Shown here one piece after another: positions 1-64,000 of a DNA stretch of 64,000 nt; positions within the stretch are counted from its first letter, which is position 1; each line of letters starts with the position of its first letter. The notes beneath the pieces were generated by a model, which searched no databases, had not been told where the DNA came from, and saw only the letters and a list, made by a program, of their open reading frames with translations. The DNA comes from Artocarpus heterophyllus. Its lineage: Eukaryota > Streptophyta > Magnoliopsida > Rosales > Moraceae. Made by a program: the position numbers and the translations under genes. The stretch covers positions 22,673,652 to 22,737,651 of the forward strand of contig CM046344.1 of NCBI GenBank assembly GCA_025403435.1, given 5' to 3'.

Positions 1-83
1 TACTTTCCTTTATTGGTCACAGTCTGTAGACATTACCATATCTGATTAACAATTTGGTATTTCGTATCAGAATATTTGCACAG

Positions 84-1796
84 AGCGGCTGATCTTACTC
101 TGGTTCCATCAGCTGCCATTGGGAGGGATCTACAAGCAGCAAGAGTGACAGTAGGTAAACGTAAAATCTTGTTCTGCATTGTTCTCTTTTGGTGTGACTT
201 CTCTTTTTCAATTTTACTGTTATTATAATTTTAGTTTCATTTGGTTTATCTTTCCAAACCAAATATCTTTCTAGTGCAGTACTGATTAACCGCATATAAT
301 TGTTGACATCCATTAGAATTTGTCAGTGACGTGTGGTTTTATTTGCTAATTTGCACCCAATAAGATACGTCGTTGGAACAAGGGTGTTGATTCTGAAAGC
401 TTCCATCCCCGTTTCCGCTCTCATGAAATGCGGATAAGATTGACGTAAGAGTTAAGACCTCTAATCAGTTTCTCTATCCCATTCCCTAAGAGTTGGGAGT
501 TTCTTTTTATGCTATGTTATTGCTTCTAAACAGCAATGGTGAACCTGAAAGACCATTGATAGTTCATGTCGGACGACTTGGAGTCGAGAAAAGTTTGGAT
601 TTCCTCAAGAGGTGGTGCTACTTTATCTTCCTACTTAGAATTAGATCGAATGTTTTTCAACATTTCTTCTTTTGGTAGACAGTCCAATCTATAATTGTTC
701 TGTGGTACAATCAAGGCAACTAGCGTGTCAAAAACTCTCCATTTAACCCAAAATATATGCTAAACATAAAACAGAAAGTTTTTAAAATCTACTTGCATGT
801 TTCTCACTGCCATGTGGTTCTCAAGCCTTAGTAGAATGTTCTGTCCTGCCCCTGATTATATGCTATCAGTTCCATTGTCATTCAATTTAGTTTCCTGCTT
901 TTAACCTTTCTTAGCACTTGATTTAACAGCACCATGGACAAACTTCCAGAAGCACGAATTGCATTTATTGGAGACGGACCATACAGGTATACCCTCAAAT
1001 TTCCCTTCAGAAAGTTTGTGTTTTTTAGTACCAAAAGGATGTGGCCTATTTTAAACTTTTGGAGCTCAATCCATTGTTAAATTTCACACGCTCGTATTTC
1101 TTCAAATTGTCAGTTTCCATCACAAACTGATGCCCAGCATATTCCATAGGCCTGCCAGATTTTTTCTTTCATTTTTTTTTATCCTTTTCTACTATAATAA
1201 GAAAGTGAAGAATTTTAGGCCCACAATTTGAAATGGAATTAAACTTTATCTGCGCTTCATTTTACTAAAATATGCACCTAAACATTTTCCTTGGCAGAGA
1301 GGATTTGGAGAAAATGTTCTCGGGTATGCCTGCAGTATTCACTGGAATGCTAGGAGGTGAAGAGTTCTCTCAGGCTTATGCCACCCGGGACGTTTTTGTC
1401 ATGCCTTCTGAATCCGAGACACTTGGCCTTGTTGTTTTGGAGGCCATGTCTTCTGGTCTTCCTGTTGTTGCAGCTCGAGCAGGTGGAATCCCAGACATAA
1501 TTCCTGCAGATCAGGAGGGAAAGACTGGCTTTCTGTTCAATCCTGCAGATATCGATGACTGCTTAAGCAAATTACGACCGCTGTTGCACGACCAGGAACT
1601 TAGGGAAACAATTGGAAAAGCAGCACGCGAAGAGATGGAGAAGTATGACTGGAAGGCAGCGACTCGTAAGATACGCAACGAGCAATACAATGCTGCCATT
1701 TGGTTTTGGCGCAAGAAGAGAGCACAACTGTTAAGACCTTTGCAGTGGCTGATAAAACGTATTTTCCCACCATCTCCACAAGTCAACTACAGGTGA
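84..1796 (+). CDS. SQD2: SQD2 sulfoquinovosyltransferase, 3' exons only
   Basis: C-terminal part of a plant GT4-family glycosyltransferase that moves sulfoquinovose from UDP-sulfoquinovose to diacylglycerol, the last step of sulfolipid (SQDG) synthesis in the chloroplast envelope. Exons that read through in phase: 84-150, 365-444, 534-611, 930-986 and 1298-1796 (stop TGA 1794-1796), with GT/AG junctions. The residues are diagnostic: LTLVPSAAIG (exon 1), NKGVDSESFHPRFRS (exon 2), VHVGRLGVEKSLDFLK (exon 3), LPEARIAFIGDGPY (exon 4), and in the last exon the GT4 E-x7-E donor-site motif within SESETLGLVVLE. The protein ends IFPPSPQVNYR. The 5' exons, including the transit peptide, lie before the window. 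The start of the second exon is uncertain: codons 353-364 (A-P-N-K) fit the family but no AG precedes them, so the nearest usable acceptor drops four residues. Identification is firm; whether this copy is functional is less so. Confidence 0.93.
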
Positions 1797-2660
1797 AAAC
1801 AAATCCTATTCTGTAGTTTCAGGTGCTGCTTGTTTGTAAACTTGTTGTATTAGACTTAAAAGAGGTCCGCGTGGGATTTGTGCGTGCTTGATTGATTGTA
1901 ATAGATTCATTTGTTGTATGTAATTGAATCCGCATTCTCAGTTCTTTCCATACTGTTATATATATATATATATATTGGGAGCGATTTTATATATCATCAC
2001 ACGCATTTACAAATCACAAATCTGCATGTCAATTCCAGATCCACAGAAGGGTGTTACACCTCGTATATATATCTGTCACCCCTGGTGATATGTAGTATTT
2101 TTATTTTGGATACAAGTTGATGGAGAATTGGGAGTTAGAATGTTGACAAACCAACAAAAAGGAAAAATTGCGCCTTGATGGACTTACTAATGTTGTCAGC
2201 CGACAAAAGGAAAACCAAACGGCGTTACTATGAAGGTTACTATGTTAGAACGAAACTTACAGTGGTTATTTCATTATATTTGCCATGATGCGCCCGTAGA
2301 AAGCAGCACGAGATAATACAAAAAGGAAAATTTAAGAGTAGTTATAGCACCATGGAACTTAATTTAGGTGACGTTCACTATCTACATAATCTCCCGTCGA
2401 ATCAATTTATCCGAATTATTATTTTTGTAGTCATGTTAGGAATTTGAGAAAAGAACGCAGCACCCTAATAGAGATCGCACCCTTAAGCTTTTGCTTTACA
2501 AACGTGGTTTTTGAATTTTTTTTTTCTTTTTTTTAAGGGTAATTGAAAGGTGATAGTGAAGCGCAACATGCGAGAAAGTGGTTAAATTTGTCCTATTTAT
2601 AGTGGGGTAAGTCCTACTCCAAAGACACGGAACCCACTTGCATTGGGAATCCGACTTAAG
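1797..2660. other. SQD2 3' UTR and downstream flank
   Basis: No coding potential seen. The first 150-200 bases are probably the SQD2 3' UTR. A TA microsatellite lies at 1957-1975. The remainder is AT-rich and unassigned. Confidence 0.6.
1957..1975. repeat. (TA)n microsatellite
   Basis: About ten uninterrupted TA units just downstream of SQD2. Confidence 0.9.
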
Positions 2661-3300
2661 GATGTTTGCGGATCAGATTACGCTTATTAAGGGTTTATCT
2701 ATTATCTAATCCATACATATCGGATTGAGAAAATTTCAATCCGAAACCAATCTATGAATACTTTAATCCAATCCAATTCGAAAACAAGAGATTTTACGGA
2801 TTGAGTCTTTAAATTTATTAAAAGAGTAGAAATTACAGTTAACAAATATAATATAACATAATTTAACAAAATCCAATATTATAACCCAATTGAATTTAAG
2901 TGTTTGATGGTAAACTAAATTATAACATTGCAAAACATTCAAAAAAAAAAAAAACTTAAATAAACTTTAGATATGAGTGAATGATGTTGAGCTTTATAAT
3001 TAGGCTAAGCTTCTTTTTTCTTTTTATGCATATAAACTTTAGATTTTTTTTTTTGTTTTGTTTCCTAAATATAGTTTTCCTTAATGTATATTGTAGTGAT
3101 AGAGCGAGTTAAAGAGTGGCTGTCTTTTCAAAAGCAACCGACCACATCTCTTGAAGGTTTAGATATTTATTAAAAAATTATAAATATAATATATATAGTT
3201 CGGATTTATAGATTACACAGTTTGAGTAATACTCAGTCCGTAATGCAATCCAACTCTACGGATTGGATTGAACAGATTGGCATATTCCGTAAACACTCCT
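2661..3300. mobile_element. hAT-like MITE
   Basis: A 640-bp non-coding AT-rich element with imperfect terminal inverted repeats. The left end reads GATGTTTGCGGATCAGATTA; the right end, read on the other strand, is AGGAGTGTTTACGGAATATG. The near-identical 13-base flanks AATCCGACTTAAG (2648-2660) and AATCTGACTTAAG (3301-3313) include a perfect 8-bp repeat, GACTTAAG, the duplication size of hAT elements. Internal sequence repeats GGATTGG/CCAATCC words, as many hAT MITEs do. No transposase. Confidence 0.65.
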
Positions 3301-3497
3301 AATCTGACTTAAGTTGTTACTTTGGTGGGTGTCAAGGTTGTTTCCTTGTTTTAGTATCAAGGGGTAGTCTCCCAACATCCTAAAGCATGAATTAATTACG
3401 ATGTGCATCCTTGCTACTGTAGTAATTTGTACTTTGAGCTTGAAGCCTAAAGGATAGGGTGGACTTGACGTCGACATCAAGCTCATGGTGGCATCAG

Positions 3498-3720
3498 TGT
3501 CCACCTTGTAAGGTGGTGTCGATTCTTAACTCTAGCATAACATGTTACCAATGTCTACCTCGAGCATATGATCATCTTGAGGTCTGCCTTGAGTGCAAGG
3601 TATCACCAACATCCACCTTGAGCATAATATGCTGTTGATGGCTACCCCAAATACAAGTTACCATTGCATCCACCTCAAGCATAAACTGATGTTGATTTTA
3701 CTTCAAGTGGAAGAGGAAGT
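3498..3720. repeat. Degenerate minisatellite, period about 57 bp
   Basis: Four diverged copies start near 3498, 3552, 3610 and 3667, each beginning with a (T/C)(G/A)TC(C/T)ACCT word and containing GAGCATA/AAGCATA. A fifth partial copy (TGTCCATTTCTAGCATAAG) lies beyond the level-1 retrotransposon near 51441, so the retrotransposon landed inside the array. Confidence 0.6.
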
Positions 3721-3723
3721 CGT

Positions 3724-5134
3724 TGATAAGTGCTAATTTCACATATTCTTCTATAATTTTTCCTTATGTTTTCTTTGTTGGTTTTTCAATTTTCTTGTGT
3801 TTTATTTGTGTTTTGTCTTGTAGGTGTTTTAATATCAAGGAATCAAAAGAGAATGAAGATAAGGATTTGTGATTTTTAAGGATCACATCTACACATTGTA
3901 TTTCTCAACCGGGGCTCATTGCACTATTTAGCAAATCAGGCACACCCTACCTATTGGGGCCAAGCAGCGAGCCGGTGCCCCAACACCAGTTTTGTGGTGC
4001 CCCAACGCCCGTCAACCCACGTTTTACCACAAAGCATGCCCCAGTGCGGATTTATGGTGCCCTTGTGTGTGTTTTCAAATTTGACTTTGATTTTTTTACC
4101 TAAAAAGACCTCAAACATTGCCTTTTTCATCCCAATAATGAAACCTATAAATACCACGCTTTGGAATACATGAAAACACAATTTTTTATTTTTATTTATT
4201 TTATTTTATTTTTTTACTTTAGGCGACCAAGAGGAGTGATAAAGGAGGGGTAGAGTGGTGGCGCATGAAGTATCATTTGCGTAGAAGATTCTTCGATGCC
4301 ATAATCGTTCTTTTTCTTATTCCTTCCTTCTTTTATTTTTTAATGTTTTTAGTTTAGCTTTATTTTTGGCTGATGATTTCAAATCCATCAACATGGTTAT
4401 TTGATTTCAATTTCTAATTGAAATTGTTTATATTCTTCCATAATTATTGTTCATGATTATTTTCTTGGTTTATTTTGTTATGCAACTAAATAGGACTTGA
4501 GAATTATCTAATAATACATTAAAATACATGATTTGTAATTGTCTTGTTATTCTATCACAAATTATGCTCAATAATTGCAAGAAGCTTTTGTTAGATTGTG
4601 ATATGGAATATAATTTTGGTTGAATAAATCGAGATTGTATGTTTATTACTTAGATCAACATATCTTTCTTATTCTAATTCTTCTATTGAATTGAATCTAG
4701 AGAACTTATTCATGGTTATTTAATGAAAAGAGATTAATAAAGAGCGTATTTTATTTAACGACACAGTAAGGAAAGATTGTGATAGCAGAGCTTGTTGTTA
4801 TCTACGGTCGGTAGTTTCAATAGAAAATTGACAATAATTTTGTCACTAATTTGATAGCTATTGTTTAGTGGTAGAGAATGATCCTTTAACTAGTTTTATT
4901 ATTATTGTTTATATTTATTTATTTTCTTGTGTTTTATTTAATTTAGTTATTTAGTTATAATTCAAACCCCCATTTTGTGTTTAGTTTTATTGTGTCTTAG
5001 GATTTAAAGTCGATGACTAACTAATTAGAACTAATCCTTTACACGAATGACCGATAACAACCATAATAATAGCAAGGTTTAATCTGACACTCTCTCTCGA
5101 ACCTATCAAATTTTGTCTTCCTTAGAGCCTACCA
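3724..5134 (+). repeat. 5' LTR of level-1 element
   Basis: 1,411 bp, TGATAAGTGC...GAGCCTACCA. Matches 45988-51405 block by block (for example GGTGTTTTAATATCAAGGAA and GATAGCAGAGCTTGTTGTTA), but with many substitutions, so this is an old insertion. Confidence 0.82.
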
Positions 5135-5138
5135 AATT

Positions 5139-5156
5139 TTGACGCTGTTGCTGGGG
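5139..5156 (+). other. Primer-binding site of level-1 element (decayed)
   Basis: TTGACGCTGTTGCTGGGG follows the LTR end by four bases. It differs from the Tat/Athila-type TTGGCGCCGTTGCCGGGG (seen intact at 30035) by three transitions only. Confidence 0.7.
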
Positions 5157-5282
5157 CCTGTTTTTATAATTAATTGGTTATGTTTGTTTTTATTTGGTTA
5201 GTTTTAATTAATTTTTCTTTTGTATTTCAAATTTTTGTTCTTTTTTTTTTTTCTTGTGAGGTACTTTGAGATGTTCCATCAA

Positions 5283-5376
5283 CAAGTATTCATAAGTTTT
5301 GCCAAACAAAGACTCGGAGCCATTTTATGTCACTTGGAGGAGATTCAATGACTTGGTAGAGAGATTTCTCTACCAC
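5283..5376 (+). pseudogene. gag fragment of level-1 element, 5' part
   Basis: The frame reading EPFYVTWRRFNDLVERF resembles the FxxxWERFxDLLxxCPHH stretch of Tat/Athila gag (compare the intact gag of the level-4 element near 31361). It is interrupted at 5376 by the level-2 insertion. Skipping the inserted DNA and one copy of its TSD carries the same frame on at 41376 through FFYNGLD before a stop. Only a small remnant of gag is recognisable. Confidence 0.6.
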
Positions 5377-8300
5377 TGTGACACCCGATAATTTTTAATG
5401 CATTATATATGCAATAATTAAGGGATTATTGTTTTAATCTAATTTTTATGATAAATTTCATAAGAGAAATGATATTTTTAAAGTTAAAAATCATGCTGTA
5501 GTCTTAAACAAAGAAGGAATGATATGAAAATAAGCCAGAAAGCTTAATTGTTACAAAATATATTGCAACAAATTTTAAGATAAAAATACAGTTTAAGGAA
5601 AATACTATATGGAAGTTATATGGTATAAAATTAAGTAGTACAGAAGTTATGTAATATGAGAATAATGTAGCATAAGGATTATAATGTAGAGTTAAGTAGT
5701 GTAGAAGTTATAGTACATAAAGTTAAGCCATATCAAAATTGGGCTATATAAGATTAAGTAGTATATGAATTATATTGCTTGGAGAATGTGGATTGGTATA
5801 AAAGGTGGAAAATTTGGCCACCTCACCCATAACATGGTTTTGGGCTTGTGGTGGAGCCAAGTTTTTCATTTAAGTGAAAAAGATGACTAAATGTTGTCGT
5901 CTTTTATGTGTGGCCATGAAGGAAAAAATAAAGTGACATCTTTATGATAGAAAAAAGGCCACATCCTCCCTTAAAAAAACCGAGGGTGCATGTATGGTGG
6001 AGCATTGTTTTTATTTTATTTTAGTCCCTAGACTAAGTTTTTATATGGCTAAGGGCTTAAGTGAAAAGTTCACTTTTTGCCTCTATTAAGATTTGCTCCA
6101 TGAAAAGCACGAGGAACCCAAATTCTCCCCATGAAAACTATCCCTCCCAAGCTAAGTTTTCCTCAAGTTTTGTTGATTTTAAAGCCTCCAAGTCATGTTG
6201 TGAAGCAAAATAAAAAATATAGGGGAAGAACAAAGAAGTTTCAAGGTAAAACTCAAACTTTCCCTATTATGTTTTAGGTTTCTATTCAAGTTTTGAGTTA
6301 GATTTTTATAGTATGTTATAGATTTGATGTCAAGGGTTTTGAGAGTTCTTCAAGAGCCAAAAAGGAAGGACTAACACTTTGGAAAGATTAAGTAAAATTC
6401 AAGCTCTTGAAATTAAGTTAAAGCTTATGCTTTTACTATGCATATCAAGTGTTTGATATATATTATGGACTATGGTATGTAAGAAAAATATTTTGGCATG
6501 TTTTGTTTATTGTTGGCTGCTTGATGATAAGCTTAGAAGGGTTCAAATAAAATTAAACTCAAGGAAAGCATGCTAAGAATAGTTTTGGCACAAAAGTGTG
6601 TTTAAGGGCCTTTTTGAAAGATTTAAGTATATGAAGTCCATAAAGGCTGAATTATTTTCTTAGTTCAACACGGGATTATTGAAAATGTAGATTTGGACAA
6701 CTCTCATGATGAAATCTAGCTCGAATTCTAATTGGAACAAGCCAAAAAATGTTGATTTTGGTTCTACCTTCTCAAGAACGTCATTAAGGTCTCGCCGAGG
6801 CAATTAGGAATCGCGGATAGTTCGTAAAAATTCTATACCGATTTTAAGTTATAAATTTTACTAGATTTTAAGCACAAAATTTCGTAAAAAGGAAAATGTT
6901 ATGAAATGGTTTGAATTTGACTAAGAATCTTTTGTAAGTTTTAATCCTTGTGAAAAAGAATGTTTTAGAACAAGATGGTTATTTTTGGTTCTGGGGACAA
7001 AAATGTCAAAATTTTTGTGTTTCGGACCAAAACTATATAACCATATGAAATTATATTTTCATTGAGAAAACATTGGTTTCCTACATTGCTATGGGCAGTG
7101 AGTAACTATAGATTTTAAGTTTGAAATGATTAAGAGTTTTATCAAGAAAAGAAAGAGAAACTCATCAAGGACTAAATCATCAAGATTTTCAAATTACAGG
7201 TCAAAACTAAGTTTTAATAAAATTTATCTCTCCGATAAAGAAAACTAATGTTTTGTTTTTCGCATCATTACGAGTTGCAAGGATATGTAAGTTTTGTTTT
7301 TAAAATAGGTTCCGAAAGTTTTTAATACCATTTAAGGACAAAATGGCCACTTTCGTAAAAGGCCAAAATTGATCCTGAACTCCCGAATTAGGAAAATGCT
7401 TCTTAGCGAGAATTTTTCCATAACCCGTAAGTATTGGGTGGTAAAGTAAACTGTGAAGTTTAGTAAAGTTATGTGACTACAAAAACCCGTTAAGAGTAAA
7501 GACTGTCATTTTTAAGGAAACTACTAAAACAAAGCCTAGGCACTTCGAATTAGCATAACACTCTTAGACTGAAAAAGTTTCATAATATATCAAGTAATGA
7601 AATCGTCAAGTAAGACGAAAAATTTGATTGAGGGATGTTGAAGTTAAGTAAAGGAAAAATGAACTGATAAGTTATGAGGTTAAGTATAAGGAATGAAAAG
7701 TTGACATTTAAGTTATGCTATTGATCAAGTAGGTTGGTAATAAGAAAAGTTAGCTAATAATCGGGTGTCATTTAAACAGGACACAAAGCTGACTAATAGA
7801 AGAGAATGGATAGAGTTGGAATGCTAGAGCTATATGCAGGTAAGTTTCAAACCTTACCTATAGTATGAAGAAAATGATTTTCAAATGCTTTTTTTATGCT
7901 TGAGACATGTTTCCATTTATTATGCTTAATGTTTAAAAGTTTAAGCTATGATTTGCAATATGTTTGGATTTGTTACATTTAATGTTTAAATACTAAGCTA
8001 TGGCTTATGGAAAGTCTAGCATTTGATATGCTCACTAAAGTTTACAAGAAGGTAAATCAAAGATGTTAATAAAAGTGTCATACCAGCCTCCTAAATGTGA
8101 GGTTTAAGTTACATTAAAGTTATGGCTCATTGTTCAAGGGTCTTAAGTCTTCCCCAAGGGAAGTATTATGTTTATAATCTCATAATTGATTATGTTAGTA
8201 CGAACACTTGAGCCTACAAGTTCAAGTAAGATAAGAATGATAATAAAAATTTTAAGTAAGTTTAGGATGATGTTAAGAAGTTCATAACTAAAAGTTTGTA

Positions 8301-9907
8301 ATTGAGCATAATTGGATTTATGCATTATGATATGGCTTGTATTTTTTTAAGTAATGTTCTAATGAGAAACGTTATATGAAAAACATTTATGAGAAATATT
8401 TATGAAAAACATTTTTATGAAAAAGATATACAAGAACTATTATAAGTAAGATTTTTTAAGAGAACATGTCAGACATGTATGCCCTAAGGAGTAAAAATGT
8501 AATACGTTTTTGGAGACATTTTTATCAATAAAGAATTTATTCTTTTATATATACCAAATCTTATCCTATTTACGTTCATATTTGTTGAATGTATGATAAG
8601 CAAACAGTAGTCTGAGACTGTCAGTCTAAACCTCTAAGAATTGGGCATATGATGGGATGATTATGCGAAAGACACGATTCTTAAGGTGACGGTCTAAAAC
8701 ATATGATCCGCAATCGAGGGAATAAAATTGGGCGCTTTATTCATGTAAAGATTGTTATGTTGTCTATATCCCTTTTGGGAGATGGTTTGTCTTGACCATC
8801 GGAGTTGGACTCCGTGAATAGAAACATTGGCACGTTGTCATAGGTGACGATGTGTTGGATTGGGACATAAAGTGAATTGATTTGGATTAATAATTATGTC
8901 TTGGCAAATCGATTCACTTTAGACAGCCATTTGTACTGTATCTTAATCCTGAGATGAATAGTGGGCCCGTTGTCTCGACTTGTGTCTTTTGATGTACCAA
9001 TGGGTGACTCCCACATCTCTATAGTGGTATGCATGCCGGTACGTTGGAGGCATGACTCTTGATAGCGTAGACTTGTTATTCATAGATATGGAATCCATAG
9101 CTCCTCTTTAAGATTAATGATATCCTCTTATATGCGTTGTCCTGTAATTGAAAAACTGGAGCGCTCAACCATTTGGATACATAGGTGTAACTGAATGGTA
9201 TACTATCTTTGGATGGTAAGTTTTCTAATGGAGAGACAATGGAACGTAAGATAAAAATAATCGGGAAGGTAAGACAGAACTTGTGGTTAAGCCGATTATG
9301 GATGATCATATGGGGATACGATACACTATGATATGTCATGGAGACTTAGCTACACGAGCTTCGTAATTCTATAAAGTTCGAGAGTGCAGCTCCAAGCTTT
9401 TAGTGGAGTAGCGTTGGAGTTGATAATTATGAAATGTATATCTGGGATATTGGGTTTCATAATTATCATGAGCTTGAACTTTATAGGTCCATTTTGGTCC
9501 CCTTTGCTAGCTCACAAAATCCTGTAAAGACACGACATGCTTTTCCAATAATTGGTGACTTATGTCGGATTTATCAGATTGGTTTAAAATTTGTTAGAAT
9601 CAAATAATTCATGTCTGTTTATCGGTTGAATTAATTTTGTAAGAAATTAGTTCAAGATAATCTTGTTGAATTATTGCGATCAGATAATTCTTGTCTGTTT
9701 ATCGGTTGTTTTAATTTTGGACAAAATTAGAACAAGATAAACTTGTAGAATTATTGTGAATTGATTTACTTTCTTAGAGATTATCTTGATAAAGTTTGTT
9801 TTGATCAGATAACTTCTCTCTTGGGTTATTTGAATCAAAACTGAGACTTTATCCTCTAGAATCTCGGGTGGAAAATAAAAGATTCGCGGAGATTTTTTCT
9901 CGGGAGA

Positions 9908-9990
9908 TCGGCCTGCCGGATGACGTGGTCGGCCTGTTGAACTGGCCTGTTCTGCCTGCCGATCAGACTGTTCAGCCTGCTGATCAGCGG
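9908..9990 (+). repeat. TCGGCCTGCCGA array in Copia-1 5' LTR
   Basis: About five imperfect units (TCGGCCTGCCGG, TCGGCCTGTTGA, TGGCCTGTTC, TGCCTGCCGATC, CAGCCTGCTGATC) spaced 15-25 bp, about 100-190 bp upstream of the TATA box. GC-rich in an AT-rich LTR. Confidence 0.8.
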
Positions 9991-10101
9991 AGATAAGATT
10001 ACGCGTTTTCACGCGGATCTTATTAGATATTGATCCGAACTTGATTCTGTTTCGAGTCTTTGAGACCTAATCTGATATGGACTGACCTCAAGACCAATAG
10101 G

Positions 10102-10109
10102 TATAAAAA
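10102..10109 (+). promoter_or_regulatory. Copia-1 LTR TATA box
   Basis: TATAAAAA after ACCAATAGG. The same place in the 3' LTR has TATAAAAAGG (17751), and in Copia-2 TATATAAA (53873). Confidence 0.7.
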
Positions 10110-10504
10110 AGGAGTGAGTCTTATGATTTACTCAAATCAATTTGAGAGATTAAGAGTGATAGTCTTCTAGTGAGCATCTGAAAACTCCCTGAGAGCTTTT
10201 GTTCACAAATCACGAGCACTAGCTTTGGGTTCTCTCTATTGGTTGGAAGGAGAGTCACCGGTGGAAGAGCTATACGTGTGAGCCCACAATCACTCCGATT
10301 GTGGATAGAGAATAGCAAAGAAGACCAGTTGGTTGAGGCTCTTCTGGAACGTTACTTCTCTACACAGGTTGCGGAGGCTCTTCGGCACACTGAGGTTAGT
10401 ATGATCTGTCTAATTTATACATATAACATGTCAAACTTGTGTTTTGGAAATTACTCTGGTGAAAAATTTTTAAAAATTCCGCTGCGCACTTTGTTTCCAA
10501 CAAT

Positions 10505-10517
10505 TGGTATCAGAGCC
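10505..10517 (+). other. Copia-1 primer-binding site
   Basis: TGGTATCAGAGCC two bases after the LTR, complementary to the 3' end of initiator tRNA-Met, the usual Copia primer. Confidence 0.9.
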
Positions 10518-12188
10518 GAGGTTTTTACATAAATTTGCAAGTTTGTGATCATGTTATATGCATAAGTTTTGTGATCTTAATCTCTCCTATGCTTGAATTG
10601 AATTTTATAGAGAGATGGCACTCTAGGTTTCTATATAATATATATGTTGTCATGGATTATGTGGTGAATGTTTATTAATTAATTATGGTTGATTAAATCG
10701 TTGTTTAATTATTTATTAATTAATTAATACCGGTTATGGTTCCTTAGAGGTTAGAATGTGTATCTAGGTTTTTCATGTAATTAGATGGCGGACTATCATC
10801 TCTGTCTAGGAATTGTTATTTAATTTTTAATTTGTAAGAATTTTGTAATTAAATAATTATTCAGAGAAGACGGATCGAGAAGTCGGATCTAGAAGTTTAA
10901 TGATGGCGCCTCCAGGTATTTCCTGAGTCTCTAATTTTATGTTTTTGAATTGTTGAAAATAAAATTGATGAATTGCATTAAAATTATATTTTTTGGATTG
11001 AGGGTTTTCTGCTCGGTCGGCATGCCGGACCTCACAGTTCGGCAGGCCGAAGGTCACAGATCGACAGGCCGGACGTGTGGTCCAGCAGGCCGACAATGGG
11101 GCAGAAAATTTGGTGCTCTGTCGGCAGGCCAAACTTTCAGTTCGGTAGGCTGAACCTGCATGGATCGGTAGGCCTATGTATTAGATCGGCAGGCTGATCA
11201 CCCAGATCGGCCTGCCGACCGAGAGCTACCGGGTGTCCATAGAAGGTGCAATTTTTTTCTGGTGCGGTTTTAATTTTATTTTTGTGATAATTCTGAGAAA
11301 CATTAAATTTGGATATGACCGGAAATATGAAGTATTCGATTCATACGGGATTGAAGACTTGATGATGGATATTACATGAAGAAGGATACAGCTTGAGGAT
11401 TCAAGGATGAAGAATCAAAAAATGTCTCGATTATTCTCTTGTAATCTTAGTTTTCTATTCTCTAGGGTGGAACCATAATATTACGGTTATTATTATTTTG
11501 CTTGTAGCTTTGCTTGATTGCTTTGCTTGTCTGCATTATAATATGATTTACCATGTTTATTGATAACATGTCATATAGAATAGGGAGTGCCGCTCATATT
11601 AAAATTATTCATGCATAATTTTAAAATAAAAACTTGACTTCAAAAGATTGAGTGGGAGAAGGTTTTCGAAGAGAGAACCTAAGGCCTCCATCGTTAGTCC
11701 ATAGGAAGAACATGGTGGTCCCGACCCCTAGGAAGGGATTTCTATCATGTACCAGATTGGATCTCTGAAAGGATAAGGTATTTTAGTATGATTTATGGTT
11801 GCACACCCCTAGGTGGTGATTATAAATCATGGATAAAATATTGATACGGTGGTTATACACTCACGTTAATTTTATTATTAACCTCCCCTAGGAGCTCTGT
11901 TAATACAATTAATGGCCAAAGAAACGATTATTAGTATATGCTGGATCATACGGGTCCTGGATGGCATATATTAATCAGGTGGGGATCCGTGTTCCTGATT
12001 GAATTTGGCATGACTCCCCTAAGAGCTTGTTAAATTCTAAGTTGGGAATTATCGTTGTAAGGTTGTGATATTTTCAAGGTTTTGACACATAAACACATTT
12101 GTATGATTTTACATGATTGTGTTATCTTACTAAATTATTATATATGTTTGCTTATGTTTGGTATATGATTCTTTATTGTAGATTGAAA
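10518..12188 (+). other. Copia-1 untranslated leader
   Basis: 1.67 kb between the primer site and GAG with no convincing ORF. Holds the second TCGGCAGGCCGA array (11015-11222). The sequence is closely matched at 54289-56142 in Copia-2. Confidence 0.8.
11015..11222 (+). repeat. TCGGCAGGCCGA array in Copia-1 leader
   Basis: About nine units of the near-palindrome in the AGG orientation (TCGGCATGCCGG, TTCGGCAGGCCGAA, TCGACAGGCCGG, CAGCAGGCCGA, TCGGCAGGCCAA, TCGGTAGGCTGA, TCGGTAGGCC, TCGGCAGGCTGA) at about 20-35 bp steps, ending with one unit in the opposite orientation (TCGGCCTGCCGA). Opposite in orientation to the LTR array of the same element. Confidence 0.85.
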
Positions 12189-13050
12189 ATGTCTAAAAAT
12201 GCTTTATCATCGATACTTGACAAAAACCAATTAACCGGTGAGAACTATAACGATTGAAAACGGAACCTAGACATCGTCCTATCCTTTGTGAAATTGAAAT
12301 ATATTTTTACAACTCCTTGTCCTCCCGAGCCTACAGGAGACTGAAGTAATGAGCAATTCCAAGCGTACGACCGCTGGAAAGATGCTAATGATCAGGCCCG
12401 CTGCTATGTTATGGCCAGCATGAACAACGTGCTGCAGGCTCAACATCAGGATTATGAGACTGCGAAGTAGATCTTGGATAATCTTGAGGACATGTTTGGA
12501 GGCCAGGCCATAACAAAGCGGCAAGGGGCGCTTTGGTAACACTTAAACTGTAGACAGAGACCGGGGACATCTGTAAAGGAGCACATGATGTTGGTCATGG
12601 GTTACCTCACTGACGCTCAAACCAATGGAGCCGACATCAATGCTGAAACTCAGATGAATATGGTCTTTGAGACTCTGTCTAAGGAATTTATTCCATTTAG
12701 AGCTACTTTTAATTTAAGCAATAGACGGGATATGACCTTGACAGAACTGATGAAACAGTTACAGGAGTTTGAACTACTGATCAGGGAGTCTCCTGCTGGT
12801 GGTGAGGCCAACATGGTAGCTGCTTCTGGTTCCAATCCTAACTCTGGGAATGGAAAGAAGCAACGGGCCAAGAGTGGGAAGTCTTCTATTCCTCCTACTA
12901 CCAAGAGCAAGAAGAAGAAGAAGAAGAACCCAAAGAAGCTTAAGTGCTTCTTCTGTGGTAAGGTCGGGCATATAAAGAAGCATTGCAAGGACTTCCTTTC
13001 CAAGGGAGGTAGGTGTGATCTTCTATATTTAGAAACTTGTTTGGTTTAGG
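12189..13050 (+). pseudogene. Copia-1 GAG (broken)
   Basis: Capsid/nucleocapsid remnant starting at the ATG of MSK (12189). Ends in a lysine-rich stretch and a CCHC zinc knuckle (CFFCGKVGHIKKHC, about 12947-12988). In-frame stops include TGA at about 12256 (W in Copia-3), TGA at about 12341, TAG in place of CAG at about 12468, and TAG near 13047 where Copia-3 has GAG. The segment around 12535 is also altered relative to Copia-3. It would bind genomic RNA and build the particle if intact. Confidence 0.88.
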
Positions 13051-16000
13051 AATCCAGTGACATCTGGGTCATAGATTCCGGTGCAACTAATCATGTTTGT
13101 GTTTCTCTGTAGGGATTCAAAGAAACGAGAAGTCTACTACGTGAAGACTTAACGCTTTGGATGGGCGATGGATCCTTGGTCTCAGCGGAAGCAGTGGGAG
13201 ATGTCCATCTTTATTTTTATAATTATAGGAATTTAATTTTGCGAGATTGTTTTTATGTTCCTAAATTTAAAAAGAATTTAATTTCTGTATCTTCTTTATT
13301 TAAAGACTCCTACGTGGTATCTTTTATTGAAAAAGTGGTGATTCGTAAAAACAAATCTTTTATCTGTTCTGGATGGATGCAAAATAATCTATATTTTATC
13401 AAACCTAAGATGGACTTATTGCTTAATGCTGAGATAAATGATAATAACTTAAAAAGACTTAAAACTTCCCACTCTAATAATACTTATCTTTGGCATTTGC
13501 GCCTTGGCCATATTAACCTGAATTGGATTCAAAGGTTGGTAAGGGATGGACCTTTAAGTCACTTAAAGGTGGAATCTATACCTCAATGTGAGTCTTGTTT
13601 GAAGGGTGAAATGACTAAAAGACATAGGGCCGAAGGGGTTCTAGAACTTGTGCATAGTGATGTTTGCGGACCGATGAACATCCGGGCACGAGGAGGGTAT
13701 GAGTACTTCGTCACTTTTATTGACGATTACTCAAGATATGGGTATGTGTACCTAATGCACCACAAAAGCGAAAGTTATGATAAGTTTAGGGAGTTTCGGG
13801 CTGAAGTGGAAAAGCAATTGGGTAGACCCATAAAGGCACTTCGATCTGATCGAGGTGGGGAATACCTTTCTGATGAGTTCTTGGGACACTTGTTAGAGAA
13901 TGGGATTTTATCCCATTTGACTGTGCCGGGCACTCCGCAGCAGAATGGCATAGCGGAGAGAAGGAATAGGACTTTGTTGGACATGATTAGGTCCATGATG
14001 AGTTATTCATCATTGCCTTTATCCTTTTGGGGATATGCACTACAAAACACATGTTATCTTTTGAACAATGTGCCTTCAAAATCGGTCTCTAAAACTCCTC
14101 ACGAGTTGTGGACAAGACGGAAGACATCCTTAAACCATATTTGCATATGGGGACGTCCGGCTCATGTCCTATTTAAGGATCCGAATAAGTTGGAAGCACG
14201 TTCGGAAGTTTGCATGTTTGTAGGATATCCAAAAGGGACTAAAGGGGGTTATTTTTATAACCCAAAGGAAAATAAAGTCGTGGTTTCAACTAATGCAACT
14301 TTCCTTGAGGAGAGTTACATGGACGACTTTAAACCTCAAAGCAAAGTGGTGCTTGAGGAGTTAAGGGGTGATTCGTTCACTCCGGAGGTTCCAAACAAAA
14401 CCATTCCGATTGGTGTAGAAAAACCAAACAAACCTAAACAACAACCTCAGGGGCATCGGCGTAGTGGGAAGATCGGACGTCAACCTGAGAGGTATATGTT
14501 CAATGGGGAGGTCTTTTTGGCTGAACCGGATGAACATGACAGGGATCCTTATACTTACGCAGAAGGCATGGAGGATGTTGATCCAAGACTCTGGACAGAG
14601 GCCATGAACATTGAGATGAAGTCCATGGAGACTAATCGGGTCTGGGAGCTTGTGGATCTTCCCGAAGGGGTAAAACCCATAGGGTGTAAGTGGATCTACA
14701 AGAGGAAAAGAGGAGTGGATGGAAAGGTCAAAACCTTTAAGGCTAGACTGGTAGCTAAGGGTTATACGCAAAAGGAAGGAATCGATTATGAGGAAACCTT
14801 TTTGCCTGTAGCCATGCTTAAGTCCATCCAGATTTCTTGTCTATAGCTGCCGCTCTTGATTACGAGATTTGGTAGATGGATGTCAAGACGGCTTTTCTGA
14901 ATGGCTATCTTGATGAGTCCATCTATATGGAACAACCAGATGGGTTCAAGGTCGCGGGTCAAGAGGGTAAGGTTTGTAAGCGGCTAAAGTCTATTTATGG
15001 AATTAAGCAGGCTTCTCATTCTTGAAACATAAGATTTGATCAAGTGATCAAGACTTATGGGTTCTCACAAAACGTGGATGAACCATGTGTTTACAAACAC
15101 ATTAAGGATAGGAAGGTAGTTTTTCTACTGCTCTATGTAGATGACATTCTGCTAATTGGCAATGACGTTGGGGCGTTGTCATCGGTAAAATTATGGTTGA
15201 CCAAGCAGTTTGACATGAAGGACTTGGGTGAGGCTAATTTTGTTCTCGGTATCCAGATCTTTCGGGATAGGAAGAATAAAATGATAGCTTTGTCTCAGGC
15301 CGACTACATAGATAAAATTCTCAGGAGGTTTGCAATGCAGGATTCCAAGAAAGGTGGGCAACCATCTAGGTCTTGAATTACTCTTTCTAAGAAAGACTCT
15401 CCAAAGTCTTATGAAGAAAGAGAATACATGAAGAAGGTGCCTTATGCTTCGGCAGTGGGTAGTCTTATGTATGCCATGCTTTGCACACGACCGGATATTA
15501 GCTATGCGGTCAGGATTGTAAGTCAATTTCAGGCGGATCCAGGACCGAACCATTGGGTTACGGTAAAGCATATTTTCAAGTACCTGAGAAGGACTCGAGG
15601 GTATATGCTTGTGTATTCGTGTGAGGATTTAGCTCCTCTAGGTACACTGATTCAGATTTTCAATCCTGTCTGGATTCTAAGAAATCGACTTCGGGGTTTG
15701 TGTTTACTCTGGGTGGCGGTGCCATTAGTTGGAGAAGTGCGAAGCAAGATTGCACTTCGGATTCAACGATGGAAGCCGAGTATGTGGTGGCTAGTGATGC
15801 TTCTAAAGAAGCAGCGTGGCTCCGCAAGTTCCTTAGGGATCTTGAGGTAGTTCCTGGTATGGATAAGGCGGTATCACTGTACTATGATAACAGTGCGGTG
15901 GTAGCTAATGCTAAGGAACCAAGATTTCACAAGAAGAGTAAGCATATTGATCAGAAGTATCATGTGAGAAAGGACTTCGTTGAGGGCGGGCATGTCACGG

Positions 16001-16122
16001 TGTGCAAGATCGCGTCAGAGGACAATTTAGCTGATCCATTTACAAAGACACTTACTGGGAGAGTCTTCGAGAGGCATGTGGAAGCTATGGGAATGCAAAA
16101 TTTGCTGTATTTACTCACTTAG
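13051..16122 (+). pseudogene. Copia-1 pol: protease, integrase, RT, RNase H (broken)
   Basis: Protease motif DSGATNH at about 13077. The longest open piece, 13161-14846, carries the integrase zinc finger ([12 protein letters not shown]...CESC), all three DDE acids (D in [10 protein letters not shown] in [10 protein letters not shown] in [11 protein letters not shown]) and the start of RT. RT continues with YVDD at 15134-15145; RNase H starts near 15700 (SDSTMEAEYV). Breaks: stop TAG about 13111; deletion of the residues between MTKR and RAE near 13623; frameshift near 14831; stops near 14873 (CAG to TAG), 15024 (W to TGA) and 15374; frameshift near 15641. Ends at 16122. Confidence 0.92.
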
Positions 16123-16124
16123 TG

Positions 16125-16136
16125 CAAGTGGGAGAT
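16125..16136 (+). other. Copia-1 polypurine tract
   Basis: CAAGTGGGAGAT immediately before the 3' LTR, as expected for plus-strand DNA priming. Confidence 0.85.
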
Positions 16137-18150
16137 TGTTAGACATGTATGCCCTAAGGAGTAAAAATGTAATACGTTTTTGGAGACATTTTTATCAATA
16201 AAGAATTTATTCGTTTATATATACCAAATCTTGTCCTCTTTATGTTCATATTTGTTGAATGTATGATAAGCAAACAGTAGTCTGAGACTGTCAGTCTAAA
16301 CCTCTAAGAATTGGGCATATGATGGGATGATTATGCGGAAGACACGATTCTTAAGGTGACGGTCTAAAACATATGATCCGCAATCGAGGGAATAAAGTTG
16401 GGCGCTTTATTCATGTAAAGATTGTTATGTTGTCTATATCCCTTTTGGGAGATGGTTTGTCTTGACCATCGGAGTTGGACTCCGTGAATAGAAACATTGG
16501 CACGTTGTCATAGGTGACGATGTGTTGGATCGGGACATAAAGTGAATTGATTTGGATTAATAATTCTGTCTTGGCAAATCGATTCACTTTGGACAGACAT
16601 TTGTACTGTATCTTAATCCTGAGATGAATAGTGGGACCGTTGTCTCGACTTGTGTCTTTTGATGTACCAATGGGTGACTCCCACATCTCTATAGTGGTAT
16701 GCATGCCGGTACGTTGGAGGCATGACTCTTGATAGCGTAGACTTGTTATTCATAGATATGGAATCCATAGCTCCTCTTTACGAGTAATGACATCCTCTTA
16801 TATGCGTTGTCCTGTAATTGGAAAATTGGAGCGCTCAACCATTTGGATACATAGGTGTAACCGAATGGTATACTATCTTTGGATGGTAAGTTTTCTAATG
16901 GTGAGACAATGGAACGTAAGATAAAAATAATCGGGAAGGTAAGACAGAACTTGTCCTTAAGCTGATTATGGATGATCATATGGGGATACGATACACTATG
17001 ATATGTCATGGAGACTTAGCTACACAAGCTTTGTAATTCTATAAAGTTCAAGAGTGCAGCTCCAAGCTTTTAGTGGAGTAGCGTTGGAGTTGATAATTGT
17101 GAAATGTATATCTGGGATATTGGGTTTCATAATTATCATGAGCTTGAACTTTATATGTCCATTTTGGTCCCCTTTGCTAGCTCACAAAATCCTGTAACGA
17201 CACGACGTGCTTTTCCAATAATTGGTGACTTATGTCGGATTTATCAGATTGGTTTAAAATTTGTTAGAATCAAATAATTCATGTCTGTTTATCGGTTGAA
17301 TTAATTTTGTAAGAAATTAGTTCGAGATAAACTTGTTGAATTATTGCGATCAGATAATTCTTGTCTGTTTATCGGTTGTTTTAATTTTGGACAAAATTAG
17401 AACAAGATAAACTTGTAGAATTATTGTGAATTGATTTATTTTCTTAGAGATTATCTTGATAAAGTTTGTTTTGATCAGATAACTTCTCTATTGGGTTATT
17501 TGAATCAAAACTGAGACTTTATCCTCTAGAATTTTGGGTGGAAAAAAAAAGATTTGTGGAGATTTTTTCTCGGGAGATCGGCCTGTCGAATGACGTGGTC
17601 GGCCTGCCGAACTGGCCTGTTCTGCCTGTCGATCAACGGAGATAAGATTACGCGTTTTCACACGGATCTTATCAGATATTGATCCGAACTTAATTCTGTT
17701 TTGAGTTTTTGAGACCTAATTTGATATGGACTGACCTCAGGACCAATAGGTATAAAAAGGGAGTGAGTCTTATGATTTACTCAGATCAATTTGAGAGATT
17801 AAGAGTGATACTCTTCTAGTAAGCATCTGAAAACTCCCTGAGAGCTTTTGTTCACAAATCACGAGCACTAGCTTTGGGTTCTCTCTATTGGTTGGAAGGA
17901 GAGTCACCGGTGGATGAGCTGTAAGTGTGAGCCCACACTCACTCCGGTTGTGGATTGAGAATAGCAAAGAAGACCAGTTGGTTGAGGCTCTTCTGGAACG
18001 TTACTTCTCTACATAGGTTGCGGAGGTTCTTCGGCACACTGAGATTAGTAAGATCTGTCTAATTTATACATATAACATGTCAAGCTTGTGTTTTGGAAAT
18101 TACTCTGATGAAAAATTTTTAAAATTCCGCTGTGCACTTTGTTTCCAATA
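16137..18150 (+). repeat. Copia-1 3' LTR
   Basis: 2,014 bp, TGTTAGACATGTATGCCC...GTTTCCAATA. Nearly identical to the 5' LTR. Its TCGGCCTGCCGA array (about 17577-17640) is one unit shorter than that of the 5' LTR: the CAGACTGTTCAGCCTGCTGA segment is absent. Confidence 0.95.
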
Positions 18151-18459
18151 GAACAGTTTTATGAAAAGGTTTAATAATGAATGTTTATGCTGTAACACCC
18201 GTCTATTTTATGTAACGGACCACATTAAGTTAGTAACGTTATTAAGGAATGTTATTAATAAATCATGTTATATGATATGATATGTGATGTGCGTGTTACT
18301 AACTTTTTATGTCAAGTTTTGTGACATGCGACGACCGCATGGGATCGTTGTGCTCTTGTGTTCATGTGAAATTCTAAGTATATGTTTATTTATGATGCAA
18401 TATATGATTATTTATGATGCAATGATGTATGAATGTTTTATGTTATGGCATTGAATGAC

Positions 18460-18585
18460 AGACCGACATGCCGAACTTTTAAGATCGACAGGCCGAACTT
18501 CTTGCTCGAAATCGGCAGGCCGAAGAAACCCACCGGCAGGCCGAACTTGCTGGAACCGACAGGCCAAACACGGCTGACAAGCAGT
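18460..18585 (+). repeat. TCGGCAGGCCGA array, left array of Gypsy-2 5' LTR
   Basis: Five units (ACCGACATGCCGAA, ATCGACAGGCCGAA, ATCGGCAGGCCGAA, ACCGGCAGGCCGAA, ACCGACAGGCCAAA) at about 20-30 bp steps. The 3' LTR has six. Confidence 0.85.
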
Positions 18586-20589
18586 CAGCAGAAATTCTCC
18601 AAAATTATGGCTGAGTTAATTACATTAATTGGGTGAATTAATATGATTAATTGGCATAATAATGGAATGTTTTTATCAGTTTAGGAAATTAAAGGATTTG
18701 ATTTGCATTGATTTGTATTATTTTAAGAGGTTTCCTATTTTTAGGAGGTAAGATTGATGATGTTTGACCTTCCTTTTCTTTCTCTTCCTTTTCCCACGCC
18801 AATCACCCTCTTAACAGTCAGAAATTTCTGACTTAATGAAGAGTAATGACTCTTCATTATACACATTACGTTAGAATTTTTTTTTTTTTGACGCTCCTTC
18901 CTCAGATATTCACCCCTCTCTTTCATTCATTTTTGAGACATCCTTTCATTCTCTTTTCTTCTTTTCTTCTCCATGAGTTCTCTCTCTCTCTCACTAAAAC
19001 TCTCTACATATATTGAAGGAAAAGTCTTATTTCGTTGATTGAAATCAAGGGGTTTTGAGAAGAAAGTCTTCTAAGGTAAGGACTCAAGTATTTGTAAATT
19101 TAAAAAGATATTCTCCCCTCAAATTCGTCTACAATATCCTCTCTAGGTATTGTATTTTGTTTTGTGTTTTTATTATGATTCTCATGAATGTTATGTGTGA
19201 TGTTTCTTCACGATTCACGTCTTTTCGGTAGTTTTATGAAAAATGAATACTTCTGTCTTCTACCCTTCACAGTAATGTTATTGGTTAATTTTGATGTATA
19301 AAAAAAAAATGTAATGTTCATTCAAGGGGTAAAAATGATGTTTTCTTGATAATGTTGTTTTTTTTTGGGATTTTCGTTTTATTAAACGTTTTATGTATTT
19401 ACATGATTTTGTGATAATAAAATAATTTTATGCATATTAAAATGTATGGTTTGTTTTTATATGCTTAAGGTAATTTTTATAATTAAAGAAAAATCATAAT
19501 AACATGTTTATGTGATGACAATGTTTATGGTTATGAATTATTGATTATAATGGATGAAATGAAAAAATATATATGTGATAATAATTTCATGTTTTACGAT
19601 GATGGTTATGAATTATGAGATGAATGTATTTGAGAAATGTTATATGCATGGATGTTTTATGATACATATTAATGTATTGCATCTTTAAAATGAAAAATGG
19701 CATGAACACTCAAGGAACGAGCACTATGAAACCGCGGCGTCGTCACCGGATCACGTTAAGGTTAAGTAAGCTAACGATAAGGTAAGTACATTCTCACTTG
19801 CAACATGACACTTGTTTTTACAAGGTTTAATGATATGTTTACAAGGATATTCATGATGATTTTATGATGATTTTTTTTTTCCTTAAAGGATTTCTTATGA
19901 AAGATTTTCATGATTTTAAAGATATGCATGTATGATGATGACATGTTTCAAAGTATGAAAAGTATGTATATATGTATCACCTAATAAGTGTTACACACCC
20001 AATGTTATGAAATGTTATGTTATGATGTCATGTTTGGTTTGGGATTAGCTACCCTTCTCCTCTCTTGACGGCGCGCGCCTATGATGATTATTATGGTGAA
20101 ACACTTGGGCCCTTAAGATAAAATAGATTAAGTTTTAAAATGGTTAACGTTACGAAAAATATGTTCTATGAAATTGTGCTTAAGGCACTTTTATGATACG
20201 ATGATAATGATGATGATGTTGATAATGTTTATGAAATGTTTTAAAAATTGTGAGAATTATATGTACTTACTAAGCGTTAGCTTAATCATGTTTTGTATGT
20301 CATGTTGCAGATAAGGGTAAGAGAGTCATGGAATAGGAGGAAGACGTGGGAAGGCGTGTGAGCAACATGAACGATGAATTGTAACTGGAAGCACACCATG
20401 AAAAAAAAAATGATTTTATGATTTAATCAAGTTTTATATTTTGAACATATATTTTTTTATGTTAAGTTTTAAGAATACTTACATTATGGTTTAATAAGGT
20501 ATTTTATCATTTTTAATGAATTATGAACTTCCGCTATATTTTACGTAAAGTTGGTATGTTTTAAGTTAAGTTTTCCAAAGGAATTTGGT

Positions 20590-20790
20590 CTCAGACGGCC
20601 TGCTGAACTCTGTGGCCGGCCTGCCGAAGACCAGAAGTTCGGCCTGCCGATTAATTTTTCCGGTCTGCCGAACATGGAGGAATTTTCAATCTGTATTGCA
20701 AAGCCTCTGCCAGCCTACCGGTAGAGGAAACACCGGCCTGTCGAAGATGATCGGACTGCCGAAGTCCCAAGTTTGGCCTGTCGAATTGTG
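20590..20790 (+). repeat. TCGGCCTGCCGA array, right array of Gypsy-2 5' LTR
   Basis: About eight units in the CCT orientation (GACGGCCTGCTGAA, GCCGGCCTGCCGAA, TTCGGCCTGCCGAT, CCGGTCTGCCGAA, CCGGCCTGTCGAA, TCGGACTGCCGAA, TTGGCCTGTCGAA), inverted relative to the left array. Confidence 0.85.
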
Positions 20791-21147
20791 GGAATAAATG
20801 GATTTCAAATGATGTATTGATCTAAGAGAATTAATGTGTTATTTTTATAAGTCCTGATTTTTACAATTTGATAAACCTATATATATATTAATGAATAAGT
20901 TCATGATTGATCTAAGTATAATTGAATAAATTATTATATGGAATAAGTTAAACATTGATATTCTAAACAATGATAAGTTTAAAAAAAAAAAAAACGTATG
21001 AATGGATTCTGGTAATGTAAGTTTAAATACTTTTAAAATCAATAGTAACGATTAAGTTTGTTATTATTTATATAAATGTTTATGCATGTACGAATGTAAG
21101 TATGTAACGATATCTGTGACGTCCGATTTAAGGGGCGTTACAGGCTT

Positions 21148-21158
21148 TGGTATCAGAG
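21148..21158 (+). other. Gypsy-2 primer-binding site
   Basis: TGGTATCAGAG five bases after the LTR; initiator tRNA-Met type. Confidence 0.85.
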
Positions 21159-21375
21159 AAAATCTTCCAATTACAATTCATATCGCCACACGTCAATCCA
21201 AGTCCTCCAAGTAAGTATGATATTAAGTTAGATGTATTGATGCAAGTATGATGATAGGATTAAGGTTTGATTTATTAATGATTAATGACATAGTAGTGAA
21301 AACTTGTCCCATAAATGGAAGATTATTTCTAAGTCCTAATTATTTTAGGAAATTACGATAGACGGCCACAGAAGA

Positions 21376-22560
21376 ATGCAGACCCGCACCCAGACCAACG
21401 AGAGACTTATGACGATGATCGCCGAACTACAAAGGCAGTTGGAAGATCAATGAAGGGAAATAGCTGCATTAAGGGCCAACGGCCAGAATGGTGAACAACG
21501 AGGCAATGATGTGACTCCTTCTCCTCCGCAGCCACAAGTACAAGTAGATGAAGTCCCAGCTCTTGTTGCTGAACCAAGAGCAGCCTATTAGGAACCTCTT
21601 CTGGTCAAATGGAAGAGAGTCAAGCCAGCTGACTTTGAGGGTTCAAAGGACCCATTAGTCGCTCAGGGATGGTTAAAGACGATCGAAGCCACTCTGAGAC
21701 TCATGGATTGCACGGACAACGAAAAGGTCCTCTGTGCCTCATACTGCCTTACCATGGAGGCCAGGATATGGTGGGACGGCATCGAACAAAGCAGAAATGT
21801 TGAAGAGATGTCATGGGCGGACTTTGTTCACGAGTTCAACATGAAGTTCTTCCACATGAATGTTACGAGGAAGCATTATGAGGAGTTTGAAAGCCTACGC
21901 CAGGGGGATATGACAGTCACTGATGTGGTGACAAAGTTTGACTAGCTAGCTCGCCTATGCCCAGGGATGGTTCTAAACGAAGGTGAAAGGGTCAGAAGGT
22001 TGATCAGGGCCCTTAGACCAGACATTACTGCAATTGTTGATGGGGCTAGTCCACCAAGGACCCAAGAACAGGTTGTTATGAGGGCCCAGCGTGTTGAGTT
22101 TCACTTGTCAAAGTTAAGAAGGAATCAGCCTCAGCCCAACCAGCAGGCCAACAATGCCAACAACCAGAACCGCCCTCCCCACAGGAACAACAACAACAAC
22201 AATAGCAGCAGCAACAACAACAGTCAAAACTGGAGAAACAATAAGAGGAAAGGTAATCCTCAACAACAGCAGGGCCAAGACAACAAAAGGCACAATGATG
22301 GTCAGCGCAACAATAATGACATGCGATTCCAACCATGTGCTAAATGCGAAAAGAAACATCCAGGGGAATGCCGATTGGGGACCAACCAATGTTTCATATG
22401 TGGGCGTGAAGACCATTTCGTAAAGAACTGCCCTAAACTGATGAATGCTAATGCCCCGCAGAGACCTCCTCCTCAAGCCTAGCTGCATCAGATGCAAGCC
22501 TCCCTTGAAGGGCCACTAATTAGTCAAGGGAGACTTGAAGCCCCACCGACAAATGCCTGA
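21376..22560 (+). pseudogene. Gypsy-2 gag (five in-frame stops)
   Basis: Single frame from the ATG at 21376. N-terminal coiled-coil-like segment, retrotransposon gag domain (VKPADFEGSKDPLVAQGWL to LRQGDMTVTDVVTKFD), a second half with EGERVRRLIRALRPDI, an Asn/Gln-rich linker of CAA/AAC runs (22130-22330) and a CCHC knuckle (CFICGREDHFVKNC, about 22390-22431). Stops: TGA 21451, TAG 21589, TAG 21943, TAG 22480, TGA 22558. All fit CAG to TAG or CGA to TGA changes. No frameshift is needed. Confidence 0.92.
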
Positions 22561-25500
22561 ATCTACGCCATGACAAAAGAACAAGTGGCTGCTGAAGCCT
22601 CCAATGTGGTCACAGGTCAGATAACAAGCTTATGTAATGATGTTTATGTTCTTTTTGATACGGGTGCCATGCATTCTTTGTATCTATGTCACATGCTAAG
22701 AAGTTAGGGGTTCGTTTAGAGCCTATAAGACAGGGATTTACTACGACACTACCCTCCGGGGAAGTGATATTATCCACGCATTGTTTGCGTAAAGTACCCC
22801 TATGGATTTCTGATAGGGAACTTTTCATCGACCTCATTGTGATCGACATGCATGACTATGACATGATCCTTGGGATTGATTTCCTAAGTAAGTATAATGC
22901 CGCAATCGAATGCCGAAAACGAAATGTGATCTTCCATCCTGAAGGTGATCAGAAATTTGTTTATGTTGGCGAGACCAGGAAGAAACCTCATATGTTTCTA
23001 TCGGCAATGAAAGCAAGGAAGCTTTTGGCAAGTGGCTGCATGGGCTATCTGGCAAACGTTGTAGACAAAAGCCAAGAAGGAAAGACAAGAATGGAAGATG
23101 TACATGTTGTTCATGAATATGAAGATGTGTTTCCTGATGATCTAACGAGTCTACCGCTAGAAAGAGAAGTTGAATTCGAGATTGAGCTCGCTCCAGGCAC
23201 CGAACCAATCTTTAAAGTGCCTTACAGAATGGCCCCGATAGAATTAAAAGAGCTTCACACACAATTAAAGGAGCTACTGGACAAGGGATTTATCAGGCCA
23301 AGTCACTCACCTTGGGGTGCTCCAGTTTTATTTGTGAAAAAGAAGGATGGCACTATGAGACTCTGCATTGACTACAGAGAACTGAATAAGGTGACGATTA
23401 AGAACAAGTATCCATTGCCTCGAATTGATGATTTGTTTAATCAGCTCAAGGGTGCATCAGTGTTCTCAAAGATTGATCTACGATCAGGATATCACTAGTT
23501 GAAGATCAAAGAAGGAGATATCCCCAAGACTGCTTTCAGGTCGAGGTATGGTCACCATGAATTTGTGGTTATGCCTTTCGGTCTGACAAATGCACCTGCT
23601 GCCTTTATGGATTTGATGAACAGGGTATTCAAGGATTTCCTCGATAAATTTGTTGTTGTATTTATCGATGATATTCTTGTCTACTCGAAGAATCAGGAAG
23701 AGCATGAGGAGCATTTAAGGATTGTGCTGGAGACTTTGAGAAGACACCAGCTATATGCTAAGTTCTCTAAATGCGAGTTTTGGCTTGATAAAATGTCATT
23801 CTTGGGGCATGTTATTTCGAAGGATGGGATTATGGTGGACCCGGCCAAAGTAGAAGCCGTACTCAATTGGAAGCAATCGATGAATGCAAGTGAAATAAGA
23901 AGCTTCTTGGGTCTAGCAGGTTACTATCAGAGATTTGTAGAAGATTTCTCCAAGATAGCAGCTCCACTCACAAACTTGACTCGCAAAGGAAAGAAGTATG
24001 AATGGACGGATGCATGTGAAAAGAGTTTTCAAGAACTGAAGAAAAGATTAATGACGGCTCCAGTGTTGGCAATTCCTGAGGGAAATGATGGGTTCGTAAT
24101 CTACAGTGATGCATCCAAGATGGGCCTAGGAGCTGTATTGATGTAGAATGAAAAGGTGATTGCTTATGCTTCAAGACAACTGAAAGACTACGAAAAGAAC
24201 TATCCTACTCACGATCTCGAGTTAGCAGCAGTTGTTTTTGCGTTGAAGATATGGAGACACTATTTATATGGGGTCCAATGCAAGATCTTCACTGATCATC
24301 AAAGTCTGAAGTACTTCTTCATGCAAAGAGACCTGAACATGAGACAACGAATATGGCTAGAGTTGGTGAAGGATTATGATTGTGAAATCCTATATCATCT
24401 TGGCAAAGCTAACCGAGTGGCTGATGCTTTAAGTAGGAATTCAGTTGCCACGTTGATGTCTATGCAAGCAATGTCTCCACCTCTAAGGAAGAAAATTCTA
24501 GACTTCGGTTTAGAACTTATAGCAGGTCAGCTATCAGCACTCTCTCTTGCTCCGACGATGTATGATGAAATTTAGAGTAAGCAAGATGACGACGTAAGCC
24601 TTGTAAGAATCAAGCAAGAAATGAAAGAAGAAAAATGTCAAGAGTTTCGTATTGCGGATGACGAAACTCTGTACCTTAAGGACCGTTTATGTGTTCCCAA
24701 TGTTGATGATTTAAGGGAAAGGATCTTGGCAGAAATTCATGACACTCCTTACTCTATTCATCTAGGTGCAACAAAGATGTATAATGATCTAAAGGGTAAC
24801 TTCTGGTGGTTTGGAATGAAACGTGATGTTGCAAAGTATGTGAAGAAATGTATGACATGTCAACAAGTAAAGGCTGAACACTAGAAACCTGGTGGTGAAC
24901 TACAGTCTATCCAAATACCGGAATGGAAATGGGAAGAAATAGCTATGGACTTCATTACTGGCTTACCCAGAACTACAAACGGTTATGACGTAATCTGGGT
25001 AGTTGTGGATCGACTGACGAAGACGGCGCATTTCATTCCTATCAAGATCACTTACTCTATGGAACGGTTAACAGAGCTTTATGTTAAGGAGATTGTACGA
25101 CTTCATGGGATTCCCAAGTTGATTATCTTAGATCGTGATGGCAGGTTCACATCTAAGTTTTGGAAGAGTGTCCAGACTGCAATGGGAACCAGGCTTCATT
25201 TCAGCACGACTTTTCATCCTCAGACTGACGGCCAAACAAAGAGGACGAATTTGATTCTAGAAGATATGCTGCGTGCGTGTTCTCTCGATTTTAAGACCAG
25301 CTGGTGTAAAATGTTGCCGTTAGCAGAGTTTGCTTACAACAACAGCTTTCAGGCGACCATTGGAATGGCACCATATGAAGCACTGTACGGACGAAAATGC
25401 AGGTCACCCATTTGTTGGCACGAAGCTGGTGAAAGGAAGTTGATGAAAAGTGTTGATACTGAAAGAACCGATTTTGTGAATGAAACGTCGGAGATGATAA

Positions 25501-26000
25501 AGTTGATAAGAAGAAGAATAGAGACCGCTCAAAGCCGTCAAAAGAGTTATGCTGACAAAAGAAGAAGACCTTTAGAGTTCGCTGTAGGCGAATATGTATT
25601 CTTGAAAGTTGCACCAATGAAAGGAGTTATGAGGTTTGGGAAGAAAAGCAAGTTAAGCACAAGATTCATCGGTCCTTATGAAGTTGTTAAACGAATAGGC
25701 AAAGTAGCTTACCAGCTAAAGTTGCCTTCTGAAATGTCCGTAATGCACGATGTATTTCATGTCTCCATGCTCAAGAAGTATGTTCTGGACCCTACGCATG
25801 TGATTGAGCCACAAGTGATCGAGATACGAGAAGATTTAAGTTATGAAGAAAAGCCAACGAAGATACTCGATTGGAAAACCAAGACCTTGAGGAATAAAGA
25901 AATCGCATTGGTCAAGGTATTATGGCGAAATCAGCAAGTTGAAGAAGTTACATGGGAACGTGAAGATGACATGAAAGCTATGTATCCGCATTTGTTCTAA
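22561..26000 (+). pseudogene. Gypsy-2 pol: protease, RT, RNase H, integrase, chromodomain-like tail
   Basis: Protease active site FDTGA at 22654-22668, then a one-base deletion near 22679. From 22686 one frame runs to 26000: RT with FIDDILVYS near 23660, RNase H ([14 protein letters not shown], about 24103), integrase zinc finger (H...H then CMTCQQ, about 24740-24870) and catalytic core (DFITGLP; LDRDGRFTSKFW; HPQTDGQTKRTN), then a C-terminal VTWEREDDMKAMYPHLF tail of chromodomain type. Four in-frame TAGs (23496, 24144, 24573, 24882) each replace a glutamine codon expected from the family. The third DDE acid is lysine (QTKRTN instead of QTERTN), so the integrase would be inactive even without stops. 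Confidence 0.93.
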
Positions 26001-26021
26001 GTTTCGAGGATGAAACTTTTA

Positions 26022-26036
26022 TAAGGTGGGGAGAAT
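26022..26036 (+). other. Gypsy-2 polypurine tract
   Basis: TAAGGTGGGGAGAAT directly before the 3' LTR. Confidence 0.8.
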
Positions 26037-27905
26037 TGTAACACCTGTCTATTTTATGTAACGGACCACATTAAGTTAGTAACGTTATTAAGGAATGTTA
26101 TTAATAAATCATGTTATATGATATGATATGTAATGTGCGTGTTACTAACTTTTTATGTCAAGTTTTGTGATAGGTGACGACCGCATGGGATCGTTGTGCT
26201 CTTGTGTTCATGTGAGATTCTAAGTATATGTTTATTTTTGATGCAATATATGATTATTTATGATGCAATGATGTATGAATGTTTTATGTTATGGCATTGA
26301 ATGACAGATCGGCAGGCCAAAATTTTAAGATTGACAGGTCGAACTTCTTGCTCGAAATCGGCAGGCCGAAGAAACCCACCGGCAGGCCGAACTTGCTGGA
26401 ATCGGCAGGCCGAAGGGGAAAAATCGACAGGCCGAACACGGCTGACAAGCAGTCAGCAGAAATTCTCCAAAATTATGGCTGAGTTAATTACATTAATTAG
26501 GTGAATTAATGTGATTAATTGGCATAATAATGGAATGTTTTTATCAGTTAAGAAAATTAAAGGATTTGATTTGTATTATTTTAAGAGGTTTCCTATTTTT
26601 AGGAGGTAAGATTGATGATGTTTGACCTTCCTTTTCTTTCTCTTCCTTTTCCCACGCCAATCACCCTCTTAACAGTAAGAAATTTCTGACTTAATGAAGA
26701 GTAATGACTCTTCATTATACACATTATGTTAGAAAAAAAAAAAATTTTAACGCTCCTTCCTCAGATATTCACCCCTCTCTCTCATTCATTTTTGAGACAT
26801 CCTTTCATTCTCTTTTCTTCTCTTCTTCTCCACGAGTTCTCTCTCTCTCTCACGAAAATTCTCTGCATATATTGAAGGAAAAGTCTTATTTTGTTGATTG
26901 AAATCAAGGGGTTTTGAGAAGAAAGTCTTCTAAGGTAAGGACTCATGTATTTGTAAATCTAAAAAGATATTCTCCCCTCAAATTCATCTACAATATCCTC
27001 TCTAGGTATTGTATTTTATTTTGTGTTTTTATTATGATTCTCATGAATGTTATGTGTGATGTTTCTTCACGATTCACGTCTTTTTGGTAGTTTTATGAAA
27101 AATGAATACTTCTGTCTTCTACCCTTCACAGTAATGTTACTGTTTAATTTTGATGTATAAAAAAAAATGTAATGTTCATTCAAGGGGTAAAAATGATGTT
27201 TTCTTGATAATGTTTTTTTTTTTTGGGATTTTTGTTTTATTAAACGTTTTATGTATTTACATGATTTTGTGATAATAAAATGATTTTATGCATATTAAAA
27301 TGTATGGTTTGTTTTTATATGCTTAAGGTAATTTTTATAATTAAAGAAAAATCATAATAACATGTTTATGTGATGACAATGTTTATGGTTATGAATTATT
27401 GATTATAATGGATGAAATGAAAAAATATATATGTGATAATAATTTCATGTTTTACGATGATGGTTATGAATTATGAGATGAATGTATTTGAGAAATGTTA
27501 TATGCATGGATGTTTTATGATACATATTAATGTATTGCATCTTTAAAAGGGAAAATGGCATGAACACTTAAGGAACGAGCACTACGAGACCGCGGTGTCG
27601 TCACCGGGTCACGTTAAGGTTAAGTAAGCTAACGATAAGGTAAGTACATTCTCACCTACAACATGACACATGTTTTTACAAGGTTTAATGATATGTTTAC
27701 AAGGATATTCATGATGATTTTATGATGATTTTTTTTTCCTTAAAGGATTTCTTATGAAAGATTTTCATGATTTTAAAGATATGCATGTATGATGATGACA
27801 TGTTTCAAAGTATGAAAAGTATGTATATATGTATCACCTAATAAGTGTTACACACCCAATGTTATGAAATGTTATGTTATGATGTCATGTTTGGTTTGGG
27901 ATTAG
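26037..27905 (+). repeat. Gypsy-2 3' LTR, left part
   Basis: TGTAACACCTGTC... up to GGGATTAG, matching 18191-20047 of the 5' LTR. The last five bases, ATTAG, are the target duplicated by the level-4 insertion. Its array (26305-26445) has six TCGGCAGGCCGA units, one more than the 5' LTR. Confidence 0.93.
26305..26445 (+). repeat. TCGGCAGGCCGA array, left array of Gypsy-2 3' LTR
   Basis: Six units. The extra one (ATCGGCAGGCCGAAGGGGAA) lies where the 5' LTR passes straight from the fourth to the last unit. Confidence 0.85.
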
Positions 27906-28490
27906 TGATGAGACTATAAAAGTGTACATTTTCTAAGGCTTAAATCATTTGTTTACGCTTTTATTTCTCATTAAATCCTCTAATTATTAGCAGTTTGTGT
28001 TAATAAGCATTTTTGTGTCTTGGTGTGAAAATATGATTAAAAATGCATTTTTAGTGTGTTTTTATGTTTTTGGTAATTATTAGAGTCATTTTGGTGTGTT
28101 AAATAAGTGTCTAGTCTGTAAATAGTCAAAACCGTAAAAGTAATGCGGTTATTTTATTTTGAGTGTTAGTGTGTTTGGTAGTGTGTTTTAAGTTTATAAA
28201 TATGTCTTATTATATTTTTAGTTATTTTTAAAAATATTTTCAAGTCATAAAAATTATATCTGTGCTCAACCGTAAGAGACTGGAAATTTTAAGAGTTTTT
28301 ATCTATTTTTGTGTGTTTTATTGTAAAATAAATATTTTTTACATTTGTAAAATAATTAATATTAGTATGTTTGTGATTTTAGATTTGAAATCTGGAGGAA
28401 AAATGGAGCAAAACGACACAAAAACGGATAAAATCGAACATCAAATGCATCAAAAATCTTTGAAAAATTCAAAATTCAAAATGTAGAGGA

Positions 28491-28610
28491 CACGTGGCAT
28501 CATGGGAGCCGTCAGATTCACTGCCAAATCAATCTCAGCCGTCCGAGGAAGAGACGCGTGTCGACGCGTCATTCGGTGCGTCAGTAGAATCTCAAAGTGC
28601 GGTCCACGTG
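28491..28610 (+). promoter_or_regulatory. Pair of inverted ABRE/G-boxes in level-4 5' LTR
   Basis: GACACGTGGC (CACGTG at 28491-28496) and CCACGTGTC (CACGTG at 28605-28610) face each other 114 bp apart, upstream of the TATA box. CACGTG with these flanks is the core recognised by plant bZIP factors of the ABRE/G-box class. Both are kept in the 3' LTR. Confidence 0.6.
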
Positions 28611-29018
28611 TCGAGATATTATTGGCGCGTGCGAAACATGCGCCGACAAGCTGCAGCGTGTCAGTGGAGTTCTTAGACCGTCTTGGATCGCGTGCGGTCA
28701 TGACCACATGCAGCCTCTCTCTTAGCCATTCGATGCGAATACGGAGACTGATCTAACGGTCCTAAAAGCTCGATCCCACTGGTCCAACCTGGGCCCATCT
28801 TGCCCGCATCTGACAGCAGTTGGATCTCGTTTTGAACAGTTCAGATCGTGCCTATTCCGTGCTGATCTAGTCTGCGTCACACTGGATTACAAACTCAAAT
28901 TCGCATACTCACGAACGCGGATCAGCGAGAAGAAGAGAACAAGCAAATAATTAAAAATCGTCAACTTTCAACGGTAAAGATCATTAATTATCAATGGACG
29001 TTTGCAACCTCGAATCGC

Positions 29019-29026
29019 TATAAATA
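29019..29026 (+). promoter_or_regulatory. Level-4 LTR TATA box
   Basis: TATAAATA in CGCTATAAATACCGAGG; same in the 3' LTR at 38782. Transcription probably starts about 30 bases downstream, near the CAGTTGGGG sequence. Confidence 0.7.
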
Positions 29027-30035
29027 CCGAGGCTTTTGCCTCAGTTGGGGAGCCATCCGCAACATAATAATGCTGTTGTAGTAATTATAGTCTAGTTTTT
29101 ATTCCAGTTTTTAATCTAGTTTCTTGTAAAATATTTCCTAGTTTGTGTTGTAAAAATTATGCTCAATAATATAAGTAGTATTTTATTAATTATGTCTTTT
29201 TAAATTTCTTTTTAGCTGAGGGGAGAGGGGGAAATTCTGGCAAAATTATCTTAAATATTTTTGGTTTTTCTTAGTTTTTCTAAGCTGTTGTAATGCCAAA
29301 ATATTCTCTTAGAAAACCTAGAAGTTCAATATTTTCTTAGCTAGAACTCTGCCAAAATTACGGTTTTGATTTATCGACGACATAGACTGGCACGGATAAT
29401 GCTTGGGAGGACCTTGATTACTCGTAGACAGAGAATGACTCGGTAAACGCTTAACTCACTATCTTGGTTGTTATTTTAGTTAAGTTATGTTGAAATGCTG
29501 CTTATTTATTAAGTTGTGTTTTTGCTGCATTATAGACATGAAATGGCACAATAAATGCTTGGTAATTCTTTATTTATTGTCGACATAGGATGGCATAGTG
29601 CATACTTAAACTAACTAATAAATAAAAAGAGAAACTAAAATATATTAAAGATAATCGTCAGAACGGAACCTTTGAACCTCAGCCCTGTTATTATTACTGT
29701 TTCACTTCTTTTAATTGTCGTTATTATTGTTGTTACTCTGCTTAAGTTATTAATTGTATTTCTTGTTATTTAAGTTCCATATCATCAAAATCTAAAAATG
29801 AAAAATGTTGTAAAAAAATGTGTAAATATTGTAAATACATTCTGTGAATAATTAATATTAATCCTCAAATTTTTTAGTTTAAATAAAAAGAAAAAGTTAA
29901 TATAATACATGTACTGGAACTAAATAAATCCTTCCTTGTGGGTTCGACCTCGGATTCACCGAGAAAATATTACTTGAGACAACCTTATACTTGAGGTTAG
30001 TTTAAAATGCGTAAATAGACGCGAGACCAAGTTTT

Positions 30036-30053
30036 TGGCGCCGTTGCCGGGGA
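30036..30053 (+). other. Level-4 primer-binding site
   Basis: TGGCGCCGTTGCCGGGGA shortly after the 5' LTR, the conserved primer-site sequence of Tat/Athila-group Gypsy elements. Confidence 0.85.
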
Positions 30054-30787
30054 AGGTATTGTTTTTAGTGCAGTATAATATTGTGTAATATATTTTCTTT
30101 TTTTTTATTTTTCTTTTATATATTACTAACTTTTCTTTTCTTTTGTTTTATTTCTTTTCTTTTGTTAATATCTTCTGTTTTGCAAGTATTAAGTACTGTT
30201 CATGTAGAAATCTGCATGCATTTTCGGTAAGTTACTATTTGTAGTAGTTACTATTCACGTCACTTTTTTTTTAAAAAAAATTAAAAAATATATATATATA
30301 TATAAAAAATCAAAAAAATAAAAAAAAAAAAAAATAAATAAATCATAAAAATTTTATTTTCTCTCATTTCTTCTGTAAAATATTTCTTTTGCTAGTTTTA
30401 GGTTTTTGCATTAGAAATAAAACTTTATAACATTTTAGATTAGGTTTTCCATAATACTTAATAAACAAATTGTGTTTTTGTGAAAAGTATTTTTTGAGAA
30501 AGTTTTGTTTGGGGACTGGTACTGGTTTGGAATTCTTTCCCATAACCAGTTCACTTTTGGAGATTCTCCCAACACCAGTCATTCCTGAAACGTTGTTCTG
30601 TCAAGGAGATTGGTTCTTAAGGAGCCTTAGCACCACCAATTTTTCCTGGGGGCATTCTTGAAAAATATAATTCGCAACTTCACAAAATCAATAAGGCAGA
30701 TACTTTTCATTCACTACTCTACTCTCCCTGAGTGGAGAAAAGCTTAGTATTTGTCTATAAAATTTTGTAAATATTTAAATAATTTGC
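30054..30787 (+). other. Level-4 5' leader
   Basis: Non-coding, very T/A-rich to 30360 with a (TA)n stretch near 30290. No ORF of note. Confidence 0.7.
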
Positions 30788-33529
30788 ATGCCAGTTTGGT
30801 TTCATGAGTTTAATAGTCGTAGGTTAGTTAGGAAAAGTTTAGAATCACATTTCGTCTCTGTTGTGTCTTCAAATTCACCAAAAATGGCTGATGATGAAAG
30901 TGTTCATAATGAAGATATTGTTAATCAACAAATCATCAATCCTGTTGTTCGCTCAATGAGAGATTATTTGCAACCACCCCGTGAATCCACTCCATCATGT
31001 TTGGTTTTTCCTCTCAATGCTCATCACTTTAGGTTTAAACCTGGAATGATCAACTTGCTTCCCAATTTTCATGGCTTAGAATATGAAAATCCATATCTGC
31101 ACCTTAGAGAGTTTGAAGATATTTGTGCTACCTTCATTGACCAGGAAGTTTCAAATGAAATTGTTAAGCTTAAGTTTTTCCCTTTTTCTTTAAAAGACAA
31201 AGCTAAAACTTGGCTTACTTCTTTAAAACCTAGGTCAATAGGTACATGGCAAGAAATGCAAACTGAGTTTCTGAAAAAATTCTTTCCAACACATAAGACC
31301 AATGCTTTGAAAAAACAAATTCAAAATTTTTCCCAAAATGCAAAAGAAGTTTATTTCCAAAGCTGGGAACGATTTAAAGATTTGTTGAATTCTTGCCCAC
31401 ATCATGGTTTTGAAAAATGGCGTTACATTAGTTTTTTTTATGAAGGCTTAACTCCTGAAACCCATCAATTTGTTGAAACAATGTATAATGGAGAATTCCT
31501 TGATAAAGAACCTGATGAAGCGTTAGATTTCCTTGATAATTTGGCTGATAACTCTCAATACTGGCAACATAGTAATTCTGAAGGCTCAATTAGATCTAAT
31601 CTTGCTAATGCTCAAAGAGGTGTCCATCAACTTAGTCATGAAAATGATCTAAGTGTTAGAATTGCATGTTTGACTAAAAAGATTGAAGCCATGGAACGAA
31701 GGAATGTCCAAGAACCCAAAATTGAAATTTTGTGTAGTGTTTGCCAAACTCTAGGACACTCAACTTACGAATGCCCAATTTTTAAGGAAGAGTCCCATGA
31801 ACAGGTAAATTACACAAATCAATTAGACCCACCTAGAAAGCCATTTCCATCCCCACACTCTGACACATACAATTCACAATGGAAAAATCATCCCAATTTC
31901 AGTTGGAGAAATGATCAACCACAACAGCAATATCAACCACCACCACCATTTCCACCACAAAACTCTCAAGGCCGACCACCATTTCTATCAAATTCTCAAA
32001 ATTTTCAAAGACTTCCACAAAATTTTTCTAAAAATCTCCATTCTCGAGTCAAAACTCTTGAATGCACTTTGCAAACTTTCATTCAAGCTCAAAAATCATT
32101 CATTCAAAAACAAGAAGTTCACAACACTCGCACTTCTCAAGACATTCATGAAATTAAAGAATCTATTTCTAAACTCACTTCTTCTCTTTGCATTCAAGAA
32201 AAAGGAAAATTTCCTGCTCAACCTATACATTATGCATCTGCAAATGAAATTGCCTCTTCTAGTTCACAGGCACAACAAGAAACTGTTAACTTTGTTACAA
32301 CTCTTCGAAGTGGAAAAACTGTTGATAAAACTAATCTTTTAAAAGATCAGAATGTTAATTCAACTTTGAAAAGTGGTGATAAAATTAATAGTGATGAGGA
32401 GAATTCTGAAAAAGAAAAGAGTGTTTCAAAAGAGAAATTTGTTCCAAAGATTCCATTTCCTCAAGCTTTGCTTTCAAAAGAGAAGTTTGACAAAAATGCT
32501 GAAATTTTTGAACTGTTCAAACAAGTCAAAATTAACATTCCACTTTTAGATGCAATCAAACAAGTCCCATCTTATGCAAAATTTTTGAAAGATTGTTGTA
32601 CAATTAAAAGAAAGCATAATGTGACTAAAACTGCATTTTTAGCTAAGAATGTTAGTTCCATCATTCAACATGATTCATCATTGAAATAAAAAAATCATGG
32701 TTGTCCCACAATTTCTTGCATCATCAGAAATACTTAAATTGAACATGCTTTGTTAGACCTTGGTGCTAGTGTCAACCTCTTGCCTTATTCTGTTTATCAG
32801 CAATTAGGTTTAGGTGAACTAAAGCCAACTTCTGTCACACTTCAACTAGCTGATCGATCTGTAAAAATTCCAAGAGGTGTTGTCAAGGATGTGTTAGTCC
32901 AAATTGATAAATTTTACTACCCAGTGAATTTCATTGTTTTGGATACACAACCTGTCACAAATACAAATGTTTAAATTCCTGTCATTTTGGGTCGTCCATT
33001 TCTTGCAACTTCTAATGCTTGGATTAATTGTAGAAATGGAAAACTAAAATTGTCTTTTGGGAATATGACTTCAGAATTCAATGTTTTTAACATGGCACAA
33101 TCACCCTCTGGAAAGTGTGAAGTGAATTTTGTTGAGAGCAATACTTCAGGAACGTTTGTTGATCCCTTGGCTGATTTGGCTAATTCTTTTGATTCGAATG
33201 TTCCACCCAAGGTTGACAACCATCCTGTGAATGTTTCTGACCAATCCCTTGAAGCAAACATTTCAAATTTTGAGGCTGAATGTGAAAATGAAGTTTTTGA
33301 AGAACCTGAAGATGTGGTGATGGGTGACACTGTGGGTGACACTATAGATGACCTCATGTATGATCTCATGGATGAAGAAGAATTTCAGCAAAGATTCTTT
33401 GCAGCTGCTGGCAACTTAACTTTTTGGGAGTGCTATCTTTTGGGAAGGTTTCGAGCATCTCTTCCAACAGTCATCCACATTGACGATTCTGACTCCGAAC
33501 CAGAAACTAAAATCATAGTTATAGATTAA
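30788..33529 (+). pseudogene. gag-protease of level-4 element, three in-frame stops
   Basis: One frame, 914 codons, broken only by TAA at 32687, TAA at 32735 and TAA at 32972. ATG 30788 opens the frame; the in-frame ATG at 30884 (MADDESVHNED) looks the likelier start. The gag domain covers about residues 75-235 (NFHGLEYENPYLHLREFEDI; FFPFSLKDKAKTWL; WERFKDLLNSCPHHGFEKW). A CCHC knuckle CSVCQTLGHSTYEC lies near residue 316, then a Pro/Gln-rich linker. The protease has DLGASVNLLP (about 32757) and ILGRPFLAT (about 32981). After it comes an acidic tail (DDLMYDLMDEEEF; HIDDSDSEPETK) and the frame ends where RT would normally begin. Confidence 0.92.
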
Positions 33530-33619
33530 TGTTTGTATTGTCTTTATTTTTTTTTTGTGTTTGTCGTATCTTTATTTTCTTTGTTTTTCCTAAAAATCAG
33601 AAAAATAATTTCAAAAATT

Positions 33620-33707
33620 CATTAAAATGGTAGAAATTATGGAGGTTATAATCAGCACGATTAGTTGGTATTTTTGTATCAACGGCCTCTAGAAACGCAT
33701 TTTAATG
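33620..33707 (+). other. Hairpin HP1 after gag-PR
   Basis: Perfect 10-bp arms CATTAAAATG (33620-33629) and CATTTTAATG (33698-33707). GAAACG sits directly 5' of the right arm, as in HP2, HP4 and HP5. The 68-base loop is longer than in the others, lacks CTGAG, and can form smaller stems (GAGG/CCTC; TTGGTA/TATCAA). Confidence 0.6.
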
Positions 33708-33895
33708 AAATAATTTTCAATGAATTTTTTTGAATTTTAGATCTCTAAAAAAAAAAAAAAACTAAAAAATACAAAAATATTTTCTTGTCTAAGTAATCTG
33801 TTAGGTTACTTTTCTTTGGCCCATTTTAGTTCAGCCCATTACTCTTACGTGCGTCTGAGTAAGCTTCCCCGTGTCTGAACAGAAGTGCACCCCTT

Positions 33896-33907
33896 GTCTA
33901 TAAAATC
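33896..33907 (+). promoter_or_regulatory. TATA-type box upstream of ORF2
   Basis: GTCTATAAAATC, 250 bases before the ORF2 ATG, followed by a pyrimidine-rich leader with TCTCTCTC runs (33945-34130). The identical 12-mer precedes the LOG-like ORF. Confidence 0.55.
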
Positions 33908-34156
33908 TGTTACTGTGCATGCAAGCTCAGAAATCTTTGTTCTTTCTCTCTCTAAATTTCTTGTTCTCTCTCTCAAATTTTCTCTGTCTTCTCGCTAAAA
34001 TTCCAAGAAATTCTTCAAAACTCTTTCAAAATTCTTCAATCTTTCAAACACTTTTCAATCTTCTTTTCTTCTGCTTCCACAAAAATCTTTGCAATTCTCT
34101 CTCGAACTCTCTCTTAAAGCTTTCAATTCACTCTCAAGAATCTCAATTTCTCAATC

Positions 34157-34711
34157 ATGGATCCAAAATATGAGCACTTAAAGAAATATTTCCCTTCACT
34201 TTCTCAAAGAGAGATTAGAAAGAAGTATAAAACTAGAGTCACTCGTCTTTGGGTACTTTCGCGTTTTAAGTTTCCTACTGATATCAAGATGTACATAGAA
34301 GGTCTTGCTCGTTCAAATGATGTAAATAATGTAGGTTTGCCTGGTATGGGTACAAGACTGTGTGCTAGAAAAAGAAGAGCTCGTCGTATGGAGTCAAAAT
34401 GTCATAAATGTTCTCGTCAAACTTGTTCTGGAAAATGTCCCTCACCTGGTTTCATATCTAGAAATAGGGAAGATAAAATTAAGTTCTGTAAAAATGGTCT
34501 TAGGAATGAAAACTTAGAAGATCTTTGAGTTTCTCTTGAGTCCCATCCAAGTGGATACGTCTGGGGGGCTATGAAACAACTCTGGCCTCAATTTCATGAA
34601 GAAAAAGAACGTCTTGGGAATCTGACGCTAAAAGACCCAACTGTTCAGTTTGCGAGAATGTTAGATGGAAAATAGACTCATGATCCTTCCACTTCAGAAC
34701 AAGGTCTGTAA
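34157..34711 (+). pseudogene. ORF2: basic cysteine-rich protein, carlavirus NABP-like
   Basis: Opens at ATG 34157; TGA at 34526 ends a 123-residue product, and the frame continues past TAG 34673 to TAA 34709 (184 sense and stop positions). Around residues 70-94 there is a very basic run (ARKRRARR) directly followed by Cys82-x2-Cys85-x4-Cys90-x3-Cys94, then P-G-x-I-S-x-N and, about ten residues on, an N-G. This order (glycine-rich turn, ARKRRA-like run, zinc-binding cysteines, PG-IS-N, hydrophobics, G) is the layout of the small nucleic-acid-binding, cysteine-rich proteins of carlaviruses and allexiviruses, known as RNA-silencing suppressors. It is not a retroelement domain I know. The part after the first stop (YVWGAMKQLWPQFHEEKERL) is unrecognised. 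The match is judged by eye and spacing between cysteines is shorter than I would expect. Alternative: an unrelated basic zinc-binding protein. Confidence 0.55.
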
Positions 34712-34765
34712 GGTATTTTCTTTGTTTCTCTGTGTGTTTGTCCAAAAAAAAAAAATGATTGAAAA

Positions 34766-34883
34766 TTTATTCGAGGTATGATCATGGTTTTAATGAAAAA
34801 CATCATCAAAACGGCTGAGTAACGGAATTTCTGGAAACGCGTTTTGATGAACAAAAGTTTTCTTCAACTCATTCTCGAATAAA
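34766..34883 (+). other. Hairpin HP2 after ORF2
   Basis: Inner arms CATCAAAACG (34804-34813) and CGTTTTGATG (34840-34849), a perfect 10 bp. A further outer stem TTTATTCGAG (34766-34775) pairs with CTCGAATAAA (34874-34883). The inner loop has GCTGAGTAA, a small CGGA-ATT-TCTG stem, then GAAACG. Confidence 0.7.
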
Positions 34884-35225
34884 ATCTCATCAACAAAAAG
34901 ATTTTTATTTTTGTGTGATTTGTACAGTTGTTGTTTAATAATTGTGATTATACCATTTATCTTATAATAATGATATCTTGACTTTTCTTCTTTTGTCAGA
35001 TGCATAATTATATTCGGTAGGTGTCTTGTGTGTCGTGTAAGATAAGCTTTGCTTTGAATTTTAATATTTAGTCCCATTTGTCAAAAGTTGTACAGTAAAG
35101 TCCAGTTTGTCAAAAGGTAAATAGTGTTGTCAGGAACACGTTATCTGCAGGGGTGTCATATTTATCTGTCCTTGTCTGTCATCACAGCTATCTTTATCTA
35201 ATTTTACCCAACCTTCTCTTTAGGT

Positions 35226-35237
35226 GTCTATAAAATC
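35226..35237 (+). promoter_or_regulatory. TATA-type box upstream of LOG-like ORF
   Basis: GTCTATAAAATC, 102 bases before the ATG at 35339; identical to the box at 33896. Confidence 0.6.
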
Positions 35238-35338
35238 CTTTCAGTTCTTAAGTTTTTCTCAGAGCGAATTTGTAAGATAGAGTCATTCAAAAAAAAAAAA
35301 AAGAAGGAAAAAAAAGAGTCTTAGTCTTAGTAACTATC

Positions 35339-35977
35339 ATGGATTCCTCATCCCAGTCATCTTTAAAGTTCAGCAATATCTGTGTGTTTTGTGGTTCTAA
35401 ATCAGAAAGAGGCATTGAGTACATAGAAAATGCATTTCATTTAGGCTATGTCTTGGCTAAGAAAAAGATAAATCTTGTCTATGGAGGAGGTAGTCTAGGT
35501 TTAATGGGTACTGTCTCTGCTGGATGACGTTCTATAGGTACTGGAGCTCTAGGTATTATTCCAGGTGTCCTTGCTCAAAGTCGTTTATGTGGTCTTACCA
35601 TTGGTGTTGAAAAAATAGTTGTAGGTATGCCTGAGTGAATAAGAGACATGGAGTTTGCTTCTGATGCTTTCATTGCCTTACCTGGAGGTTTAGGAACTCT
35701 AGAGGAACTTTTTGCCGTTGCTAGTTGGAAATTGTTAGGACTACACTCTAAACCTGTTGGTTTGTTAAATATAAATGGTTACTTTGACAGTTTGCTTAGT
35801 TTTTTAGATCATGCTGTGGAACAAAAGTTTCTTGATGAGTCAGGAAGAAAGATTTTCATCTCTGCCACTACTGTAGAGGAATGGCTCGAAAAAATGCACG
35901 TCATTGATCCTGAAACGGACACTGCAACATCAAAGTTCTGCGGAAAACGCAAACGAGATTGGGATCTTTCTCTCTAA
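35339..35977 (+). pseudogene. LOG-like cytokinin riboside 5'-monophosphate phosphoribohydrolase, two stops
   Basis: 212-residue frame close to the usual LOG length (about 210-220). LOG enzymes release active cytokinin bases from nucleotide precursors in the cytosol. Seen: FCGSKSERGIEYIENAF (substrate loop), VYGGGSLGLMG, and the family signature PGGLGTLEE followed by KPVGLLNINGYFDSLLSFLD. Two in-frame TGAs (35525 and 35636), no frameshift. The second falls at the arginine of the MHxRK motif (CGA to TGA fits), and the GGR glycine-arginine before the IIP strand has become GT. There are no introns, whereas plant LOG genes have several, so it derives from an mRNA. The C-terminus adds a basic KFCGKRKRDWDLSL tail. 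Dead as it stands. Confidence 0.88.
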
Positions 35978-36118
35978 ACTCTACCTCTTTTAGTTTTACT
36001 TACAGCATTGTTGTTTTGTCTTTGTTTATGTGTTTGTCTTTGAATAACCGCTCTGGTAAGTATATGTTGTTACTCTTCTTATTTAATCTTGTTAAACTTT
36101 GGAACAGTGTTCAATCTA

Positions 36119-36134
36119 GGTTGGGGGGAGAAGG
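36119..36134 (+). other. Internal polypurine-like tract
   Basis: GGTTGGGGGGAGAAGG, 140 bases after the LOG stop. Resembles the tract that precedes the 3' LTR (GGTTGGGGGG at 37656), so it could be a second plus-strand priming site or an old element end. Confidence 0.45.
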
Positions 36135-36246
36135 TTGTGTCAATTTTTTTCTTTTGTGATTGAATCTGGGACTAGTTTTAAAAAAAACCAAGCGAAAAAA
36201 AAAGAGTGTGCTGTTTGTAAGACTTTAAGATTCATGTGTTCATAGG

Positions 36247-36289
36247 TCGAGATGGCTGAGTGAAGGTTTTGACCTGAAACACGTCTCGA
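36247..36289 (+). other. Hairpin HP3
   Basis: Arms TCGAGATG (36247-36254) and CGTCTCGA (36282-36289), 8 bp with one G-U in RNA. Inside: GCTGAGTGA, stem AGGT-TTTG-ACCT, then GAAACA. Confidence 0.7.
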
Positions 36290-36364
36290 TAATGGTCCGA
36301 AAATGAAGTTCTTTGTGTTTGTAAAATTCTCATCTCTGCATTTTTCTTTTGTAGAATAAAAGTT

Positions 36365-36414
36365 TGAAGATGGCTGAGGTAAGGAGTGTTTATTATTCTT
36401 GAAACGCATCTTCA
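36365..36414 (+). other. Hairpin HP4
   Basis: Arms TGAAGATG (36365-36372) and CATCTTCA (36407-36414), 8 bp perfect. Inside: GCTGAGGT, stem AAGGA/TTCTT, then GAAACG. Confidence 0.7.
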
Positions 36415-36419
36415 CCTTG

Positions 36420-36471
36420 GTAGAAATAGCTGAGTAATGGAGTGACTAGCATTCTTGAAACGTGTTTCTAC
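36420..36471 (+). other. Hairpin HP5
   Basis: Arms GTAGAAATA (36420-36428) and TGTTTCTAC (36463-36471), 9 bp with one G-U. Inside: GCTGAGT, stem AATG/CATT, then TTGAAACG. Only five bases after HP4, and the loops of HP4 and HP5 align over GGAGTG...ATTCTTGAAACG. Confidence 0.7.
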
Positions 36472-36475
36472 ATGA

Positions 36476-37652
36476 TTGTAAAAACTGTGTTTGCATTGCA
36501 TTTATTAAAAAAAAAAAATCTAAAAATATTTTGGTGATTTGCCTCCTGTCCAATGACGATATCAAGATTATATCATTTCCATGACTTAAGGTAAAGTTTA
36601 AATATTATTTAAGTTTATGTTAGTTTCTTTAGTTTGCCATATGTTTAGGGTGAAATTTTTCCAAAATTTGAACACTTAATCTTGCACTATAATTTGTTAT
36701 ATTAATTTAGAGACTTTTTATGTTAGTATAATTTGGTTTATTTTTATAAAATCTTATAACTTGTTTAAATCCCTCTTGAGACGAAATCCTAGATAACACT
36801 AAGTTATAGATATAATTTAGGCCATCTTTGGATCGTTTGAGCCTTTGAAGCTAACCTGTTTACATTTTATATCCCTAGTCACCTCGTTGTGCTTAATGTT
36901 CTATTTTCTTTGTTACCCATATATTTAGCCTAGCCTTTTTAATTCATAATCCTTTTCTTGTACCTTTCACTCATAAGACATCTGTTCTTTCAAGTGAATT
37001 CAGGTTTATGAGGTTAGGATGAGTTAGGAATATCTGCTACCTCTGTAAAATATGTACGTAACTCTTCAGTTATTATAAAAAAAAAACAAAAACAAAAAGA
37101 TCAAAAAAAAAAAAGAAGAAAGTTTAATAAAAAGTGGTTGACAAAGGAAATTTCATTTCGAGTTTGGGATTGTAAACTTTGGGAATTGGATTGTACATTT
37201 TAAAGGTTCAGGATTTTTGTAAGTGTCTTATGGGTGAACTGAGCCTCAAATATATCTTCCATCGTACCTTTAACCCAAGCCTTAGATTACAAGCCGAATA
37301 AAGTCCTAAAAGTCTTTAACAAGGTGTTATTCTACATGAGTGGAAAGAGGGATGAAAAACAAATTTATAAGAATTTATTTAAATGAATTAAGATATATTA
37401 ATATAAATTTATCTAGTTAATATGCATTGATTAGTAATAGAAATTCACACACACAGGGAAAAATTCATCTTAAACAATTGACAAACTCTAGAAATGAATC
37501 ATAACTTAATTAGTGTTTGCATCTTTACTTTGGGGCATGAATATGAGATAAATCCTGAGGAAAATCAGTGAGGAATCGCAAGTTTCAAAAAAAAAAAAAA
37601 TCTTTTGACTATTTTAAGTTTTATCGCTTTAGTTGCTAGAGACTAGCAATAA
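36476..37652 (+). other. Level-4 3' non-coding region
   Basis: 1.2 kb with no ORF of note and several A-rich runs (36506, 37076-37120, 37586). Similar long non-coding 3' regions are usual in Tat/Athila elements. Confidence 0.7.
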
Positions 37653-37667
37653 GCTGGTTGGGGGGTG
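37653..37667 (+). other. Level-4 polypurine tract
   Basis: GCTGGTTGGGGGGTG directly before the 3' LTR. Confidence 0.8.
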
Positions 37668-39791
37668 TGATGAGACTGTAAAAGTGTACATTTTCTAAGG
37701 CTTAAATCATTTGTTTACGCTTTTATTTCTCATTAAATCCTCTAATTATTAGCATTTTGTGTTAATAAGCATTTTGGTGTCTTGGTGTGAAAATATGACT
37801 AAAAATGCATTTTTAGTGTGTTTTTATATTTTTGGTAATTATTAGAGTCATTTTAGTGTGTTAAATAAGTGTCTAGTCTGTAAATAGTCAAAACCGTAAA
37901 AGAAATGCGGTTATTTTATTTTGAGTGTTAGTGTGTTTGGTAGTGTGTTTTAAGTTTATAAATATGTCTTATTATATTTTTAGTAATTTTTAAAAATATT
38001 TCCAAGTCATAAAAATTATATCTGTGCTCAACCGCAAGAGACTGGAAATTTTAAGAGTTTTTATCTATTTTTGTGTGTTTTATTGTAAAAGAAATATTTT
38101 TTACATTTGTAAAATAATTAATATTAGTATGTTTGTGATTTTAGATTTGAAATCTGGAGGAAAAATGGAGCAAAACGACAGCAAAACGGATAAAATCGGA
38201 CATCAAATGCATCAAAAATCTTTGAAAAATTCAAAATTCAAAATGTAGAGGACACGTGGCGTCATGGGAGCCGTCGGATTCACTGCCAAATCAATCTTAG
38301 CCATCTGAGGAAGAGACGCGTGTCAACGCGTCATTCGATGCATCAGCGGAATCTCAAAGTGCGGTCCACGTGTTGAGATATGATGGGCGCGTGCGTTACA
38401 CGCGCCGACAAGCTGCAGCGTGTTAGTGGAGTTCTTAGACCGTCTTGGATCGCGTGCGGTCATGAACCACATGCAGCCTCTCTCTCAGCCATTCGATGCG
38501 AATACCGAGACTGATGTAACGGTCCTAAAAACTCGGTCCCACTGGTCCAACCTGGGCCCATCTTGCCCGCGTCTGACAGCTGTTGGATCTCGTTTTGAAC
38601 GGTTCAGATCGTGCCTGTTCCGAGTTGATCTGGTCTGCGTCACACTGGATTACAAACTCAAATTCTCATACTCACGAACGCGGATCAGCGAGAAGAAGAG
38701 AAGAAGCAAATAATTAAAAATCGTCAACTTTCAACAGTAAAGATCATTAATTACCAATGGACGTTTGCAACCTCGAATCGCTATAAATACCGAGGCTTTT
38801 GCCTCAGTTGGGGAGCCTTCCGTAGCATAATAATGCTGTTGTAGTAATTATAGTCTAGTTTTTATTCCAGTTTTTAATCTAGTTTCTTGTAAAATATTTC
38901 CTAGTTTGTGTTGTAAAAATTATGCTCAATAATATAAGTAGTATTTTATTAATTATGTCTTTTTAAATTTCTTTTTAGCTGAGGGGAGAGGGGGAAATTC
39001 TGGCAAAATTATCTTAAATATTTTTGGTTTTTCTTAGTTTTCTAAGCTGTTGTAATGCCAAAATATTCTCTTAGAAAACCTAGAAGTTCAATATTTTCTT
39101 AGCTAGAACTCTGCCAAAATTACGGTTTTGATTTATCGACGACATAGACTGGCACGGATAATGCTTCGGAGGACCTTGATTACTCGTAGACAGAGAATGA
39201 CTCGGTAAATGCTTAACTCACTATCTTGGTTGTTATTTTAGTTAAGTCATGTTGAAATGCTGCTTATTTATTAAGTTATGTTTTTGCTGCATTATAGACA
39301 TGGAATGGCACAATAAATGCTTGGTAATTCTTGATTTATTGTCGACATAGGATGGCATAGTACATACTTAAACTAACTAATAAATAAAAAGAGAAACTAA
39401 AATATATTAAAGATAATCGTCAGAACGGAACCTTTGAACCCCAGCCCTGTTATTATTGCTGTTTCACTTCTTTTAATTGTCATTATTATTGTTGTTACTC
39501 TGCTTAAGTTATTAATTGCATTTCTTGTTATTTAAGTTCCATATCATCAAAATCTAAAAATGAAAAATGTTGTAAAAAAATGTGTAAATATTGTAAATAC
39601 ATTCTGTGAATAATTAATATTAATCCTCAAATTTTTTAGTTTAAATAAAAAGAAAAAGTTAATATAATACATGTACTGGAACTAAATAAATCCTTCCTTG
39701 TAGGTTCGACCTCAGACTCACCAAGAAAATATTACTTGAGACAACCTTATACTTGAGGTTAGTTTAAAATGCGTAAATAGACGTGAGACCA
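37668..39791 (+). repeat. Level-4 element 3' LTR
   Basis: 2,124 bp, the same length as the 5' LTR, with scattered single-base differences. CACGTG boxes at 38253-38258 and 38367-38372; TATAAATA at 38782-38789. Confidence 0.95.
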
Positions 39792-39796
39792 ATTAG

Positions 39797-40877
39797 CTAC
39801 CCTTCTCCTCTCATGATGACGCGCGCCTATGATGATGATTATGGTGCAACACTTGGGCCCTTAAGATAAAATAGATTAAGTTTTAAAATGGTTAACGTTA
39901 CGAAAAATATGTTCTATAAAATTGTGCTTAAGGCACTTTTATGATACGATGATAATGATGATGATGATGATAATGTTTATGAAATGTTTTAAAAATTGTG
40001 AGAATTATATGTACTTACTAAGCGTTAGCTTAATCATGTTTTGTATGTCATGTTGCAGATAAGGGTAAGAGAGTCATGGAATAGGAGGAGGACGTGGGAA
40101 GGCGTGTGAGCAACATGAACGATGAATTGTAACCGGAAGCACGCCAAGAAAAAAAATTGATTTTATGATTTAATCAAGTTTTATATTTTGAACATATATT
40201 TTTTTATGTGAAGTTTTAAGAATACTTACATTATGGTTTAATAAGGTATTTTATCATTTTTAATGAATTATGAACTTCCGCTATATTTTACGTAAAGTTG
40301 GTGTGTTTTAAGTTAAGTTTTCCAAAGGAATTTGGTCTCGGACGTTCTGCCGAACTCTATGGCAGGCCTGCCAAAGACCAGAAGTTTGACCTGCCGATTA
40401 ATTTTTCCGGTCTGCCGATCATGGAGGAATTTTCAATCTGTGTTGCAAAGCCTTTGCCGGCCTACCGGTAGAGGAAACACCGGCCTGCCGAAGTCCCAAG
40501 TTCGGCCTGCCGAATTGTGGGAATAAATGGATTTCAAATGATGTATTGATCTAAGAGAATTAATATGTTATTTTTATAAGTCCTGATTTTTACAATTTGA
40601 TAAACCTATATATATATTAATGAATAAGTTCATGATTGATCTAAGTATAATTGAATAAATTATTATATGGAATAAGTTAAACATTGATATTCTAAACAAT
40701 GATAAGTTTAAAAAAAAAAATAATAACGTATGAATGGATCCTGGTAATGTAAGTTTAAATACTTTTAAAATCAATAGTAATGGTTAAGTTTGTTATTATT
40801 TATATGTCTAATGTTTATCCATGTACGAATGTAAGTATGTAACGATATCTGTGACATCCGATTTAAGGGGCGTTACA
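39797..40877 (+). repeat. Gypsy-2 3' LTR, right part
   Basis: Resumes at CTACCCTTCTCC exactly where the left part stopped and ends GGGGCGTTACA. Its array (about 40345-40520) lacks one unit present at 20745-20765 of the 5' LTR. Confidence 0.93.
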
Positions 40878-40882
40878 TATGC

Positions 40883-41370
40883 TTTGTGAAATAATGTTTG
40901 AACTTATTGAGCGAAAGCTCATCACAAGTTCCTTCATGTTGTAGGTAACTTACGGGAGATCAGTATGACTAGTTGAAGAGCTCGGTGTTGCGGTAGACAA
41001 ATGTAAAGACTAGGTATAGATACTACTATGATAGTTTTCTACTGCTTGAAGAAAAGGTTTTCTTTTTTCGCTATTTGAAATAGTGCTTTAAAATATTTCA
41101 GGAAGTAAATGTTTAAGGAAATGTTTTACCAAAAACATTTAAAATATATATATCTTGCAAAATGTTTTAAATAGTTATAAAGTTAATTTTTAAGTTATGT
41201 TTCGGTTTATGTTGCCACAAAAATTCAAAATTCAATCTTTTTTAAAGTATGTTTTAATGAAAAAGTAAAAAAAATTTACTCAGAATTTTCTTACTAGTAA
41301 GCAGTAAACCAAGTTTAAGAATTGAAATTTAAGAAAGCTAAGTGACCATCTGAAAAGACAAGACGTTACA
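40883..41370 (+). repeat. Right end of the level-2 solo LTR
   Basis: 488 bp from TTTGTGAAATAATG to GACGTTACA, followed by the TSD copy ACCAC. Includes TTGAGCGAAAGCTCATCACA, a sequence type common near the 3' part of chromovirus LTRs. Confidence 0.8.
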
Positions 41371-41375
41371 ACCAC

Positions 41376-42903
41376 AATCATTCAAATTGGTCTTTCGCTT
41401 CCTTCTTCTACAATGGACTAGATGATTAAAGAAGAAGTTGGATGAATAATGGAGCTTGGGCAACTAGTACTCATTTGTTACATACAGGTCATGTAAGTGC
41501 AATTCACTTGTTAAATGACATGATTGATTTTGACTGCCACTAGTGTTGTGATCCTTCACTGTAGGGTCAGAGTCACCTATACTCTCCATAAATCTATCAC
41601 CAAGAATTTATTAACCAATCCATCAAGCATCAAAAAGAAAAGATATTGAGCCTTGAAGAAATAATAGCTCAATTGGAGAATTCCACAGCGAGGACTAAGA
41701 CTTTAGGATCCCATACCGACTCTAGGCGGTATCTTGATGAACAAATGGAATATCATATGAGAACATTTTTAGAGAGTTGTATAGAGGTTAAAGTGGAGTT
41801 TACTTATGGTCATAGTTTGATGGTGAACAATATGGCGTGTCTTGGTGATGATGACTCAAACATCAAAAATTAGAAGGGTACTTCGAATTATGTGGAAGCT
41901 TCATGGGAATTCGAGCCTCTAGGAGTGATATAGCTTAAAATGGAAGAACAAGACTGCTTCAAAGGTTTGTTAGCTCAATACTTAGCTAAGACGTACACTA
42001 GCTCGATCGATGTCGACTTTAATTTGATGAATAACATGATGTCCATCCTAAACCATAGTCCTATGAGGATCAAATTACAAGCATGGTTATGGATAGTTAA
42101 GTGGAGAGTGAAGAACAATTAAAAGGATTCTTACATAAGGAGGAGCCAAAGAGGTATTGGTGAATGAAGAAGAATATAAGACAATAAATTTTAACCCATT
42201 GATAGAAAGAATATGAAGTTATCGATTTTAACTCATTGATGGTGCTAACAAACATCACCGATAGATCCTTACTTTCCATTGACGTCACTGTCACCATATT
42301 ACACCCTCTATGAGCTTAAGCGAGAAATGGAGTTCTCCTTTCAAGCACATTTAACAAAGTTGAGCCAAGTTGGCACGATGTGTAGACATCTTCCACATCT
42401 TGCTAAGCTTGAGGGTATTAATAATAAAGACCCATATGTTGTGTTCCATGACACATTCTATGGGCAGAAGTTGCTTTTTGATGGACGCTTCTCCAAGTTA
42501 GGCTGAGGACATGAAACTAAGCGCTTCATGAGAGGCAACCCAACAGATAGAGAGTGTACCAAAATAAATTTGTTTTTTCTTACTCTCTTTCATTTTATTA
42601 TTTTTTATTGTTTTTGTTTTTGTTTCTCTTTTCTCATATGCTTAGTTTTACATTGAGAACAATGTAAGGATTAAGTGTAGGGGGAAGGATTTATGATTTT
42701 TAGATTTTTTTATTTTTGTTTTCTTGTCTAAAAAAACATAAAAATTGAAAATTTTTATCGTAAATTTATTTGTTTTAGTAAGGTTTTTGAGTCTTAGGAT
42801 ACCTTCCAACTATTTTGATGAGAATTGAGTATTAATGTTATGGCTTTAAATGATGATACAATATTGTTTTAGGTCTTGATGTCATTCTTTGGTTGATAAG
42901 TTT
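41376..42903 (+). pseudogene. Level-1 internal region: gag remnant and post-ORF sequence
   Basis: Continues the level-1 gag frame (FFYNGLD), then short broken frames at 41646-41873 (MSLEEIIAQLENSTARTK) and 41940-42122. GCGCTTCATGAGAGGCAACC at about 42519 and a purine-rich GTGTAGGGGGAAGG at about 42677 are hallmarks of sequence downstream of pol in Tat/Athila elements. Pol itself is missing. Confidence 0.6.
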
Positions 42904-44815
42904 TGTTAGAAAATGAGTATGCAATGAAATATTAAAATTTTTTTAATTAAAACTTCTTCCAAAAACAAGTTAGGCATACTATGTATATAAATTAATATGA
43001 GACCTTTATACCTCTGATAGACTGGAAACATAGTTCTAATAGAACTATTTTCCTCTGAACTACTGTGTAAGAATTTAGCCAGAAGAGCCTCAACCAACTA
43101 CACCCCCGTGTTATTCTCTTTTCCACAATCAAAATGTGAGCGGGCACACTTTGTTCAGTCTTCCTCTTGGTAACGCCTCCTTCTAGTCATAAGAGAAAAC
43201 CAAGAATTAAGGTTCTGATGTTGAAGAATAATTCTATTGGAATTACAGAGTTTCACTTTCTTGAAAACTCTCTCTAAATCTCTCAAGTGACCTAAATAAT
43301 GATAGGAACATGTTTCCTATTTATAAGACTGGTAAGGCATCTATTCTTATTAGATATAACCTTAATATTCGAGTTTGAAACAAAAACCCAAAACAAAAAT
43401 ATGTTTCTGTGTATCTTGACTCAGTAAGGGCAATCAACCACCCTACACTAGGGGTGGTCGATTGAGTCGTCACAACTGATGTGGTGACGTGTCTTTCCAG
43501 CTTCTAAGTGTTATCAGATTCATCTATTTTTGAATTGATTGGATAATTGCTACTTTATTTGATTCGGATATTTATCATAGAGTCTCGGTATTAATTTAAA
43601 TAATCTAATACAAAAGTTACATAATCAAAACAGTCATATATAGATAATCCCATATCAAATGAAAATATATTCAAACAATTTAATTTGTTTATTTTGAATC
43701 AATTCATAAAATTAATTTAACCAATAAACTAAGAAAAATTATTAAATCCAATCAACTGATTTTAAGACAACCTAAGAACGAAATAAGTTACTACTTTGTT
43801 GGAAAAGCATGCTGTATTATTATAGAAAAATGTGGGAGTTAGCAGCAAATGGGGCCAGATGGACATATATGAATCAAGATTTTATATATAAAATAACATA
43901 TCCCAACATGTACATTTTATAATTATCAACTATAATTCTATTCTACTACAAGTTTAGAGCTGTACTCTTGAACTATATATAAATTACAAAACTCTAATAA
44001 GTCTTTCATCCATGACATATCATTATTTGTAACATCTCCATAGGATATGCATAATCGCCTTAATGGTATATTTCATTTTATCTTTCCGATTGTATTTATC
44101 ATATATTCTATTTATCATATATTCTATTTTAAGTTTCCAATTATAGGATAATGCCTATAATAGAATATCATTAATTGTACAAAAGAGCTATAGATTCTAT
44201 ATCTATGAATAACAAGTCTATGTCATTCAAGAGTTATGTCTCCAATACACCTGTATGCGTACCTTCATGTAATTTAGGATGTCACCCCTTGGTATATCAA
44301 AAGACACAAATTAAGAATACAGACTTATTAATTCATTTAGGATTAAGGTGTAGCACATATGATTGTCTAAAATGAATTGATTTATTGAAATAGAATTATT
44401 AACCAAATCAATGCATCTTTAGTCGTAATCTATTATATCACCACCAATGATAATATATCAATGTCTCTATGCGTGGAGTCCCACTCCGATAACTAAGACA
44501 AGTCATTTCCCGTTAGAGATGTAGACAAAATTAAAATCTTAACATGAATAAAGTGCCTAATTTTTTTCCTCGATTGTAGACCTTGTATGTTTAGATCATC
44601 ACTATAAGATTCACGTATTATGCATAATTTGTCCATCATATGCACGATCTTAATAGTTTAGCGTGACAGTCTTAGATTTTTGTTCGCTTATCATACATTC
44701 AACGTAAATGAATATAAAGAGAACAATATTTGATATATGACTAAAATAATAATTTTTTATTGATTAAATGTCTTAAAAACTAATTACATCATTTAATCCT
44801 TAGGGCACATAGTTT
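42904..44815 (-). mobile_element. Solo LTR of a Copia relative, minus strand
   Basis: Starts TGTTAGAAAATGAG. Contains AGAAGAGCCTCAACCAACTA, the complement of the Copia-1 LTR sequence TTGGTTGAGGCTCTTCT, and near the far end CCTTAGGGCACATAG, related to the complement of ATGCCCTAAGG. No coding region, so a solo LTR. The right boundary is approximate and the TSD (AGTTT-like) is not clean. Confidence 0.65.
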
Positions 44816-45987
44816 AATCTTTTTACACAATAGCCATATTATTAGGTACAAAGATAAGCATACTAGAATGATTAGATTCTTATATCATCACTTTGACTAT
44901 CATTTTGGTTTTGACATGCAGGGGTTAAACATTAACTCTTCTAGAGGTCTTTCGAGGCAAACGGCTGATCGAACATCACTTGACAAATGATTAAGGTATT
45001 AGGATCTCTTGCACTAAGACCAAATCAACCAGAGCATCAATTGATGTCCCTAAGAGGACATCCACCCAAGTATGCTAATTTGAACCTTTATGTAAACCTT
45101 TTTTTTAGTTAACCATATCTTTTTATCTAGTTTGTTTATGCTTAATTATATCATTACCTTTGTTTTAAAGATGAATTGGAGTTTTAGTGATTTATTTTTA
45201 TGCACAAGGTAAATTTATTAAGGAGCTGGGTTAGGGACGGAATCTAAGTGTAGGAGAAAGAATCAAATCAAGAAAAAAAAGGAAAATTTTTGTAAGAATA
45301 GCTCTAGAGAAAAAGAAAAAAGAAGAAAAAGAATTTGAAAAAAAATTGAAGAAAAATCATAAAAAGGAGAAAAAATACAATAAATTATCTCTTGATATTC
45401 CCATTATGATTTTGGATGTGACATAGTCAGTTGTAATGAAGTAAAGGTCCAAAACAATGAAATTTGGCCTACGTTTTTACTTCTATGAGTTTGTGGAGTA
45501 TCCCTTGAAAATCTTACAATGCCTTATACTTTATGAAGTTTTTAGGACCTTTGTGATATCCATATATTTCTTATTTCAACCACTATCCCTTGGCCCTAAT
45601 ACAACCCCTATTAAAGACTTTTTGATTTTAGGTGGTGCTTTCCACATAGTGGAGATTCGTAACAAAGAAAGAGCATATGATGTTTGACACTCTCGTTAGG
45701 AATTAAGTGGATTGTTGTTGTAAGGTTTATGGGATTTTACTTGTTCAATGCATGCACAGAATAATAATTGTAAACATTGGCTCTTTAACATACACACTAA
45801 GTATGATTGATATAGGATGTAGTAGCTTTAGAATGATAGATTTAATTGGATGCTTGTTTGATTTCAAGGCTATATCTTTTATTGTTCTCTAAGACTGAAA
45901 GTTAGAAGGTTAGCTTCTTTGTCTTTGTCTTTTTGTTTTTATTTAAGTTTTGCTTGAGGACTAGTAAAAGATAACTGTGGAGGAATT
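44816..45987 (+). other. Level-1 3' internal non-coding region
   Basis: About 1.2 kb between the solo LTR and the 3' LTR. Two short ORFs (45457-45687 and 45707-45892) have no recognisable domain. Purine-rich AACTGTGGAGGAATT lies just before the LTR. Confidence 0.6.
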
Positions 45988-47089
45988 TGATAAGTAATAA
46001 TTTCACATATATTTTTTTATCATTCTTTCTTATGTTTTCTTTGTTAGCTTTTGGTTTTCTTATGTTTTATTTATGTTTTATAGGTGTTTTAATATCAAGG
46101 AAAGAAATGAGAATAAAGATAAGGATTTATGAGCATTGAGGATCACATTTACATATTTTCTTTATCAACAGGGGTTCGTAGCATGAGTTTCAAGTGCAAA
46201 ATAGGCAAATTTACCAAATAGGGCAAGCCCTAGTGACATTTTGGGTGCCTTAGAATAGCCAGGCAGCAAGTCGGTGTCCTAACACCGCCAGGTTGGGCCC
46301 TGGTGCCCGTCAGCCCATGTTTTTCCCAAAAGCGCGCCCCAACACAGATTTATGGTGCCCCTGTACGTGTTTCTGAATTTGATTATGATTTTTTAACCTA
46401 AAAGGCCCCAAAATTACCCCTTTTCATTCCAAAAATGAAAACCTATAAATACCACACTTGGCACAAGAAGACTCTTTTTTTTTTTACTTTTTTTAATTTC
46501 AGGAGACCAAGAGGAGAGATGAATCACAGGCTTCGGTGATGGCTCAAGGAGTATCACCAGTGTGAAAAATTAATCGACACCATAATCCTTATTTTCTTCT
46601 TCCTTCCTTCTTCTCTTTTTCAATGTTTTTGGTTTGGTTTTATTCTTGGTTGAAGGTGATTTCAAAACCCTAGACATGACTATTTAATTAATTTTTAAAA
46701 TTATTTTCTAATTTTCCAATTGAAATTGTTTATGTTCTTCCATAATTATTGTTTATGATTATTTTCTTATTTGATTTAGGTGTTCAACTAAATAGGACTT
46801 AAGTGTTATTTGTTGCTAAATTGGAATGCTTGATTCGTTATTGTCTTGTTATTCTAATTATTAATAGCAAATTGTGGTCAATAATTACGTGTGGTTTTTG
46901 TTAGATTGTGATGTGGAATATAACCTAGGTTGAATAAACCGAGCTTGTGTTTTTATTGCTTAGATCAAACTATCTTTCTTATCTTAATGCTTCAATTGAA
47001 TTGAATCTAGAGCTCTTGTTCTTGGTTGTTTACTAAAAATAGATTAAATAAGGAGATTATTTTATTTAGCACTAGTAGAAACTGTAAAT

Positions 47090-47400
47090 TAGACGACGGT
47101 TTACCGTAGTGATGTGCCTTCATGACAATTAAATAAGCGTCATGTAATCGTCCATCATGGTACCAATGGGACTTTTCACGATGGTTTTTTAGCATCGTGG
47201 AATCTTTAGTTTGGCAAACCTTTGGGGTCTTAGGGTCGAGGCTACCACAACAGTTTTTACTAAAAGCCGTCATGTAATGCTAAGCCTATAGAAAATTGTC
47301 GTGTATGCTAGGCCCTATACGACGATTTTCTCTAAAAATTGTCATGTAAGGCGCTTGTTTCATGACAATTTTCACTAAAATCCATCGTGAAAAATTGGTT
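47090..47400. repeat. CACTA left subterminal palindromic repeats
   Basis: Several units built on CATGACRRTTTT...AAAA..GTCATG (for example TTTTTACTAAAAGCCGTCAT near 47256 and ACGATTTTCTCTAAAAATTG near 47320). In CACTA elements, subterminal repeats bind the element's transposase protein. Confidence 0.65.
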
Positions 47401-47570
47401 TGAAGCTAAAAAATTAACCAAATTTATGGTTTCTTATAGGATGACTAGTCCTGTATTTTAACCATTAATAGAAGGCCCTCATTGCATAATCACATAATTA
47501 TATTGAACTATAAAACTTTTACAAAATCATATATATATCTACATTGCAAAGTTATATACTCTACACCTAG

Positions 47571-47825
47571 CTATATCTCATATATATAACTACTCAAATT
47601 TTTTACCCATTCAACCTTAACCTTAAATATACCGTCACATATATAATATTCCTTTCTTAATAGTGCATGTAAACCATTATCAATAAAAATTAAGTCTTGC
47701 ATGTAATGTAAAATTAAAAAAAAACCATATTCGATGTTGTCTCCTTGTTGGGGACACTTTCTCTTGGAATCTAGCGTTTGTTTGTTTGGTCGCGTTGTTA
47801 AACCACTTCCCCTTTCAACTTTCAA
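47571..47825 (-). pseudogene. ULP1-type C48 protease C-terminal fragment
   Basis: 85 codons ending with a stop. CPQQGDNIEYGFFLILHYMQDL corresponds to the end of ULP1/SENP proteases, where a Q-x5-D-C-G box holds the nucleophile cysteine; here D-C-G reads E-Y-G, so the nucleophile is replaced by tyrosine. It is followed by KEYYICDGIFKVKVEWVKNL, as in the ULP1-like frames often carried by plant CACTA and Mutator-like elements. The histidine and aspartate of the triad would be in an upstream exon not recovered here. Non-functional. Confidence 0.65.
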
Positions 47826-49464
47826 ATCGTTAAGGGCCTAAACAATTAGCCAAAATAAAAAAGAATTAATCACAATAACGTAAAAATTACCAAACCATAT
47901 TTTATGGCAAAGATTGAAACTTACATCTTAGTAAGTGAACTCTTCGGGTGTACCTTCCGATTGGTCTTTTGTGCCAAAGGTTACTTCTATTCTTAATCCC
48001 CTCTTCTTTAACCTATGAACTCGGATCAAATTCGGTTTTTCTTCGGGGCTTGCTCACTTGTTTTCCCTTTCTATGTTGGGAGGAAGGTGGCATATATTCT
48101 TCACACTCCTCATACTCTTCGTTGCTCCCTTGTGATATTTTTATCAAATCTAGATCAAATCTTCATCCAAAACCAAACATATAAACCAATAGAATCCAAT
48201 CAATCTTTAACAAAACCAATAGAATCTAAATAATAATTCATTATAAAATAAAATTAAAACACATAAATTGACAAATTAACTACAAATCCAAATTTGCACA
48301 TATACTAACAATGCACCATAAATAATATTCACATAACTAAATAGCAAATGTTAAGATAACTAACATACAGCAACATAATTAAGTAACAAGTGTTAACATA
48401 ACTAACATACAACAACAACGGACAAACACATGACTAAAATTATATGACATAGCTAAAACTAATTAACAAAAATAAAACTAATTAACATAATAAATTACTA
48501 GATTTAATTTAAAAACAAAAACTAAACTAATTAATAGTGACGGTCGATAAAAAAATAACTAAATTAACAAAAACTACTAGGTTAATTAACGTAACAAATA
48601 AATATAATTAACAAAAATAATGAAAATAAAACTAATTAACTAAAACACAAACAAGCACACGGTCATAGAAGTTTTTCATCAAACATATGGTAGGCATCAC
48701 AATAATACTTAGGCATTACAAGCACATATGGATAAAAAGTAACCTCATCTTACACCAAAATGCTAAATGTTCAAAATTCTTTCAAAGACTAAATACAAGT
48801 AGCACATATTAAATGCTAAATAACAAAGTATTATAATTAATATTAAAACTAAAACTAAAACTCTTGCAACACTAAAGCTAAATAACAATAAAATAACTAA
48901 ATAACATTAAGTTTAGAACTAAAATAACACTAAAACTAATTAAAATTAAAACTAGCAAAACTATATAACTAATAATTAAAACTAAAAATAAATAATAAAC
49001 AAAAATGATATAACTTGAAATTGAAAAAAAAAAAACAATAAAATGTTTGAAATTTATCGACAATGGCTTCCAACAGCAGTGAAGTCGGTGGAATGTCAAG
49101 GGAAAAGGTTGAACAGGAGTAGAGTCGATCGAATGTCGAGGGATGAGGTTGAAAAGTAACTAACGGTGCCAAGTTTGTTGGGGGTTGGGTCGAACTATTG
49201 TGGAGAGAGTGATGGGAAATGTTAGAGTAGGTGGAATGTCATAGGGGGATGGGTTTGTTAATGGCGGGGTCAGGGTTTGTCGGTGGCAGGGTCGCGGGGG
49301 GGCTAGGTCATTAGTGACTAGGTCATGAGGGGAGGAGTTAGAGAGAAGGGGGGCTTGAGAGTTAGAGAGGGTTTGTGCTAGTGAAATTTCAAACAAATGG
49401 GGAAGGCCATGGTGTTAGTGCTGGCTTAAATTTAAGAGGGGGGCTAAAAATTTCAAATTAATGT

Positions 49465-49620
49465 AGAACCATTCATGATGGGTTTTACTAAAAGCCGCCA
49501 TGAAAGGTTGAATCTTACATGATGGTTTTTAGCGAAAACTGCCATGAAAAATTGCACCTACTATGATGGCTTTTACTAAAAGCTATCGTGAAAGGTTCTA
49601 CATTACTAATACGATGACTT
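49465..49620. repeat. CACTA right subterminal palindromic repeats
   Basis: Three units near 49475, 49518 and 49561 of CATGATGG(G/T)TTTTA-CTAAAAGCC-like sequence, each nearly self-complementary and followed by CATGAAAGGTT or a variant. Confidence 0.7.
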
Positions 49621-49847
49621 TTGTATTTTTGGGTGTACTCCTTATGTTTTCCCCTCTTTAGTATGATAGTTTTTGAAAAGTCGTTAAATGAGGGTCGTTT
49701 AATCTCAAGTTTTTGGTAGTGTGATGACACAATAAGGAAAGATTGAGATAGCAGAGCTTGTTGTTATCTACAGTTGGTAGTTTCAATAGAAAATTGAGAA
49801 TAATTTTATGATTAATTGTATAGTTATTCTTTAGTGTGGAGAATTGT

Positions 49848-51129
49848 TGTTGATTTACGCATGTAAGTATACGTATCGCACAAATAATAAAGAGATGAGA
49901 AAAGTATCGTTCGCATGGAGACCAATAGCTATTCTTATTGTTAATTACTTATTTACTATTCTCTAATTTTATCCAAACAATAATAGATAAATGCAAGAGA
50001 GAAAATTAAACAAGAAAATTAAAAATAGAAATTCTCTAATCAATGAAAATTCAATAATGATGAAACCTAGGTTTATAATTTCCCCCAACAATCCACTTGA
50101 TCTCAATTCCTTCCTTTTCTATGATAATTATCCTACTTTGATTGTCACATGAGAGCACTATAATATGCATAAACCTCCATTGATGGTCATGCAAAAATAC
50201 TCTTCCTAAATAACTCACTATATGTCTATGAGAATTAAAGTAAGAAGAATTTTTTAAGATCAAACCCTCACAATGGATGCACATGCAATGTGAGAATATG
50301 TCTATCTCAAATTAAAGTATGTTAATTAATTTAGGTCATGAACACGAAATAACTTCGTCTACATTGTTAAGGTTCACCGGATCAATTCAATCAATGACCA
50401 GTTAACTAAATTGCATTAAACTCAAGATAAAATAAACAATCATTGTGTAAAATAAAATCAGAAAAGGAAATGTATTTAATCAAGTTTTATGAACGGGTTC
50501 TATTATAAACCTCGAAAATGACATTAGTTCATATTATTAAAGAAAAACATAAAAGAAAATCTTAAACATGGAGAAAAAAGAGAGAAATAAAAACTGATTA
50601 TGAAGGATCCAAAGTCTAGAATCCGTTTCTGAGACACTCTTCTTCTCTTCTACAATTGCCTCTCATTTTTTTTCTCTTTTATTCTTGGTAAAAGACTTTT
50701 CTAAAAACCCTAAACAGGTGTTATTTATAGGCGTATAGCAACAATGAGAGATTATAAAAAATACAAAATGAAATTCTCTAAAAATCCTAACTGGGCGTCG
50801 GGGCCTCAGCTTCCAACGCCACGACGCCAACCTAACATGGAGTTGCTTCACGCTGCCAACACTGCAGCATCCAACATCTAGAGCTACGACATTGGCTCCA
50901 TTGCCTTAAAATTTTGCTTTCCTCTCTTCAGCACCACGGCGTTGAATCTTAATCCTTCTTCATTTAATCCTCACTTTGAGCTGAATTTTTTGTCTTTTCT
51001 GTAATCAACCGCATTTGCTAAACCTTTTCCTAACCTACAAAATAAACACATAAAAGAATTACAAAACATCCAAAAATCAACAAAACACCAAGAGAAATGT
51101 CTCAAAATATTTAAAAGAAAACTGACTCA
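49848..51129 (-). mobile_element. Minus-strand solo LTR in level-1 3' LTR
   Basis: Inserted between GTGGAGAAT and TGATCCTTTAACCAG, which are contiguous in the 5' LTR (4868-4885). Ends TGTTGATTTACG and GACTCA are TG...CA. The sequence ACGTATCGCACAAATAATAA is the complement of what commonly lies near the end of Tat/Athila-type LTRs. No coding region. Exact ends and TSD are uncertain. Confidence 0.55.
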
Positions 51130-51473
51130 TGAAGACTGATCCTTTAACCAGTATTATTATTATTATTATTATTATTTGCTTTATTTATTTTCTTGTATTT
51201 TATTTAATTTAGTTATTTCATTGATATTCAAATTCCCTATTTTGTGTTTTAGGGTTTAGCATCAATAACTAATTAATTAGAACCAATTCTTTGTGAGAAC
51301 AACCCTTGCTCATCACTCGACTCGATAACAACCATAATTATAGCAAAATTAAATTTGGCATTCTTTGTGTGACCTATCAAAGTTTGACTCCCTTAGAGCC
51401 TACCAGTCGCATCCGTTGATCAAACAATAAGGTGATGCCGGTGTCCATTTCTAGCATAAGTAGTGTTGGGTGT

Positions 51474-52241
51474 TGTAACGCCTCAAAGTAGGGATTAAAG
51501 TAAATAAAACTGATTAAGCTAACCCAAAACACAAAATACTTATAACTAGAAATAGTTAAAATACTTACTCCAGAGTCTTTAAATTTAAAAATAGTATAAG
51601 TCCAAAATTGTAGAAGGTCTCAAAAGTACATAGACTTGGGACATTGTTGTATCGATATAGCTTTTATACACAAAGTACAATATAAAACTAAGAATTAAAA
51701 ATTTAATACACTTAAACCATACATAAACTGCTTCGGTCTTCAGACCCCTAAAAATGGCAACTGGATGCAACTAGTAGCATAAACAGTTTATAATATCATG
51801 AAAAAAGGGGAAAAAACATAAAAAGGGGTGAGCCGAATGCTCAGTAGGGGCAAAAAGGATTACGATGAAAAAATGACTCCAACCACATATAACAACGCAT
51901 AGATATACATTTCACAGCATAAAGCATAACAAATTTACCAAGCCATCGCATAACAATGTATATATGTATGTCAGTATACAGAGCCAAACCTAAAGCTCCT
52001 TCTTGAGCTATTGTACCAATTTTGAAGCTTTGTCAGAGTCTTCCCACCTAACCATATCTTTAAAGGTCTCAGAATTCATACTATGTCACTATACTCAACA
52101 GTAGGGGATTTCGAGAAATATACATATGTAATCATGGTGAACCTCACCGAGCCTTGGACATCAAGTCTTATAAAAGACTAACCATCCTATTTCAACCTAA
52201 TCTCAATGGAAATAGATCCGATTAGAATGGGATGTTGACCC
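51474..52241 (-). repeat. Antisense Gypsy (chromovirus) LTR fragment
   Basis: Starts TGTAACGCCTCAAAG (the complement of an LTR end). Contains GGGGTGAGCCGAATGCTCAG, whose complement CTGAGCATTCGGCTCACCCC is common in chromovirus LTRs. Cut at 52241 by Copia-2. Confidence 0.55.
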
Positions 52242-54273
52242 TGTTAGACATGTATGCCCTAAGGAGTAAAAATATAATAAGTTTTTGGAGACATTTTTAT
52301 CAATAAAGAATTTATTCATTATTAATATACCAAATCTTGTCCTCTTTACATTCATATTTGTTGAATGTATGTTAAGCAAATAAAAGTCTGACACTGTCGG
52401 TCTAAAGCTTAAGAATTGGGCCTATGATGGACGGATTATGCAGAAGACAAGATTCTTAAGGTGATGGTCTAAATCATACGATCCGCAATCAAGGGAATAA
52501 AGTTGGGCACTTTACTCATGCAAAGATTGTTATGTTGTCTATATCACTTTTGGGAGATGGTTTGTCTTGATCATCGGAGGTGGACTCCATGAATAGAAAC
52601 ATTGACAAATTATCATAGGGGACGATGTGTTGGATCGGGACATAAAGTGAATTGATTTGGATTAATAATTTTGTCTGGACAAATCGATTCACTTTAGACA
52701 ATCATTTGTGTTGTATCTTAATCCCAAGATGAATAGTAGACTCGTTGTCTTGGCTTGTGTCTTTTGATGTACCAAAGGGTGACACCCACATCTTAATAGT
52801 GGTATGCATGCCGGTACATTGGAGGCATGACTCTTGATAGTGTAGACCTGTTATTCATAGATATGGAATCCATAGCTCATCTTTAGGAGTAATGATATCC
52901 TCTTATATGTGTTATTCTGTAATTGAAAAACTGGAGCACTCAACCATTTGGATATATAGGTATAACCGAATGGTATACTGTCATTGGATAGTAAGTTTTC
53001 TGATGGTGAGATAATGGAATGTAAGATAAAAATAATCGGGAAGGTAAGACGGAACTAGTCCTTAAGCCGATTATGGATTATCATATAGGGATACGATACA
53101 CTATGATATGTCATGGAGACTTAGCTATACGAGCTTCGTAATTCTATGTGGTTTGAGAGTGTAGCTCCAAGCTTTTAGTGGAGTAGCATTGGAGTTGATA
53201 ATAACGAAATGTATATCTAGGATATTGGGTTTCATAATTATCGGGAGCTTGAACTATATAGGTCCATTTGGTCCCCTTTGTTAGCTCACAATATCCTGTA
53301 ACGACACGACGTGCTTTTTCAATAATTGATGACTTATGTTGGATTTATCAGATTGGTTAAAATTTGGAAGAATCAGATAATTCATGTCTGTTTATCGGTT
53401 GAATTAATTTTGTGATAAAATTGATTCAAGATAAACTTGTTGAATTATTGGGATCGGATAATTCTTGTCTGTTTATTGGTTGATTTAATTTTAGATAAAT
53501 TAGATCAAGATAAACTTGTAGAATTATTGGAAATTCATTTATTTTCTTAGAGATTATCTAGATAAAGTTGTTTTAATTAGATAACTTTTTATTGGGTTAT
53601 TTGAATTAAAACTGAGACTTTATCCTATAGAATCTTGAGTGAAAAATAAAAGATTCGTGTGATTTTTATTCGACAGGTCGGCCTGACGATGGACGTGTTT
53701 GGCCTATCGATGGGGCTTGTTTGGCCTACCGATCAGGTGGTTCGGCCTGCCAATCAGCGAAGGATAAGATCACGCTTTTTCACACAGATCTTATCAGATA
53801 TTGATCCAAACTTGATTCTATTTCGAGTTTTTGAGACCTAATCTGATAAGGATTGACCCTAGGACCAATCTCTATATAAAGGGAGTAAGTCTTAAGAGTT
53901 ACTCAGATCAATTGAGAGATTAAGAGTGATACTCTATTGGTGAGAATCTGAAAAACTCCCTAAGAGCTTTTGTTCACAAATCACAAACACTAGCTTTGGG
54001 TTCTCTTGATTGGTTGGAAGGAGAGTCACCTAGTGGAAGAGCTGTATGTATAAGCCTACACTCACTCCGGTCGTGGATAGAGAATAGCAAAGAAGACCAG
54101 TTGGTTGAGGCTCTTCTGAAACGTTACTTTCTTCACATTTTGCGAGGGTTCTTCGGTACACAAAGGTTAGTAAGATCTGGTTAATTTATGCATATAGCAT
54201 GTCAAACTTGTGTTTTAGAAATTATTCTGATGTAAAATTTTAAAAATTCCATTGCGTACTATTTTTTCCAACA
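52242..54273 (+). repeat. Copia-2 5' LTR
   Basis: 2,032 bp, TGTTAGACATG...TTTTTTCCAACA; more diverged from Copia-1 than the two Copia-1 LTRs are from each other. Array of TCGGCCTGCCGA-type units at about 53677-53760; TATA box TATATAAA at 53873-53880. Confidence 0.93.
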
Positions 54274-54275
54274 AT

Positions 54276-54288
54276 TGGTGTCAGAGCC
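54276..54288 (+). other. Copia-2 primer-binding site
   Basis: TGGTGTCAGAGCC, one transition from TGGTATCAGAGCC. Confidence 0.8.
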
Positions 54289-56142
54289 ATGGTTTTTACA
54301 TAAATTTATGAGTTTGTGATCACGTTATATGTATGAATTTTGTGATCTTAATCTCTCCTATACTTGAATTGAATTTTATAGAGAGTTGACCTTCTAGGTT
54401 TCTATATAATTATATGTTGTCATGGATTATATGGTGAATGTTTATTAATTAATCATGGTTGATTAAATTGTTATTTAATTAATTATTAATTAGTTAATTT
54501 ATACCAGTTATGGTTCCTTAGAGGTTAGAATGTGTTTCTAGGTTTTTCATGTAATTAGATAGCGAACTATCATCTCCATCTAGCAATTATTATTTAATTT
54601 TGAATTTGTAAGAATTTTGTAATTAAATAATCATTCGAAGAAGACGTATCAAGAAGGCGGATCTAGAAGAAAGATGATGACGCCCCCAGGTATTTCCAAA
54701 GTCTCTAATTTTATGTTTTTGAATTGTTAAAAATAAAATTGATGAATTACATTAAAAATTGTATTTTCTGGAATGAAAGATTTCTGCTTGGTAGGCATGC
54801 CGAACCCACCAGTTCGGTAGACCGATGGTCACAGATAGGTAGGCCAGACGTGAGGTTCGGTAGGCCGTCAATGGGGCAAAAATCAGGTGGCTCTGGCGGC
54901 AGGCCAAACTTCCAGTTCGGCAAGCTGAACTTTCATGATCGGTAGGCCGATCTTCTTGATCGGCGGGCCGATGGAGCATGACCTGCAGGCCGATCACCCA
55001 GATCGGCTTGTCGACCGAGAGTTGGAAAATTTTCAAATAAGGTGCAGTTTATTCAATGCAGTTTTAATTTTGTTTTTGGGACAATTTTGAGAAACATTAA
55101 ATTTAGATATGACTGAAAATATGAAGTATTCGATTCATACGGGATTGAAGACTTAAAGATGGGGATTATTCAATGCAGTTTATTCAATTTTCAAATAAGG
55201 TGTAGTTTATTCAATGCAGTTTTAATTTTGTTTTTGGGACAATTCTAAGAAACATTAAATTTAGATATGACCGAAAATATGAAGTATTCGATTCATACGG
55301 GATTGAAGACTTAAAGATAGGGATTACATGAAGAAGGATACAGCTTGAGGATTTAAGGATGAAGAATCGATAATATGTCTAAATTATTCTCTTGTAATCT
55401 TAGTTTTTTATTCTCTAGGGTGGAGCCATAATATTATGGTTATTTATTATTTTGCTTGTAGCTTTGCTTGATTGCTTTGCTTGTCTACATTATAATATGA
55501 TTTGCCATGTATATTGATAATATGTCATATAGAATAGAGAGTGCTGCTCATATTAAAATTGTTCATGCATATTCTTAAAATAAAACCTTGATTTTAAAAG
55601 ATTCAGTGGGAGAAAGTTTTCGAAGAGAGAACCTAAGGCCTCCATCGTTGGTCCATAGGCAGAACATGGTGGTCCCGACCCCTAGGAAGAGATTTCTATC
55701 ATGTACCAGATTAGATCTTTGAGAAGATAAGGTATTTTAGCATGATTTATGGTTGCACAGTCCTAGGTGGTGATTATAAATCACAGATAAAATATTGAAA
55801 CGATGGTTATACACTCACATTAATTTTATTATTAACCTCCCCTAGGAGTTCTGCTAATAAAATTAATGGCCAAAGTAACGATTATTAATATATGCTGGAT
55901 CATACGGGTCCTGGATGGCATATATTAATCAGGAGGGGATCCATGTTGCTGATTGAATTTGGCATGACTACCCTAGGAGCTTGTTGAATTCTGAGTTGGG
56001 AATTATCGTTGTATGGTTGCGATATTTTCAAGGTTTTGACACATAAACACATTTGTATTTTCTACATGCTTGTGTTATCTTACTAAATTATTATTATATG
56101 TTTGCTTATGTTTGGTATATGATTTTTTATTGTAGATTAAAA
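54289..56142 (+). other. Copia-2 leader with array and tandem duplication
   Basis: Non-coding. TCGGCAGGCCGA array at 54785-55020, about ten units, the last in the opposite orientation. A 158-bp segment (from about 55030) is repeated in tandem from about 55188 and is single in Copia-1. Confidence 0.8.
54785..55020 (+). repeat. TCGGCAGGCCGA array in Copia-2 leader
   Basis: Units such as TTCGGTAGACCGA, TTCGGTAGGCCG, CGGCAGGCCAA, TTCGGCAAGCTGAA, TCGGTAGGCCGA, TCGGCGGGCCGA, CTGCAGGCCGA, then TCGGCTTGTCGA inverted. Many C-to-T changes relative to the consensus. Confidence 0.85.
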
Positions 56143-56996
56143 ATGTCTAAAAACTATTTATCATCGATACTTGACAAAAACCTATTAACTAGAGAGAATT
56201 ATAATGATAGGAAACAGAACCTGGATATCGTCCTGTCCTTTGAGAAACTGAAATATGTACTGACAACCCCTTGTCTTCCCAAGCCTACGGGAGACTCAAC
56301 TAATGAGCAATTCCAAGCGTATGATAGCTGGAAAGATGCTAATGATCAGGGCCGCTGCTATGTTATGGCCAGCATAAATAACGTGCTGCAGGCTCAACAT
56401 CAAGATTATGAGACTGCGAAGCAGATCTTGGATAATCTTGAGGATATGTTTGGAGGCCAGGCCATAACAAAGCGGCAAGGGGTGCTTTGGACAGAAGCCG
56501 GGGACATCTGTAAAGGAGCATATGATGTTGGTCATGGGTTATCTCGCTGAGGCTCAAACCAATAGAGCCGACATCGATGCTGAAACTCAGATGACTATGG
56601 TCTTTAAGACTCTGTCTAAGGAATTGATTCCATTTAGAGCTACATTTAATTTAACCAATAGACGAGATATGACCTTAACAAAACTGATGAAACAGTTATA
56701 GGAGTTCGAACTGTTGATCAGGGAGTCTTCTGCGGGTGGTGAGGCCAACATGGTAGCTGCTTCTGGTTCCAATCTCAACTCTGGCAATGGAAAGAAGCAA
56801 TGGGCCAAGAACAGGAAGTCTTCTATTCCTGCTAGCACCAAGAGGAAGAAGAACAAGAAGAAGAACCCAAAGAAGCTTAAGTGCTTCTTCTGTGGGAAGG
56901 TCGGGCATATCAAGAAGCATTGCAAGGACTTCCTTTCCAAAGGAGGCAGGTGTGATCTTTTGTATTTAGAAACTTGTTTAGTTGAGGAATCAAGTG
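56143..56996 (+). pseudogene. Copia-2 GAG (frameshifted)
   Basis: Starts at ATG 56143. Reads in frame to about 56490, where bases present in Copia-1 and Copia-3 between GTGCTTTGG and ACAGAAGCCGG are missing and the frame is lost. Downstream gag, including the stop at about 56698, is recovered in other frames. CCHC knuckle CFFCGKVGHIKKHC near 56884. Confidence 0.88.
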
Positions 56997-57932
56997 ACAT
57001 TTGGGTCATAGATTTTGGTGCAACTAGTCATGTTTGTGTTTCTGTGCAGGGGTTCAAAGAAATGAGAAGTCTACTGCATGAGGACTTCATACTTCGGATG
57101 GGCAATGGATCCTTGGTCTCAGCGGAAGCAGTGGGAGATGTCCATCTTTATTTTGATAATTATAGGAATTTATTTTTGCAACATTGTTTTTATGTTCCTA
57201 AATTTAAAAGGAATTTAATTTCTATAGATTGTTTTTGCAAGACTCCTACTTGGTTTCTTTTAATGATAAAGTGGTGATTCGTAAAAAAAAATCTTTTATC
57301 TGTTCTGGATGGATGCAAAATAATCTCTATTTTATCAAACCTAACATGGACTTATTGCTTAATGATAATAACTCTAAAAGACTTAAAACTTCTCACTCTA
57401 ATAACACTTATCTTTGACATTTGTGCCTTTGTCATATTAACATGAATAGGATTCAAAGGTTGGTAAGGGATGGACCTTTAAGTAACTTAAAGGTGGAATC
57501 TATACCTCAATGTGAATCTTGTTTGGAGGGTAAAATGACCAAAAGACCATTCGGGTCTAAGGGCAATAGGGCCGAAAAGGTTCTAGAACTTGTGCATAGT
57601 GATGTTTGTGGACCGATGAACATCCAGGGACGAGGAGGGTATGAGTACTTCGCCACTTTTATTGACGATTACTCAAGATATGGGTATGTGTACCTGATGC
57701 ACCACAAAAGCGAAACTTTTGACAAGTTTAGGGAGTTTCGGGCTGAAGTGGAAAAGCAATTTGGTAGACCCATAAAGGCACTTTGATCCGACCGAAGTAG
57801 GGAATACCTTTCTAATGAGTTCATGGAACACTTACTAGAGAATGGGATTTTATCCCATTTGACTGCGCCGGGCACTCCGTAGTAGAATGGCATAACGAAG
57901 AGAAGAAATAGGACTTTGTTGGACATGATTAG
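56997..57932 (+). pseudogene. Copia-2 protease and integrase 5' part (broken, truncated)
   Basis: Protease motif reads DFGAT instead of DSGAT. Integrase zinc finger and LVHSDVCGP are present. Stops: TGA 57417 (W of WHL), TGA 57784 (CGA expected), two adjacent TAGs near 57880 (CAG CAG expected). The catalytic glutamate has changed to lysine (GAG to AAG). Ends at DMI where Copia-3 entered. Confidence 0.88.
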
Positions 57933-59947
57933 TGTTGGAAACAAAGTGCGCAGCAGAATTTTAAAATTTTTTTTCACCAGAGTAATTTTCAAAACACAAG
58001 TTTGACATGTTATATGTATAAATTAGATAGATCTTAGTAACCTCAGTGTGTCAAAGTACCTTCGCAACCTGTGTAGAGAAGTAACGTTCCAGAAGAGCCT
58101 CAACCAATTGGTCTTCTTTGTTATTCTCTATCCACAACCGGAGTGAGTGTGGGCTCACACGTGCAGCTCTTCCACCGGTGACTCTTCTTTCAACCAAAAG
58201 AGAGAACCCAAAGCTAGTGTTCGTGATTTGTGAACAAAAGCTCTCAGGGAGTTTTTTGATGCTCACTAGAAGAGTATCACTCTTAATCTCTCAAATTGAT
58301 CTGAGTAAATCATGAGACTCACTCCCTTCTTATAGCTATTGGTCCTGGGGTCAGTCCATATCAGATTAGGTCTCAAAAACTAGAAACAGAATCAAGTTCG
58401 GATCAATATCTGATAAGATCCACGTGAAAACGCGTAATCTTATCTCTCGCTGATCGGCAGGCCGAACAGGCCCCATCGGTAGGCCAAACACGTCATCCAG
58501 CAGGCTGAACTCCTGAGAAAAAATCTCCACGAATCTTTTATTTTCCACCCGAGATTCTAAAGGATAAAGTCTCAGTTTTGATTCAAATAACCCAATAGAG
58601 AAGTTATCTGATCAAAACAAACTTTATTAAGATAATCTCTAAGAAAATAAATCAATTCACAATAATTCTACAAGTTTATCTTGTTCTAATTTGTCCAAAA
58701 TTAAAACAACTGATAAACAGATAAGAATTATCTGATCGCAATAATTCAACAAGTTTATCTTGATCTAATTTCTTACAAAATTAATTCAACAGATAAAAAG
58801 ACATGAATTATTTGATTCTTACAAATTTTAAACCAATCTGATAAATCCGACATAAGTCACCAATTATTAGAAAAGCACACCGTGTCGTTACAGGACTTTG
58901 TGAGCTAGCAAAGGGGACCAAAATGGACCTATAAAGTTCAAGCTCAAGATAATCATGAAACCCAATATCCCAGATATACATTTCACAATTATCAACTCCA
59001 ACGCTACTCCACTAAAAGCTTGGAGCTGCACTCTCGAACTTTATAGAATTACGAAGCTCATGTAGCTAAGCCTCCATGACATATCATAGTGTATCACATT
59101 CCCATATGATCATCCATAATCGGCTTAAGGACAAGTTCTGTCTTACCTTCCCGATTATTTTTATCTTACGTTCCATTGTCTCACCATTAGAAAACTTACC
59201 ATCCAAAGATAGTATACCATTCGGTTACACCTATGTATCTAAATGGTTGGGCGCTCTAGTTTTCCAATTACAGGACAACGCATATAAGAGGATATCATTA
59301 CTCCTAAAGAGGAGCTATGGATTCAATATCAATGAATAACAAGTCTACGCTATCAAGAGTCATGCCTCCAACGTACCGGTATGCATACCACTATTGAGAT
59401 ATGGGTGTCACCCTTTGGCACATCAAAAGACACAAGTCGAGACAACGAGTCCACTATTCATCTCAGGATTAAGATACAATACAATTGACTGTCTAAAGTG
59501 AATCCATTTGCCGAGACAGAATTATTAATCCAAATCAATTCACTTTATGTCCCGATCCAACACATCGTCACCTATGACAACGTGCCAATGTTTCTATTCA
59601 CGGAGTCCAACTCCGATAGTCAAGACAAACCATCTCCCAAAAGGGATATAGACAACATAACAATCTTTACATGAATAAAGCGCCTAACTTTATTCCCTCG
59701 ATTGCGGATCATATGTTTTAGACCGTCACCTTAAGAATCGTGTCTTCTGCATAATCAGTCCATCATATGCCCAATTCTTAAGGTTTAGACTGACAGTCTT
59801 AGACTACTGTTTGCTTATCATACATTCAACAAATATGAACGTAAAGAGGACAAGATTTGGTATATATAAATGAATAAATTCTTTATTGATAAAAATATCT
59901 CCAAAAATGTATTACATTTTTACTCCTCAGGGCATACATGTCTAACA
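57933..59947 (-). repeat. Copia-3 3' LTR
   Basis: 2,015 bp, complement of TGTTAGACATG...GTTTCCAACA. Array units TCGGCAGGCCGAA, TCGGTAGGCCAAA and CAGCAGGCTGAA lie on the + strand at about 58454-58512, i.e. CCT orientation relative to the element, as in Copia-1. Confidence 0.94.
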
Positions 59948-59959
59948 ATCTCCCACTTG
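59948..59959 (-). other. Copia-3 polypurine tract
   Basis: Complement of CAAGTGGGAGAT next to the LTR. Confidence 0.8.
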
Positions 59960-59961
59960 CA

Positions 59962-62900
59962 CTAAGTGAGTAAATACAGCAAATTTCGCTTCCCCATAGC
60001 TTCCACATGCCTCTCGAAGACTCTCCCAGTAAGTGTCTTCCTAAATGGATCAGCTAAATTATCCTCTGACGTGATCTTGCACACCGTGACATGCCCGCCC
60101 TCAACGAAGTCCTTTATCACATGATACTTCCGATCAATATGCTTACTCTTCTTGTGAAATCTTGGTTCCTTAGCATTAGCTACCGCCGCACTGTTATCAC
60201 AATACAGTGATACCACTTTATCCATACCAGGAACTACCTCAAGATCCCTAAGGAACTTACAGAGCCACACTGCATCTTTTGAAGCATCACTAGCCGCCAC
60301 ATACTCGGCCTCCATCGTTGAATCCGAAGTGCAATCTTGCTAAGCACTTCTCCAACTGATGGCACCGCCACCCAGAGTAAACACAAACCCCGAAGTCGAT
60401 TTCCTAGAATCCAGACATGATTGAAAATCTAAATCAGTGTATCCTAGAGGAGTTAAATCCTCACCCGAATACACAAGCATATACCCTCGAGTCCTTCTTA
60501 GGTACTTGAAAATATGCTTGACCACAACCCAATGGTTCGGTCCTGGATCCGCCTGAAATCGACTTACAATCCCGACCGCATAGCTAATATCCGGTCGAGT
60601 GCAAAGCATGGCATACATGAGACTACCCACTGCCGAAGCATAAGGCACCTTCTTCATGCATTCTTTTTCTTCATAAGACTTTGGAGAGTCTTTCTTAGAA
60701 AGAGTAATTCCAGACCTAGATGGTTGCCCACCTTTCTTGGAATCTTGCATTGCAAACCTCCTGAGAATTTTATCTATGTAGCCAGCCTGAGACAAAGCTA
60801 TCATTTTGTTCTTCCTATCCCGAAAGATCTGGATACCGAGAGCAAAATTAGCCTCACCTAAGTCCTTCATGTCAAACTGCTTGGTCAACCATAATATGAC
60901 CGATGACAACGCCCCAACATCATTGCCAATTAGCAGAATGTCATCTACATAGAGCAGTAGAAAAACCACCTTCCCATCCTTAATGTGTTTGTAAACACAT
61001 GGTTCATCAACATTTTGTGAGAACCCATAAGTCTTGATCACTTGATCAAATCTTATGTTCCAAGAATGAGAAGCCTGCTTAAGTCCATAAATAGACTTTA
61101 GTAGCTTACAAACCTTACCCTCTTGACCCGCGACCTTGAACCCGTCTGGTTGTTCCATATAAATAGACTCATCAAGATAGCCATTTAGAAAAGCCGTCTT
61201 GACATCCATCTGTCAAATCTTGTAGTCAAGAGCGGTAACTATGGACAAGAGAATCCGGATGGACTTAAGCATGGCTACAGGCGAAAAGGTTTCCTCATAA
61301 TCGATTCCTTCCTTTTGCATATAACCCTTAGCTACCAGTCTAGCCTTAAAGGTATTGACCTTTCCATCCACTCCTCTTTTCCTCTTGTAGATCCACTTAC
61401 ACCCTATGGGTTTTACCCCTTCGGGAAGATCCACAAGCTCCCAAACTCGATTAGTCTCCATAGACTTCATCTCTATGTTCATGGCCTCTGTCCAGAGTCT
61501 TGAATCAACATCCTCCATGGCTTCTGCGTAAGTATAAGGATTCCTATCATGTTCATCAGGTTCAGCAAAAAAGACCTCCCCATTGAACATATACCTCTCA
61601 GGTTGATGCCCGATCCTCCCACTACGCCGAAGCCCCTGAGGTTGTTGTTTAGGGTTGTTTGGTTTTTCTACACCGATCGGAATGGTTTCGTTCGGAACCT
61701 CCAGAGTGAACGGATCACCCCTTAACTCCTCAAGCACCACTTTGCTTCAAGGTTTAAAGTCATCCATGTAACTCTCCTCAAGGAAAGTTGCATTAGTTGA
61801 AACCATGACTTTATTTTCCTTTGGGTTATAAAAATAACCCCCTTTAGTCCCTTTTGGATATCTTACAAATACGTAAACTTTCTAACGTGCTTCCAACTTA
61901 TTCAGATCTTTAAATAAGACATGAGCCGGACATCCCCATATGTGAATATGGTTTAAGGATGTCTTCCGTCTTGTCCACAACTCATGAGGAGTTTTAGGGA
62001 CCGATTTTGAAGGTACATTTTCAAAAGATAACATGCGGTTTGTAGTGCATATCTCCAAAAGGATAAAGGCAATGATGAATAACTCATTTCTGCTACGGAG
62101 TGCTCAGCGCAGTCAAATGGGATAAAATCCCATTCTCTAACAAGTGTCCCAAGAACTCATCAGAAAGGTATTCCCTACCTCGATCAGAGCGAAGTGCCTT
62201 TATGGGTCTACCCAATTGCTTTTCCACTTCAGCCCGAAACTCCCTAAACTTATCATAAGTTTCACTTTTGTGGTGCATTAGGTACACATACCCATATCTT
62301 GAGTAATCGTCAATAAAAGTGATTAAATTCTCATACCCTCCTCGTGCCCAGATGTTCATCGGTCCACAAACATCACTATGCACAAGTTCTAGAACTGCTT
62401 CGGCCCTATTGCCCTTAGACCCGTATGGTCTTTTGGTCATTTTACCCTCCAAACAAGATTCACATTTAGGTATAGATTCCACCTTTAAGTTACTTAAAGG
62501 TCCATCCTTTACCAACCTTTGAATCTTATTCAGGTTAATATGGCCAAGGCGCAAATGCCAAAGATAAGTCTTATTAGAGTGAGAAGTTTTAAGTCTTTTT
62601 GAGTCATTATCATTTATCTCAACATTAAGCAATAAGTCTCTCTTAGGTTTGATAAAATATAGATTATTTTGCATCCATCCAAAACAGGTAAAAGATTTGT
62701 TTTTACGAATCACCACTTTTTCATTGAAAGATACCACGTAGGAGTCTTTAAATAAAGAAGATACAGAAATTAAATTCCTTTTAAATTTAGGAACATAAAA
62801 ACAATCTCGCAAAATTAAATTCCTATAATTATCAAAATAAAGATGGACATCTCCCACTGCTTCTGCTAAGACCAAGGATCCATCGCCCATCCGAAGCGTT

Positions 62901-63010
62901 AAGTCTTCACACAGCAGACTTCTCGTTTCTTTGAATCCCTGTAGAGAAACACAAACATGATTAGTTGCACTGGAATCTATGACCCAGATGTCACTGGATT
63001 CCTCAACCAA
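59962..63010 (-). pseudogene. Copia-3 pol (protease, integrase, RT, RNase H) with few lesions
   Basis: Minus-strand order: IDSSATNH protease motif (the usual DSGAT glycine is Ser), integrase zinc finger, LVHSDVCGP and LRSDRGREY, then stop TAG near 62093 followed by a deletion of about 54 bp relative to Copia-1 that removes the [11 protein letters not shown] block with the catalytic glutamate. RT (61740-60340) has LLYVDDILLIGND; RNase H follows to 59962. Further stops: near 61747, TGA near 61213 (TGG expected), TAG near 60339 (AAG expected). Confidence 0.9.
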
Positions 63011-63012
63011 AC

Positions 63013-63861
63013 AAGTTTCTAAATATAGAAGATCACACCTACCTCCCTTGGAAAGGAAGTCCTTGCAATGCTTCTTTATATGCCCGACCTTACCACAGAA
63101 GAAGCACTTAAGCTTCTTTAGGTTCTTCTTCTTCTTCTTCTTGCTCTTGGTAGTAGCAGGAATAGAAGACTTCCATTCTTGGCCCGTTGCTTCTTTCCAT
63201 TCCCAGAGTTAGGATTGGAACCAGAAGTAGCTACCATGTTGGCCTCACCACCCGCAGGAGACTCCCTGATTAGCAGTTCAAACTTCTGTAACTGTTTCAT
63301 TAGTTCTGTCAAGGTCATATCCCGTCTATTGATTAAATTAAAAGTAGCTCTAAACGGAATAAATTTCTTAGATAGAGTCTCAAAAACCATAGTCATCTGA
63401 GTTTCATCATCAATGTCGGCTCCATTAGTTTGAGCCTCAGCAAGGTAACCCATGACCAACATCATGTGCTCCTTTACAGATGTCCCTGGTCTCTGTCTAC
63501 AGTTTAAGAGTTTTTGAAGCGCCCCTTGGCGCTTTGTTATGGCCTGGCCTCCAAACATGTCCTCAAGATTATCCAAGATCTGCTTCGCAGTCTCATAATC
63601 CTAATGTTGAGCCTACAGCACATTGTTCATGCTAGCCATAACATAGCAGCGGGCCTCATCATTAGCATCTTTCCAACGGTCGTACGCTTGGAATTGCTCA
63701 TTACTTGAGTCTCCCGTAGGCTCGGGAGGACAAGGGGTTGTCAGTACATATTTCAGTTTCTTAAAGGATAGGATGATGTCCAGGTTCCGTTTCCAATCGT
63801 TATAATTCTCACCAGTTATTTGGTTTTTGTCAAGTATCGATGATAAAGCATTTTTAGACAT
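63013..63861 (-). pseudogene. Copia-3 GAG with two stops and a frameshift
   Basis: Starts at ATG 63861-63859 (MSKNALSSILDKN). Two TAGs near 63615 and 63603 replace CAG codons (Copia-2 has QAQHQDYE). A one-base loss near 63172 shifts the frame before the CCHC knuckle, which is read in the pol frame. Confidence 0.9.
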
Positions 63862-64000
63862 TTTCAATCTACAATAAAGAATCATATACCAAACATAAGC
63901 GAACATATATAATAATCTAGTAAGATAACACGATCATGTAAAATCATACAAATGTGTTTATGTGTCAAAACCTTGAAAATATCACAACCTTACAACGATA

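Follow-up and report, generated by a model that had tools for sequence, protein, structure and literature searches.

A decayed gag-protease retrotransposon in Artocarpus heterophyllus with NABP-like and LOG-like accessory frames

Many of the additional ORFs in plant Gypsy elements have no known relatives, and what they do is a long-standing question. Two Athila-like elements with similarity to LOGL4 were reportedly noted by Steinbauerova et al. in 2011. Among 121 angiosperm genomes screened, just three species had a LOG domain in their Gypsy consensus sets, and the accessible text of that report gives LOG-bearing consensus sequences for Citrus and Populus (PMC9289625). These LOG/YgdH elements resemble the element described here in having a LOG-family extra domain in a plant Ty3/Gypsy context. 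They were collected by the RT domain, which is absent from our element, and the same text mentions no NABP-like partner. It also describes Gypsy elements of orchids that encode an m6A demethylase of the AlkB type, likewise a Gypsy lineage in which the gene for an accessory enzyme is fixed; that enzyme is a different one, its activity was measured and the elements were found by the RT domain. TR-GAG elements, as described in the accessible part of PMC6022998, have LTRs and gag or gag plus protease without RT, RNase H or integrase, as here. Unlike them, the present element has two extra accessory frames with recognisable relatives.

The first of these frames resembles the Cys-rich NABP of carlaviruses and allexiviruses (PF01623, PF05515), in which a basic stretch is likewise followed by a four-Cys motif. 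The viral gene belongs to an RNA virus and the present one to a DNA element; the retrotransposon proteins have shorter Cys spacing and, in full-length versions, about 60 extra C-terminal residues. The second resembles plant LOG, a cytokinin riboside monophosphate phosphoribohydrolase (AtLOG3, PDB 2a33). The fold, the PGGxGTxxE motif and the catalytic Arg and Glu are common to most members of the clade containing this frame, whereas Lys100 and Glu125 of the prenyl/adenine pocket are replaced in nearly all rows, the tail is mostly of the DLxLxL type and the frame has no intron in the window.

The window is the whole stretch of 64,000 nucleotides analysed. A complete LTR-retrotransposon insertion of 11,886 bp occupies positions 27906-39791, within an LTR of another (host) retrotransposon. 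Its two LTRs of 2124 bp (27906-30029 and 37668-39791, on the + strand like all internal features given below) were found by self-alignment; 2057 of 2123 aligned positions are the same (96.9%), with 46 transitions, 20 transversions and 2 gap columns. The target-site duplication ATTAG is at 27901-27905 and 39792-39796. The sister copy of the host LTR (18191-21142) aligns to 26037-27905 and 39792-40877, on either side of the insertion, and contains one uninterrupted ATTAG at 20044-20048 with identical flanking bases, serving as the empty-site control. The primer-binding site TGGCGCCGTTGCCGGGGA (30036-30053) is presumably the complement of the tRNA-Asp 3' end, the primer expected of Athila elements, and the polypurine tract GGTTGGGGGGTG (37656-37667) directly precedes the 3' LTR. 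No tRNA gene was found within the window. Alignment and sequence thus confirm the anatomy given in the preliminary description: a complete insertion with this duplication, two 2124-bp LTRs, primer site and polypurine tract.

Gag-protease region and absence of pol

The gag ORF (30788-32689; 633 aa, second ATG at 30884) matches PF03732 with an E value of 3.3e-22. Among 3652 candidates, 395 Gag homologues were found at E<=1e-5, and the best 120 of the 395 were studied. The protease region and then an acidic tail follow in the gag frame (32690-33529), the homology to P0123 covering 30788-33169. The 242 proteins fetched contained no convincing relative of the tail (none by phmmer; best blastp match at E 0.003). 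Five probes for RT, RNase H and integrase gave nothing better than E 0.019 in the element, a match within an LTR; the same probes matched the pol of the host element with E 7e-10 to 1e-42, which serves as the positive control. The PF03732 match and the negative pol probes agree with the earlier claim of gag-protease without RT, RNase H and integrase, and the element falls under the TR-GAG definition (an LTR pair and only GAG or GAG+AP domains). The gag-protease reading frame is interrupted by stops at 32687, 32735 and 32972. A decayed non-autonomous gag-protease element is supported. In P0131 and P0134, gag-protease proteins of the same lineage, the protease region appears by eye to run into the integrase C-terminus; from these two sequences, deletion of pol seems to recur in the lineage.

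The NABP-like frame and its pol-bearing and gag-bearing relatives

The NABP-like frame lies at 34157-34528 and encodes 123 aa in the window copy (PF05515, E 0.0068). It is closed by an early stop at 34526, ahead of the C-terminal residues, about 60 in number, present in P0002, and homology continues past the stop to about 34693. P0001 and P0002 are 93% and 81% identical to this frame. P0141 (Citrus) aligns to 34217-34687 (E 7e-33) and P0147 (Pterospermum) to 34118-34693 (E 2e-32); the relative L001 is a contig of 3.3 kb, deposited as part of a bacterial MAG. The gene is full-length in P0002, L001 and P0147. Between the window copy and L001, pN is 0.40 and pS is 0.71 over 122 codons, a weak indication because dS (2.3) is near saturation.

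All five relatives match one or both of PF05515 and PF01623 (the Viral_NABP / Carla_C4 families) at E<=0.001. For PF05515, with a curated cut-off of 23, the scores of P0147 (28.5) and L001 (34.2) are above and those of the window copy (16.8) and P0001 (20.2) below. For PF01623, with a cut-off of 20.9, P0002 (22.6) and P0147 (28.3) are above, and P0001 (20.0), P0141 (20.4) and L001 (19.8) below. This likeness might reflect convergence, that is, a short Arg-rich stretch beside a CCCC zinc motif, without common descent with the viral proteins. The low scores of the window copy, P0001 and P0141 would fit this explanation. So would the Cys spacing, which is CX2CX4CX3C in five aligned sequences, except for CX2CX4CX4C in P0141, and CX2CX4CX3C also in L001, and does not match the CX2CX9-12CX4C of two carlaviruses (CX2CX12CX4C in PMC10141686, CX2CX9CX4C in PMC3689765, in their accessible text). 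In addition, the AlphaFold model of P0002 was unusable (mean pLDDT 43). Convergence nevertheless seems unlikely, since three of the five relatives (P0002, P0147 and L001) exceed a curated cut-off and the PF05515 match of L001 spans 88 residues, reaching past the zinc motif. The carlavirus/allexivirus layout proposed earlier stands as to a sense-strand frame with Pfam-level relatives, but the window copy is below the cut-off and its Cys spacing is shorter.

L001 has an integrase in ORF 194-1594 (PF00665, 60.4 bits; PF17921, 48.2 bits) and, directly 3' of it, an intact NABP-like ORF at 1799-2347. The contig begins inside RNase H, a piece with one in-frame stop, and does not reach gag. Only the two integrase families were matched in the integrase ORF; an additional RNase H, a mark of the Tat lineage (PMC6317226, accessible part), might lie farther upstream. 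Gag and the NABP-like sequence are joined in single annotated proteins in P0141 and P0147, the latter from a cluster of 66 sequences; both are gene models, in which predicted splicing may hide sequence between the two parts. Among the relatives retrieved, none combined gag, NABP-like and LOG sequences.

It had been proposed that the element swapped pol for its cargo. This is not supported for the NABP-like gene, which coexists with an intact integrase ORF in L001. Because the gene lies 3' of integrase there, pol was most likely lost from an ancestor that already had it. In the retrotransposon lineage of this element, the NABP-like gene seems to be a common component that has escaped description. 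No retrotransposon with an NABP or carlavirus-type gene came up in the literature searched, largely open-access papers, and neither cargo is described in the accessible text of PMC7264820, PMC11963269, PMC11728184, PMC6317226 and PMC8234997. Viral contigs scanned with P0002, the NABP alignment, P0123 and P0018 yielded no relative.

The LOG-like frame and its clade

The LOG-like frame of 212 codons (35339-35977) was identified by translation, its PF03641 match (E 6.6e-26) and trees. Two in-frame stops interrupt it, one at 35525 and the other at 35636, in the catalytic Arg column. An intronless LOG homologue in sense orientation is present, as stated before, but the ORF at 35648-35977, presumably the frame meant there, is only the second half of the frame that starts at 35339. 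Two stretches of the 3' non-coding region (36071-37114) are colinear with L001 downstream of its NABP-like gene: 36071-36135 (E 6e-5) and 36819-37114 (E 6e-8, 58% identity). This places LOG in an interval absent from L001. Further similarities between the 3' regions are weaker, from E 0.003 upwards, and lie scattered rather than colinear.

The best 120 of 7876 LOG matches were studied; P0003, P0004 and P0007 (tandem or fused LOG) were left out of the trees, the residue counts and the count of row sources. The window frame belongs to a clade with 81 database rows, separate from ordinary plant LOGs. Its support was 99/98, and it was recovered in 100% of 200 bootstrap trees in the masked tree (40 of the 117 remaining rows, chosen by us, together with the window frame; the columns of the motif and the C-terminal tails were masked). 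The Lysine_decarbox domain, the PGGxGTxxE motif and the LOG fold are present in the clade. The model of the clade member P0014 (pLDDT 87) has PDB 2a33 as its best match, with 53% identity and a TM score of 0.97 when normalised by target length (0.77 by query length). A DLxLxL-type tail ending is found in 73/81 clade rows and in 0/26 ordinary LOGs.

Catalytic Arg99 is kept in 74 of the 81 rows and Glu122 in 78. Substitutions are found at Lys100 in 79 rows (I, L or M in 78 cases) and at Glu125 in 80. With the published CgLOG pocket as reference (PMC4979012, accessible part), clade rows keep Met96 in 72, His97 in 24, Lys100 in 2, Glu125 in 1 and Trp129 in 80 cases. All five are kept in 26/26 ordinary plant LOG rows, and the Xanthoceras-P0044 group has 10/10 at each position. 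The window frame has M, P, I, A and W. The clade thus does not have the cytokinin-specific pocket, and, as read from these alignments, a LOG clade with mostly intact catalytic Arg and Glu but without pocket Lys100 and Glu125 is new. The label "cytokinin-activating" used in the preliminary description is unsafe because these two residues are lost in nearly all rows. Since the catalytic pair is mostly kept while the pocket is rewritten, the LOG-like protein may be an N-ribosyl hydrolase whose substrate is some nucleotide different from the usual prenylated AMP.

The clade might instead consist of ordinary host retrogene duplicates, one of which was picked up recently and independently by the window element. 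Named rows come from Populus, Parasponia, Diplodiscus, Reevesia and Paulownia, and those of Populus are annotated as plain LOG genes. Moreover, gag sequence occurs inside only one LOG protein, P0003 (Xanthoceras), among the best 120 of 7876 matches. However, the window frame lies within the clade but near no listed gene (end branch 1.21). Sources without a name, which were taken as unspliced ORF calls, account for 63/81 clade rows and 2/26 ordinary LOGs; sequence clusters hold up to 81 members. Together with the published Citrus and Populus consensus sequences, these observations make host retrogenes quite improbable. It should be added that the direct tie of LOG to gag is given only by P0003 and the literature, P0003 being outside the tree of the 81-row clade. 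Of the pair for which the preliminary description knew no described element, the LOG half is already in print for Gypsy elements, in one paper (PMC9289625) among the literature searched.

Proposed origin and significance

The element as a whole is probably a decayed, non-autonomous descendant of a Ty3/Gypsy lineage, with Athila-like as the candidate placement, that has lost pol and carries accessory frames. Most likely, it was mobilised in trans and its first accessory protein was inherited from pol-bearing relatives. The ancestor would have had the NABP-like gene downstream of integrase, in the position that env-like extra ORFs occupy in other elements, and pol would have been deleted rather than exchanged for this gene. 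In a TR-GAG-like mode, transcripts may have been packaged by the element's own or a partner's Gag, with RT and integrase supplied in trans. By analogy with p12 of chrysanthemum virus B, the NABP-like protein might bind nucleic acid and act in the nucleus or against silencing. Judging from its stops, the window copy is dead: none of the three products (gag-protease, NABP-like and LOG-like) can be made full-length.

This state, together with the rarity of LOG domains among the 121 genomes, might suggest that neither frame does anything for the element, both being transduced passengers that persist for some time and decay like most captured genes. Retention of the catalytic residues across the LOG clade, including several named genera, the full-length NABP-like genes and, weakly, the excess of pS over pN point the other way, and mere passengers appear improbable. 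The earlier proposal, in which a silencing suppressor and a cytokinin activator took the place of pol and the element gained by blunted silencing and by division of cells feeding the germ line, is very unlikely. The accessible text of two papers would favour it, carlavirus p12 being a transcriptional activator and silencing suppressor (PMC7588395) that induces hyperplasia (PMC12172455), as would the LOG fold confirmed for one clade member. Against it are the NABP-like gene beside integrase in L001, the lost pocket residues and the broken coding frames of the window copy.

TATA-like motifs precede all three coding regions: GTCTATAAAATT at 30753-30764 ahead of gag, and GTCTATAAAATC at 33896-33907 and 35226-35237 ahead of the NABP-like and LOG-like frames. 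With at most one mismatch, the motif search gave 3 matches in the whole 64 kb, with 0.72 expected. An Rfam search of 33530-37667 at E<=1 gave no match. Hairpins considered as a hammerhead ribozyme were rejected: their arms are complementary to one another, and the core differs from the ribozyme consensus. A more tentative and somewhat doubtful idea is that a lineage of plant Gypsy elements has, in the env position, a homologue of the nuclear zinc-finger protein by which carlaviruses suppress silencing, that a sub-branch gained a LOG-fold enzyme with its base pocket re-tooled for another modified nucleotide, and that the two formed a counter-defence module, kept through the loss of pol and expressed from internal TATA-bearing leaders. 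If this were true, an accessory gene would have passed between retrotransposons and RNA viruses, in either direction.

Relatives of both frames occur elsewhere, so that the cargo pair, on sequence grounds, is not a one-off swap. The NABP-like 3' gene appears to be new for retrotransposons in the literature searched, and LOG in Gypsy elements was already known. A retrotransposon 3' gene akin to a viral silencing suppressor and transcription factor makes the function of extra ORFs a testable question. The LOG-like clade, in which the catalytic residues mostly persist but the cytokinin pocket does not, suggests that transposons harbour a nucleotide chemistry not yet studied, which may stand alongside the m6A demethylase of the orchid Gypsy elements.

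The insertion and its gag-protease frame

The element is a complete LTR insertion at 27906-39791, for which self-alignment gave two LTRs of 2124 bp and a 5-bp duplication, ATTAG. It is nested within an LTR of another Gypsy element (the host element), whose internal pol ORFs lie inside 21946-26000. The second LTR of the host element (the sister LTR, 18191-21142) aligns with both flanks of the insertion. In this LTR, one ATTAG at 20044-20048 is read through without a break, and its flanking bases match those on either side of the insertion. This means that the empty site is present within the window; the complete insertion proposed in the preliminary description, with its ATTAG duplication and 2,124-bp LTRs, is borne out by both observations. 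The 5' and 3' LTRs of the element are identical at 2057 of 2123 aligned positions, and the K2P distance between them is 0.032. With substitution rates of 1.3e-8 and 6.5e-9, this distance gives an insertion age of about 1.2-2.5 million years. Elsewhere in the window, related repeated Copia-type elements occur in several copies at 8467-18148 and 52242-64000 (RVT_2, rve and gag_pre-integrs domains).

The gag ORF is 633 aa long and contains a PF03732 domain. Homology to protease continues in the gag frame until about 33169, and the frame is broken by stops at 32687, 32735, and 32972. It closes with an acidic tail (33170-33529), for which the fetched proteins offered no convincing relative. Five pol probes were used: two pieces of L001 (a related contig of 3330 bp), P0201 (Fagus), P0228 (Vitis), and P0151. 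They detected the pol of the host element, as a positive control, at E values of 7e-10 to 1e-42; within the element, their best match had an E value of 0.019 and was situated in an LTR. The earlier claim of a gag-protease frame accompanied by no reverse transcriptase, RNase H or integrase therefore holds. In having gag and no detectable pol, the element is similar to TR-GAG, a named class with the same composition (PMC6022998). In P0131 and P0134, gag-protease proteins of the same lineage, the protease region appears, as judged by eye, to continue into an integrase C-terminus, so that pol deletions seem to recur in the lineage. It should be mentioned that P0132, a plant gag-like protein, is labelled Pseudomonas protegens in the public protein set, probably as a result of contamination.

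The NABP-like gene and the ancestral gene order

The frame resembling the nucleic-acid-binding Cys-rich proteins of carla- and allexiviruses (NABP-like) lies at 34157-34528 (123 aa) and is terminated by a stop at 34526; the full-length gene is found in the longer relatives P0002 (184 aa, 81% identical) and L001. A homology search with this frame gave two proteins at E≤0.01. A search with gag, in which the NABP-like frame was not used, gave two further NABP-like proteins among the 120 matches listed of 395. The precomputed Pfam assignments of P0141 (Citrus sinensis) and P0147 (Pterospermum; a cluster of 66 members) are gag plus PF01623, and these proteins are 44% (E 7e-33) and 41% (E 2e-32) identical, respectively, to the window frame. 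The PF05515 scores (cut-off 23) were 16.8 for the window copy, 20.2 for P0001, 28.5 for P0147, and 34.2 for L001; those for PF01623 (cut-off 20.9) were 20.0 for P0001, 20.4 for P0141, 19.8 for L001, 22.6 for P0002, and 28.3 for P0147. At least one cut-off is thus passed by three of the five relatives (P0002, P0147, and L001), and the window copy, P0001, and P0141 stay below both. The alignment shows a conserved core of a basic stretch, CHKC-R-C, and NREDKI. Compared with two carlaviruses, the Cys residues are more closely spaced, which counts against close kinship. Between the window and L001, pN is 0.40, pS 0.71, and dS 2.3 over 122 codons, as a single pairwise estimate.

No report of a retrotransposon with an NABP-like gene was found in the literature searched. 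The protein of the carlavirus chrysanthemum virus B is a nuclear transcriptional activator and a cytoplasmic silencing suppressor (PMC7588395) and causes hyperplasia (PMC12172455). From these activities, a similar function might be guessed for the NABP-like protein.

When genome contigs were scanned with the NABP alignment, L001 was the single locus left from 29 pattern matches. It is deposited as part of a Candidatus Nomurabacteria MAG yet resembles a plant retrotransposon, probably through contamination; its matches to plant retroelement proteins indicate a plant sequence. Its 5' part is an RNase H end with one in-frame stop, followed by an ORF with integrase domains (L001 194-1594) and, downstream, an intact NABP-like ORF (L001 1799-2347). 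The NABP-like ORF thus stands beside integrase, and the initial proposal that it had been swapped for pol is not upheld. With lenient scoring, two non-coding stretches are colinear: L001 2549-2614 with window 36071-36135 (E 6e-5), and L001 3026-3322 with window 36819-37114 (E 6e-8, 58% identity). Other 3' matches are weaker (E from 0.003) and scattered. With stricter scoring, the second stretch shrinks to L001 3026-3069 against window 36819-36862 (80%, E 3e-4). The interval missing from L001 is where the window LOG-like gene sits. Given the gene order of L001 and the colinear 3' stretches, the most plausible order in the ancestor is gag-protease-pol-NABP-like-3' region. Pol would then have been lost from the line of the window element, and LOG would have been gained by this line or lost by that of L001.

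Candidate promoters and hairpins

When one mismatch at most is allowed, the TATA-like 11-mer GTCTATAAAATC has three sites on the two strands of the 64-kb window, against 0.72 expected; a count of three was reached in 2 of 100 shuffles. The sites, at 30753, 33896, and 35226, are on the same strand as the genes and precede gag, the NABP-like frame, and LOG, respectively. They are candidate internal promoters, as a lead only, since the motif was picked after looking.

Four hairpins lie 3' of the NABP-like and LOG frames, three found by pattern (34803-34850, 36247-36289, and 36420-36471) and one by eye (36366-36413). They share the core GCTGAG..A.GG ... GAAAC and differ in complementary arms of 6-11 bp; a looser relative lies downstream of gag-protease, near 33630-33705. 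The chance of a 7-bp complementary arm is 0.014 per site, and one of the three scanned arms has just 6 bp. The hairpin region gave no match to Rfam at E≤1.

The LOG-like gene and its pocket

The frame of the LOG family (cytokinin riboside monophosphate phosphoribohydrolases) lies at 35339-35977. In-frame stops occur at 35525 and 35636, and the uninterrupted ORF covers the second half only (35648-35977). With stops in the gag-protease, NABP-like, and LOG frames, the window copy is dead. YgdH (LOG) domains have been described for Gypsy elements, in consensus sequences from two Citrus species and, when a filter was switched off, from Populus trichocarpa (PMC9289625, which cites Steinbauerova et al. 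2011).

The LOG search scored 8000 candidates, of which 7876 passed; the following concerns the 120 listed of these. A branch with an SH-aLRT value of 99% separates 81 rows plus the window copy (the LOG clade) from the rest of the 118-row tree; 26 rows, ordinary plant LOGs, are set apart by a branch of 0.70. Another tree, of 41 rows, was built after masking of the motif block, the C-terminal tail, and position 125. Here, the clade including the window copy has 99/98 support and was found in 100% of 200 bootstrap trees; the position of the window copy within it is unsure because of its long branch (1.21). Named rows of the clade come from Populus, Parasponia, Diplodiscus, Reevesia, and Paulownia. 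Sources are unnamed for 63 of its 81 rows, versus 2 of the 26 ordinary LOGs; such rows are taken to be unspliced ORF calls, and this difference fits intronless genes. In P0003 (Xanthoceras), a gag piece that matches 92 of the 120 gag proteins listed of 395 is flanked by two LOG domains; P0003 is the only LOG match with such a piece among the 120 listed of 7876.

In CgLOG, a catalytic role is proposed for Arg99 and Glu122, and Met96, His97, Lys100, Glu125, and Trp129, identical across AtLOG3, OsLOG, and CpLOG, seem to make the prenyl-group site (PMC4979012). All these residues are kept in 26/26 ordinary LOGs and in 10/10 rows of the Xanthoceras-P0044 group. In the LOG clade, Arg99 is kept in 74/81 rows, Glu122 in 78/81, Trp129 in 80/81, and Met96 in 72/81. 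His97 is kept in 24/81 and Glu125 in 1/81, and the Lys100 column is I, L or M in 78/81, K in 2/81, and H in 1/81. The model of P0014, the Populus row (pLDDT 87), matches AtLOG3 (2a33) with a TM score of 0.97 by target length and 0.77 by query length. The simplest inference is a putative change of substrate for the LOG of this clade.
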